A DNA stretch of 43,076 nucleotides, from positions 1-43,076 of the forward strand of contig CAMCYK010000022.1 of the NCBI GenBank assembly GCA_945883695.1, in the 5' to 3' direction. This document shows, in pieces, positions 1 through 43,076 of the stretch. The translations under genes were made by a program, and so were the position numbers. Within the stretch, counting starts at the first letter, position 1. Each line of letters starts with the position of its first letter. Origin of the DNA: Akkermansia muciniphila. GTDB taxonomy: Bacteria > Verrucomicrobiota > Verrucomicrobiia > Verrucomicrobiales > Akkermansiaceae. A model generated the notes under the pieces. It saw nothing but the letters and a program-made list of their open reading frames with translations, ran no database searches and was not told the DNA's origin.

Positions 1-1
1 G

Positions 2-1369
2 TACCTGGTGTCGCTGCTTCCGGATCAGATCGTCGCGGATTTGGGGATTCATTTCACAACTCTCGGCCGCCAGGTTTCATCCTACACCCCCTATCACCGC
101 GAGGGCCGGGACGACGGGCTGTTGGTTTCGGCGGACTGGGATGAAAGCACCGCGGAGAGCTTCCGGCGTTTGACCGGATCGGACCGGGAAGGCGCGGCCT
201 GGCGCGGGTTCTATGGCGAGATTGCCGAGCTGGCGAAACGCTTCGCGCCGTCGATGCTCCAGCCTCTCAAGAGCGCGGCGGAGCTCCGGTCTGAAATCGG
301 CCTGCCCGAGGTCTGGCGCAACCTGATGGAAGTTCCGATCGGCCGGGTCATTCGCGATCGCTTCGGCGACGACCTGGTGCGCGGCGTGGTGCTCACCGAC
401 GCGTTGATCGGGACCTTTGTCCCGGCCGATGACCTGCAGGCCAACCGTTGTTTCCTCTATCATCTGATCGGCAACGGCAGCGGCCAATGGCGCGTGCCAC
501 AGGGCGGCATGGGTGCCCTGGTCAAGGAGCTCCACCGCGTCGCCACCTCGCTGGGTGTCGAGATCAAGCTTCGATCGAAAGTCACCGCGCTCGAAAGTGG
601 TCCCGCGGGCGTCCGCGTCGAGACGGAAGCCGGCCAGGCCCATGTCGCGGGGGATCTGCTCTTTGCCGCGGCGCCCCAGCACCTCGCCCGTTTGCGCGGA
701 CAAGCGGTGCCCGCTTCGCTCGAAGGTTCCCAACTGAAGATCAACATGCTGCTCTCCCGCTTGCCGCGCCTCCGATCGGGTGTCGACCCGCGGCTCGCCT
801 TCGCCGGGACCTTCCACGCCAACGAAAGCTTCTCCCAACTGGAAGCCGCCTACACCGAAGCCCGTGGCGGGGAGATGCCAGCGACTCTCCCGCTGGAGAT
901 GTATTGCCACACGCTGACCGATCCCACCATCCTGTCCCCGGAGTTGAGCGAAAGGGGTTTTCACACGCTCACCCTCTTTGGCATCCACACCCCCGCCGGG
1001 CTCTTCGATGCCGATCCCGAACGCGCGACGGAACTGGCGACGGAGCGTGCCCTTGCAAGCCTGAACCAGTACTTGCTCGATCCCATCGAATCCGTGCTCG
1101 CTCCCTGCCGCGACGGCTCGCTGGCGATCGAAGTGAAATCCCCGCTCGACCTGGAAAAGGATGTTTTCCTACCGCGGGGCAACATCTTCCATCGCGACCT
1201 GGATTTCCCCTTCCTCGAAGGCGCTGCCGCCGATCCGCGCCAGCCGCTGTGGGGCGCTGAGACCGATGATCCGCATCTCTACCTCGCCGGCGCGGGAGCC
1301 CGCCGCGGCGGCGGTGTCAGCGGCATCGCCGGCCACAACGCCGCGATGGCGCTGTTGGGGAAGGACTGA
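2..1369 (+). CDS. Phytoene-desaturase-like FAD-dependent oxidoreductase, 5' end missing
   Basis: Flavin amine-oxidase/phytoene-desaturase-like protein, probably an FAD-dependent desaturase or isomerase acting on a hydrophobic substrate. The frame is open to the left edge, and the expected N-terminal GxGxxG dinucleotide-binding motif is absent, so the gene starts outside the window; a GTG at 8 is only an internal codon. The C-terminus (LYLAGAGARRGGGVSGIAG, just before the stop) matches the second FAD-contacting motif of the carotenoid desaturase/isomerase group, with the usual run of small residues followed by an Ala-rich helix. It converges on the DUF971 gene with an 11-base gap. The substrate cannot be told from the sequence; a prolycopene-isomerase-like or other NAD(P)/FAD enzyme is equally possible. 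Confidence 0.85.
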   Translation, partial: YLVSLLPDQIVADLGIHFTTLGRQVSSYTPYHREGRDDGLLVSADWDESTAESFRRLTGSDREGAAWRGFYGEIAELAKRFAPSMLQPLKSAAELRSEIGLPEVWRNLMEVPIGRVIRDRFGDDLVRGVVLTDALIGTFVPADDLQANRCFLYHLIGNGSGQWRVPQGGMGALVKELHRVATSLGVEIKLRSKVTALESGPAGVRVETEAGQAHVAGDLLFAAAPQHLARLRGQAVPASLEGSQLKINMLLSRLPRLRSGVDPRLAFAGTFHANESFSQLEAAYTEARGGEMPATLPLEMYCHTLTDPTILSPELSERGFHTLTLFGIHTPAGLFDADPERATELATERALASLNQYLLDPIESVLAPCRDGSLAIEVKSPLDLEKDVFLPRGNIFHRDLDFPFLEGAAADPRQPLWGAETDDPHLYLAGAGARRGGGVSGIAGHNAAMALLGKD

Positions 1370-1380
1370 AATCGGGGGGA

Positions 1381-1683
1381 TCAGGGCAAGATCGACAGCC
1401 GGCGCAGGTAGTCGAAAGTGTAGATGCCGGTCGAGTGTCCGTCCGCCCAGAACAACTGCAGCGCGTAGCCGCCGATCGCCTCGCTCCGCAGCAACTCGAA
1501 GCCGCGCGGGCCGATCTGCTGGACCGGCCGCAGCACCCGGCCGAGCGCGTCCGGCTCGCCCTGGCAGGCGGCGCAGGGACAAGCGCGCCGCAACAGCTCG
1601 AGCGGCAGGTAAAGTTCTTCTCCGCCGGCAAAAGCCAGCGCGAGTTCCGGACCGATCACCACCGCCTGTTCGAGCCGACTCAT
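1381..1683 (-). CDS. DUF971 / GBBH-like N-terminal domain protein
   Basis: A complete 100-residue single-domain protein of the DUF971 family, which corresponds to the N-terminal domain of gamma-butyrobetaine hydroxylase. Members are linked by genomic context to iron-sulfur metabolism, but no catalytic role is established. Visible hallmarks are an aromatic pattern near the C-terminus (FWADGHSTGIYTFDYLRRL) and a CPCAAC cysteine cluster near residues 36-41 that could bind metal. The start is fixed by an ATGA overlap with the stop codon of the upstream yggS-like gene, which predicts coupled translation. Confidence 0.85.
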   Translation of the reverse strand: MSRLEQAVVIGPELALAFAGGEELYLPLELLRRACPCAACQGEPDALGRVLRPVQQIGPRGFELLRSEAIGGYALQLFWADGHSTGIYTFDYLRRLSILP

Positions 1684-2360
1684 AGCGGATGATCGCGGTT
1701 GCCGAAGATCGCGGAACCGACCCTTACCACCGTCGAGCCCTCGCGCACGGCGTCTTCGAAATCCCCGCTCATTCCCATGCTCAAGCCCGGCAGCGAAAGT
1801 CCGGTCCGGGCTGCCAGCTCATCCCGCAGTTCGCGCGTCCGAGAGAACCACCGGCGGGCATCTTCTTCCGGCGGAATCGCCATCAAGCCGCGGACGTCGA
1901 GATGGCGCAGGGCCGGCAGGCTCTCCGCCGCGCCCAGCAAGTCCCCGGGCGAAAACCCGCCCTTGCTCTCCTCGCCCGCCACGTTGACCTCCAAATAGAC
2001 CTGCGGACGCTTGCCGTCCTCGCCGGCCACCCGGTCGAGATACTCCGCCAGGCGCAGCGAATCGACGCTGTGGATGCAGCAAAAACCCGCCAGCACCTTG
2101 CGCGCCTTGTTCCGCTGGAGGCCGCCGATGAAATGCCAGCGGATGTCCGCCGGCAGTACCTCGATCTTCGGCGCGGCTTCCTGCTGGCGGCTTTCGCCGA
2201 AAGCGCGCTGCCCCGCGTCATAGGCCTCGCGCACCGCCTCGGCAGGAAAGGTTTTCGACACCGCCAGCAGTTCCACCTCCGCGGGGTTGCGGCCGGCCTC
2301 ACCGCATGCCGCGGCGATCCGGCCGCGCAGCGCGGCGAGGCGATCGGCAAGTTCCGGCAT
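1680..2360 (-). CDS. yggS: YggS-family PLP homeostasis protein
   Basis: A 226-residue pyridoxal-5'-phosphate-binding protein of the YggS/PROSC family, which maintains PLP and amino/keto-acid balance and is not a classical enzyme. The PLP lysine is Lys36 in LLAVSKTFP. The family signatures WHFIGGLQRNKA and LSMGMSGDFEDAV and the C-terminal RVGSAIFG are all present. The start at 2360 is preferred over an upstream in-frame ATG because it gives the family's usual N-terminus (MPELADRL) and overlaps the protease stop by one base (TGATG). It is therefore probably translated from the protease mRNA by reinitiation. Confidence 0.93.
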   Translation of the reverse strand: MPELADRLAALRGRIAAACGEAGRNPAEVELLAVSKTFPAEAVREAYDAGQRAFGESRQQEAAPKIEVLPADIRWHFIGGLQRNKARKVLAGFCCIHSVDSLRLAEYLDRVAGEDGKRPQVYLEVNVAGEESKGGFSPGDLLGAAESLPALRHLDVRGLMAIPPEEDARRWFSRTRELRDELAARTGLSLPGLSMGMSGDFEDAVREGSTVVRVGSAIFGNRDHPL

Positions 2361-4600
2361 CAGCGGTCGAGCAGTCCGGCCATCCGGGCGTTCCGGGTGA
2401 TCTCCACCAGATCGCCGAGGATCATAATGCCCTCGCGCTTGTGGGGGTCCAGCCCGCTCGGCCATTGCGGCGTGTCGTCCAGTTCGGCCGTCGCGTCCTT
2501 GGCCCGGCGCATGTATTCGTTGTTCTCCTTCGAGGGATCGAAGGGCCGCAAATCTCCACCTTTTTCGACATCGTCCAAAGTCAGCTTGGAGAACTCGAGG
2601 TTCGTCTTGTCATCCTTCTCGGCTGCCGTGAAGCGGCTCCTGCGTTCCTCGTTGCGCTGGCGCTGCTGGAGTTCGATTTCGGCAAGTTCCTTCTTCCGCT
2701 GGTCGAGGTTGAGCGAAACCTTGTTCTCGCGGATGCGCGCCTTGGTCTTGGTGATGTCCTCGATCACATAGGAGAAATCCTTCGATTGGGTTACCCGGGC
2801 GTTGCTGAGCTCCTTGAGGCGGGGAACGAACAACTGGTCTTTCTTCAAGGGGGAAAAGTCCGGGGCCTTGCGGATCATGTCGTGCTCCAGCGGATGATCG
2901 AGGTAGGCCTCGCCGATCTCCAGCGCGTCGGTCAGACTCGGCAAAATGATGTCCGGAACCACGCCCAGCTTTTGGGTCGAGGACCCGGAAGGACGATAGA
3001 ACTTTTGGATCGTCACCTTCACGGTGCCAGCCTTGTTGCGCGCCTTGAAAAAGGGCAACATCCGGCCGATGTCCATCGGCTGCTGGACCGTCCCCTTGCC
3101 GAAAGTCGAGGATTCACCGACGATCACCGCGCGATTGTTGTCCTGCAGGGCCCCGGCCAGGATCTCGCTGGCGGACGCGCTGCTCTTGTCGGTCAGCACC
3201 ACCATCGGACCGTCCCAAATCGGCTCCTGGCGGTCGGACTCCTTGACTTGGATTTCACCGAAAGTGTTCTTCACCTGCACCACCGGCCCGCGCCGTGTGA
3301 AGAAACCGGTCATCCGCCGGACTTCCTCGAGCGCGCCGCCGCCGTTGTTGCGCAGATCGAGCATCAGGCCGTCGATCCCCTCGTCCTTCAGACGCTCGAG
3401 CAAGCGCTCGACGTCGACTGAACAACGGGTTTTGCCTTCTTCGAAATCGGCGTAGAACGAGGGCAAGGTGATGATGCCGATCCGCTTGGGTTCGCCATCG
3501 ACGGATTTCATCTGGATGATTTCGGCGCTCGCCTGCTCGTCCTTGAGAGCCACTTTGTCGCGGACGATGGTGATCAGCGAGGTCTCGCCCGCCGCGCCGC
3601 CGGCCGGCTCGACTTTCATCCGCACCGGGGTTTCCTGCTCGCCACGAATCAGATCGACCACCTTGTCGATCTTCATGAACATGATATCGACCATCTCCCG
3701 CGGACCGTCCGCGTCCGGGTCCACCGCCACCACGCGGTCGTTGAGCTTGAGCACGCCCTGTTTGTCGGCCGGCCCCCCGACCACAATTCCCATGATCTTG
3801 GTGGCACCGTCCTCCTCGCCTTGGAGCAGGGCACCGATGCCCACCAGCTCGTTCTTCATCCCGTCGCGGAAGCGGTCCATCTCGCGGGTGCTCATGTAGT
3901 CGGTGTGGGGGTCGAAGGAGCGCGAAACCGCGCTCAGAAACATCGCCGCCACATCCTCGTCATCCACGTCCTTCATCACGCTGTGAAGGAATCGATCGTA
4001 GCGGAGCGCGATTTTTTCCTTGGGATCCTTGTCGTCCTTGAGGGGATTCTCCTTGCCCTGCTTCTTGGCCAACTCGGCGATCATGTCGCGGCGGAGCGTC
4101 TCGGAAAGGAGCGCCTCCTTGATCTGCTCCCGCCACAGGTTCATCGCGTCCGCCTCGTCCTTCGGCCAAGCGGCTTCCTTGCGGCTGCGCTCCAGCGACT
4201 CGTCCTTGGTGAAATCGAATTCATCGGCCTCGAGCAGGCGCTTGCCTTCGGCGACGCGAGCCTCGACGCGCTTCTTGAAGGTGCTGTAGATGTCGATCGC
4301 GGCCCCCATGCTGTTCTGCTGGAGCAGCATCGCGGACAAATTCTCACCATAGAGGCGGTTGAAGCGGTCGATGTCCTCTTGAATGAAGTAGGACTTCCCG
4401 GGATCCAGATCCATGATGAAGTCCTCGAGAAAGCGTTCGCTGAGATCGTTGAAGGGCAGGCGCGCGAAGTGGCTGTTTTGCAGCAGGATCGCCATCTGGC
4501 GGCCGACCTCGTCGAAATCCGCCTGCTGGGCGCAGGCGGTCTGCGTGGTCGCCGTAAGGAGGGCCGCCATGGCGGCGCTGCGGATGCTGGTGAAGTTCAT
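2360..4600 (-). CDS. prc: Carboxy-terminal processing protease (Prc/Tsp-like, S41)
   Basis: A periplasmic tail-specific serine protease of family S41A, about 746 residues (E. coli Prc has 682). In order: signal peptide (about 1-25, ending TACAQ), Tsp N-terminal helical domain (about 30-235), PDZ domain (about 255-345), S41 catalytic core (about 375-530) and a C-terminal DUF3340-like region. The Ser/Lys dyad falls in SSASASEI (about Ser476) and FGKGTVQQ (Lys502). Such proteases trim periplasmic or lipid-linked proteins and control peptidoglycan hydrolases. An ATG nine codons upstream is possible, but the start at 4600 gives the cleaner signal peptide. yggS and DUF971 follow with overlapping ends. 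No frame disruption is visible. Confidence 0.94.
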   Translation of the reverse strand: MNFTSIRSAAMAALLTATTQTACAQQADFDEVGRQMAILLQNSHFARLPFNDLSERFLEDFIMDLDPGKSYFIQEDIDRFNRLYGENLSAMLLQQNSMGAAIDIYSTFKKRVEARVAEGKRLLEADEFDFTKDESLERSRKEAAWPKDEADAMNLWREQIKEALLSETLRRDMIAELAKKQGKENPLKDDKDPKEKIALRYDRFLHSVMKDVDDEDVAAMFLSAVSRSFDPHTDYMSTREMDRFRDGMKNELVGIGALLQGEEDGATKIMGIVVGGPADKQGVLKLNDRVVAVDPDADGPREMVDIMFMKIDKVVDLIRGEQETPVRMKVEPAGGAAGETSLITIVRDKVALKDEQASAEIIQMKSVDGEPKRIGIITLPSFYADFEEGKTRCSVDVERLLERLKDEGIDGLMLDLRNNGGGALEEVRRMTGFFTRRGPVVQVKNTFGEIQVKESDRQEPIWDGPMVVLTDKSSASASEILAGALQDNNRAVIVGESSTFGKGTVQQPMDIGRMLPFFKARNKAGTVKVTIQKFYRPSGSSTQKLGVVPDIILPSLTDALEIGEAYLDHPLEHDMIRKAPDFSPLKKDQLFVPRLKELSNARVTQSKDFSYVIEDITKTKARIRENKVSLNLDQRKKELAEIELQQRQRNEERRSRFTAAEKDDKTNLEFSKLTLDDVEKGGDLRPFDPSKENNEYMRRAKDATAELDDTPQWPSGLDPHKREGIMILGDLVEITRNARMAGLLDR

Positions 4601-4688
4601 GAGTGATTCAATGGCGGGGCTGAACAAGTGGGAAAGCGTCGCACGAAGCGGCGAATTGTCGATTTTTTAAAAGTTCGCGGGGCAGACC

Positions 4689-5453
4689 TCAGGGCTTCGC
4701 CGCTCCCGCCCGCTGCTGATCGAGCCAGGATTGGAAATAGGCTTCTTTTTCGGCCTTGTCCAAGGCCTTCATTTTCTCGTCCTGAGCCTTGAGATCCCCC
4801 TCGCCCATGGGGATCATCCGGAACGGAATCCCGGGAATCAGGTTGGACTCGGGCAGCCCCATCGGCCGCGGTTCCAGCGTGACCGGGATTTTCTTGAGCT
4901 CTCCCGCGCGCAGGATGCCGAGCTGGACGACTTCTCCCGGCTTGCACTTCTTGATGGCTTCCGCGAACGCGTTCATGGCGGTGCCGCCATTCCAGCGCAA
5001 GCGGTCCAGGGAAACGATCACATCGCCGGCCTGAAGGCCGGCGCGGCTGGCCGGTGTGTCCGGCACCACCCTCACGATCCCCACCCCGGCGCGCAGCTCG
5101 TCCTCGCCCGGAACCGAGGCCTGGACGTCCTCCATGGTGATTCCGACATAGCCGGGGCCGTCCTTCTGGTGTTCGGCGACCACCACCGTCTTGAGCACTT
5201 CGCGCAAGCGAAGCTGGATCTCCGGCTCGGCGGCGGCCTCGAACTCCCGCATCAACCAGTCCCGCCCCAGATCCGGGCGCGTCATCGCCCACTGTGAGAG
5301 GTCCCGCTGGGCCGTCGCCCGCTCCTTGAAATCCTCGCTGGCCAGGGAGTTCACCAAGGTGCGGGTGGCGTCATCCTGAGACAAAGTTACCGCCGGAAGC
5401 CCCCATAGGACGCTTCCGGCGATGATGACCAACGACTGGCAGGTGCAATCCAT
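4689..5453 (-). CDS. Secreted PDZ-domain protein
   Basis: A 254-residue protein with an N-terminal signal sequence (hydrophobic stretch about 8-24) and one PDZ domain at about residues 95-190 (GYVGITMED, then SRAGLQAGDVIVSLD). No protease domain, catalytic triad or membrane anchor is visible. Residues 28-85 are helical and charged, resembling a short HEAT-like or dimerising segment (LASEDFKERATAQRDLSQWA). It lies 88 bases upstream of the Prc-like protease on the same strand, so it may be an adaptor or substrate receptor for that PDZ protease. That link rests on position alone. Confidence 0.8.
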   Translation of the reverse strand: MDCTCQSLVIIAGSVLWGLPAVTLSQDDATRTLVNSLASEDFKERATAQRDLSQWAMTRPDLGRDWLMREFEAAAEPEIQLRLREVLKTVVVAEHQKDGPGYVGITMEDVQASVPGEDELRAGVGIVRVVPDTPASRAGLQAGDVIVSLDRLRWNGGTAMNAFAEAIKKCKPGEVVQLGILRAGELKKIPVTLEPRPMGLPESNLIPGIPFRMIPMGEGDLKAQDEKMKALDKAEKEAYFQSWLDQQRAGAAKP

Positions 5454-5472
5454 CAGGGGATCGAGGGGCGGT

Positions 5473-6039
5473 TCACCGGTTCAAAATGTTCTTGGGAGGA
5501 ACCGTGATCGTATCGTTCGGCTCCACCAGGATGTTCATGTGCTTGGTGTTGTTGAGATCGTATTCCTTGCTCTGCCCGTTCCGGATCAGGGACACCCGGT
5601 TGATCGCACCGAAATCCGTCGGCCCCCGTGCCGCTTGCACCGCGTTGTAAAGCGTCAGGCCTTGGACGTATTTCACCGGGCCGGGAGCCATCACCTTACC
5701 GCCGACCGTCACGGTCAGTTCATTCAAGGTCTGATCCGTGGAGTGGATCACGTTGATCGTCGGCGTCGTGTAGATCTTCTCGGCGCGATACGCCGCCTCG
5801 ATGCTGCGGGCCAGGGAAGTGGCGCTCAGCCCGGCTGCCCGGATCGGCCCGGTGAGCAGCGGCATGCTGATCATTCCCGCGTCGGAAACCGTGTAGGTTC
5901 CGCTGACCAGGGCCATTTCCTCGGAGGGCACTCCCTTGAGCTGGATCTCGATCGCGCGGCCGGAGCGGATCGTGGTCTGGGCCGCCAGTTGCTGCGTGGC
6001 AACCAGCACCAACGCTAGGAAAAGAAGGATGTTTTTCAT
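5473..6039 (-). CDS. Wza-like polysaccharide export protein, short form
   Basis: A 188-residue periplasmic/outer-membrane protein of the polysaccharide-export (Poly_export plus SLBB) family. A signal peptide ends at about LAAQ (residue 20). The Poly_export signature SGTYTVSDAGMISMPLL is at about 45-62, and an SLBB-like segment (VMAPGPVKYVQGLTLYNAV) at about 115-135. E. coli Wza has about 380 residues with several SLBB domains, so this is a minimal version without the second SLBB domain or membrane-spanning helix. The start at 6039 was chosen because the upstream open frame overlaps the kinase gene and lacks a signal peptide. It follows the tyrosine kinase by 35 bases and is probably its export partner. 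Confidence 0.88.
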   Translation of the reverse strand: MKNILLFLALVLVATQQLAAQTTIRSGRAIEIQLKGVPSEEMALVSGTYTVSDAGMISMPLLTGPIRAAGLSATSLARSIEAAYRAEKIYTTPTINVIHSTDQTLNELTVTVGGKVMAPGPVKYVQGLTLYNAVQAARGPTDFGAINRVSLIRNGQSKEYDLNNTKHMNILVEPNDTITVPPKNILNR

Positions 6040-6074
6040 GATGGTGTTGAGGTTTCCGTTGAAGGTTCGGGTTG

Positions 6075-8255
6075 TCAATACAGGTCTTGCTTGGAATCGT
6101 CCGTGCCACTGCTCTTGGAAGCGGATCGCGGGGCGGCCGGCTTGGCCGCGGGGGTCGCCGCCGCGGGCGACGGCATCGCCTGCGATTCGGCGGGCGCGTA
6201 GTAGGTGTAGTAGCTGGTGTAATACTGATACTGGCTGTCGCTGCGGACATCCACGTTGTTGAGCACCACCCCGATCACGTGGCCGCCGACGTTCTCGACC
6301 GCCTGCTTCACGCGCACCAGCATGTTGCGCGGCAACTTGCGGTGCTGGACCACGATCATCGTGAGGTCCACCTCGCTGGCCAGCACCGAGGCATCGCTGA
6401 CCCCGAGGATCGGCGGGGAGTCCACCAGCACCAGGTCGAAACGCTGCTTCACGTCCTGGATCAGTTCCGACATGCGGCGGCTGTTGAGGATGCCCGCGGC
6501 ATCCGCCGGGAGGATCCCGGAGGGCATGAAGTAGAGGTTGTCGACCGGGGTCTGCAGGATCACGTCTTCCAGCATCAGCTCGGTGGTCAGGTAGTTGGTC
6601 AGGCCGACCGAGTTGTTGATGTCGAAGAACGTGTGCAGGCGAGGCCGCCGCAAGTCGGCGTCGATCATCAGGGTCGTGTAGCCGCCTTGGGCGCAAATGT
6701 AGGCGAGGTTGACCAGGGTGGTCGACTTGCCTTCCCCGGCACCGCCCGAAACCACGGTGATCGCGTTGTCCTCCGGGTTCTTGCGGTTGAACTCGATGTT
6801 GGTCCGGAGGATCCGGTAGGCCTCGGCGTCGGGGCTCAGGCCGCTCTGCTTGTAGAGGACGCCGACGTCCTTGGGGATGACGGCGAGAACCGGCACTTGC
6901 AGGTAACGCTCCACGTCTTCCAGCGACTTCACGGAGGTATCGAGGTATTCGAGGAAGAAGGCGACCCCGATGCCGAAGATCAGGCCGACCACGGCGCCGA
7001 GCGCCAGGTTGAGGGTCACGTTGGGGCTGACCGGCACCTGGGACACCACGGGTTCCTCGTGGATGATGATCGGATCCTCGGTGATCTTGTTCTGCATCTT
7101 TTCCGTAACCTCCTTGATCTGAAGTTGCTCGAGGAGCCGCTGCGAGGTTTCGAAGTCGTTCTTGGCGTCGATGAAGGTCTGGTTGGCGATCCCCTGCCCG
7201 ATCGCCTCCTCGATGGTCAGCTCCATGCGGGTTTTCAGACGATCAAGCTGTTCCTTCGCGAGTTCCAGCTTCACCTTGAGCGTTTCCCGCAGGTTTGCAA
7301 CGGCCTCGACCAGATCCTGCTCCATGGCGGCAAGGTTGGTGGCCAGCGAAACCATCCTGGGATGCCTCGCCCCGAGGCCGGACGACTTCGCCGCGTCGAA
7401 CTCGCGTTTCGCCTTTTGGAATTCGGGCAGCAAAACCGAAATCACATTGTCCGGGAGATCCAAGCCCGACGCATGGATGAGCAACTGGCCGCCATCATAC
7501 TTCAGGAGCGTCTCGATCTGGCTCTCCAGCTGGATCTTCTGTTGTTCCAACTGGTCGAAAGCGCGAGCCGCCGACTCGGCCTTGTCGTCCTCGTCGAAGT
7601 TGCGCGAGCCCAGCTCGTTCTTGTCGCCGTGATAGATGATTCCCTCGTTGCGGATGATCGTCGACAGCAGACCGCGTTTCTCCTCCACATCGTCCTTTTG
7701 CTGCAGGACCGCCTTGCTGAGCTGCTCCATCGCCAGGTTGGCGTATTCGCTCTGGAGGGCGGTCCGTCGTTCACTGTAAGCCTTCGACACCGCCTGGGCG
7801 ATGGCCTGGGCGTCCTTGGGATCGTTGTAGCGGACGCGGATTTCGATCAGCGATGTTCCCCGGATGTTCTGGGCATCGACGATTCCCCGGAGCGTCCTGC
7901 GAACGGACTCCGGGTCTGAATTCCAACGGTTCACGAGGTCCAGATCCTCGATCGCCGCATCCAGCGTCTTCTGGGCTTTGATCACCTCGAACTCGGTCGG
8001 GTAGAAGTTCGTCCCCATTTCGATGGCCGCCCGGTTGTCGGAATGGCCGGGCAACAGGACCGTGCTGGTGCCCTTGGGCCTGACCTGCACGACCGCCTTG
8101 CTCTCGTATTTCTTGGGCATCACATAAGTGATGACCAACGCGGTCATGAAGACCAACAGGAAGGTGAGAAGAATGACCCCGTAGCGGTTCTTGACGACCT
8201 GCCAGTAGTCGATGGCGTGGAGTGAAGCCTCCGAAGAATTTGTGGATGGATTCAT
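6075..8255 (-). CDS. Wzc-like bacterial tyrosine kinase / chain-length regulator
   Basis: A 726-residue inner-membrane polysaccharide co-polymerase fused to a BY-kinase. Membrane segments lie at about 27-46 and 416-436, flanking a Wzz-type periplasmic domain with long coiled coils. The cytosolic kinase has Walker A SGGAGEGKST (503-512), Walker A' LMIDAD (529-534) and Walker B LVLVDSPP (608-615). The C-terminus carries a tyrosine cluster (seven Tyr at 676-686) and ends in Tyr726, as expected for autophosphorylation controlling oligomerisation. The start at 8255 is preferred over an ATG 48 bases upstream because it precedes the conserved membrane-proximal region closely. It acts with the downstream Wza-like protein in exopolysaccharide export. 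Confidence 0.93.
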   Translation of the reverse strand: MNPSTNSSEASLHAIDYWQVVKNRYGVILLTFLLVFMTALVITYVMPKKYESKAVVQVRPKGTSTVLLPGHSDNRAAIEMGTNFYPTEFEVIKAQKTLDAAIEDLDLVNRWNSDPESVRRTLRGIVDAQNIRGTSLIEIRVRYNDPKDAQAIAQAVSKAYSERRTALQSEYANLAMEQLSKAVLQQKDDVEEKRGLLSTIIRNEGIIYHGDKNELGSRNFDEDDKAESAARAFDQLEQQKIQLESQIETLLKYDGGQLLIHASGLDLPDNVISVLLPEFQKAKREFDAAKSSGLGARHPRMVSLATNLAAMEQDLVEAVANLRETLKVKLELAKEQLDRLKTRMELTIEEAIGQGIANQTFIDAKNDFETSQRLLEQLQIKEVTEKMQNKITEDPIIIHEEPVVSQVPVSPNVTLNLALGAVVGLIFGIGVAFFLEYLDTSVKSLEDVERYLQVPVLAVIPKDVGVLYKQSGLSPDAEAYRILRTNIEFNRKNPEDNAITVVSGGAGEGKSTTLVNLAYICAQGGYTTLMIDADLRRPRLHTFFDINNSVGLTNYLTTELMLEDVILQTPVDNLYFMPSGILPADAAGILNSRRMSELIQDVKQRFDLVLVDSPPILGVSDASVLASEVDLTMIVVQHRKLPRNMLVRVKQAVENVGGHVIGVVLNNVDVRSDSQYQYYTSYYTYYAPAESQAMPSPAAATPAAKPAAPRSASKSSGTDDSKQDLY

Positions 8256-8305
8256 TTCAAAGAGTTGATGAGTGTTTATGGTCGCTGATTCCAGACCGAT
8301 CAAAC

Positions 8306-8341
8306 GAAAAACTCCCGCAATGGGATACCATTGCGGGAGTT
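8306..8341 (-). terminator. Rho-independent terminator after the beta-barrel gene
   Basis: A perfect 14-bp stem (8310-8323 paired with 8328-8341) closes a four-base loop. Read on the minus strand it is followed at once by TTTTTCGTTT, the classical intrinsic-terminator layout. It lies 55 bases after the stop of the beta-barrel gene and before the kinase gene, so the two are probably separate transcription units or joined only by read-through. No T-run follows on the plus strand. Confidence 0.9.
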
Positions 8342-8395
8342 CCTAGGAGTGAAGCGAAGTTTTACTTAAGAGACGTTAAAGATCTGCAATCCGAC

Positions 8396-9634
8396 TCAGA
8401 ATTCGGCGCGGATGCCGAGGTTGAGGCGGTTGCGCTCGTAACTCTGCCCGGCGAAGTCGGACTCCGAATCGGTGTAGTTGTAGGAGAACGTGCCCGTGAG
8501 CATTTCGTTGAATTTGACCGAAACGCCAATGTAGGCATTGATCACGTCCTCATCGAGGTCACCAACGGCAAACGGAACCGGTCCTGCGGCAGCAACCAGA
8601 CGACCGTCGCCGAAGTTCGCAGGGATGTAATCCACCCCACTGAACAGACTGAACATCGGCGAGATCATGTAGTCTCCGGAGACTCCGATCCGCAAGGTCT
8701 GGCGATCATCGAATTCGTAGATGCCGGCACCCACCGCGCGAACCGTGTCATAGCCTTCCACCCCGTAACGGGCGAAAGCGCGCAAGGACAGTTGCTCGTT
8801 CATCTGGGTCCTCACCGTGCTCTCGAGGTAAGGAGAAGTCGAGTTCGTGCCCCCGACCGTATCGGTTTCGTGGAACTGGGCACCCGCACGAACCACCAGA
8901 ATGGTGTTCGGGCTGAAGCGGTGTTCGATACCACCGAGCAAGAAGTGGTCGCTGTAGTCGGACGAAAGGCCATCACCGTCGGTCTGGGAATAGCGGTAGG
9001 TCGCGGTCAACACCGTCTGCTCGGACAACTGGTAGCGGAAGTCGTTGTAGAGCGACAAAGTGAAGCGGTCCTGATTTTGAACCACATCGTCGTAATCCAG
9101 GCCGGTAAGGCTGAAACCGGTATAGGTGGCGAAACGCTCGGTCCAGCGGTAGCCGACCGAATTGTCGGTCTGCCAGTAGAAGTATTCACCGAGTTGGCGG
9201 GTGGTCGCGAACCCGTAAGCGTAATCCGGCTCCATCTCGTAGGAGAGGAAGTTCCGGCTGGAGAAGCGGAGCCGCTCGCTGACCCGGTGGGTCCAGTTCA
9301 AGCCGACCCGGGATTGGGTGTAGAGATCGTCCGACCCGACGGCAACGGGCTCGTCGAAGTAGTAAATCGCACCGATCCGGGCGTAGACGTCCAGCGTGGT
9401 CTGCGGGGTGATGTTGACGAAGGAGAGACCCACGTAGGGGTTAATGCTGAGCACCTCGTCGTCTTGGCCAACCAATGCGGCCGGGTTAACGTTGTCGTCC
9501 CAAGTCAGGTTGGCACCGACCGACCACTTCAGGGGAAGGCTTTCCTGGGTCTCGTCCTGGATGTGGTAAAGGTCACCGTGGGCAGCACCCAGGGTGGAGG
9601 CGATGGCAAGTGTGGAGAAAAGACTGCGTTTCAT
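8396..9634 (-). CDS. Outer-membrane beta-barrel protein of an exopolysaccharide locus
   Basis: A 412-residue protein with a signal peptide (MKRSLFSTLAIASTLGAAHG) followed by alternating amphipathic strands rich in Tyr, Phe, Thr and Asp. It ends in LNLGIRAEF; a terminal Phe after such a strand is the standard signal for insertion by the BAM complex. The pattern of repeated strands (for example NTILVVRAGAQF and TLRIGVSGDYMI) suggests a 16- to 18-strand barrel. Such barrels are often found in verrucomicrobial and proteobacterial polysaccharide loci, where they may let polymer cross the outer membrane. Here it sits between a small secreted protein and the Wzc-like kinase. The transport role is inferred from context. 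Confidence 0.85.
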   Translation of the reverse strand: MKRSLFSTLAIASTLGAAHGDLYHIQDETQESLPLKWSVGANLTWDDNVNPAALVGQDDEVLSINPYVGLSFVNITPQTTLDVYARIGAIYYFDEPVAVGSDDLYTQSRVGLNWTHRVSERLRFSSRNFLSYEMEPDYAYGFATTRQLGEYFYWQTDNSVGYRWTERFATYTGFSLTGLDYDDVVQNQDRFTLSLYNDFRYQLSEQTVLTATYRYSQTDGDGLSSDYSDHFLLGGIEHRFSPNTILVVRAGAQFHETDTVGGTNSTSPYLESTVRTQMNEQLSLRAFARYGVEGYDTVRAVGAGIYEFDDRQTLRIGVSGDYMISPMFSLFSGVDYIPANFGDGRLVAAAGPVPFAVGDLDEDVINAYIGVSVKFNEMLTGTFSYNYTDSESDFAGQSYERNRLNLGIRAEF

Positions 9635-9682
9635 GAAATTGGATCTGGAGTTTTAGGGAGTCCGCGAGGAATTGCCAGCGCT

Positions 9683-10279
9683 TCAGCGGGCAGTCTTTTC
9701 CGGGAAATAGTCGTCGAAGAAGGGGCGGTCGATGCCGGTTCCGACGGGTGGATTGACGACCGGCGGCACTGACGGTGGCAGGCCAGGCACAAGGATCGGC
9801 GGTCCGCCGGGGGTCGGTCCAACGGGACCTTGACCGGGGAAATCGAGCGGGTTCCAAGCGGGCTTCACCTCCGCGGGGCTCTTCGCGCCCTTGGCGCTGG
9901 GAGTGGTTTCGCCGCGGTTCGGATCAAGCCGGCTCATGACGGCCTGCACGTCGCCCAGCGCGTCCGGGGCAACCGCAACGGCGCATTGGGAGACCAAGCG
10001 CATCTTGTCAGGGGCAGCCGTGGCGGCGGTTTCGACGATGCTGGCAACCAGCTTCGAGTCGGCTTCAGCCCCCTGGATCGCGGCTTTCACCACTTCGCAG
10101 GCGCAATCGGGATTCGCCGAAATCTCCTTCTCGACGATTTCGAGCACGGAGGAGGGCTTGGCGGCAACCGCATGCTTGACGGAAACGGCAAGCTCCAAGC
10201 AGTTCACCCCGGCCATCGCAGTGGCAGGGAAGAAGCTGAGGCAGGCCGCGACGAGCGCGAATCGGGACGTGTGTTTCAT
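9683..10279 (-). CDS. Small secreted proline-rich protein of the polysaccharide locus
   Basis: A 198-residue protein of no family I recognise. It has a signal peptide (cleavage about TAMAG, residue 24) and an alpha-helical, Ala-rich central domain (about 25-115) with four cysteines (NCLEL, PDCACEV, SQCAV) that could form two disulfides. The rest is a Pro/Gly-rich extended tail (about 130-190) ending in FFDDYFPEKTAR. The helical part looks like two repeats of a small four-helix unit. It lies 48 bases upstream of the barrel gene on the same strand, so it is probably co-transcribed and may bind the barrel or the exported glycan. Function is unknown. Confidence 0.75.
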   Translation of the reverse strand: MKHTSRFALVAACLSFFPATAMAGVNCLELAVSVKHAVAAKPSSVLEIVEKEISANPDCACEVVKAAIQGAEADSKLVASIVETAATAAPDKMRLVSQCAVAVAPDALGDVQAVMSRLDPNRGETTPSAKGAKSPAEVKPAWNPLDFPGQGPVGPTPGGPPILVPGLPPSVPPVVNPPVGTGIDRPFFDDYFPEKTAR

Positions 10280-10337
10280 GATGGGAAAGCGAATCGGAGA
10301 GTGGGCGAATCGTTGGTGTGAATTTTCCTGACAGGAG

Positions 10338-10408
10338 AGCGGGTAGCGGGAATCGAACCCGCATAGCTAGCTTGGAAGGCTAGAGCTTTACCACTAAGCT
10401 ATACCCGC
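10338..10408 (-). tRNA. tRNA-Gly (anticodon TCC)
   Basis: A 71-base cloverleaf: a seven-pair acceptor stem (GCGGGTA with TACCCGC), an anticodon stem CTAGC/GCTAG around the loop CTTCCAA, and T-loop GTTCGATTC. The discriminator is U, normal for bacterial tRNA-Gly. CCA is not encoded. It reads GGA (and probably GGG) codons. Confidence 0.97.
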
Positions 10409-10578
10409 GTCGTCGTGGCGAAGCTAACAGCGCGGGAGAAGGGGCGGCAAGCACTTTTTGTCGGTTTTGACCGTTTCGCGCGGCGCGTCGGAAAGTCCCG
10501 CCCGCCTTGCCGGGAAAAGGAATTTCCATTGCATCCATCGCGGGTTCCCGCTAAAAGCCGCTGCGGCCGACCAGCCAG
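10409..10578. other. Spacer between two divergent tRNA-Gly genes
   Basis: A 170-base stretch between the 5' ends of the two glycine tRNAs, so it should hold both promoters. I see no open frame that looks coding and no clear -35/-10 pair. Open frames crossing it run through the tRNA genes and are not credible. Confidence 0.5.
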
Positions 10579-10649
10579 GCGGGTGTAGTTCAATGGTAGA
10601 ACGCGAGCTTCCCAAGCTTGAGGCGTGGGTTCGATTCCCATCACCCGTA
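10579..10649 (+). tRNA. tRNA-Gly (anticodon CCC)
   Basis: A 71-base cloverleaf with anticodon loop TTCCCAA, so the anticodon is CCC and it reads GGG, a useful codon in this GC-rich genome. The anticodon stem CGAGC/GCTTG contains one G-U pair. The acceptor stem ends in a G1-U wobble instead of G-C, and the discriminator is A where U is usual for glycine (see findings). CCA is not encoded. Confidence 0.95.
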
Positions 10650-10816
10650 GGGCCGCTTCCGCTTTTCCTGAGAATGTCACGGCTTGCCAAGGTGCGGTTT
10701 CCCCGCTTCCAGGAAGCGCCAGCGAAGTTCGCGGCCGCGTGAAATCCCGCCCCCGCCGGCTCTTTGACCAGCACGTTGAACAGCCAGTGGATGCCATAGT
10801 CCAGCCGTTCCATAGG

Positions 10817-11572
10817 TCAGAGTCCGGTTGGACGGTCGATGAACTCCCACGGCAGGCCGTAGTCCTGTTCCAGCCGGGCGGCCAGCGCTTTCACGCCGGA
10901 GGTCTCGGTGGCGTAATGGCCTGCATAGAACAAATTGATACCCTGTTCTTCCGCCAGCGGATAGCTCCAGTGCGGGCCTTCGCCGGTGATGAAGGTGTCG
11001 ATCCCCTCGCCGGCGCACCGCGCCACCTCGGCCCCCGCGCCGCCGGTCACCAGGCCGATCTTTCTCACCTGGCGGGGTCCGCCGGGACAGAGATGGACGG
11101 GACCGCCTACCGCCGCGCTCACTTTCGCCACCAGCTCGTCCCGACCGATTTCGACTTGGGCGGTCAAGCCGAGCCGGGTTCCCTTCCAATCGAAAAACGT
11201 GCCGTCGGGCGTGAACCCCAGTTCCCCCATCAGCCGCGCGTTGTTGCCCAGGGTCGGGTGCACGTCGAGCGGCAGGTGGGCCGAATAGATCGCCAGCCCG
11301 CCGTCGATCGCCGCCTTGATCTTGCGGTAGAAAGCCCGCGTCAGCGGCTGCGCGCCCTGCCAGAACATCCCGTGGTGGACCAGCAGCAGGTCGGCGCCGG
11401 CCGCCACCGCCGCTTCGACCACCGGCAAGGAGGCGTCGACCGCCGCCGCGACCTTGCGGACCGTCCCGCCGTTTTCCAGTTGCAGCCCGTTGAGCGCCCC
11501 CGGGTAGTCCGGGATCTCGGCAATTTTCAATTCCGCGTCCAGAAACGCCACGATTTCGTCCAGGCTGGCCAT
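10817..11572 (-). CDS. Nif3-like dinuclear metal centre protein (YbgI family)
   Basis: A 251-residue member of the Nif3/YbgI family, which forms a toroidal hexamer with a dinuclear metal site and is often labelled GTP cyclohydrolase I type 2; its cellular role is unsettled. The metal ligands are visible as VHHGMFW (His66-His67) near the N-terminus and GEGPHWSYPLAEE followed by FYAGHYATE near the C-terminus. Length and domain order are normal for the short form without the inserted PII-like domain. The start codon lies 10 bases after the stop of the pseudouridine synthase gene, which suggests co-transcription. Confidence 0.92.
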   Translation of the reverse strand: MASLDEIVAFLDAELKIAEIPDYPGALNGLQLENGGTVRKVAAAVDASLPVVEAAVAAGADLLLVHHGMFWQGAQPLTRAFYRKIKAAIDGGLAIYSAHLPLDVHPTLGNNARLMGELGFTPDGTFFDWKGTRLGLTAQVEIGRDELVAKVSAAVGGPVHLCPGGPRQVRKIGLVTGGAGAEVARCAGEGIDTFITGEGPHWSYPLAEEQGINLFYAGHYATETSGVKALAARLEQDYGLPWEFIDRPTGL

Positions 11573-11582
11573 GGCGGAGTCT

Positions 11583-12314
11583 TCACCCGCCGCAAAACCG
11601 AGTCAAATCCGCCGGCAGGTCCGACTGCCATTCGATCCGCCGCCCGTCCCACTCCGCCGCCAGCCGGCACGCGTGCAGCGCGTGCCGCGGCAGCATCAGG
11701 CGCGCCACCGATTCCTCCGTGAGCCCGCCGGCCACCTGCTCCAGGTAGGCCCGACCGTCGGTCCCGTAGATCTTGTCGCCCACCAGCGGATGCCCCGCGT
11801 GTTCCAGATGGACCCGGATCTGGTGCATCCGCCCGGTCTCCGGGAAACAACGCAGCAGCGCGAAACGGCCCAGCGCGCTGGCAAATCGCCGCTCCACCCG
11901 CAAGCCCGTCACGCAATCCCGCCCCGCCGGATCCACCGCCTGCCGCAGCCAGATCGCGCCGCCGGCCCGTCGGATCGATGCCTCCACCCGTGTTTCCTCC
12001 CACGCCGGCCAGCCGTGGACCACCGCCAGGTATTCCTTGCCAATCTCCCGCCGCTCGAACTGCCGCGAGAAATGCCGTGCCGCCGCGGCGTGCTTCGCCA
12101 CCAGCACCAGCCCGCTCGTTTCCCGGTCGAGCCGGGTCAGGATCGACAAGCGCCCGCCGTTCGCCCGCTCGTAGCTCAGCAGCTCCTCCAGCCCGCCCAG
12201 CAAGGTCGCCTCGACCTTGCCGTTCGCCGGATGCACCGCCAGCGGGGCCGGCTTGTCGACGACGATCCAGTCGTCCGACTCGTCGATCACCCGGAATTCG
12301 CAGACCGCCCTCAC
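11583..12314 (-). CDS. RluA-family RNA pseudouridine synthase
   Basis: Isomerises uridine to pseudouridine in rRNA or tRNA. The catalytic aspartate is in LTRLDRETSGLVLVAK (the family usually has HRLD, here TRLD). Other family motifs are VVDKPAPLAVHP at the N-terminus and GRMHQIRVHLEHAGHPLVGDKIYG. I place the start at the GTG at 12314. The upstream ATG at 12383 would add 23 residues coded by an inverted-repeat element, and those residues do not look like the family. No S4 domain is present. Target specificity (RluA, RluC, RluD or TruC type) cannot be told. It diverges from lpxC-fabZ. Confidence 0.88.
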   Translation of the reverse strand: MRAVCEFRVIDESDDWIVVDKPAPLAVHPANGKVEATLLGGLEELLSYERANGGRLSILTRLDRETSGLVLVAKHAAAARHFSRQFERREIGKEYLAVVHGWPAWEETRVEASIRRAGGAIWLRQAVDPAGRDCVTGLRVERRFASALGRFALLRCFPETGRMHQIRVHLEHAGHPLVGDKIYGTDGRAYLEQVAGGLTEESVARLMLPRHALHACRLAAEWDGRRIEWQSDLPADLTRFCGG

Positions 12315-12320
12315 GGGGTG

Positions 12321-12406
12321 AAGTTCCAAGCAAGAAGTTCCAAGTGCCAATGCAGAAATCACGGACCGCCTCTCATTTGGCACTTGGCACTTCTTATTTG
12401 GAACTT
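12321..12406. repeat. Inverted-repeat element in the divergent rlu/lpxC promoter region
   Basis: Two arms, 12321-12352 and 12374-12406, are reverse complements apart from one indel and three mismatches. They contain the repeated words AGTTCCAAG and GTGCCAA. The element fills nearly all the space between the pseudouridine synthase and lpxC-fabZ, so promoters of both genes must lie in or around it. It looks like a dispersed palindromic repeat and not a terminator, since it has no T-run. Confidence 0.8.
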
Positions 12407-12418
12407 TCCCCTCCCGGC

Positions 12419-13732
12419 ATGTCCGCCGACGTGCAGCACACCCTCGCCTCCTCCGCCACTCTCGAAGGCACCTCCCTCCACACCGGGGCGAAAGTCATGC
12501 TGACCCTGAAGCCGGCGCCGGCCGACCACGGCTTCAAGTTCCGCCGGATCGATCTGCCCGACCAGCCCTTCATCGACGCCGATGCCGACAAGGTGCAAAC
12601 CGTCGAGCGCGCCACCACGCTGGCCGAGGGCTCGGTCAAGGTGCACACCGTCGAGCACGTCCTGTCCGCCCTGACCGGGATGGGCGTCGACAACGCGGTG
12701 ATCGAGATGGACGCCAACGAACCGCCGATCGGTGACGGTTCGTCGCGCCCCTTCGTCGAACTGATCAAGCGGGCCGGGCTCGCCCCGCAGGACGCGCCGC
12801 GCAAGGTTTGGGAGATCCGCGAACCGATCCACCAGGAAACCGGCGACGGCTCGCTGATCACCATCGTCCCGTGCAAGACCTTCCGGGTCTCGGTCACCAA
12901 CGTCGGGCCGGAGGGGCGCTTCACCCAGTATTTCTCCAGCGAGGTCACCCCGGAACTCTACGAGCGGGAGATCGCGCCCGCCCGGACCTTCGTCTACTAC
13001 GAGGACGTCAAGCCGCTGCTCGACAAGGGCCTGATCAAAGGGGGCTCGCTCGAGAACGCGGTGGTGGTCCGCGGCGAGCAGGTGATGAGCAAGGAAGCGC
13101 TGCGCTACCCCAATGAATTCGCCCGCCACAAGGCGCTCGACCTGATCGGCGACATGATCCTTTCCGGCAAGCGCATCCTCGGCCATGTCATCGCGATCAA
13201 GCCCGGCCACGGCCCGAACTCCAAGCTCGCCGCCACCCTCAAGCGCGAATACGCCCGCATGCGCTCGCTGGCCGCGCCCTTCGTCCTGCCGCGCGGCGAG
13301 ACCGTCCTCAACATCCACGACATCCTCAAGATCCTGCCCCACCGCTACCCTTTCCTGCTGGTCGACCGGATCATCGACATGGTCGGCGACACCAAGTGCA
13401 CCGGGATCAAGAACGTCACGATCAACGAACCGTTTTTCATCGGCCACTTCCCCGGCCATCCGATCATGCCCGGGGTCTTGCAATTGGAAGCGATGGCGCA
13501 GGTCTCCAGCGTGCTGATGCTCCGCAAGCCGGAGAACGCCGGCAAGATCGGTTACTTCATGAGCGCCGACAGCGTGAAATGGCGGCGGCCGGTGCTGCCG
13601 GGCGACACGCTCCACATCGAGGCGGAGGTCATCAAGATCCGCGGCTCGATCGGCCAGACCCGCTGCCGCTGCTTCGTCGGCAACGAGGTGGCCTCCGAAG
13701 CCGAGCTCAAGTTCGCGCTGGTCCAGCAGTAA
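12419..13732 (+). CDS. lpxC-fabZ: Fused LpxC deacetylase / FabZ dehydratase
   Basis: A 437-residue bifunctional protein. The N-terminal part (about 1-285) is UDP-3-O-acyl-GlcNAc deacetylase, the committed step of lipid A synthesis. Its zinc ligands match His80 (HTVEH), His237 and Asp241 (ARHKALDLIGD), with the general acid His264 (KPGHGPNS). The C-terminal part (about 295-437) is 3-hydroxyacyl-ACP dehydratase, with catalytic His343 (GHFPGHP) and Glu357 (QLEAMAQ). The fusion, best known from Bacteroidetes, joins lipid A and fatty-acid supply in one protein. The ATG at 12419 gives the normal LpxC N-terminus; longer upstream frames run through the repeat and the opposite gene. Confidence 0.97.
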   Translation: MSADVQHTLASSATLEGTSLHTGAKVMLTLKPAPADHGFKFRRIDLPDQPFIDADADKVQTVERATTLAEGSVKVHTVEHVLSALTGMGVDNAVIEMDANEPPIGDGSSRPFVELIKRAGLAPQDAPRKVWEIREPIHQETGDGSLITIVPCKTFRVSVTNVGPEGRFTQYFSSEVTPELYEREIAPARTFVYYEDVKPLLDKGLIKGGSLENAVVVRGEQVMSKEALRYPNEFARHKALDLIGDMILSGKRILGHVIAIKPGHGPNSKLAATLKREYARMRSLAAPFVLPRGETVLNIHDILKILPHRYPFLLVDRIIDMVGDTKCTGIKNVTINEPFFIGHFPGHPIMPGVLQLEAMAQVSSVLMLRKPENAGKIGYFMSADSVKWRRPVLPGDTLHIEAEVIKIRGSIGQTRCRCFVGNEVASEAELKFALVQQ

Positions 13733-13761
13733 GGCGCAACCCGGCAATAGGGCACAGCCCT

Positions 13762-13866
13762 TGGAGTGCGGTGACTCGTCACCGCTTTCCCGGCGAAGCT
13801 TGCTGAGCCGGGACTCACCCTCGGCAAGCCTCGGGCGGAAAGCGGAGACAAGTCTCCCGCACTCCA
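13762..13866. repeat. Palindromic repeat, copy A
   Basis: The outer arms TGGAGTGCGG...GCTTTC (13762-13789) and GAAAGCGG...CGCACTCCA (13838-13866) pair. Each arm can also fold on itself into a smaller hairpin (GGTGAC/GTCACC and GGAGAC/GTCTCC), so a branched structure is possible. It starts 30 bases after the lpxC-fabZ stop and ends 17 bases before the next gene, between two convergent genes. No transposase is linked to it. Confidence 0.85.
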
Positions 13867-13882
13867 TGGCGGCTCCGCCGCG

Positions 13883-14293
13883 TCATCCCCACTCCGCCAG
13901 CGCCCGATACCTCCGGCTCCGCCAGAAGACCGGGCCGGACCAAGCGACCAAATAGCCAAGGACCAACCAGTGGTGGCCGACGATGAGGTAGCGGAAAGCC
14001 GGATCTCCCGCACGCACCCAAGTCAGGTTCCTTCTCCAATGACGCCGGGCCTCCACCTGCATTTCACCGTGATAGGGGTAGAACTTCCAATCCGGCCAAC
14101 CGCCCAAACCCCAGGTCGCATACACCTCGCCTGCCGCCTGCCCGATCTCCCATCGACGTGGCATCTTGAAACCATGCCCTCCAATCGTCATCGTTGAGAT
14201 ATTCCCGATCGACACCCACCACGCCCATAGCAAAAACAGCAGCCCCGGCACGCCGAACCAAAAACTGCGGGAACGGAGAAGTCGGAAGCGCAT
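13883..14293 (-). CDS. Small membrane protein of unknown function
   Basis: A 136-residue protein that I do not recognise. It has one strong N-terminal membrane segment (about 13-30, FWFGVPGLLFLLWAWW) and a second, weaker one near the C-terminus (YLIVGHHWLVLGYLVAW). Between them is a soluble stretch rich in Trp, Tyr and His. The start at 14293 was preferred to an ATG 18 codons upstream because it gives a short cationic N-terminus directly before the membrane segment. It is divergent from the lipoprotein gene at 14404. No operon partner is apparent. Confidence 0.65.
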   Translation of the reverse strand: MRFRLLRSRSFWFGVPGLLFLLWAWWVSIGNISTMTIGGHGFKMPRRWEIGQAAGEVYATWGLGGWPDWKFYPYHGEMQVEARRHWRRNLTWVRAGDPAFRYLIVGHHWLVLGYLVAWSGPVFWRSRRYRALAEWG

Positions 14294-14403
14294 CCGCCCG
14301 AGGCTTAACGTGCCGGCCGCAGCGGAGGAAGACGCGAATTCATCCACCGGGGCCGCCCGCCTTTCCTTGCCAGAAGATCGCGCACCCTGTTTCGTCGCGT
14401 CCC

Positions 14404-14931
14404 ATGAGGCTTTTCCTCCACCTCGTCCTCGGCTGCCTGTTGCTGGGCTCCTGCCAGCGGCAGCAGGCGGCCCGCAACGCGGTCAAGTTCCGCACCCTGG
14501 ACGCCGCCGACCGCGCGAAGATCCCCCACGTCGCGGAATTCCTGGCGCTCTATCCCGACGCGACGATCGCCTACCTCGACTTCGCCGGTTCCGAATTCCC
14601 CGGCCTCAGCCTGGACGCCCTGCTTCACGAGCGCTACGTCCTGAATCTCCGGGTGCCCGTCCACTACGCCGACGGGGGCACGCGGATCGACCGCTACGGG
14701 GATCCGGCGTTCTTTCTGGTGGAGGTGGACGGCGTCACCGCCAGAGGCGGGCACCTGAAGGAAACCCGCTACGGCGACCAGCAGGTCCATTTCGGCGCGG
14801 CGGAGTGGAAGAAACTCCTCGCCGCCAAGGGCGACTTCAGCGCCCTCGGCCACCCCTTGGAAAAGTCCCGGCCGGTGCCGGACTTTCATCTCGTCCGCCT
14901 GAGCTACGACGAGCGCCAGCGCCGTCCCTGA
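14404..14931 (+). CDS. Predicted lipoprotein of unknown function
   Basis: A 175-residue protein with a lipoprotein signal: MRLFLHLVLGCLLLGSC, with the lipobox LLGS-Cys17. The mature part is a single compact domain of mixed alpha/beta type (for example ATIAYLDFAGSEFPG and GDPAFFLVEVDG). I do not recognise a family. The residue after the acylated Cys is Gln, which by the E. coli rule favours the outer membrane. The start at 14404 is fixed by the signal sequence; the open frame extends further upstream without coding character. Confidence 0.75.
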   Translation: MRLFLHLVLGCLLLGSCQRQQAARNAVKFRTLDAADRAKIPHVAEFLALYPDATIAYLDFAGSEFPGLSLDALLHERYVLNLRVPVHYADGGTRIDRYGDPAFFLVEVDGVTARGGHLKETRYGDQQVHFGAAEWKKLLAAKGDFSALGHPLEKSRPVPDFHLVRLSYDERQRRP

Positions 14932-15171
14932 CCCGCAATCGGGAATCAAGAAGTAGCGGAGGACCGTGCTTCTTCTCTCGCACGACGTCAAAGAGTTAGC
15001 CAAAACTTTAGCCAGGCGTCTTGTCATGTTTGCCGCTCCATCTTCAGGCTCCCGAGATGACTCCGGCCGCCCCATGGTTTGCTGGCTTCGATCGAGCTCA
15101 ACGGGTTTATTTTGAAGGCTTTACGAGAGATCCTCGGCACCTCTACCCACATTATGCCTGTCAGGCTCTCG
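14932..15171. other. Unassigned segment before the fabZ fragment
   Basis: About 240 bases with less G+C than the surroundings. An open frame from 15021 runs in phase into the fabZ fragment (reading, for example, GFDRAQRVYFEGF). That stretch has a plausible protein composition but matches no family I know. It may be the remnant of an inserted sequence or of another gene fused to the fragment. Confidence 0.4.
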
Positions 15172-15359
15172 AGATCGGTTACTTCATGAGCGCCGACAGC
15201 GTGAAATGGCGGCGGCCGGTGCTGCCGGGAGACACGCTCCACATCGAGGCGGAGGTCATCAAGATCCGCGGCTCGATCGGCCAGACCCGCTGCCGCTGCT
15301 TCGTCGGGAACGAGGTGGCTTCCGAAGCCGAGCTCAAGTTCGCCCTCGTCCAGCAGTAG
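15172..15359 (+). pseudogene. Truncated duplicate of the fabZ 3' end
   Basis: These 188 bases match 13545-13732, the last 61 codons of lpxC-fabZ, with six differences. Five are synonymous and the sixth swaps the TAA stop for TAG, so the 61 encoded residues are identical. The copy starts after the catalytic His343 and Glu357, so it cannot be an active dehydratase alone. It is open upstream to 15021 in the same frame, giving a possible 112-residue fusion whose first half is unrelated. A copy of the palindromic repeat follows 29 bases after the stop, as it does after the parent gene. Confidence 0.93.
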
Positions 15360-15387
15360 GCGGGGTTTGGGGAATCGGCGGAGCCTT

Positions 15388-15498
15388 TGGACTGCGTGCA
15401 GCCCGCTGCCGCTTTCCGTCCGCCAGCCTGCTGGCGGGACCGGCCCGACTCCACAGCAGGCTGTGGCAACAAAGCGGCAGCCGGCTGCACGCAGTCCA
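15388..15498. repeat. Palindromic repeat, copy B
   Basis: The outer arms (15388-15415 and 15471-15498) pair at 27 of 28 positions. Two further perfect hairpins lie inside (GCCAGCCTGCTGGC and CCACAGCAGGCTGTGG). It has the same plan and nearly the same sequence as copy C at 28968, including paired substitutions that keep the stems. It lies between the fabZ fragment and the convergent end of the giant-protein operon. Confidence 0.9.
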
Positions 15499-15513
15499 TG
15501 GGCGACGGTGCCG

Positions 15514-18500
15514 TCATTTCAGCCCCAGCCGGACCCGCCAGAACTTCGCCCGCGCCGCGCCGGGATCGAGCGTGATCCGGTGCACCCCGGCCCCGAGGTG
15601 GGGGACCCGCACGCCGGTGTCACCGAAGCCGGTCGCGAGGTTGTCGGACTGCTGGACATGGAAAGCCACCTGGTCGGCATAGGCGGCGGGGAACTCGAAC
15701 TCGACCACGAAGGTGCCCGGCACCGCCGCGCCCGAGATTTCCAAAACCGGCGGTCCGAGGTTCACCGGACCGCCGGGCGGCACCGACAGCGGGTCGACCG
15801 GATCGGTGCCCGAGAGATACTCCTGCAGGTCGCTCGCCCCGTCGCCGTCGCTGTCGCCGAAGGGCCCGGCGACGACCGGAAACAAATCCTCCCAGCCGTC
15901 GCCCAGCAGGTTGTTGTCGAGATCGACCGGCCCGGACGGGAGATGGGTGAGCGACAGCGTGATCACCTCGAGAGCGGAGGGGGCGTGCGGCGAGCTGACA
16001 TCGGAGAAGCCGGTCACGGTCAGCTCCGCTCCCACCGGCAGGGCGGTGAACTGCGACAGCGGCCACGGCTCGCCGTTGCCCTGCAGCAAAACGTGCGGGG
16101 CGATGCTGCCCAGCTCACGCACGACCGGCACGGGGCCGGCGAACGTCGCGGCATCGACCACGAACACGCCGGACCGGGTCGGGCGGGACGGCGGCAGAGC
16201 GAGCAAGGAGGCGATCGCGCCGTGGGCCTCGGCGACCTGGGCCGGGGTGAGCGTCAGGTTTCCCCAGTAGCTCAGCGTTTCGCCGGGATCGAGCACGCCG
16301 TCCTGATCGCTGTCGCCCGGCAGGCGCGCGCCGCGCAGGAAGGCGCGCAGGGTGTCCACCGGCGAAGGGAACTGCGGCAGGGCCTCGTCGTTGGCCGCGG
16401 CGCTGAGGAAATACAACTCGCGGGCCAGCTCGACCAGACGCGCCGCGGCCGGCGACGGCGGAGCCGCCAGCGCGGCGGCGAGCGCGGTCCGGATGTCTCC
16501 CGCCTTCCAGCCCTGGCTGTAGGTGAAGGCGGGCGCTTCGCCGGCATAGCGGCGCAGGCGGTCCATGTCGCCGGCGGAAAGTCGGCAGACCGCGTCGGCC
16601 GGAGCCCCCGCCGCCTCGTCCAAGGGGAGCGTGCTCTCGGTGGACCGGAACGGGGTCAAGGACAGGGTTTGTCCAGCCCCGAGCTCGCCGCGCGCCCGGA
16701 GGATCTCCTCATACTTGAGCTCCACCAGCAGCAAAGCGAGCGTGGTGGTCGCGTCGAGCGTGTGAAGGATCGATGGCTTCGACTGGGCGTAGTGGATTTT
16801 GGCGGCATCGATCCAGCCGGTGGCGGCGTTTGCCAGCGGGCCGCCCGGGTAAACGAAGGGCACCGGCCCGAGGTCGGAGAACGGCACCGGGATCAGGCCG
16901 ACCAGCTCGCGGCCGCGCCGCTGCTCCGGGGCCACCAGGCCGGCGAGATTGAAATTCGCGTCGCTGCCGGCGACCAGCAGCGACCCGGCGAAGCCCGCCT
17001 GGATGTTGCCGATCCGGGCGTGCTGGGGAGCCGAGCCGACGGTTGGGGCGAGGCCGAGCTGGATCCCGGAAGGCTCGTGCAGTCCCACTCCGGCGGCCAC
17101 CGCGCCGCGGGTCGCGTAACGGGCACCGCCGTCGATCGCCAGCGGCGTGATCCGGAAGTTGAAGGTGTTCAGGTAGTTCCCCTTGAACTGCGGGTCTCCC
17201 GCGGGAGGTCCGTCGATCCGGGTCGGCGAACTGCCGGTCTGGGTCGGACTGGTTCCGCTGAGGATTTCGAGCAGGTCGCTGGCCCCGTCGCCATCGCCAT
17301 CGTCGCCGCTGCCGACCGGATCGAGGCCGAGCGCGATTTCGACGTAGTCCGGCACGCCATCGCCGTCGCTGTCGAGGGTGTCGGGCGGCTCGGCGAAGGT
17401 GTAGGAGGCCCGGTAAACCGGGGTGGTCAGGCCGCCGCCGCTGCCGTACCACTCGATGGTGAAGGCGTCGAACTGCCAGCCCGGGGGCTGCGCCACCAGC
17501 GACACCCAGCTCCCGCCGCCGATCCGCCAGAAGACGCTGACGCCGGGCGGGATCGTGAAACGCGGACGGATCGCGCGCAGCATCCGGCCGGGGGCGGGGT
17601 CGATGGTCACCTCGCCGGTGGTCCGGCCCAGCGCGGCGGTCGGGCCGTAGGCCGAGGCGTAGCTGGCGACTCCGGGCTGACCGGAGGGGATCTGGTTGGT
17701 CATCACGTGGGTGGTGCCGGCCGGGGCGCTGCCGAGGACCACCGGTTGGAACCCGCCGAGGCCGTCGGCCGGCCCGGCGAAGCGGGCCTGGCGGGCTTCG
17801 AGATTGCCGCCGTTGAGCGCGCCATCCCGCGTCCATTCGCCGGCGGAGAAAGACCCGAGCAGCACGGCGTCGGTGGCGATGAAGGGATCCTTGTTGAAAG
17901 CGAACACGTTGGAGGTCGCCCGGCCGGCGCGGAGTTCCGGGAGCTCCGAGATCCCGTTCGCGGCGTGACTGCTGCCGTTCCAGGTGAAGCGGTGGGCGCG
18001 GGTCAGCGGCAATCCCCGCGGCCCGGCGAGCAGGTGAAAATCGCCCGGCCCGCTCGCGAAGACTCCTTGGAAAATGCCGTCCGCCGGGGCCGCGAAGGAT
18101 TCGCCCGGCACCGGCGCGGACTGGCCGTTGAAGGCGAACAACTGGGCCCAGCCGGATTCGAAGACCACCAGCAGGTTCCAGCCACCGCCCGTGGCGGCGA
18201 CCGCGGTGACCTGCTCGACCGCCTCGCCCGCGTCGGCCAAGGGCAGCGCGATAAAGGCATTGGCCGCGCTCAGCGATGCCAAGTAGAGGGTGGGTGAGCC
18301 GCGACGAAAAAAGACGAACTGCGCCGGCGACGTGGTGGCGGCTCCGTCGAAGTCGGCATGGACGAAGTGGGAGCCGACCGGCAGCCCGTTGAGCGAGGCG
18401 AGCACCTGGACCGGCGTCGTGCCGACGCGCAGCACGCGGAAACCTTCGACCAGCAGGGTTCCGTTGAAGGACCCGACGGCGGCGGTCGCCATCCCTTCCA

Positions 18501-19080
18501 GCCGGCGCGGCCGGAGTTCCAGCTCCGCGACCGGCGGCGCGGGCGCGGCCGGCACAAAGACCTGCGGGACCACCGGGCTGCCGCTGAAGCGGACGAAGGC
18601 CCGGCCCTGCGGGACCGTGCCGTTTTCCGTATGATGGAGCACGATTTCCTCCAGTGCGGTCCCGCCACTCACCTGCGCGGCGGCCACCCCGGTCGGGCCG
18701 ACCGGCGGAGAGAAGACCGACAGCGGGACCGGCACCGCGGCCGGATTGGCGAAGTCGAAGAGATTGGTGCGGTTCGCCCAGGTGCCGGTGACCGCCAGCG
18801 CGTCGCGCCCGGCCAGCAGCAGCCGGCCGCTGGCGACGCCGGTGGCGGGCGAAATCCCGCTGTGGTGACCCTGGCCCCAGCCGAGGCTGCCGTCGGCCGC
18901 GACCCGGGCGACCCGGACCAGCCCGGTCGACCGCTCGACCACCGCCAGGTCGGCCCGGCCGTCGCCGTTGAAGTCGCCGCGCGCCAGCAAGGCGTGGCGC
19001 AACTCGTGGGTCGAGTCCGCGGCGGTGGCCAGCCCGCAGGCGGCGAGCAGGGCGGCGGCATGCTGGACGACGGTTTTCAT
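15514..19080 (-). CDS. Giant secreted protein with FG-GAP-like and DxDGDG repeats (third gene of the operon)
   Basis: A 1188-residue exported protein. It has a signal peptide (cleavage about TAADS, residue 21) and an FG-GAP-like Ca-binding motif at about 35 (RGDFNGDGRADLAVVE). A beta-propeller-like region follows to about 480. Thrombospondin type 3-like Ca motifs occur at about 570 (DSDGDGVPDYVEIALG), 595, 922 (DSDQDGVLDPGE) and 1074 (DSDGDGASDLQEYLSG). The terminal module ends FWRVRLGLK, a tail type common on verrucomicrobial secreted proteins. The part at about 620-900 is partly helical and unrecognised. Its ATG overlaps the stop of the preceding gene (ATGA), so translation should be coupled. 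Its role is unknown; extracellular binding or assembly with its two operon partners is the simplest reading. Confidence 0.85.
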   Translation of the reverse strand: MKTVVQHAAALLAACGLATAADSTHELRHALLARGDFNGDGRADLAVVERSTGLVRVARVAADGSLGWGQGHHSGISPATGVASGRLLLAGRDALAVTGTWANRTNLFDFANPAAVPVPLSVFSPPVGPTGVAAAQVSGGTALEEIVLHHTENGTVPQGRAFVRFSGSPVVPQVFVPAAPAPPVAELELRPRRLEGMATAAVGSFNGTLLVEGFRVLRVGTTPVQVLASLNGLPVGSHFVHADFDGAATTSPAQFVFFRRGSPTLYLASLSAANAFIALPLADAGEAVEQVTAVAATGGGWNLLVVFESGWAQLFAFNGQSAPVPGESFAAPADGIFQGVFASGPGDFHLLAGPRGLPLTRAHRFTWNGSSHAANGISELPELRAGRATSNVFAFNKDPFIATDAVLLGSFSAGEWTRDGALNGGNLEARQARFAGPADGLGGFQPVVLGSAPAGTTHVMTNQIPSGQPGVASYASAYGPTAALGRTTGEVTIDPAPGRMLRAIRPRFTIPPGVSVFWRIGGGSWVSLVAQPPGWQFDAFTIEWYGSGGGLTTPVYRASYTFAEPPDTLDSDGDGVPDYVEIALGLDPVGSGDDGDGDGASDLLEILSGTSPTQTGSSPTRIDGPPAGDPQFKGNYLNTFNFRITPLAIDGGARYATRGAVAAGVGLHEPSGIQLGLAPTVGSAPQHARIGNIQAGFAGSLLVAGSDANFNLAGLVAPEQRRGRELVGLIPVPFSDLGPVPFVYPGGPLANAATGWIDAAKIHYAQSKPSILHTLDATTTLALLLVELKYEEILRARGELGAGQTLSLTPFRSTESTLPLDEAAGAPADAVCRLSAGDMDRLRRYAGEAPAFTYSQGWKAGDIRTALAAALAAPPSPAAARLVELARELYFLSAAANDEALPQFPSPVDTLRAFLRGARLPGDSDQDGVLDPGETLSYWGNLTLTPAQVAEAHGAIASLLALPPSRPTRSGVFVVDAATFAGPVPVVRELGSIAPHVLLQGNGEPWPLSQFTALPVGAELTVTGFSDVSSPHAPSALEVITLSLTHLPSGPVDLDNNLLGDGWEDLFPVVAGPFGDSDGDGASDLQEYLSGTDPVDPLSVPPGGPVNLGPPVLEISGAAVPGTFVVEFEFPAAYADQVAFHVQQSDNLATGFGDTGVRVPHLGAGVHRITLDPGAARAKFWRVRLGLK

Positions 19081-22000
19081 GGGTTCGTGGAGATTTCCAC
19101 CTCACCGGCGGGGATGACCGTGCGGATCTCGCCGTTGTTGCGGAACACGACGAGCAGGTAAGCGTAGCGCGCGCCGACCGTGACCGGCATCGAGTCCATC
19201 AGCCAGATGTCGAAAGGGAGGTCGAACCCGACACCCGACGGACCGCCGGCGGAGGTCACCGCGATGAAGGGGTCGTAGATCCGCACGCCGTTGCAGCTGG
19301 ACAGCGGGGTGGCGACCGGGGTCTCGTAGCGGTGGGCGATGGTTTCGATCAGCGGAGTGACCTGCACGATGTCGTTGGAGACCTCGTCGAACAGCGCGTT
19401 GGCGACCTGATAGCGGTAGAGCATCGCGGGCAGCAGCCGCGGCGGCGGCGGCACGCCGGGGGACTCGGTCCAGTCGCCCAGGGTGAACACCCGGGTCAGC
19501 GGGTCGATGTTGCCCGGCAGCGCGAACACCGGATTGGCCGGATTGAAGCTGGCGGGATCGATGGCGCAGACGCGCGGCCCGAAATCCTGGCCGATGCGGA
19601 CGCCGACCCGCTGTAAGTTCAAGTTCGGCAAGACGGTCGGCAGATACTTCGCTTCGATCCGGGAATCCCAGTTGATCGGTTTGGTGCCCGGCGGCAAGGG
19701 GCGGGCGGGCCATTTGACTTCCGGCAGGACGACCACCTCCGGCGACTGCCAGACGAAATCCACCACGTTGCTCATCGTGCTTTTCAGCCCGTTGGTGCCC
19801 ACCGCGACGATTCCGACGTGGTGCAGCGCGTCCACCTCGATCTCATCGAGGATCAGCGTGAACTCGGGACCGTTGTGGGTGAGGGTGTGACCGACCACGC
19901 CGGTTTGGTAGCGCTTGCCCGCCTTCACGATCAGCGGCCCGTCGTCGTCGCCGGGAATGGTCAGCAAGCACGAACCGACCTGCTCGAGACCGGCCGAGAG
20001 TCCGGGCGGCGGCGGGCCGGGAACGCGGGTGACCTTCACCTCGAAGCGCTCGACCCCGACAGTCGGGCAGAACCAGCGCAGCCGGGCTTTTTTCACGCCG
20101 CCGATCTCGAGCGGTTGGATCCGCGCGACCACCGGCGTTTGCGGCGGCTTGCCGGTGAACTTGACGCAGCCGAGGTCCTTCACCGGGCCGCCGTTGCCAT
20201 GCTCGTCGAAGTACTGGACGAAGTAGCAGACCTCGCCGCCGACCGGCGAAAAGACCGGGTCCTGCAAGAGCAGGAACTGGTTGGCCGCCGCGGGCGGCCC
20301 CAGCAGCCCCTGCCGGATCAAGGTCAAGGGACCGCCGTCGATGGTCCGGTAGAGCCGCCATTCGCGGGAGCTGACGGCAAACTCGATCTGGATTTCGATC
20401 GGGTTGATATCGCCACCCTCCTGCGGTGCCGCCTCGTGGGTCCGGCACGGCTCGTCCTCGAGGCGCAGGGTGACTCTGCGGCAATCCCGGTTGGCGATGA
20501 AGGATCCGACATGGTAGAACCTCGGCAGCAGGTCGGCGATCGGCACCTCGGCCACCGCCGATTCGCGGCCGTCGCTCTGGATCACCTTGCCGCGCAGGAA
20601 GAAAGTGCCGCCGTCCCCCGCGGGTCTCGGGATCGAGGTGTTCAGCACCAGCAGTTCGGCCGGATTCGCCGGGAAATCCGCGGTCGCGATCGGATAGGTC
20701 CGTTCGTTCTTGATGTCCTCCAGCCAGAACTCGACCGTACGCAATTCGGCGGGCTCCTCGCCGGTGCGGGCGACGTCGAGTTTGAAATACAACCGCTGGG
20801 GGTCGAAGCTCGCGGGGCCGCTGGTGGTGGATTGGCCGCGGACCGGGGTCAGGGTCGGGGTGCAGCAGCGGAACGCGAGGCTGCCACCGCCGTCGAGCGG
20901 TGCCACCCGGTCGCGCAGCACGCCGTCGGCCGGCGCGCTGTGGGGCGAGAAATTCCCGCCGCAGACCGAGTCGTCCACCGCCACCACGGTGTACCAGATG
21001 GTCCGCCCGGCATCGTCGCCGGCGGCGGCGAACTGCGGGTTGGCCCCGATTCTCGGCGAGTGCAGCGGATCGGCGTTGTCCACCACGGAGAGGGGCTTGC
21101 CGGGCTCGGTGTGGGCGATCGGGCCCGCCACCAGGTGCTCGGCCGGCAGGCTCAGCGGATCGAGCAGCTCCGCCTCCCGAAAATCGGGCAAGGAGCGCCA
21201 GCGATAGACGAAGTACGCGACGGCACCGTCGGTCGCCGGGAGCTGCTTCCAGGTGACGCGCAAGCGCTGGTCCGACGTCTGGTTCGCGTTGTTGAAGACG
21301 AAATCATTGGTCACGCGGACGCCCTTGACCGCGTTCGGCGGGTCGCGGTCGCAGATCTTGACCAAAGTCCCGCAGGACGGGCTGCCGCGGCGGCCGAGCA
21401 GATCCTCGCCGGCGACGTAGTAGTAGTATTCGGCACCCGCTTCGAAGGTCTCATGGACATCGATGCCGTTGCCCTGCTCGTCGAGCTTGAGACCGTTGTG
21501 GCGGTTGTCGTCCTGGGTGTAGAAATCGAGGTCGCCCTTGATCCCGTCGCCCTCGTCGAGGTCGAAGTCGGTCACCTCGGTGTTGTTGTAGAAGCGGCGC
21601 GGCAGGATTGGCAGGCGGTTGACCTGGGCGACCTGGGGGAAGCCGCTGGCGACCTCTTCGTCCCAATCGACGGTCGCCAGCGCCGGCGGGGCCGGGCAGC
21701 CGTGCCAGCCGCGGGCCTCGGCGTAGGCGCGGGTCACCCGGTAGACATGGAAGCCGCGCAGCAGCAGCGATTGCCGCCGCAGCAGGTCGGGCGAGGCCCA
21801 GCGCAACTTGACATTGAGATGGTTGGTCACGTCGCCGGCCGGCAGCGCGTCGCCGCCGCGGTCGGCGCTCGGCACCACCACCGGCGCGCCCGGCGCGGCG
21901 AAGGCGAAAGGTTGTCCGGCAGTGACGGTGATGCGGCCGACCACCGCGCTGAATTCTTCCGACCCCGGCGGTTTCTCGCGCAGCTCGAAGGTGCTGACCC

Positions 22001-22529
22001 CGTTGTGGATGCGGGCGGCGAAGCCGGTGCCGAGCGACAGTGCGACGCCGGGATGGGCGCGCCCCATGAAGACCAGCATCTGATAGACCCCGTCGTCCTG
22101 CATCGACTGCGCGGTGAGCGCGCCCAGCATGTCGGGGACCGGCACGCCGGCGTCCGGATGGAGCTGGTCGAAGTAGGCTCCGATCGCCTCCTGGAGCTTG
22201 GCCTGGTCCTGGCCGAGGTGGCGCGAGCGCTCGAACATCGCTGTCACCGCCGCCGGGTCGGTCTGCGGCCGGACCGTGCCGAGGTGGCGGAATGGCAGGG
22301 CGTCGTCGGCGCCGCCATCCTTGACATAGACCGCGTGCGGCCGGTCGCGCAGCAGCTCCGGCTTGGAGGCAAGCCACGAGAGATAGCCCCAGTGGCTGCC
22401 GTCGAGCGGGCTCTGGATGGTGGTGCCGACCACCACAATCGTCGGCTCCGGAGCCTGGGCGCGGAGCAAGGCGGCGCAGGCCGGAAGGACGGCGAGCGCG
22501 GTGAGAAGGCGGCGGAGCCAGCGGTTCAT
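19077..22529 (-). CDS. Giant secreted Fn3-like protein (second gene of the operon)
   Basis: A 1150-residue exported protein with signal peptide MNRWLRRLLTALAVLPACAA. A unique N-terminal module (about 27-190) with mixed alpha/beta character follows (TIVVVGTTIQSPLDGSHWGY; GVYQMLVFMGRAHPGVA). After it come several beta-sandwich domains resembling fibronectin type III, for example at about 400 (VKGVRVTNDF...LRVTWKQLPATDGAVAYFVY). Paired cysteines in several domains suggest disulfides. No enzyme motif, membrane anchor or sorting signal is visible. An in-frame ATG at 22550 would overlap the upstream gene; 22529 is chosen for its signal peptide. It starts 13 bases after the first gene's stop and ends in an ATGA overlap with the third gene. 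Confidence 0.83.
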   Translation of the reverse strand: MNRWLRRLLTALAVLPACAALLRAQAPEPTIVVVGTTIQSPLDGSHWGYLSWLASKPELLRDRPHAVYVKDGGADDALPFRHLGTVRPQTDPAAVTAMFERSRHLGQDQAKLQEAIGAYFDQLHPDAGVPVPDMLGALTAQSMQDDGVYQMLVFMGRAHPGVALSLGTGFAARIHNGVSTFELREKPPGSEEFSAVVGRITVTAGQPFAFAAPGAPVVVPSADRGGDALPAGDVTNHLNVKLRWASPDLLRRQSLLLRGFHVYRVTRAYAEARGWHGCPAPPALATVDWDEEVASGFPQVAQVNRLPILPRRFYNNTEVTDFDLDEGDGIKGDLDFYTQDDNRHNGLKLDEQGNGIDVHETFEAGAEYYYYVAGEDLLGRRGSPSCGTLVKICDRDPPNAVKGVRVTNDFVFNNANQTSDQRLRVTWKQLPATDGAVAYFVYRWRSLPDFREAELLDPLSLPAEHLVAGPIAHTEPGKPLSVVDNADPLHSPRIGANPQFAAAGDDAGRTIWYTVVAVDDSVCGGNFSPHSAPADGVLRDRVAPLDGGGSLAFRCCTPTLTPVRGQSTTSGPASFDPQRLYFKLDVARTGEEPAELRTVEFWLEDIKNERTYPIATADFPANPAELLVLNTSIPRPAGDGGTFFLRGKVIQSDGRESAVAEVPIADLLPRFYHVGSFIANRDCRRVTLRLEDEPCRTHEAAPQEGGDINPIEIQIEFAVSSREWRLYRTIDGGPLTLIRQGLLGPPAAANQFLLLQDPVFSPVGGEVCYFVQYFDEHGNGGPVKDLGCVKFTGKPPQTPVVARIQPLEIGGVKKARLRWFCPTVGVERFEVKVTRVPGPPPPGLSAGLEQVGSCLLTIPGDDDGPLIVKAGKRYQTGVVGHTLTHNGPEFTLILDEIEVDALHHVGIVAVGTNGLKSTMSNVVDFVWQSPEVVVLPEVKWPARPLPPGTKPINWDSRIEAKYLPTVLPNLNLQRVGVRIGQDFGPRVCAIDPASFNPANPVFALPGNIDPLTRVFTLGDWTESPGVPPPPRLLPAMLYRYQVANALFDEVSNDIVQVTPLIETIAHRYETPVATPLSSCNGVRIYDPFIAVTSAGGPSGVGFDLPFDIWLMDSMPVTVGARYAYLLVVFRNNGEIRTVIPAGEVEISTNP

Positions 22530-22542
22530 CGGGAGGAAGAGG

Positions 22543-25500
22543 TCAGACATCGACATCGAAATCACAGTCGGAATTGCGGCACTTCACGCGGACGCCGGCT
22601 TCGCCTTCGAAGCAGAAGAGGAAGCAGACTTCCACCCACAGGCGGCCCTTGCCCTTGAGCACGAAGTCGTTGCCGCTCTTGCCGCCGAGCAGGGTGATCT
22701 CGCCGCCGATCTCGGCGATGCAGATCACCTCGCCGACGATCTTGAGATACATCTTCCCGCCGAATTCCGGGCCCTCGACGAAGAGCCAGATGCCCGCGCC
22801 GACGGTGCCGGTCAGCGAGAGGAAACAGGTGCTCGGGATGCCGAGGATCTCGTTGAGCGGGTAGCTCATCTCACCGTAAACATAGCCACCGGTGAAGGGC
22901 GGATTGCCGAGGATCGAGGCGACGTCCTTGTCGACCAGTTTCAGCGGCGCCTTGTCGCAGGTGCGGCCGAAGAAGAACCCGACCTTGATCGCCTTCTTGT
23001 TGAATTCCGCGCGGGCCTTCGCGCCGACGTAGTTCTCCTGGGTGCCGAACATCGCGGTCGCGCCGAACTCGGTGAGCGCGAACTTCTCGAACTTCGCCTT
23101 GCCGCCCGCCAGTTCGATCGAGCCGCCCATGCCGAGCAGCACGCCGTCGTCGTCGAGCGTGCATTTCAGCCCGACGTTGAGCCGCATGTCGCCGAGCCAC
23201 TCGGCCTCGATGTTGTCGGCTCCCATCCTGACCTCGGTGTAGTATTTCCCGGGAGCGGTCCAACTGCACGCCTCGTCGCCCTCCGACTGGATGCAGTCGA
23301 TCTGAAGGTAGAAGTCGGCCTTCATCTCGCTCATCAGGTCGACGCGGGCCTTCATGTCGAGGCGCAGGGTCCGCAGCGTGTCGCCGTTGAGGCGGGCGTA
23401 GCCGTCGATGTCGGCGGCGCCGAGGCAGGACGCGAGGCCGTCGAGGGCGTTGGCGTAGGCCGGGTTGACGTCCTCGATCGATTCGGCCAGCACGTTGCGG
23501 ACGATGCGGTTGGCGACCTGGAAGCCGGAGTCGATGCGGGTCCGCGACTGGGCGTCGAGGTCGTAGAGGTACTGGCGCATCACGCCGAGCAATTGCGCGG
23601 TCATCGGCCGCGACATCAGCCGCGCGCGCAGGCGGTTGCGGACGCGGTCCTCGAAGGCGGAGCGGGGCAGCTGGTTGAAGTACTTGTTCGGCTCGCTGTT
23701 GACGATGGCCTGCATCTCGGCCTTGGCCTGGTTGGCAACGTACTCCGCTTCGCCCGCGACGTCACCGTCCACGATCACCTTGCGGAGGGCCTGGGAAAAT
23801 TCCCCGCTTTCATTGACCTGGCCCCTCAGTGTTTCCAGCCGGCCCTGGACCTCCTCCAACGCCGCCCGGACGTCGCCGAGCGTCGGCGCGCCGCGTTCGA
23901 CCAGGTCGGCGATCTTCGCGTCAAGCAGCGGGCCGGCGAGCTGGGCGACGATCGCCCCGGCTTCCGGCGAGCCTTGCTGGACCAGGTTTTTGACGAGTTG
24001 GCGGGTGACCGAGTAGTTGTTGGTCGCGAGGAACAGCCCCTGGCCGCCGGTGTCGGTGGCGAGCACGTCCAGCGCTTTCACCGCCTGATCGAGGGCGGTC
24101 CACAGCTTGGCCCGGGTGGCGTTGAGCAGGGTCAGGTTCTCGCCGCTGATCGTGGCGGGGTTGACACTGAGCGTCGTGGACGCGAGCCGGCCATCAATCT
24201 CGGTATCGAAGTTCGCGATCACCCCGCCGGCGGCTGCGGGCCAGGGGTCGGGACCGTTGTAGGCGGTCTTGAGTTCATCGTACGCCTCCTTGAGCCGCGG
24301 GTTCACGGCGTTGGTGATGAAGTGGTCGGCGAACAGGTCGAAGCGGTCGCCGGTGACCTGGCCGAGGGAGGCAAGGCCGCCGGTGAGCTGGTCCATCCGG
24401 GAATTGCCGAGCACCCCGGCGACGAGATTGCGGAAGCCGCCGGCGGCCGGGGTGCCCGCGACGGCTTCATCGACGAAACTGAACGCGCTGTTGGCGAGGC
24501 TCAGCGCGGGCAGGCCGGCATGGCTGACGCCGAAGGTGATGTCGGCGTGCTGGGGGCTCATCCGGTCGAGCTGGTGGGCGACGTTGAAGACCAGGATATC
24601 GTCGGTCTGCGGGGCGCTGGAAGTCCACACCCGCGGGCCGGAGAGGAACTCGATGGGATATTCGAAGAACTTGTCCTCGTTGAGGAAGCCGCGCCGGGCG
24701 TAGACGCGGTATTGGCTGAAGGGGTCGAGCGACGGCTCCGGACCCGGCGCGGGCAGGCGGTCGGCACCTTCGTTGCGGTAGACCGCGAGGTTCAAGCCGG
24801 GCGGGTAGGCGCGGTGGTCGGAATCGAAGAGCGACGTGGAGAAGAAGGTCTTGCCGGCCGCCGTCCAACCGCCCATCAGATGGAGCCGCGACGGCAGCGC
24901 GCCGGCCGGCGGATTGATCGGTTTGGCAAAGGTGTGGAGGTGGACCTGGAGGTCTTCGAAATACGGGACCGCGACCCGCGCGGCGAACGAGAGGAAGCCG
25001 ATCGGATCGGGCGAGGTCAGGGCTTTGTAGGAATTGAAATAGGCCTCGCTGGCGGGGGTGGCGGGGTAGGTCTCGCTGCCCGGACCGACGATCGCCAGGC
25101 TGGCCGGCAGCGGGAAGCGCGAGGTCACGCTGTAGTTCGGATCCGAGCGCGGGACGATGGTGCCGTCGGCATACCAGCCGACCTTGCCTTCGAGCGGCGC
25201 GGGGAGGTGGTGCGCCTGGGTTTGGATGATCATCGCCAGCACGGCGTCGCCGCCGGGCGAGCAGCCGTCCTCCTTCTGGATCTCGAAGCTGAAGGGCTCG
25301 AACTCCGCCGCCCAGTAGTCGAGGGTTTGCGGCTCCCCGTCTTCCGGGATCTTCGCCTCCTGGAGATCGCCGAGGCAGGTCAGGATCAGCTCCTCGAAGG
25401 GTTGGACGAAGTTCGACGGATAGGGGACCACGATCTGGCCGAGCGTGGCGGAGGACACGTTCTGGGTCTCGCGGAAGCCGAAGGAGAAATTCGCGAAACT

Positions 25501-28044
25501 CACCGGGAAGCCGTAGAGCACGAAGTTGCCCGGTGTTTCCGCGGCGTCGTGGATGCCGGCGTTGCCGCTACGGCGGACGTAGTACTTCGAGCGGGCCTTG
25601 AGCGGATAGTCCGGGGTCTGCGTGTTGGCGACGATCGAGCGGGCGGTGATGGCCTGGCTCTCGCCGCCGGCGCGGAGGTTGATGCCGGCGTAGTCGGCGT
25701 TGCCCGCGGCGTAGGCGGCGCTGCCCGGCCGCTCGGGCGTGGCGGCGGGATTGGCGGCGTGGAAACCGGTGTTGTGGACGATCCCGGGCCGTTCCTCGAG
25801 CGGGGCGGAGGAGGCCGCGGCCCGCAGGAAATGGCCGGTCGCGTGGAAGGCACCGCGGGTGAAGCGCCGGAGGTGGGCGTGGGCGAAGCGCGGGACACCG
25901 CCGCTTTCGCTGATGAAGCCCCATTCGAGCCGGTTGGTGCGGTCGTTGACCTGGTAAATCGTGTCGAAATCGCCCGCCGCGACCAGCCCGCCGTCGCCGG
26001 TGAACAGCAGCCGCTGGTTGTCGGGCTTGAGCCGGAAGGTGCCGAAGCGCGGGGTCACGCCGACGCATCCTTGCTGGACGCAAGCCTGCTGGTAGGTGAG
26101 GGAAATCGAGGTGACCCCATCGAGCCGGCTGTCGGCGGCCGCGGGCGAGATGGCGTCCTCCTTGATCGTCACCTGTCCGCCACTGGAGGCCACCCGCGCG
26201 TCATACGGGAAGTGGGTGCGGAATTCGACCGGGCCGATCACGAAGCCGGCGGTCAGATGGGCCCCAAGGTTCGCGCCGGAGGTGGTGATCGTCGCGCCGG
26301 GCGAGATCAGGCCCTCGACCTCGGAGTAGTAGCGTTCGTTCGAGCGCTTGATCTTCTGGGCGTCCGGCACCGGTGCCCCGTCGAGCCAGGTCATTTCCGC
26401 GGCCTGGGTGTAGGTGGTGGTGCCGGTGGTGGCCAGGTCGATCCTGCCGTCGGCACGGACCCAGGTGAACTGCGAGACCTCGATCTGGACCGGCTTGGTT
26501 TCCTCCGCGACATGCAGCGGATTGGCCGGGGAGTAGGTGAGCTGGGCGGAGAGCGGGCGTAGCGAGGCCGAGAGCTGATGGACACCGACCGGCAGGAAGG
26601 GGATCCCGAGCTTGCCGTTGGCGGTGCTTGTCACCGTCATCCCGGCGGGCAGCAGCACGGCCAGGGAGGCCGAGGCACCGCCGGTCGACAGGGTGGTGCC
26701 GACGCGGAGGAACGCGATGCCGTTCTCGCGGTCCTTGTCCGGGGAAGTCGGGGCGGTGACCGGCACGGTGGCCGCCGGGTTGTTGTAAACCGCCCGGCCG
26801 TCCGGCAACAGCCGCAGCGGCAAGGCCGAGCCATCGCCGTAGGTATGGCCGTTGTTCGGCGCGGCGAGCCGCCCCATCACGATCTGCGGCGAGCACAGCA
26901 CCGACGGGGCCGGGCTGCCGGCCTCCAGGAACGATCCGCCCGCCGGGTCGCCGGAAATCTCCTCGATCGTGGTTTGCACCAATCCGAAATCCAGCCGGCC
27001 GTTGAAATGGAGCAGCCGCAAGGTCGGGGTGCCGGTCGTGTTCGACTCCACCGGCCTGGCGGGCGCGGCGAGCTCGCGGTGGGAAAGGGTCACCCGGGCG
27101 TAATAGGTATCACGCGAATCGAGCTGGGACACCGGCCGCAGGAGCAACGAGGCACTTCCACTGACAACTACCGGTGCCCGCGGCGTGCTGCCGGATTGGT
27201 AGAACGGGACCGCGACCGCGGTCTCAAAACCGGGGTCCGCCACCAGTGGAACTTCGACATCGTCCGCCCCGTCCTCGCGAAACAATTGCACCGACCACAC
27301 GATTTGCACCGGCGTCGCGTCGGTTGCCGAGCCGGAGTTGTAGTTGTCATATCGCCGGAGCTGATACGGGGCGGAGATCAGGAAGCCCTTCTGATCCGGG
27401 CTCGAGGTGATGGCAAAACGCCGGGAAAACGACGCGGAACTGGCCATCCGGGCGATGACATTGCGGGCGGCGTCGTTCGAAACGGTGTTGGTGAAATGAT
27501 AGAAGCGGCGGAACAAGGACGATTCCGGGTCGCCGAGATTGAGATAGCCGGTGAACAGGATGCTGATGTTCCAGCGCTGGACCTGGGCTTGGATCCGGTA
27601 GGTCTTATTGGAATCGAGCCGGGTCGCGGGCTTCGGCCGGCCGGTGAAGGTGACGCTCGACGGCAAGGGCTGGCCGCCGCCGCCGATGGGATTGATCGAG
27701 GCGAAGGAACTTGGCCAAACGATCTCGTTGGAGTACTGGCTCGAGGGTACCAGCGCGACCTCGACCCCGTCCGCATCGAACATCCGGAAGCCGACCCGGA
27801 AATCGCGGATCGGTTCGGTGATCGGGGTGCCGGTGAGCCCGACCGTCACCGACACCGGGATCGCATCGCGGTCGAAACCGGCCGCGGCGTTGGACGCATC
27901 CGAGTCGATCACGTAAACCCCGCCGGTGTAAGTCACCGCGGTGATGTCGGCAACCGCGGCCCGGACGACCGGCGCGAACGATAGCAACACCGTCGCGAAA
28001 AAGGCCAACGGACGCTTCCAAGGCGGTGAAGTTCGGATTTGCAT
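22543..28044 (-). CDS. Giant secreted protein, 1833 residues (first gene of the operon)
   Basis: I do not recognise this family. A signal peptide ends about VVRAAVA (residue 31). Residues about 30-1200 are beta-rich, with an internal duplication: LDSNKTYRIQAQV at about 145 recurs as LDSRDTYYARVTL at about 311, each closing a similar domain. Residues about 1240-1560 are helical with coiled-coil character (LGDVRAALEEVQGRLETLRG). The last 270 residues are strongly beta, with long strands of alternating polarity and many glycines (VGAGIWLFVEGPEFGGKMYL). They end in a Cys-rich tail (VCFLFCFEGEAGVRVKCRNS, then DCDFDVDV). The C-terminal sheets could be a barrel or a lipid-binding fold; neither is proven. 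It leads the three-gene unit behind a run of eleven C. Confidence 0.82.
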   Translation of the reverse strand: MQIRTSPPWKRPLAFFATVLLSFAPVVRAAVADITAVTYTGGVYVIDSDASNAAAGFDRDAIPVSVTVGLTGTPITEPIRDFRVGFRMFDADGVEVALVPSSQYSNEIVWPSSFASINPIGGGGQPLPSSVTFTGRPKPATRLDSNKTYRIQAQVQRWNISILFTGYLNLGDPESSLFRRFYHFTNTVSNDAARNVIARMASSASFSRRFAITSSPDQKGFLISAPYQLRRYDNYNSGSATDATPVQIVWSVQLFREDGADDVEVPLVADPGFETAVAVPFYQSGSTPRAPVVVSGSASLLLRPVSQLDSRDTYYARVTLSHRELAAPARPVESNTTGTPTLRLLHFNGRLDFGLVQTTIEEISGDPAGGSFLEAGSPAPSVLCSPQIVMGRLAAPNNGHTYGDGSALPLRLLPDGRAVYNNPAATVPVTAPTSPDKDRENGIAFLRVGTTLSTGGASASLAVLLPAGMTVTSTANGKLGIPFLPVGVHQLSASLRPLSAQLTYSPANPLHVAEETKPVQIEVSQFTWVRADGRIDLATTGTTTYTQAAEMTWLDGAPVPDAQKIKRSNERYYSEVEGLISPGATITTSGANLGAHLTAGFVIGPVEFRTHFPYDARVASSGGQVTIKEDAISPAAADSRLDGVTSISLTYQQACVQQGCVGVTPRFGTFRLKPDNQRLLFTGDGGLVAAGDFDTIYQVNDRTNRLEWGFISESGGVPRFAHAHLRRFTRGAFHATGHFLRAAASSAPLEERPGIVHNTGFHAANPAATPERPGSAAYAAGNADYAGINLRAGGESQAITARSIVANTQTPDYPLKARSKYYVRRSGNAGIHDAAETPGNFVLYGFPVSFANFSFGFRETQNVSSATLGQIVVPYPSNFVQPFEELILTCLGDLQEAKIPEDGEPQTLDYWAAEFEPFSFEIQKEDGCSPGGDAVLAMIIQTQAHHLPAPLEGKVGWYADGTIVPRSDPNYSVTSRFPLPASLAIVGPGSETYPATPASEAYFNSYKALTSPDPIGFLSFAARVAVPYFEDLQVHLHTFAKPINPPAGALPSRLHLMGGWTAAGKTFFSTSLFDSDHRAYPPGLNLAVYRNEGADRLPAPGPEPSLDPFSQYRVYARRGFLNEDKFFEYPIEFLSGPRVWTSSAPQTDDILVFNVAHQLDRMSPQHADITFGVSHAGLPALSLANSAFSFVDEAVAGTPAAGGFRNLVAGVLGNSRMDQLTGGLASLGQVTGDRFDLFADHFITNAVNPRLKEAYDELKTAYNGPDPWPAAAGGVIANFDTEIDGRLASTTLSVNPATISGENLTLLNATRAKLWTALDQAVKALDVLATDTGGQGLFLATNNYSVTRQLVKNLVQQGSPEAGAIVAQLAGPLLDAKIADLVERGAPTLGDVRAALEEVQGRLETLRGQVNESGEFSQALRKVIVDGDVAGEAEYVANQAKAEMQAIVNSEPNKYFNQLPRSAFEDRVRNRLRARLMSRPMTAQLLGVMRQYLYDLDAQSRTRIDSGFQVANRIVRNVLAESIEDVNPAYANALDGLASCLGAADIDGYARLNGDTLRTLRLDMKARVDLMSEMKADFYLQIDCIQSEGDEACSWTAPGKYYTEVRMGADNIEAEWLGDMRLNVGLKCTLDDDGVLLGMGGSIELAGGKAKFEKFALTEFGATAMFGTQENYVGAKARAEFNKKAIKVGFFFGRTCDKAPLKLVDKDVASILGNPPFTGGYVYGEMSYPLNEILGIPSTCFLSLTGTVGAGIWLFVEGPEFGGKMYLKIVGEVICIAEIGGEITLLGGKSGNDFVLKGKGRLWVEVCFLFCFEGEAGVRVKCRNSDCDFDVDV

Positions 28045-28050
28045 AACCCA

Positions 28051-28061
28051 GGGGGGGGGGG
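28051..28061 (-). promoter_or_regulatory. C11 tract in the leader of the giant-protein operon
   Basis: Eleven consecutive G on the plus strand (C on the coding strand) end six bases before the ATG at 28044, where a ribosome-binding site would lie. Just upstream (28064-28082) is a small hairpin, TCACGG paired with CCGTGA. Long single-base runs change length by slipped-strand pairing, so this may tune expression. That function is inference; the tract itself is plain. Confidence 0.6.
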
Positions 28062-28173
28062 ATTCACGGGATCAAACCGTGACCCTGAGGTTCGCCAATT
28101 TCTTCCCGGTCCGTCAATCGAAATGGAAGATCCGGGGCATCCAGGCTCCCGGTGACGTTTCCCGACAGGAATC

Positions 28174-28830
28174 TCAGGGCTTCTTGACGTGACCGAAAGC
28201 GATCGGATTCGCGAATCGCGGATACTTGCAGTCCGTTTTGAAGCGGAACACGCCGAGTGCCGGCTCCGCGAGGTCGGACGGAGTGACATGCACGCGGTAT
28301 TCGGCGCCTTCCTTGACCGTCTCCAGCCGCACCGTGAAGCCGGGGCGGGAAGGTTCGACCGCGAGCAAGCGGATCGGGCCGTCGCCGTTCATGGTCACCG
28401 TGAACGTCCGCTCCGCCCGCGCCTCGCCGACGGTCCAGGCCGCGGTGCGCGGTTCGATGGTGATCAGTTCCTGCAACTCCACCGCCACGGTGAGAGCCAG
28501 GCTGCGGCTCTTGCCGTCCTCTTCCACCCGCACTTGCAGCGTCTTTTCGGTGACCCCGGGGAAATTACCGACCTTGAAAACCCCGGTGATCCGGTTTTTG
28601 CCGCCCGCTGCGATCGCTTCCGCCGGAAACTTCGCGTGGAGGCACTGGCATCCCGAGACCACGGTGACGATCCGCGCGCTGGAGGTGCCGCGGTTCTCGA
28701 ACTCGAACACCGCGTCGATCTGCTCCTGGTCCGGCTTGGCCTTGAGTTCGACGCGGGTCTTTTCGAAATGAAGCTCGGCGCGGAGGGGATGTCCCGCCGC
28801 CAGCAGCACCCCGGAAAAGACGGCGATCAT
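28174..28830 (-). CDS. DUF1573 secreted protein
   Basis: A 218-residue exported protein with a DUF1573 (Ig-like, MSP/ASPM-related) domain at about residues 20-110: [17 protein letters not shown], then [20 protein letters not shown] and [10 protein letters not shown] second beta-sandwich follows. A signal peptide is predicted at about 1-18 ([18 protein letters not shown]). The start at 28830 is used because the longer frame (to 29079) is read from palindromic repeat DNA. Such domains occur in envelope proteins of Bacteroidetes and PVC bacteria; the role is unknown. It precedes the giant-protein operon on the same strand by 129 bases. Confidence 0.85.
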
Positions 28831-28904
28831 CCCCTGTTTCACCCCATCAGGTGACGGAAAATCCGCCGCTCCGGCAAGGGCAATCCACGCGGGATGCTTT
28901 AGTG

Positions 28905-28976
28905 CGCCCGGCATGGCGCAGCCCATGGACTGCGTTTCGTTTCGCCCGCCCGGCATGGCGCAGCCCATGGAGTGCG
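28905..28976. repeat. Tandem 30-base direct repeat next to copy C
   Basis: The segment 28905-28934 recurs at 28947-28976 with 29 of 30 bases identical (both contain GGCATGGCGCAGCCCATGGA). The second copy overlaps the left end of palindromic repeat C, so the first looks like the stub of another, mostly deleted repeat. It lies in the divergent promoter region of the DUF1573 and ferredoxin genes. Confidence 0.85.
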
Positions 28977-29078
28977 TGCAGCCCGCTGCCGCTCTCCTCC
29001 GCCAGCCTGCTGGCGGGTCGGGTCCGGATTCCACGGCAGGCCGTGGCAACAAAGCGGCAGCAGGCTGCGCGCACTCCA
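28968..29078. repeat. Palindromic repeat, copy C
   Basis: Arms 28968-28995 and 29051-29078 pair at 25 of 28 positions; two internal hairpins are conserved (GCCAGCCTGCTGGC and CCACGGCAGGCCGTGG). Compared with copy B, both partners of several base pairs have changed together. Unlike copies A and B it lies between two divergent genes. Confidence 0.9.
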
Positions 29079-29141
29079 CGCCCGCCGCGAGCCATGGTTT
29101 CGCGTGACGGCGGCCGTTCCGCCCGGTATCGCTGCCGCCCG

Positions 29142-29486
29142 ATGGACGCGGAATTGGAAGCAGCAGCCAGGGCGGCCGGGATCGGCCGCGGGCAGCGCCA
29201 CATTTTTCTCTGCGCAGATGCCTCCAAGCCGAAGTGCTGCGATCCCGCCCAAGGCCTCGCGTCGTGGGAGTTTCTCAAACGGCGGCTGGCAGCGCTCGGC
29301 AAGGACGCGCCGCTGATCCTGCGGACCAAGGCCGATTGTCTGCGGGTCTGCACCCGCGGGCCGGTGGCGGTGGTCTATCCGGACGGGGTCTGGTACCACT
29401 CCTGCACGCCGCAGGTGCTGGCACGGATCGTCGCCGAGCATCTGTTAGAAGGCCGGCCGGTCGAGGAATTCCGGCTCCGCGGGTAG
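29142..29486 (+). CDS. Thioredoxin-like 2Fe-2S ferredoxin
   Basis: A 114-residue protein of the thioredoxin-like [2Fe-2S] ferredoxin family. The cluster ligands are in the usual arrangement: [12 protein letters not shown] (Cys about 26 and 34-35) and [11 protein letters not shown] (Cys about 69 and 73). The end [20 protein letters not shown] is typical of the family. It carries electrons in the cytosol; the partner is unknown. The start at 29142 gives a normal N-terminus; the longer open frame is repeat DNA. Confidence 0.9.
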
Positions 29487-29494
29487 CCGGGCCC

Positions 29495-29640
29495 CACTGG
29501 GGGCGCGGAGGCTCTGCCCCGCAGAGCGGTCCCCCCCGCCCCGCCGCCCGTTCCAGCCCGCATCGCCAGATCACGCCGTCCCCTCGCTTCTGCGGGCCGG
29601 AGGCTCCGCGCCCCCGGTGAAGGCTCCGCGCCCCCGGTGA
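29495..29640. repeat. Tandem and inverted repeats between convergent genes
   Basis: A perfect 20-base tandem duplication fills 29601-29640 (unit AGGCTCCGCGCCCCCGGTGA). Its reverse complement occurs, slightly changed, at 29495-29513, so a large hairpin is possible. It lies between the stop codons of the ferredoxin and GH16 genes and might end transcription from both sides, though no T-run follows. Confidence 0.75.
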
Positions 29641-29644
29641 CCGA

Positions 29645-32600
29645 TTACGGCGTCCGCAGGCGGACGAAGAGCCTCGCCGCCTGCGCCGGAATCGTGACGG
29701 TGACCGTTTCCGTCTCCCCATGGCCCGCCCGTTCGATCATCCCCGCGGTGGCGGCCAACCACGTCGGCGACGCGAGGTCGGACGAATATTCGATGACACT
29801 TCCGAGTTCCGCCTGAGCCGCCTTGTCGCGGGTGAACGTGAAAATGAAATTCGCGCCGGACTTCGCACCCGCGGGAAGAATCGCCAGATCCGCCGCTTCC
29901 GGATCCCCGCGCAGCAGGAACTCGAGCGCGTTCTCGACGCCGTCCCCATCCGGGTCGGCGGAGGCGAGCGCCGCCGGCCCCGCCAGCCCCGCGTCCCGCG
30001 CCCAGATCGCGAACCGGGTGGCGGTCCGGACCAGCAGCAGTTGGTTCGCTTGGAAATCCAGCGCATAACCAAATGGCATGCCAATCACGGCGGCGGGACT
30101 TCCACTACGACTGCCGTAGGTCGCGAGCACGTGGGACGGCACCGTCACCCCGCCGGCCAGCACCTTGAGATCGAGGGTCGAGCCGCCGAGGGTGAGCATT
30201 CCCGCGACATTCAGCCGGTCGGCTGCGGCCCCGTTGATCTCGACTTCCCAGGTCCCGCTCACGGTGACCGCCCCGCTGGCGGTCAGGATGCCAATACCAT
30301 TCCCCGGCGCCAACACGCCGGCCACCGCGGCGCTGGCAAGAGTGCCGCTGCCGCCGAGCCGGGTCCCTGCGGCGGCTTGGATCGCCGCTTGGGTGACATT
30401 CCCATCGACCCGCAGCGTCCCGCCGTTGAGGGCGATCGGATTCAGCACGCTCACGCTGCCGCCGAGCACCAGCGTGCCGGTGCCCGTCTTGCCGATCGCG
30501 CCGCTGCCGGAGATCGAGCCGGCGAAGGTGGAGGTGTCGCTGCGGTGGAAGAGCAGCGTGCCGCCCGGGTTGACGATCACGTTGCCGACGAGCGTGCCGG
30601 CGGTCGCGCCGGCGGTCGCGCCGTTGCCGACTTGCACGGTGCCGCCGTCGACGGTGGTGGTGCCGATGTGCAGGTCGTCGCCGCCGAGCACCAGGGTCGC
30701 GCCGCCGGACTTCGACAGCGCCGCCAGATCGGTCGGGCCGTTGATGCTGCTGTTGGCGGCACCGAGCACCACGCTCAAGCGGTGGTCGCCGGCAAGCGGG
30801 CCGTTGATCGCCCACGAACCGTTGTTCTGAGCGCCGATCGTGGCGGGCGAGCCGAGGGTGATCGCGCCGCTCAGCGTGATCGTCCGCGCCGTCGTGCTGT
30901 CGTGGTTGAGCGCGCCCGGATTGCCGCCGGCGATGCCGCCGCCGTTGAGGCGGAAGCCCGCCGGATAGGTCGGGCTGGCGGCGAGGTTGAACCAGCGGAG
31001 CTGCGAGCCGGACCGGACCTCGGCGGTCGAGCCCGCCCCTCCGAGCTCGCTGCCGCCGACCGCGCCGGTCGCGGTGTTGTAGGGCCGGACCTGGGCGTTG
31101 CCATCGATCACCAGCGCGCCGGAAAAGCTGGCATTGTCGCCGCGGAGGTGGAGCTGGCTGCCGGCGACCCCGCCTGTTAGAGCGAGGGTCGAGCTGCCGG
31201 AGAGCGGCGTGTGGATGAAAGTTACCGCGGCGTTCAGCACGAGGGCCGCTGCCGGCGCGAGCGGCAGCGGCCCGCCGCCGTCGAGAATGTAGCCGCTGGT
31301 ATTGAAGACCAGCCCGGCGATGCCCGTGAGTCCGCCGCCGACGCTCACCGTGCCCGCCGTGCCGCCGAACAGCGCGGTCTTGCCGGGCAGCCACGCCGTG
31401 GGACCGCTGCCGACCCGCCAGGTGGTGGCGAAGCCGTCCCAGCTCCCGCTGCCGCCGGGTGCCGCCCCGGGTTGCCAGATCAATTCGAGATTCGGCACCA
31501 GCGGGTTGGTGCCGTTCCGCACCTCCGCGCCGTCGGCAAACCCGTCGCCATCGGTGTCGGCCACGTCCGGGTCGGTGCCATGGCTGGCCTCGTCGTCATC
31601 CGGCAACCCGTCGCCATCGCGGTCGCCGGTGAAGGAGACGTTCGAGAACACCGCCTCGCCGCTGTCGTCGGTCGCGTGCGACGTGACGGCAAGCCCGGCG
31701 CGAACCGTCTCCGGCAGGTCGATCGACTGGGTCGCGCCGACCTGGGTCCAGCTGCTGCCGTTGGTCGAAAACGCCGCGGTGACCAGATTTCCGCTGCGCA
31801 GCAGCCGCAACTGCGGCGGCCAGGCGGTCGGTCCCGCCGCCCAGACATAACTCGCGGTGGCTCCGGCGCTGCCCCGCCAGATGAACTCGACCTGTCCTTC
31901 GGGCATCCAGTGGACCATCGCGAAGGGCGCGTCGGCGGCGGTGGTGGCACGCAGCATCAGGCCCGCCTTCGCGCGGTTGTGGGCGGCTTCGAAGCTGTTG
32001 AGCTTGGCGCTGATCTTGCCGTCGCCGGCCATCGCCTGATGGACGAATTGCAATCCGTCGGACGCCGTGCCGAGGTTGTTGCCGGAGCCGCGGACGATCA
32101 CCCGGCCGTCGGAAAGTCCGGCCTCGCCGGGATAGCCGGGGCCGATCTTGGTCGAGGTCCACGCCGCCGGCAGCGCTTCCAGCAGCAGGAAGTCATCGAG
32201 GTCCACGGCGGCCACGTTGCTGCCCGCGGCGGCGTAGGCATAGAGCGTGGCGGAGCTGCTGGCGGCGCCGGTGGTGAAGTGGTGGCTGCCCTTGGTCCAG
32301 TTGCCGCCGGCGCCGGTGACGGTGCTGAAGGCCTCCGCGCCGCCGTGGTTCTTCACGCCGAGGCGGACCGGCTGGCCGTTGCCCTTGGCCCACGCGCTCA
32401 CGGTGTAGGAAGTGGCCGGCTTGAGCCCGTGCACCGCGTGCTCGATCCCGCGGATCGCGGCATTTCCGTTCAAGCGGAAAGCGCTGGTGCCGCTGCGGCG
32501 GAAGGTCCCGCCCCAGCTCTGGACCAGGGTGTCGCCGTAAGCGGTCCAGTGGGTCGCGTCGCCGAGTTCGAAGCCGCCGTTGGTGACGCGTCCGGCGCGG

Positions 32601-33814
32601 CGGATCTCGAGGTCGTCGGCATGGCAGTCGCCATACTGGGTCGGCACCCACGCGAAGACATCGGCCGTGCTGTGGGCGGAGCCGGTCACGAAGATGCTCT
32701 GGACGGCGGTGAAGCCGTCGCTCCAGACCGACGCGTAGGTCTCCGGCCCGCCGTAGTCGCGCGCGCCGATCCGGATGTCCGGCCACGCGCGGCTGCCGAC
32801 GCTCCCCCAGCCGCGGACGACGTACGGCGTGTTCGGCAGCAGGCCGGCGACCTTTTGCGCGACCCGGCCGCCGGCGGTGTTCGAGGGATTCAGCCGCGCG
32901 CCGGGAGTGGCGTTGCGGCCGCCGGCCGCCGAGTGGCCGGCGGCGCCGATCTGCCGCCACGGACCCAGCCGGTTCGAGAAGGCCCCGTTGACCGTCTGCT
33001 CGGCCCGCTGGTGGAAGCGGACGTAGTCGATGTCCTGCCAGGTGGTCGTGCTACTACGGTCGCCGTAGCTCGCCGGCGTCGGCCCGGCCCAGGCGCCGTT
33101 CTCGACCTCGCTGGTCAGGTAAATCCACTGCCGCACCTGCGAGATGGCCGCGGTGGTGGTCCAGACTTCCACCCCGTCGATGTAAAAGCGGTAGCGCCCC
33201 GGCTCCCACAGCAAGCCGTAGGTGTGGAAATTCCCCTGCAAGCTGGCGGGGTTCGCGCCCGGATTGTTCACCGTGGCGCCAACCGACTGGTGGCTCGCGC
33301 CGTAGCCGTCCCAGTGGATGTTGATCGCCAGCCGGTTGGTCAGGTTCGCCCCGCCGGTGTCGCGGCTGCGGTGTTCGGCGATGTCGATCTCGGTGCCGTT
33401 GCCGGCGGGGTCGCCGACGTTGTTGATCCCGTACGGCTGGAGCCAGAACGCCGACCACATCCCCTGCGTGGAATTGTAACGGACCCGCGCCTCCCAGTAG
33501 CCGAAGCAGTTCTCGTATTTCCCCTGGGAGCCGATCCAGCCGGTGTGGTGGGTGCCGCCCTCGGTGTAGGTTTTGATCCGCAGGTGGCCGTCCTGCACGC
33601 TCAGCGCGCTGGCGGTGTTCACGGCGTCGCGGCGGTTGCCGGTGCCGACCGTCCAGTTCGAAGTGTTGAGGGAAGTGCCGCTGAATTCATCGCTCCACCC
33701 GAGCACCCAGCCCTCGCCCGGCGGCGCGGCCGAGGCGGCGTTGGCAAGTAGCAGGGCCGCGAACACGAGGCCGCTCGTGGGTTTCAACAAGTTCATGGGA
33801 TTCAGGGGCTTCAT
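29645..33814 (-). CDS. Secreted GH16 glycoside hydrolase with autotransporter-type repeats
   Basis: A 1389-residue exported enzyme. Signal peptide about 1-29 (ANAASA). A GH16 domain spans about 35-270 with the catalytic motif GTEIDIAEH: nucleophile Glu142, assisting Asp144, acid/base Glu147. Two carbohydrate-binding-like beta-sandwiches follow (about 275-550), then a concanavalin-like domain (about 560-730). Next are thrombospondin type 3-like Ca motifs (DRDGDGLPDDDEASHG), PATR-type autotransporter-associated beta-strand repeats (about 790-1240) and a C-terminal module with DPDGDGVENALEFLL. GH16 enzymes cut beta-1,3/1,4-glucans (laminarin, lichenan) or agar/carrageenan; this one looks laminarinase-like. 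An ATG at 33796 is an alternative start. Confidence 0.92.
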   Translation of the reverse strand: MKPLNPMNLLKPTSGLVFAALLLANAASAAPPGEGWVLGWSDEFSGTSLNTSNWTVGTGNRRDAVNTASALSVQDGHLRIKTYTEGGTHHTGWIGSQGKYENCFGYWEARVRYNSTQGMWSAFWLQPYGINNVGDPAGNGTEIDIAEHRSRDTGGANLTNRLAINIHWDGYGASHQSVGATVNNPGANPASLQGNFHTYGLLWEPGRYRFYIDGVEVWTTTAAISQVRQWIYLTSEVENGAWAGPTPASYGDRSSTTTWQDIDYVRFHQRAEQTVNGAFSNRLGPWRQIGAAGHSAAGGRNATPGARLNPSNTAGGRVAQKVAGLLPNTPYVVRGWGSVGSRAWPDIRIGARDYGGPETYASVWSDGFTAVQSIFVTGSAHSTADVFAWVPTQYGDCHADDLEIRRAGRVTNGGFELGDATHWTAYGDTLVQSWGGTFRRSGTSAFRLNGNAAIRGIEHAVHGLKPATSYTVSAWAKGNGQPVRLGVKNHGGAEAFSTVTGAGGNWTKGSHHFTTGAASSSATLYAYAAAGSNVAAVDLDDFLLLEALPAAWTSTKIGPGYPGEAGLSDGRVIVRGSGNNLGTASDGLQFVHQAMAGDGKISAKLNSFEAAHNRAKAGLMLRATTAADAPFAMVHWMPEGQVEFIWRGSAGATASYVWAAGPTAWPPQLRLLRSGNLVTAAFSTNGSSWTQVGATQSIDLPETVRAGLAVTSHATDDSGEAVFSNVSFTGDRDGDGLPDDDEASHGTDPDVADTDGDGFADGAEVRNGTNPLVPNLELIWQPGAAPGGSGSWDGFATTWRVGSGPTAWLPGKTALFGGTAGTVSVGGGLTGIAGLVFNTSGYILDGGGPLPLAPAAALVLNAAVTFIHTPLSGSSTLALTGGVAGSQLHLRGDNASFSGALVIDGNAQVRPYNTATGAVGGSELGGAGSTAEVRSGSQLRWFNLAASPTYPAGFRLNGGGIAGGNPGALNHDSTTARTITLSGAITLGSPATIGAQNNGSWAINGPLAGDHRLSVVLGAANSSINGPTDLAALSKSGGATLVLGGDDLHIGTTTVDGGTVQVGNGATAGATAGTLVGNVIVNPGGTLLFHRSDTSTFAGSISGSGAIGKTGTGTLVLGGSVSVLNPIALNGGTLRVDGNVTQAAIQAAAGTRLGGSGTLASAAVAGVLAPGNGIGILTASGAVTVSGTWEVEINGAAADRLNVAGMLTLGGSTLDLKVLAGGVTVPSHVLATYGSRSGSPAAVIGMPFGYALDFQANQLLLVRTATRFAIWARDAGLAGPAALASADPDGDGVENALEFLLRGDPEAADLAILPAGAKSGANFIFTFTRDKAAQAELGSVIEYSSDLASPTWLAATAGMIERAGHGETETVTVTIPAQAARLFVRLRTP

Positions 33815-33885
33815 CTACCGAGCAGCCAGACGGGCTTGGAAAGTTGCCATACCCCGACTCCATGCTGCGGCCACAACAGCTTACC

Positions 33886-34524
33886 TCACACCCGTGAGGA
33901 TGGCCAGGATACGTTCAACGTGTTCGGCGGCGGAAAACTGGTCCGGCTGTTCTTGCAAAGTGAAGGTATTGCAGACGCCACGTCTCGAATTGGAGGAGAG
34001 TTCGGTCGTCCACGGTCGGCGGTTCTTTGGGCGGTCAATGCAAACTCAAGCAGGGCCGGCAAAACCAAATCGGCGTGCAAACCTTCTTTCGCCCGGAGTC
34101 CCGCCAACGGAGGAGGGCTGCCTTTCCCCGCCGCAAGCAAAACACGGTAGCGGGGAATCCAAAACTCGGCCGCCTCGCGTTGAGGCATCTCCGAAAGCAG
34201 GATCAGCGCCTGCCACTTGGTCCATCCGTGGAGCGAGTCGATCTGCTCCAAGAGCATGGGCAAATAGTGTGCATGAGGAACCGAGCTAAGACAGCACAGC
34301 AAGCGCTGACACCAACCCTCATCCATCGGAGAATTGCTCGAGCTCGGCCAGTCCGATCTCAAGGCTGCGCGTAGGACTGCCAATCCTTGCTCGGGCGATA
34401 ATCCGGCGCTCGCGAAGACCCCGCAGGGAGCAAGCGCCCGGAGCGTCTCGGCACCGGCCAGGCAGCGGGCGGGATCGTCGCTCGCCAAATCTTGAACCGC
34501 CTTGTCCGCCTGTTGCCGTGACAT
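33886..34524 (-). pseudogene. HEAT-like protein, probably frameshifted at its 3' end
   Basis: The first about 165 residues look like a normal helical-repeat protein (for example HYLPMLLEQIDSLHGWTKWQALILLSEMP split over two helices). The last about 45 residues are low-complexity and unlike the rest. Other minus-strand frames over the same DNA read more protein-like text: one gives VDDRTLLQFETWRLQYLHFA, the next EQPDQFSAAEHVERILAIL then TGVR and a stop. Two small indels would join these into one natural C-terminus. So the gene is either decaying or carries a sequence error. Its function is unknown. Confidence 0.6.
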
Positions 34525-34602
34525 GGGCGTGTTCTAGCTGAAGGAAATCCGGCTTGGAAACGATGAATCCCCGGGGTCCGGACAATCGGCCCCCGGCTTC
34601 GA

Positions 34603-34725
34603 ATGGCGGAGCGGCTGGACTGCGGCGGAACTTCCGGCTGGATCCGCACCAACGAACCATGGAGGGTGATCTTCCGATGGGTGGATCACTCCAAGCACGA
34701 CGTCACCATCATCCACTACCACTGA
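34603..34725 (+). pseudogene. Remnant of a HigB-type toxin
   Basis: The last about 30 codons read WIRTNEPWRVIFRW then DVTIIHYH and a stop, the conserved C-terminus of HigB/RelE-type mRNA interferases. The preceding codons and the region back to 34550 do not resemble the toxin in any frame, so the 5' part is lost. It lies four bases upstream of the intact antitoxin gene, in the toxin-first order typical of higBA. Confidence 0.75.
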
Positions 34726-34729
34726 GCCC

Positions 34730-35032
34730 ATGAGCGCATCCAAATATCTGCCTCTGATTCATCCAGGGGAAATTCTGCTGGAAGAATTCATCAAGCCGAT
34801 GGGACTGAGTCTCGCATCGGTTTGCCGTTCGACGGGGATTCCTGCCTCGCGGCTCACTGAGATTACCAAGGGCCGGCGCGGCATGACCGCGGAAACCGCC
34901 TTGCGCCTTGCGAAATTCTTCGGCACTTCTGCCGCGTTCTGGGTTGGGCTTCAGGCCGAGCATGATCTGGAGGTCGCCCAGAGGTCCGTCGGCGCGAAGA
35001 TCGAGCGCGAAGTGATTGCCCTGCCTTCTTGA
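34730..35032 (+). CDS. higA: HigA-family antitoxin (XRE helix-turn-helix)
   Basis: A complete 100-residue DNA-binding antitoxin of the HigA/VapI type. It starts with the family N-terminus (HPGEILLEEFIKPMG), then the helix-turn-helix at about 28-62 (LSLASVCRSTGIPASRLTEI, then TKGRRGMTAETALRLAKFFG), and ends with the WVGLQAEHDLEVA segment. It normally binds HigB and represses its own promoter. Here the toxin gene just upstream is broken, so it is an orphan; it may still act as a repressor or anti-addiction module. Confidence 0.92.
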   Translation: MSASKYLPLIHPGEILLEEFIKPMGLSLASVCRSTGIPASRLTEITKGRRGMTAETALRLAKFFGTSAAFWVGLQAEHDLEVAQRSVGAKIEREVIALPS

Positions 35033-35240
35033 GGATCCGAAGCGCCTGTCCCGCCCGGGAAAGTGGGAAGCACCGGACCCTCATCGCTTGTAAGCTTGCC
35101 GGGCTCTCGAGGGAGCGGGGGACTTTGGACCGGCTGCCGGGAACCACTCGCGCCGGTCTGAAGACCAGCGCTCCCGGGAAGACGCTCCCGGGAAGGCTTG
35201 CCGAAACGCAGGCGCTTTGGGATGGGTATCTTATTGCCGT
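35033..35240. repeat. Spacer with palindromic and direct repeats
   Basis: No gene is seen. It contains a hairpin word around 35150-35170 (CGGTCTGAAGACCAGCG) and the direct repeat CGCTCCCGGGAAG twice (35169-35181 and 35182-35195, approximate). It resembles debris of dispersed palindromic elements like those elsewhere in the window. Confidence 0.6.
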
Positions 35241-36131
35241 ATGAAAACCCTCGCCGCCCTCTGCCTGATGACCGCCCTTGCCGCCGCCGATGACTGGAAA
35301 CCGCTGTGGCCCGGCGAAGCCCCCGGGGCCAAGCGCCCGCCCGCCGGCACCGAGAAGATCAACGAGGGCTGGCGTTACACCGACATCGAGGTCCCGCAGT
35401 TCCAGGTCTACGTCGCGCCCGAAGGCAAGCGCACCGGCCAGGCGGTGGTGATCCTGCCCGGCGGCGGCTACGGGATCCTCGCGATGAACCACGAGGGCCA
35501 CGACTACGCGAAGTGGCTCAACGAGCGCGGCATCACCGGCGTGGTCGTGAAATACCGCGTCGGCAAGCCGGAGTTCGGCTACCAGTTTCCCGTGCCCTTC
35601 CTCGATGCCCGCCGCGCGATCCGCACCGTCCGCGCGAACGCGAAGGAATGGGGCGTCGATCCCGCGAAAGTCGGCGTGATGGGCTCCTCCGCCGGCGGCC
35701 ACCTCGCCAGCCTCTGCACCACCCGCTTCGCCGACACCTTCCCGGAGGAGGGCAAGGACGCGATCGACCAGCTCAGCGCGCGGCCGGATTTCTCGATCCT
35801 GATCTACCCCGTCATCTCGACGGGTCCGGTCGCCCACGGCGGATCGCGGACCAACCTGTTAGGCAAGACGCCCGCGCCGGAGCTGCTTGAGAAATGCTCC
35901 ACCGAGAAGCAGGTCACCAAGGCCACCCCGCCGGTCTTCCTGCTGAGCACCTTCGACGACGGCGTCGACTGCCGCAACAGCCTCGACTTCGCCTCCGCCT
36001 GCAAGGCGAACGGCGTGCCGGTCAGCCTGCACCTGTTCGAAAAAGGCGGCCACGGCTACGGCATGAACGTGGCGGACAAGGGCGATCTCGCCGTCTGGCC
36101 GGCACTGCTGGAGGCTTGGTTGAAGCGTTGA
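35241..36131 (+). CDS. Secreted alpha/beta hydrolase, acetyl-esterase-like
   Basis: A 296-residue exported esterase of the BD-FAE/acetyl-xylan-esterase-like group. A signal peptide covers about 1-16 (MKTLAALCLMTALAAA). The oxyanion segment is LPGGGYG (72-78). The nucleophile is Ser150 in MGSSAGGHLAS, and the Asp and His partners are in STFDDGVD and KGGHGYG near the C-terminus, so the triad is complete. Such enzymes remove acetyl or feruloyl groups from plant polysaccharides such as xylan or pectin. That fits the pectin lyase gene 3 kb downstream, although the two are on opposite strands. The start at 35241 is fixed by the signal peptide. Confidence 0.87.
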   Translation: MKTLAALCLMTALAAADDWKPLWPGEAPGAKRPPAGTEKINEGWRYTDIEVPQFQVYVAPEGKRTGQAVVILPGGGYGILAMNHEGHDYAKWLNERGITGVVVKYRVGKPEFGYQFPVPFLDARRAIRTVRANAKEWGVDPAKVGVMGSSAGGHLASLCTTRFADTFPEEGKDAIDQLSARPDFSILIYPVISTGPVAHGGSRTNLLGKTPAPELLEKCSTEKQVTKATPPVFLLSTFDDGVDCRNSLDFASACKANGVPVSLHLFEKGGHGYGMNVADKGDLAVWPALLEAWLKR

Positions 36132-36154
36132 CCGTGGCTGCGGCGTCCTGCCGC
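36132..36154. repeat. Short GC-rich repeat directly after a stop codon
   Basis: A 23-base word beginning immediately after the esterase stop that recurs at 42428-42450 with two mismatches (CCGTGGCTGCGGCGTC shared). The second half folds as GCGGC/GCCGC. The other copy also follows a stop, 10 bases after the PIG-L gene. Confidence 0.75.
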
Positions 36155-36434
36155 GTGCCGTTCACGAGGTCGCTCGCCTCGCTGCCGGGATTATTTCCAA
36201 AAATCCCGCCGCATTGGCACAATGACAGCTTCCTCAGGCCAGCGGATGGTCCGCGCTGGATTGGTGGTTTCTTGGGTTTCTCTGCCAGTCCATCGCGGTG
36301 TGCCACGGCGGGTGCGGGGTTCTTGGGTTTTCCCCGGACCCGCCGTGGTCATCGCCCGCTCGGACAAGGCGGCGGCCGAAACGGCTGCGGCTTTTCGTGC
36401 GCCCGCACCCTCGATGTCCGGAGACCCACCTCGT
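36155..36434. other. Intergenic region with a long hairpin
   Basis: No gene is seen in these 280 bases. A 17-bp stem with one mismatch (36303-36319 with 36332-36348) encloses a 12-base loop. No T-run follows on either side, so it is better described as a palindromic repeat than as an intrinsic terminator. Confidence 0.6.
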
Positions 36435-36785
36435 TCAAATCCCCAAAAGCTTCTTTCTCATCTCCCGGTCGAAGCGACCCTCCTGCGCGAGGCGGTGAAG
36501 CTCCTTGGCTTGAACCTGCTTGAGCCCTGTCAGAAATGATCCCTCCGAAAGCACGTGAGGCGGCTTGCGGTGTCGGGAATCTGTCTCCGGCAATCGGGAC
36601 TGCTCCATCCAATCCACGCCTCGCAATCGATCCTCCTCCCCTCCCGAACTCCAGAACGCGCACCTGTCTTCCGAAGTCAGCCGCCGCATTTCAAAAGCGG
36701 CCTCCACCAGGTTACGGTACACCAGCGCAGGATCCGCCACCCTTTCCGTCAGGTTCTCCAAAATCCTGGCGGAATGCCTCAACAA
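36435..36785 (-). CDS. Hypothetical small protein
   Basis: A 116-residue open frame with natural amino-acid composition and no known family. The start is TTG, preceded by GGAAAG at a suitable distance, one of the few Shine-Dalgarno-like sequences in this window. It is highly charged and helical at both ends (LTERVADPALVYRNLVEAAF; AKELHRLAQEGRFDREMRKK). It is divergent from the nucleotidyltransferase. It could be a shadow frame, but its codon composition argues for a real gene. Confidence 0.5.
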   Translation of the reverse strand: MLRHSARILENLTERVADPALVYRNLVEAAFEMRRLTSEDRCAFWSSGGEEDRLRGVDWMEQSRLPETDSRHRKPPHVLSEGSFLTGLKQVQAKELHRLAQEGRFDREMRKKLLGI

Positions 36786-36826
36786 CGTTGTCTTTCCAAG
36801 GCGCAGTCACCCATGCTCCCTGCCGG

Positions 36827-37981
36827 ATGCCCCCCGAAATCCAAGCACTCCTCACCCGAACGCCCAAGCCGGCCGACTTCACCCTCGACCGCGTCCGCCA
36901 GCCCGACCTGCTGCTGCTCGACACGGTCGCCGGCAGCCACGCCTACGGCACCGCGATCGAGGGCTCCGACGAGGACCGCCGCGGGGTCTTCGCCGCGCCG
37001 CGCGCCTTCCTGCTCGGGCTCGATGCCATCGAGCAGGTCGCCGACGAACGCAGCGACCAGGTTTACTACGAGCTCGGCCGCTTCGTCTCGCTGCTGCTGA
37101 AGAACAATCCGAACGCGCTCGAACTGCTGGCGATGCCCGACGACTGCATCCGCCACCGGCATCCGTTGTTCGAACTGCTCGAGCCGCGGATCTTCCTCTC
37201 GAAACTCTGCGCCAAGACCTTCGGCGAGTATGCCATGGGCCAGATCCGCAAGGCGCGCGGGCTGAACAAGAAAATCGTCAACCCGCAGCCGGAACAGCGG
37301 AAGGCGATGCTCGAGTTCTGCCACGTCCCGGAAGGCCAGGGCAGCGTGCCGGTCATGGAATGGCTCGCCGCCCGCGGGATCGATCCGCGCAAGTGCGGCC
37401 TCACCGCCGTCCAGCACGCCGCCGGGATGTTCGCGATCTACGAGGACCCTCGTAGCGAGGCCCGCGGCCTGGTTTCGCCGAAGGATCCCGACACGCTGGT
37501 CTTCAGCAGCGTGGCCAAGGAGGCCGTGCCGGTCGGCTGGATGCACTTCAACGCCGGCGCCTTCCAGGCCCACTGCAAGGCGCACCGCGAATACTGGGAA
37601 TGGGTCGGCAAGCGCAACGAGGAGCGCTTCACCACCAACGCCAGCCACGGCCGCGGCTACGACTCGAAAAACCTGATGCACACCCTGCGCCTGCTCGACA
37701 TGGCCGGGGAAATCGCACGGGAAGGAGAGCTCCGCATCCGCCGCCCGAACCGCGCCTACCTGCTGCGCGTCCGGGCGGGTGAATTCGCCTACGACGACCT
37801 GGTGGCGCGGGCGGAAGACCAGCTCGCGGAAGTGCAAGCGGCTTTTGAAGCGTCCTCTCTCCCGGACGCCCCCGAGCGGGATCGGGTCAACGCTTTGCTG
37901 ATAGAGCTCCGCGAATCATTCGATGTCCTGGACCGCGGATCTTCAGTCCGCTCGAGTTCCCCGACCGTCCAAGCGGACTAA
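36827..37981 (+). CDS. YcgL-type predicted nucleotidyltransferase
   Basis: A 384-residue protein of the predicted nucleotidyltransferase family COG3541 (YcgL), DNA polymerase beta-like fold. The active-site signature is GSHAYGTAIEGSDEDRRG (36-53): Gly-Ser of the nucleotide pocket and the acidic residues Asp48 and Asp50. The remainder is helical, with FNAGAFQAHCKAHREYWEW and SKNLMHTLRLLDMAGEIARE as other conserved parts. Substrate and role are unknown. The last about 18 residues and the stop are coded by an inverted repeat (37928-37996), so the natural C-terminus has been replaced. The start at 36827 is the first ATG giving a compact N-terminus. Confidence 0.85.
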   Translation: MPPEIQALLTRTPKPADFTLDRVRQPDLLLLDTVAGSHAYGTAIEGSDEDRRGVFAAPRAFLLGLDAIEQVADERSDQVYYELGRFVSLLLKNNPNALELLAMPDDCIRHRHPLFELLEPRIFLSKLCAKTFGEYAMGQIRKARGLNKKIVNPQPEQRKAMLEFCHVPEGQGSVPVMEWLAARGIDPRKCGLTAVQHAAGMFAIYEDPRSEARGLVSPKDPDTLVFSSVAKEAVPVGWMHFNAGAFQAHCKAHREYWEWVGKRNEERFTTNASHGRGYDSKNLMHTLRLLDMAGEIAREGELRIRRPNRAYLLRVRAGEFAYDDLVARAEDQLAEVQAAFEASSLPDAPERDRVNALLIELRESFDVLDRGSSVRSSSPTVQAD

Positions 37982-37996
37982 AGATCCGCGGTCCAG
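37928..37996. repeat. Inverted repeat over the nucleotidyltransferase stop codon
   Basis: Arms 37928-37952 and 37972-37996 are reverse complements at 24 of 25 positions, with a 19-base loop. The left arm and loop are read as the end of the preceding protein, and the right arm supplies its stop codon (TAA at 37979-37981). Confidence 0.92.
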
Positions 37997-38052
37997 TACA
38001 CTTCCTCTTGCGACTGGCCATCCGAAAAACAATCCACCACCCTCCTCCCGAC

Positions 38053-39264
38053 ATGGCATGGCGCATCGATGAACAGGTGATCCGCGGCGAGATCGACAAC
38101 CGCACCCCGGGCAAGGTCCGCGGCCGGCTCTGGCTGGTCGGGCGCGACGAACCGATCCGCCTCGAGCTGGACGGCAACCCCTGGCGCGACCTCGCCGGAC
38201 ACCTCCTCCGCTTCACCAATCCCACCCCGAAAGCCGGCCCGCCGGCAGGTCTGGCGGAGGAGCAGGCCGGCGTGGTGGGCGACATCACGGCCTCGCGCAA
38301 GGTCAAGGTGCCCGAGATCTCGATGGAGGAACTAATGGAGTGCTACGCGAAGAAGCAGCCCTTTCCCTGGCATTGGGGAAACTCGCTCTATCTCGAGTGG
38401 TTCAGCCGGCGCAACGGCCGCGTCGTCATCGAAACGACGGACTTCACCCTCGAACTCGACGCCACCGCCGCGTGGACGATGAGCGAGCACGAGGAGCTGG
38501 CACAGCGCCGGGCCAACGAAGAGGCGATGACCGGCTTCATGGACCGGATGTTGCTGGCGGGCGGCGGGGAGGAGGAGGACGACGAGGACGAACCTCAAAG
38601 CAAGGCCGAGGCGGAAGCCGATGCCGACTCCGCGCGGATGGACACCCTGCTCGACCGCGTGCAAGCGCGGATGGAACGCGAGGGACACGAGGACTTCGAG
38701 CGCATCCTCGTGGAAGAGCGCGCCCGTCTGAAACGCGAACGCGGCGAGGTCGACCCGGTGCTCACCCCGGAGCAGCAAGCCGAACGCCAGAAACGGATCG
38801 AGGAGATGAACGCGATCTGCGCGGAAGCGGTGGCGGCCCCCGCCGCGGACGATTGGAAAGACCGCCAACGGCATCCGCTGGTCGAGCGCTGCAAGGAGCT
38901 GGCGGTACGGCTTCACCAGGAGGCCCGGGTGTGGCTTGCGGAGGTCGACGCCGAAGAACATCCGCTGCGCGCGGTGGTTCACGGCACGCAATCCGCCTCG
39001 GCCAAGCTGGCCGGGGCGATGGGAACTTGCGACGAGGAGTGGCCGCCCGACGAGCTGGTCGCGGGCAACGTGCTGGTGCGCTTGAAGAAGGCCCGCGGCT
39101 ACCTGCGGGACGCCCTCGGCGGCCTCGACTCCGCCGACCAGGAAAGCCTCGCGACCCCGGTGTGGCGGGCTTTCGCGCGGAAGCACCTCGGGGAAATCCT
39201 GGCGGGGGTCGAGGAACGGGTCGCCGAGGTCCGCGAAGTGCTGGCGGATCAGGAGCCGGACTGA
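38053..39264 (+). CDS. Conserved hypothetical protein with acidic linker
   Basis: A 403-residue cytosolic protein that I do not recognise. An N-terminal beta-rich domain (about 1-150) includes WHWGNSLYLEWFSRRNGRVV. A very acidic linker follows (EEEDDEDEPQ, about 175-185), then a long charged helical domain (about 195-400) suggesting coiled coils (MEREGHEDFERILVEERARL). There is no signal peptide and no enzyme motif. It follows the nucleotidyltransferase by 71 bases on the same strand, separated by half an inverted repeat. The start at 38053 begins a compact domain; a longer frame runs into the repeat. Confidence 0.75.
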   Translation: MAWRIDEQVIRGEIDNRTPGKVRGRLWLVGRDEPIRLELDGNPWRDLAGHLLRFTNPTPKAGPPAGLAEEQAGVVGDITASRKVKVPEISMEELMECYAKKQPFPWHWGNSLYLEWFSRRNGRVVIETTDFTLELDATAAWTMSEHEELAQRRANEEAMTGFMDRMLLAGGGEEEDDEDEPQSKAEAEADADSARMDTLLDRVQARMEREGHEDFERILVEERARLKRERGEVDPVLTPEQQAERQKRIEEMNAICAEAVAAPAADDWKDRQRHPLVERCKELAVRLHQEARVWLAEVDAEEHPLRAVVHGTQSASAKLAGAMGTCDEEWPPDELVAGNVLVRLKKARGYLRDALGGLDSADQESLATPVWRAFARKHLGEILAGVEERVAEVREVLADQEPD

Positions 39265-39298
39265 TGCCTTCGAAAAGCCGGCGAACCCGGCCGCCGGA

Positions 39299-41191
39299 TC
39301 ACTTCGCCACGCCCACCGCCTTGATCTCCGTCCGGACCGGCGGCTTCATCCCTTCCCCGAGATAGAACGACGGATGCGGCGGCTTGTTGTAGGAGACATT
39401 CTGCCATGCCACCGACAGCCGGTACTGCGGATCGTGCATCAACGTCACCAGCCGGTGTTCGGTCGGAATCGTGGTGGTGTGAAGCCGCAGCGATTTCCCG
39501 CCCGGCCCCGGCACCAGCAACTCCTCGCGCCAGTCGCCTAACAGGTCCGCCGCCAGCGCCGGCCACCGCCCGCCGGAGCGGCCGGAGCGGCCGCCGGACA
39601 CCGCCGGCGCGGCACTGAAAATCCGCCGCTCCCGTCCCTCCTCCGGGTCCCACTTGAAGATCGCGAGCCCGTTGTAAATCTCGCGTCCCAGGTCGCCGTC
39701 CCACCAGATCACCCAGTCGGCATTCCGCGGCCCCGGGCCGATCTCGACGCCCTGGATCGTCCGCAGTTGACCGCGGCCGCCCCACACCTCCGCCCCGGGA
39801 TGGCGCGGGTCGATGTCCGCCACCACGCCGCTGCTGATGTCGACGCCCGGGCTGTGGCTCCACAGCGGCGTGCCGGTCCGCGCGTCATGCAATCCCGCGC
39901 CCGGCGTCCGGAAGCGCACGGTTTTCTCCTCGTTCTCGGTCACCAGATAGAGCTCCGGGCCGGGCCGTCCGGGATCGAAGTCGCCGACATGCAGCGCGTC
40001 GCCGTGGCGGCGGCCGGTCGCGTAAAGGCCCTTGCCGTTGTCGTCGACGGTCATCGCCTGATAGACGATCTCGTCCTTGCCGTCGCCATCGACATCCGCC
40101 ACCGACAGCGCGTGGCCGCCCATCCCGGAATACGGCGACGCGTCCTTGAACGGCGGCCGGCTGACCCCCGAATCGAAAACCCAGCGCGAGCTCAGCTCGC
40201 CGCCGCGCCAGTCCCACGCGGCCAGCACGGTGCGGCCGTAAACGCCGCGCGCCATCACCAGGCTGGGACGCTTGCCGTCGAGATAGGCGACGCAGGCCAG
40301 GAAGCGGTCGCAGCGGTTGCCGTAGCTGTCGTTCCCGCCATTGCCGCCGATCCCGCCCCAGCCGTCGATCGGGTCGCGGCCGGGAAGGTAGTCCACCGTT
40401 TTCAAGGCGGCGCCGGTCTTGCCGTCGAAGATCGTGAGCAACTCCGGACCGGACAGGATGCGGCCGTATCGCTGCGAATCCGCCTCCTGGTTCCGCCAGT
40501 CCTTGGCCTTGTCGCCGAGGATCTTGCCGGTCCCGTCCTTGGTCCCGTCGGCGGTCTTGCAGGCGATCTCCGCGCGGCCGTCGCCGTCGAGGTCGTACAC
40601 CATGAACTGCGTGTAATGTTCGCCCTCGCGGATGTTGATCCCGAGGTCGATCCGCCACAGGTGGGTGCCGTCGAGCTTGTAGGCGTCGAGCACCGGAGTG
40701 CCGGTGATGCCGGTGAACGAGTTATCACGGGCGCCGGAGACCTGGTGGAGGATGATTTCATATTCGCCGTCGCCATCCAGATCGCCGGCCGAGGCGTCGC
40801 CGGGCCGGTAGCCGGGGATCGGCTGGATCGGGATCTCGATGAAATCCGCGGCCAGCACGTTCGCGCGGCGGCTCGCGGCGCCTTCCTTCCCCGCGACCAG
40901 CGGGCGGACGAAATAGGCCGCGGCGTCCCCGGCGCTGGCATCGATGAAATTCGTCGCCCCCGCGAGCGGCGCGCTGTTGACCCGCTGCTCCTTGCCGCCG
41001 GCGACGCGGTAGAGATGGAACGCGACCGATTCCGGATCGGTGCCCAGCAGCCGCCAGCCGGTGAAGACCTTGCCGTCGGCCTGGCGCACCGCCACCAACC
41101 CGCGGTCGAGCGCCTCCATTTCCCGCTGGGCGAGGGCGACCGGAGGGATCAGCAGGAGGATCAGCGCGGCGATCGATTTCGGAAGGTGCAT
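39299..41191 (-). CDS. Rhamnogalacturonan lyase (PL11)
   Basis: A 630-residue secreted polysaccharide lyase of family PL11 (like Bacillus YesW/YesX), which cleaves the rhamnogalacturonan I backbone of pectin by beta-elimination. A signal peptide covers about 1-22 (LLLIPPVALAQ). An N-terminal Fn3-like segment precedes an eight-bladed propeller marked by Ca-binding loops: DLDGDGEYEIILHQ, DLDGDGRAEIACKTADG and DVDGDGKDEIVYQAM. The end is also typical (HDPQYRLSVAWQNVSYNKPP, then HPSFYLG). Length and motif order match the family. The start at 41191 gives the signal peptide; upstream frame is open but non-coding. Confidence 0.95.
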   Translation of the reverse strand: MHLPKSIAALILLLIPPVALAQREMEALDRGLVAVRQADGKVFTGWRLLGTDPESVAFHLYRVAGGKEQRVNSAPLAGATNFIDASAGDAAAYFVRPLVAGKEGAASRRANVLAADFIEIPIQPIPGYRPGDASAGDLDGDGEYEIILHQVSGARDNSFTGITGTPVLDAYKLDGTHLWRIDLGINIREGEHYTQFMVYDLDGDGRAEIACKTADGTKDGTGKILGDKAKDWRNQEADSQRYGRILSGPELLTIFDGKTGAALKTVDYLPGRDPIDGWGGIGGNGGNDSYGNRCDRFLACVAYLDGKRPSLVMARGVYGRTVLAAWDWRGGELSSRWVFDSGVSRPPFKDASPYSGMGGHALSVADVDGDGKDEIVYQAMTVDDNGKGLYATGRRHGDALHVGDFDPGRPGPELYLVTENEEKTVRFRTPGAGLHDARTGTPLWSHSPGVDISSGVVADIDPRHPGAEVWGGRGQLRTIQGVEIGPGPRNADWVIWWDGDLGREIYNGLAIFKWDPEEGRERRIFSAAPAVSGGRSGRSGGRWPALAADLLGDWREELLVPGPGGKSLRLHTTTIPTEHRLVTLMHDPQYRLSVAWQNVSYNKPPHPSFYLGEGMKPPVRTEIKAVGVAK

Positions 41192-41384
41192 GGTGTCCAC
41201 GTCTCTATCTACTCCGGCCGCGGGCGGACCGGTGCCTACCCCTTCGGGGGATGCGGGGACTGGAAGGAAGCAAAAAGTTCGACAAATCCCCCGGCGCGCC
41301 CTTGATCTTCCCTCGTGAATCGCATTCCGCAAGCCGGCAGCAGGCGGCCGCGCTCGCGGGCCGATTCCTGATCCGCCCGGTCCG
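41192..41384. other. Divergent intergenic region
   Basis: Between the PL11 lyase and the glycosyltransferase remnant. It should hold the lyase promoter, but I see no convincing -35/-10 pair or operator, and no coding frame. Confidence 0.5.
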
Positions 41385-41684
41385 ATGCCCCCCCTCCAGC
41401 CCGCGATCCTGGTTGGCCATCCGTGGATGGGCCGCGGCGGCTCGGAAGCCACCGCGATGGGCGCGCTGGACGCGCTGCAGGACCTCGCGAAGGTCACCTT
41501 CACCACCGCGTCGCCGGTGGATTGGGACAGCCTGAACGCGGCCTACGGGACCCGCGTCTCGCCGGAAGGAATCACCTTCCGGCCGGCCCCGCGGCTGCCG
41601 GGGACCGTAAGCGCTGGCTCCAACTGGTCCGCCCGCTGCGGCCGCCGCGGGCACCGCGGCCGGTGGCGCCCGGGCGCTTGTTAG
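41385..41684 (+). pseudogene. Glycosyltransferase 5' remnant
   Basis: About 72 codons read as the N-terminus of a GT4-like glycosyltransferase (AILVGHPWMGRGGSEATAMG, then FTTASPVDWDSLNAAYG and FRPAPRLPG). Near 41603 the frame turns into Arg/Gly-rich nonsense and stops at 41684, while the adjacent frame becomes protein-like and leads into PIG-L. The rest of the transferase, including its nucleotide-sugar domain, is missing. Confidence 0.8.
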
Positions 41685-41704
41685 AGAAGCCCGGGCCGCT
41701 GCTG

Positions 41705-42418
41705 ATGGTCATCGCGCATCCCGACGACGAGCTCTTCGCCTCCGGGCTGCTGTGCGAGCTTTCCGCCCGCGGCCGCGCCTTCCATCTCGCCTGCCTGACC
41801 CGCGGCGAAGGCGGGACCGCCGGAGCGACGGAACAAGAGGGGAGCGGGCGGGCCGCCCGCGGCACCACGGGCGGGCCGCCCGTGCCCCCCTTGCGAAGCC
41901 AGCTCGGGCGGATCCGCGAAACCGAACTCCGCGCTTCCGCCGCCATCCTCGGGGCCTCCTCGGTGACCTTCCTCGACCACCTCGACCCGCCCGGAAAGCC
42001 CCACCGCACCTACGCGCCGGAGGTCTCCGCCGGCGACCTGGCCGCGCAACTCCAGCCCTTGTTGCAAAACCTCCAGCCATCCCTCCTCCTCACCCACGGC
42101 AGCGGCGGCGAATACTGGCATCCGGCCCATCTGCTGGTCCATCACGCCGTCCGGCGCGCCGCCGGCGGCGCCCGCGACCTCCTCACGATCCACGCCTGGC
42201 AGGAAGGCCACCCCTTGCCCGGCCTGCTCAACCGCGACGACCCCGCCGATCTGGTCGTCAAGGGCGGGCCGCACCGCGCCAAACGCCTCGCCGCTTTCCG
42301 CGCTCATGCCTCGCAGCACGACTACTTCGCCCGCCACGGCGGCGGCTCGCTCGAGGCCTTTGTCGATCTCACCGCCCGCGAGGCCTACCGCCATTACCCG
42401 GCCACCATCGTGGCCTGA
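41705..42418 (+). CDS. PIG-L family deacetylase
   Basis: A zinc-dependent N-acetylglucosaminyl deacetylase-like enzyme of the PIG-L/LmbE superfamily, 237 residues from this ATG. The zinc motif AHPDDE is at residues 4-9, and the third ligand region is HPAHLLVHHAV. The frame is protein-like further upstream (RKRWLQLVRPLRPP, from about 41605), but the original start seems lost at the junction with the glycosyltransferase remnant; GTG and TTG codons there are possible alternatives. About 20 residues around 41840-41905 (GRAARGTTGGPPVPP) come from a palindromic repeat inserted in frame between the first strand-helix unit and RIRETELRASAAILG. It probably acts on a cytosolic or lipid-linked sugar. 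Confidence 0.87.
   Translation: MVIAHPDDELFASGLLCELSARGRAFHLACLTRGEGGTAGATEQEGSGRAARGTTGGPPVPPLRSQLGRIRETELRASAAILGASSVTFLDHLDPPGKPHRTYAPEVSAGDLAAQLQPLLQNLQPSLLLTHGSGGEYWHPAHLLVHHAVRRAAGGARDLLTIHAWQEGHPLPGLLNRDDPADLVVKGGPHRAKRLAAFRAHASQHDYFARHGGGSLEAFVDLTAREAYRHYPATIVA
41847..41883. repeat. Palindromic repeat inserted in the PIG-L gene
   Basis: The self-complementary word CGGGCGGGCCGCCCG occurs twice, at 41847-41861 and 41869-41883, separated by seven bases. It keeps the reading frame of the deacetylase. Confidence 0.85.
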
Positions 42419-42427
42419 ACACTCCCA

Positions 42428-42450
42428 CCGTGGCTGCGGCGTCTCGCCGC
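42428..42450. repeat. Second copy of the short post-stop repeat
   Basis: It matches 36132-36154 at 21 of 23 bases and can form the GCGGC/GCCGC hairpin. It lies 10 bases after the PIG-L stop and 51 bases before the next start. Confidence 0.75.
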
Positions 42451-42501
42451 AAGCCTTTCAGCCGGCCACCCTCATGGCGTGACTCCTGCTCTGACCCCAT
42501 C

Positions 42502-43076
42502 ATGCAAGCCGAAGAACTCGATACCCACCACAAGGCGCTCAAGATCAACCTCGACCCGCGCTGGTACGGGACCCTCGCCGAGATCGGCGCCGGCCAGGAG
42601 GTGGTCCGCTGGTTCTTCCGCGTCGGCGCCGCCGCCGGCACCGTGGCCAAGAGCATCTCGGCTTACGACATGACCGTCAGCGACGCGATCTACGGCAGCG
42701 GCGACCGCTACGTCTCGCGCACCCGCTTGCAGGCGATGCTCGACCGCGAGTTCTCGCTGAATGTCGACCGCCTCGCCGACAAGCGCGGCGACTCCACCGC
42801 CTTCTTCGCCTTCGCCGACACCGTGGTCGCCCGCAGCTTCAAGGGCGGCAACGAATGCCATGGCTGGATGGGCGTGAAATTCCAGTCCCGCCCGCGCGAC
42901 GAACCGTCCCAGATTCTCATCCACGTCCGGATGCTCGACGCCGAGGCCTCGCTCCAGCAGGAAGCCCTCGGCGTGGTCGGCGTGAACCTGCTCTACGGCG
43001 CCTTCTTCCTCCACCACGAGCCCGAGCTGCTGGTCGAAAGCCTGCTCGACAAGCTGACCACCGGCCGCATCGAGAT
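42502..43076 (+). CDS. Conserved hypothetical protein, 3' end outside window
   Basis: The first 191 codons of a protein that runs off the right edge. There is no signal peptide or membrane segment. The sequence is well-formed alpha/beta (VVRWFFRVGAAAGTVAKSIS; RYVSRTRLQAMLDREFSLNV; GWMGVKFQSRPRDEPSQILI). I have a weak recollection that such about 480-residue proteins are conserved in PVC bacteria and cyanobacteria under unreliable names (TonB-dependent receptor, nucleotide adenylyltransferase); I see no motif for either function. The ATG at 42502 is chosen because it begins the coding-like stretch. Confidence 0.8.
   Translation, partial: MQAEELDTHHKALKINLDPRWYGTLAEIGAGQEVVRWFFRVGAAAGTVAKSISAYDMTVSDAIYGSGDRYVSRTRLQAMLDREFSLNVDRLADKRGDSTAFFAFADTVVARSFKGGNECHGWMGVKFQSRPRDEPSQILIHVRMLDAEASLQQEALGVVGVNLLYGAFFLHHEPELLVESLLDKLTTGRIE

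What the first reader, a model, noticed from the sequence alone, without database searches (positions are those of the whole stretch)
15514..28044. Three-gene operon of giant secreted proteins of unknown function
Three consecutive minus-strand genes encode exported proteins of 1833, 1150 and 1188 residues, with a 13-base gap and then an ATGA overlap. Each has its own signal peptide, none has an enzyme motif, and their architectures differ: a beta/coiled-coil/beta protein with Cys-rich tail, an Fn3-like chain, and a propeller plus Ca-binding protein. Tight coupling of such different large proteins suggests they assemble into one surface or extracellular complex. I know no described system with this trio.
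Basis: partly seen in the sequence, partly recalled or inferred. Interest (0 to 1): 0.75.

Follow-up and report, generated by a model that had tools for sequence, protein, structure and literature searches.

The report
Conserved trio of giant exported proteins
Three very large proteins that look exported and have no known function are encoded side by side and are kept together in Verrucomicrobia and their kin, so they are probably parts of one unstudied cell-surface machine.

Summary
The three minus-strand genes exist as described and form a strongly conserved system. Among 97 genomes (window's included) A is in 27 and B in 26 of those; the odd one holds an A fragment at a contig end. In 145 genomes of the phylum, profiles of A's C-terminal module, B and C hit the same 7. 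Of 70 non-identical complete loci, 69 run A-B-C and one B-C-A, all on one strand; the gene trees largely agree. The 80 loci kept from a scan of 84,980 species carry Verrucomicrobiota/Kiritimatiellota names where informative. A matches no known family; B is marginally Fn3-like; C has TSP3 and weak FG-GAP repeats. In 8 of 70 loci a Ser/Thr kinase, five times with an ECF-type sigma gene, borders the trio. A congener lacks the trio at this site. Most likely it is a multi-protein surface-binding complex: the conserved system is well shown, but assembly, surface location and function are inferred.

The parts
22543..28044 (-). Gene A, 1833 aa exported protein, no known family
   Evidence: ORF and translation; no Pfam or NCBIfam match above cut-off; homologues in 27 of 97 genomes, own included
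27958..28044 (-). A: signal peptide (about residues 1-29), by eye
   Evidence: N-terminal sequence
24475..27957 (-). A: beta-type region, residues 30-1190
   Evidence: moment and propensity profile over a 36-row alignment
23365..24447 (-). A: amphipathic alpha-helical or coiled-coil region, residues 1200-1560
   Evidence: helical hydrophobic moment 0.84-1.34; generic coiled-coil matches in PDB sequences (best E 1.8e-4) and Pfam
22546..23364 (-). A: amphipathic beta C-terminal module with conserved cysteines, residues 1561-1833
   Evidence: beta moment about 0.9-1.3, Cys 1593, 1696, 1740, 1775, 1809, 1811 in over 70% of rows; 22-row alignment A7
19077..22529 (-). Gene B, 1150 aa exported protein, marginal Fn3 similarity (GTG start 12 codons upstream also possible)
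15514..19080 (-). Gene C, 1188 aa exported protein with TSP3 and weak FG-GAP repeats; ATGA overlap with B
18862..18984 (-). C: FG-GAP-like repeat, residues 33-73
   Evidence: Pfam FG-GAP E 0.0023, FG-GAP_3 E 0.021, both below cut-off; FG-GAP_3 in 16 of 25 members at E up to 5
17236..17379 (-). C: first TSP3 Ca-binding repeat pair, residues 568-615
   Evidence: invariant Asp columns in alignment A3; NCBIfam partial match 568-615
15781..15933 (-). C: second TSP3 repeat, about residues 1050-1100
   Evidence: Pfam TSP3_bac 1076-1097
28174..28830 (-). DUF1573 gene upstream of A on the same strand, 129-base gap; probably not a core part
   Evidence: Pfam DUF1573 E 1.2e-16; in the comparison of 193 neighbour genes a similar protein lies beside one other trio only, L046

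Best explanation
The trio encodes the three obligate parts of one exported, multi-protein surface-binding system of Verrucomicrobiota and Kiritimatiellota. Shown: the genes are present and multiplied together, nearly always stay adjacent, and have largely congruent trees. Inferred: all three cross the inner membrane by Sec. A (beta region, long amphipathic helix, amphipathic beta tail with conserved cysteines) is the scaffold. B is an Ig/Fn3-type rod. C, a Ca-stabilised FG-GAP propeller-type protein, is the ligand-binding head. They assemble at the outer surface and bind glycans, matrix or other cells. Paralogous copies within a genome give different binding specificities. In some lineages a membrane Ser/Thr kinase, with an ECF sigma factor, switches the operon on.
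For: Co-occurrence: A in 27 and B in 26 of 97 genomes, the same but one; A's C-terminal module, B and C in the same 7 of 145 genomes, five matches of each in one. Order: 69 of 70 complete loci A-B-C, one B-C-A, all on one strand. Trees: r 0.70, 0.69, 0.82 against a shuffled maximum of 0.24; 46, 42 and 44 of 67 splits shared. Some relatives carry modules that elsewhere bind glycans or proteins: LamG in 2 of 26 A; chitobiase-C-type in 2 of 25 C; Ig, cadherin-like and DUF5122 propeller domains in two long C. TSP3 in 22 of 25 C. Several divergent copies in one genome. Kinase, five times with an ECF-type gene, bordering 8 of 70 loci.
Against: No direct evidence of physical interaction, surface location or a ligand. 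No anchor or sorting signal was identified; the C-terminal 96 residues of C are not shared with other proteins of the genome. B's Fn3 assignment is marginal. One species, Roseibacillus persicicus, has an A apart from a B-C pair (L057, L058), although a full trio is there too (L059). Trio pieces on short contigs of G074, G080 and G092 were not all fetched, so adjacency was not checked for them. No kinase was found at the window's own locus or at 61 others of the 70. Tree congruence also follows from any operon inherited as a block.
Confidence: 0.42

Rival explanations
1. Structural role: the trio builds an extracellular layer, fibre or matrix (S-layer-like coat, stalk or biofilm matrix) and does not bind specific ligands.
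For: Large, Ca-binding-type exported proteins without an enzyme match; added Ig-type modules in two long C relatives.
Against: Patchy presence (27 of 97 genomes; 7 of 145 phylum-wide) and several divergent copies in one genome fit variable recognition better than a shared coat.
Confidence: 0.16
2. Co-regulated but independent: three separate secreted binding proteins kept in one operon for shared expression, with no common complex.
For: No interaction evidence; the profiles of A, B and C show no relation to one another.
Against: Every genome with one of A or B has the other, save G035 with an A fragment at a contig end, and A, B and C hit the same 7 of 145 genomes. One locus permuted the order to B-C-A and still kept all three adjacent (L050).
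Confidence: 0.16
3. Offensive or defensive weapon: a three-part secreted system against competitors or grazers, switched on through the kinase and sigma pair.
For: Two studied kinase/ECF pairs act in resistance to amoeba predation and to polymyxin (PMC13147305 abstract, PMC8999054 passages). A giant protein of another PVC lineage has been read as predatory (PMC12057145 passages).
Against: No toxin, Tc or defence family above cut-off in A, B or C of the window; in the relatives' shown lists only stray weak names, such as RHS_repeat at E 0.056 in 1 of 25 C (for A only the first 25 of 72 families were shown). A's C-terminus is conserved, not variable as in polymorphic toxins.
Confidence: 0.12
4. 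Carrier for hydrophobic or lipid ligands: A's amphipathic helices followed by amphipathic beta sheet form a lipid-binding cradle, with B and C as partners.
For: Strong helical then beta amphipathicity in A 1200-1833; weak apolipoprotein matches in 5 of 26 A members, best E 0.00055.
Against: Such helix matches are generic to coiled coils; no match of the C-terminal module to any solved structure by sequence at E up to 5.
Confidence: 0.08

Closest known systems
Bacterial TSP3 and FG-GAP surface proteins (e.g. MtsD and CglD of myxobacteria; their biology is recalled)
   Same: C carries the same TSP3-type repeats; MtsD (24.9 bits), CglD (8.4 bits) and the Amuc_1099 family (17.5 bits) are hit over those stretches only
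   Different: Far below the families' cut-offs (800, 400 and 50 bits); no match of A or B; no three-gene unit
Kinase-linked ECF sigma factor modules (ECF43 and other groups held to be activated by phosphorylation)
   Same: An intact-looking kinase with a hydrophobic segment borders the trio in 8 of 70 loci, with an ECF-type gene in five, as in the published PknS-EcfK and PknT-EcfP pairs (passages of PMC8999054)
   Different: The neighbour here is the trio, not a type VI secretion system or a resistance regulon; most trio loci, the window's included, lack the pair; ECF group not assigned; control of the trio not tested
Giant proteins of PVC-superphylum bacteria
   Same: Very large, partly exported proteins of unknown role in related phyla (passages of PMC12057145)
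   Different: Those are single proteins, said to reach tens of thousands of residues; this is a fixed trio of families of mostly 1100-1900 residues
Verru_Chthon four-gene cassette (recalled, not from a call)
   Same: A conserved gene cassette restricted to Verrucomicrobia
   Different: No model of that name among the NCBIfam matches of A, B or C at E up to 1; I did not check that the library holds those models
Tc toxin complexes (recalled)
   Same: Three large components, one with propeller-type repeats
   Different: No Tc or SpvB family among the matches of A, B or C

Membership tests
One conserved three-gene system (this trio) | A, B and C occur in the same genomes | tested here: met
   Same 7 of 145 genomes for A's C-terminal module, B (both E up to 1e-10) and C (E up to 1e-30); 26 of 27 A genomes also have B among 97
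One conserved three-gene system (this trio) | Adjacent, one strand, fixed order | tested here: met
   70 of 70 complete loci on one strand, 69 A-B-C, 1 B-C-A; L111 was scored BAC by an over-long ORF, but its B match (7635-10787) follows A
One conserved three-gene system (this trio) | Physical complex | not testable with these tools
   Structure prediction switched off
Fibronectin type III proteins (B) | Pfam fn3 domain | tested here: inconclusive
   6 of 37 members, best E 1.4e-5; none in the window's B
FG-GAP propeller proteins (C) | FG-GAP repeats above cut-off | tested here: inconclusive
   18.2 bits against 22.1 in the window's C; FG-GAP_3 in 16 of 25 members at E up to 5
Bacterial TSP3 proteins (C) | TSP3_bac repeat above cut-off | tested here: met
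   27.2 bits against 25 in the window's C; 22 of 25 members match at E up to 5
MtsD / CglD proteins | NCBIfam equivalog cut-off | tested here: not met
   24.9 of 800 bits and 8.4 of 400 bits
Verru_Chthon cassette | NCBIfam models of the cassette | tested here: inconclusive
   None among matches at E up to 1; not checked that the library holds these models
Tc / polymorphic toxins | Tc, SpvB or RHS core; variable C-terminal toxin domain | tested here: not met
   No Tc or SpvB match shown; RHS_repeat only in 1 of 25 C at E 0.056; A's C-terminus conserved; for A relatives 25 of 72 weak families were shown
Anti-phage defence system | PADLOC model match | tested here: not met
   0 families for the window's A, B and C at E up to 0.1
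Phage or plasmid protein | Homologue in phage or plasmid records | tested here: not met
   A: none in 50,697 phage and 72,556 plasmid records; B: none in plasmids; B in phages and C in either not tested
Kinase/ECF-regulated operon | Kinase or ECF gene beside the operon | tested here: inconclusive
   8 of 70 loci, not the window's own; four of the five ECF-type genes match sigma-70 Pfam families only marginally (one above cut-off), the fifth was called by blastp

The most novel reading that the evidence does not exclude
The trio is an undescribed class of extracellular machine of the Verrucomicrobiota/Kiritimatiellota lineage: a three-protein, Ca-dependent recognition complex that spreads between lineages as a roughly 13 kb unit, is diversified into as many as five copies in one genome for different targets, and in some lineages is switched on by a eukaryote-like WD40 kinase acting on an alternative sigma factor, for example on contact with grazers, algae or other cells.
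Probability: 0.2. Interest if true: 0.85.

Novelty: categorically new. Interest (0 to 1): 0.62.

Why it matters
Two of the three families (A and, in practice, B) have no counterpart that I could find in Pfam, NCBIfam, PADLOC or PHROGs, nor in PDB sequences beyond generic coiled-coil matches for A. Yet they go together as tightly as the subunits of known machines, across several orders of mostly environmental bacteria. The module types of C, and perhaps of B, are familiar; the system is not. If the trio is a surface-recognition complex, it gives a concrete handle on how Verrucomicrobia attach to particles or react to other cells, and it adds a possible output to the poorly understood WD40-kinase/ECF signalling of the PVC group. 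Named strains carry it (Luteolibacter marinus NBU1238, Roseibacillus persicicus KCTC 12988, Coraliomargarita sp. SDUM461004), so it should be testable.

Tried and rejected
Ideas rejected or set aside: (1) Mobile cassette bounded by special repeats: the repeats at both ends (15377-15507 and 28957-29087) belong to a palindromic element with 89 matches at some 45 places in this genome, so flanking by it is not by itself a sign of mobility. (2) Phase variation at a C11 tract 6 bases upstream of A: no relative has such a run within 50 bases of A's called start in the list, so it is only a lead. (3) Outer-membrane barrel for A's tail: many relatives end in an aromatic residue, but the strands look short by eye, so I did not adopt it. 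(4) Shared C-terminal sorting domain for C: no second copy in the genome. (5) tRNA-Phe reported inside gene C (18939-19030): taken as a false positive, not tested. (6) L090's 'kinase' lacks the catalytic motif and a clear membrane helix and was not counted. (7) My signal-peptide scorer is too permissive (105 of 181 controls).

Dropped rows and biases: L053 and L075 (B broken into two frames) and truncated loci were left out of the tree set; L057, L058 and L076 are not in the 70. The 70 loci were made distinct only by the last 400 residues of B, so close pairs remain (e.g. L043/L044, L067/L068, L092/L093). The 121 loci hold some places twice (unnamed and named record). Of 138 relatives only the best 80 were given. 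The kinase background (166 in 31.4 Mb) comes from five genomes picked because they carry linked or nearby kinases. Pfam for A relatives showed 25 of 72 weak families.

Full report
WHAT IS THERE. On the minus strand of the window lie A (22543-28044, 1833 aa), B (19077-22529, 1150 aa from its ATG) and C (15514-19080, 1188 aa). A and B are 13 bases apart; B and C overlap by ATGA. The N-termini read as signal peptides by eye; my crude scorer is not specific enough to prove it.

NO KNOWN FAMILY FOR A AND B. Pfam and NCBIfam at E up to 1 give nothing for B, one chance-level match for A (PI-PLC-C1, E 0.28, 10.7 of 29.9 bits), and for C TSP3 above cut-off and FG-GAP below it. Scanning family members at E up to 5: 26 A members give 72 weak families, of which 25 were shown, mostly coiled-coil-like, with LamG in two (best E 6.8e-25); 37 B members give fn3 in six, best E 1.4e-5; 25 C members give TSP3_bac in 22 and FG-GAP_3 in 16. 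Profile searches of PDB sequences find only generic coiled coils for A (best E 1.8e-4), nothing below E 0.1 for B and C, and nothing at E up to 5 for A's C-terminal module. PADLOC gives no match; PHROGs gives one chance-level match to C (E 0.057). A has no match in phage or plasmid records, B none in plasmid records. The profiles of A, B and C show no relation to each other.

ARCHITECTURE. Averaged over a 36-row alignment, A has beta-type periodicity from 30 to 1190, is strongly amphipathic-helical from about 1200 to 1560, and strongly amphipathic-beta from 1561 to 1833, with cysteines kept in over 70% of rows at 655, 660, 890, 928, 1593, 1696, 1740, 1775, 1809 and 1811, and no hydrophobic stretch that would suit a membrane helix after the signal peptide. 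Some relatives add modules that in other proteins bind glycans or proteins (recalled): LamG in A; chitobiase-C-type in two C; Ig, cadherin-like, DUF1573-type and DUF5122 propeller domains in two long versions of C.

THE TRIO IS ONE SYSTEM. Among 97 genomes (the window's own and 96 relatives), A is found in 27 and B in 26. The sets differ only by G035, where A is a fragment at a contig end. In a sample of 145 genomes of the phylum, B, the A C-terminal module and C were each found in the same 7 genomes, the window's among them, and one genome (G211) has five matches of each; in one of its five sets B and C lie on different contigs. Of 121 loci examined, 98 read A-B-C; of the other 23, 17 are cut by a contig end. 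The remaining six are a permuted B-C-A (L050); one species, Roseibacillus persicicus, with an A apart from a B-C pair (L057, and L058 = L082); L154, which ends at the contig end 113 bases after B; and L111, scored B-A-C through an over-long frame although the B match lies after A. After removing identical copies, 70 complete loci remain, all with the three genes on one strand. Trio pieces on short contigs of G074, G080 and G092 were not all fetched. Trees of A, B and C largely agree: distance correlations 0.70, 0.69 and 0.82 against a maximum of 0.24 in 999 shuffles, and 46, 42 and 44 of 67 splits shared. Congruence is also expected of any operon inherited as a block, so it supports joint inheritance, not contact.

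WHO HAS IT. A scan of one genome for each of 84,980 species with an alignment of B gave 138 confirmed relatives. The 80 kept have titles of Verrucomicrobiota or Kiritimatiellota (among them Luteolibacter, Roseibacillus, Haloferula, Prosthecobacter, Coraliomargarita, Opitutales, Pedosphaera, Limisphaerales, Kiritimatiellales), apart from one titled only 'Bacterium isolate'. The other 58 were not shown, so a wider range is not excluded. Contig lengths show that G012, of the window's genus, is Luteolibacter marinus. Presence is patchy and in several genomes multi-copy.

GAIN OF THE UNIT IN THIS GENOME. LpxC-FabZ is 79-95% identical between the window and 17 congeners, whereas the window's A is only 22-32% identical to the A copies of the same genus. 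Of eight congeners whose fabZ region I fetched (up to 20 kb each, one only 8.3 kb), none shows A, B or C there. In four (L158, L161, L163, L164) a ferredoxin-like gene (name by eye; no Pfam match) that lies beyond the trio in the window follows fabZ within 0.6-4 kb; in the other four it was not found. The closest case is G010 (L158), 0.6 kb. In the window the trio plus the DUF1573 gene sits between two copies of an abundant repeat element, next to a 187-base duplicate of the 3' end of fabZ (97% identical; 13545-13731 and 15172-15358). Inference: lateral gain as one unit; loss in the relatives is not excluded.

REGULATORY LINK IN A MINORITY. In 8 of 70 loci (L050, L054, L055, L056, L061, L063, L064, L131) a Ser/Thr kinase with the catalytic motif and a hydrophobic segment (weakest in L050) borders the trio, directly or across its ECF gene. 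At L063 the overlap shown comes from an over-long A frame; residue 30 of A maps near 15143 and the kinase starts at 15294. Pfam finds kinase and WD40-type propeller domains in the four of these scanned. The kinase lies directly upstream on the same strand, 57-68 bases away, in five (L054 and L055 are sisters). An ECF-type sigma gene is present in five: four match sigma-70 Pfam families marginally, one above cut-off, and the fifth was called by blastp. With 166 kinases in 31.4 Mb of five such genomes, about 2.4 would be expected in the 457,102 flanking bases examined, against 8 seen. The link is recurrent but modest, and absent at the window's own locus. Kinase-activated ECF factors are known (PMC8999054 passages; PMC13147305 abstract and outline), and WD40 kinases with a predicted periplasmic WD40 part are described in Planctomycetota (PMC11032199 passages, abstract included).

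INTERPRETATION. The data show a three-part system of proteins that look exported. The surface-binding complex is the best reading because the parts have no enzyme match, C carries Ca-binding-type repeats, some relatives add binding-type modules, and copies diversify within genomes. I give it 0.42; a structural layer 0.16, independent co-expressed proteins 0.16, a weapon 0.12, a lipid carrier 0.08. I rate the system as categorically new because A and B fall in no family I could test; C's modules, and perhaps B's, are of known types.

LITERATURE. Word searches of the open-access library found no description of this trio. I saw search listings, plus passages of PMC3482391, PMC8999054, PMC11032199, PMC12057145 and PMC4960237, and the abstract and outline of PMC13147305. 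Most subscription journals and all preprints are outside that library.

Noticed in passing
window 15377-15507 and 28957-29087: About 120-130 bp imperfect palindrome, repeated at some 45 places in the genome by my count of the list (89 matches counting both strands, 71-100% identical): an abundant REP- or MITE-like element.
   Followed up: partly
window 13545-13731 and 15172-15358: The 3' 187 bases of fabZ are duplicated (97% identical) just downstream of gene C; in congener G010 (L158) both window copies match one place and the trio is absent there.
   Followed up: partly
window 28051-28061: A run of 11 C on the coding strand ends 6 bases upstream of A's start codon; runs of 10 or more C occur at 24 places in the genome by my count. 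Possible slippage site; not seen in relatives.
   Followed up: partly
window 28174-28830: DUF1573 (HYDIN-type Ig-like) gene, exported by its look, same strand, 129 bases upstream of A; a DUF1573 domain also occurs inside the giant C of L131.
   Followed up: partly
window 29645-33814: 1389 aa protein with glycoside hydrolase family 16, CBM_4_9, TSP3 and a below-cut-off match to passenger-associated transport repeats, upstream of the trio on the same strand.
   Followed up: no
window 18939-19030: ARAGORN reports a tRNA-Phe on the + strand inside gene C; probably a false positive.
   Followed up: no
L131:13405-23358: A C-type frame of at least 3318 aa (it runs to the end of the fetched stretch) with twelve DUF5122 propeller stretches, HYDIN/ASH-type Ig and cadherin-like domains: C can grow into a giant multi-module protein.
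   Followed up: partly
   Followed up: no
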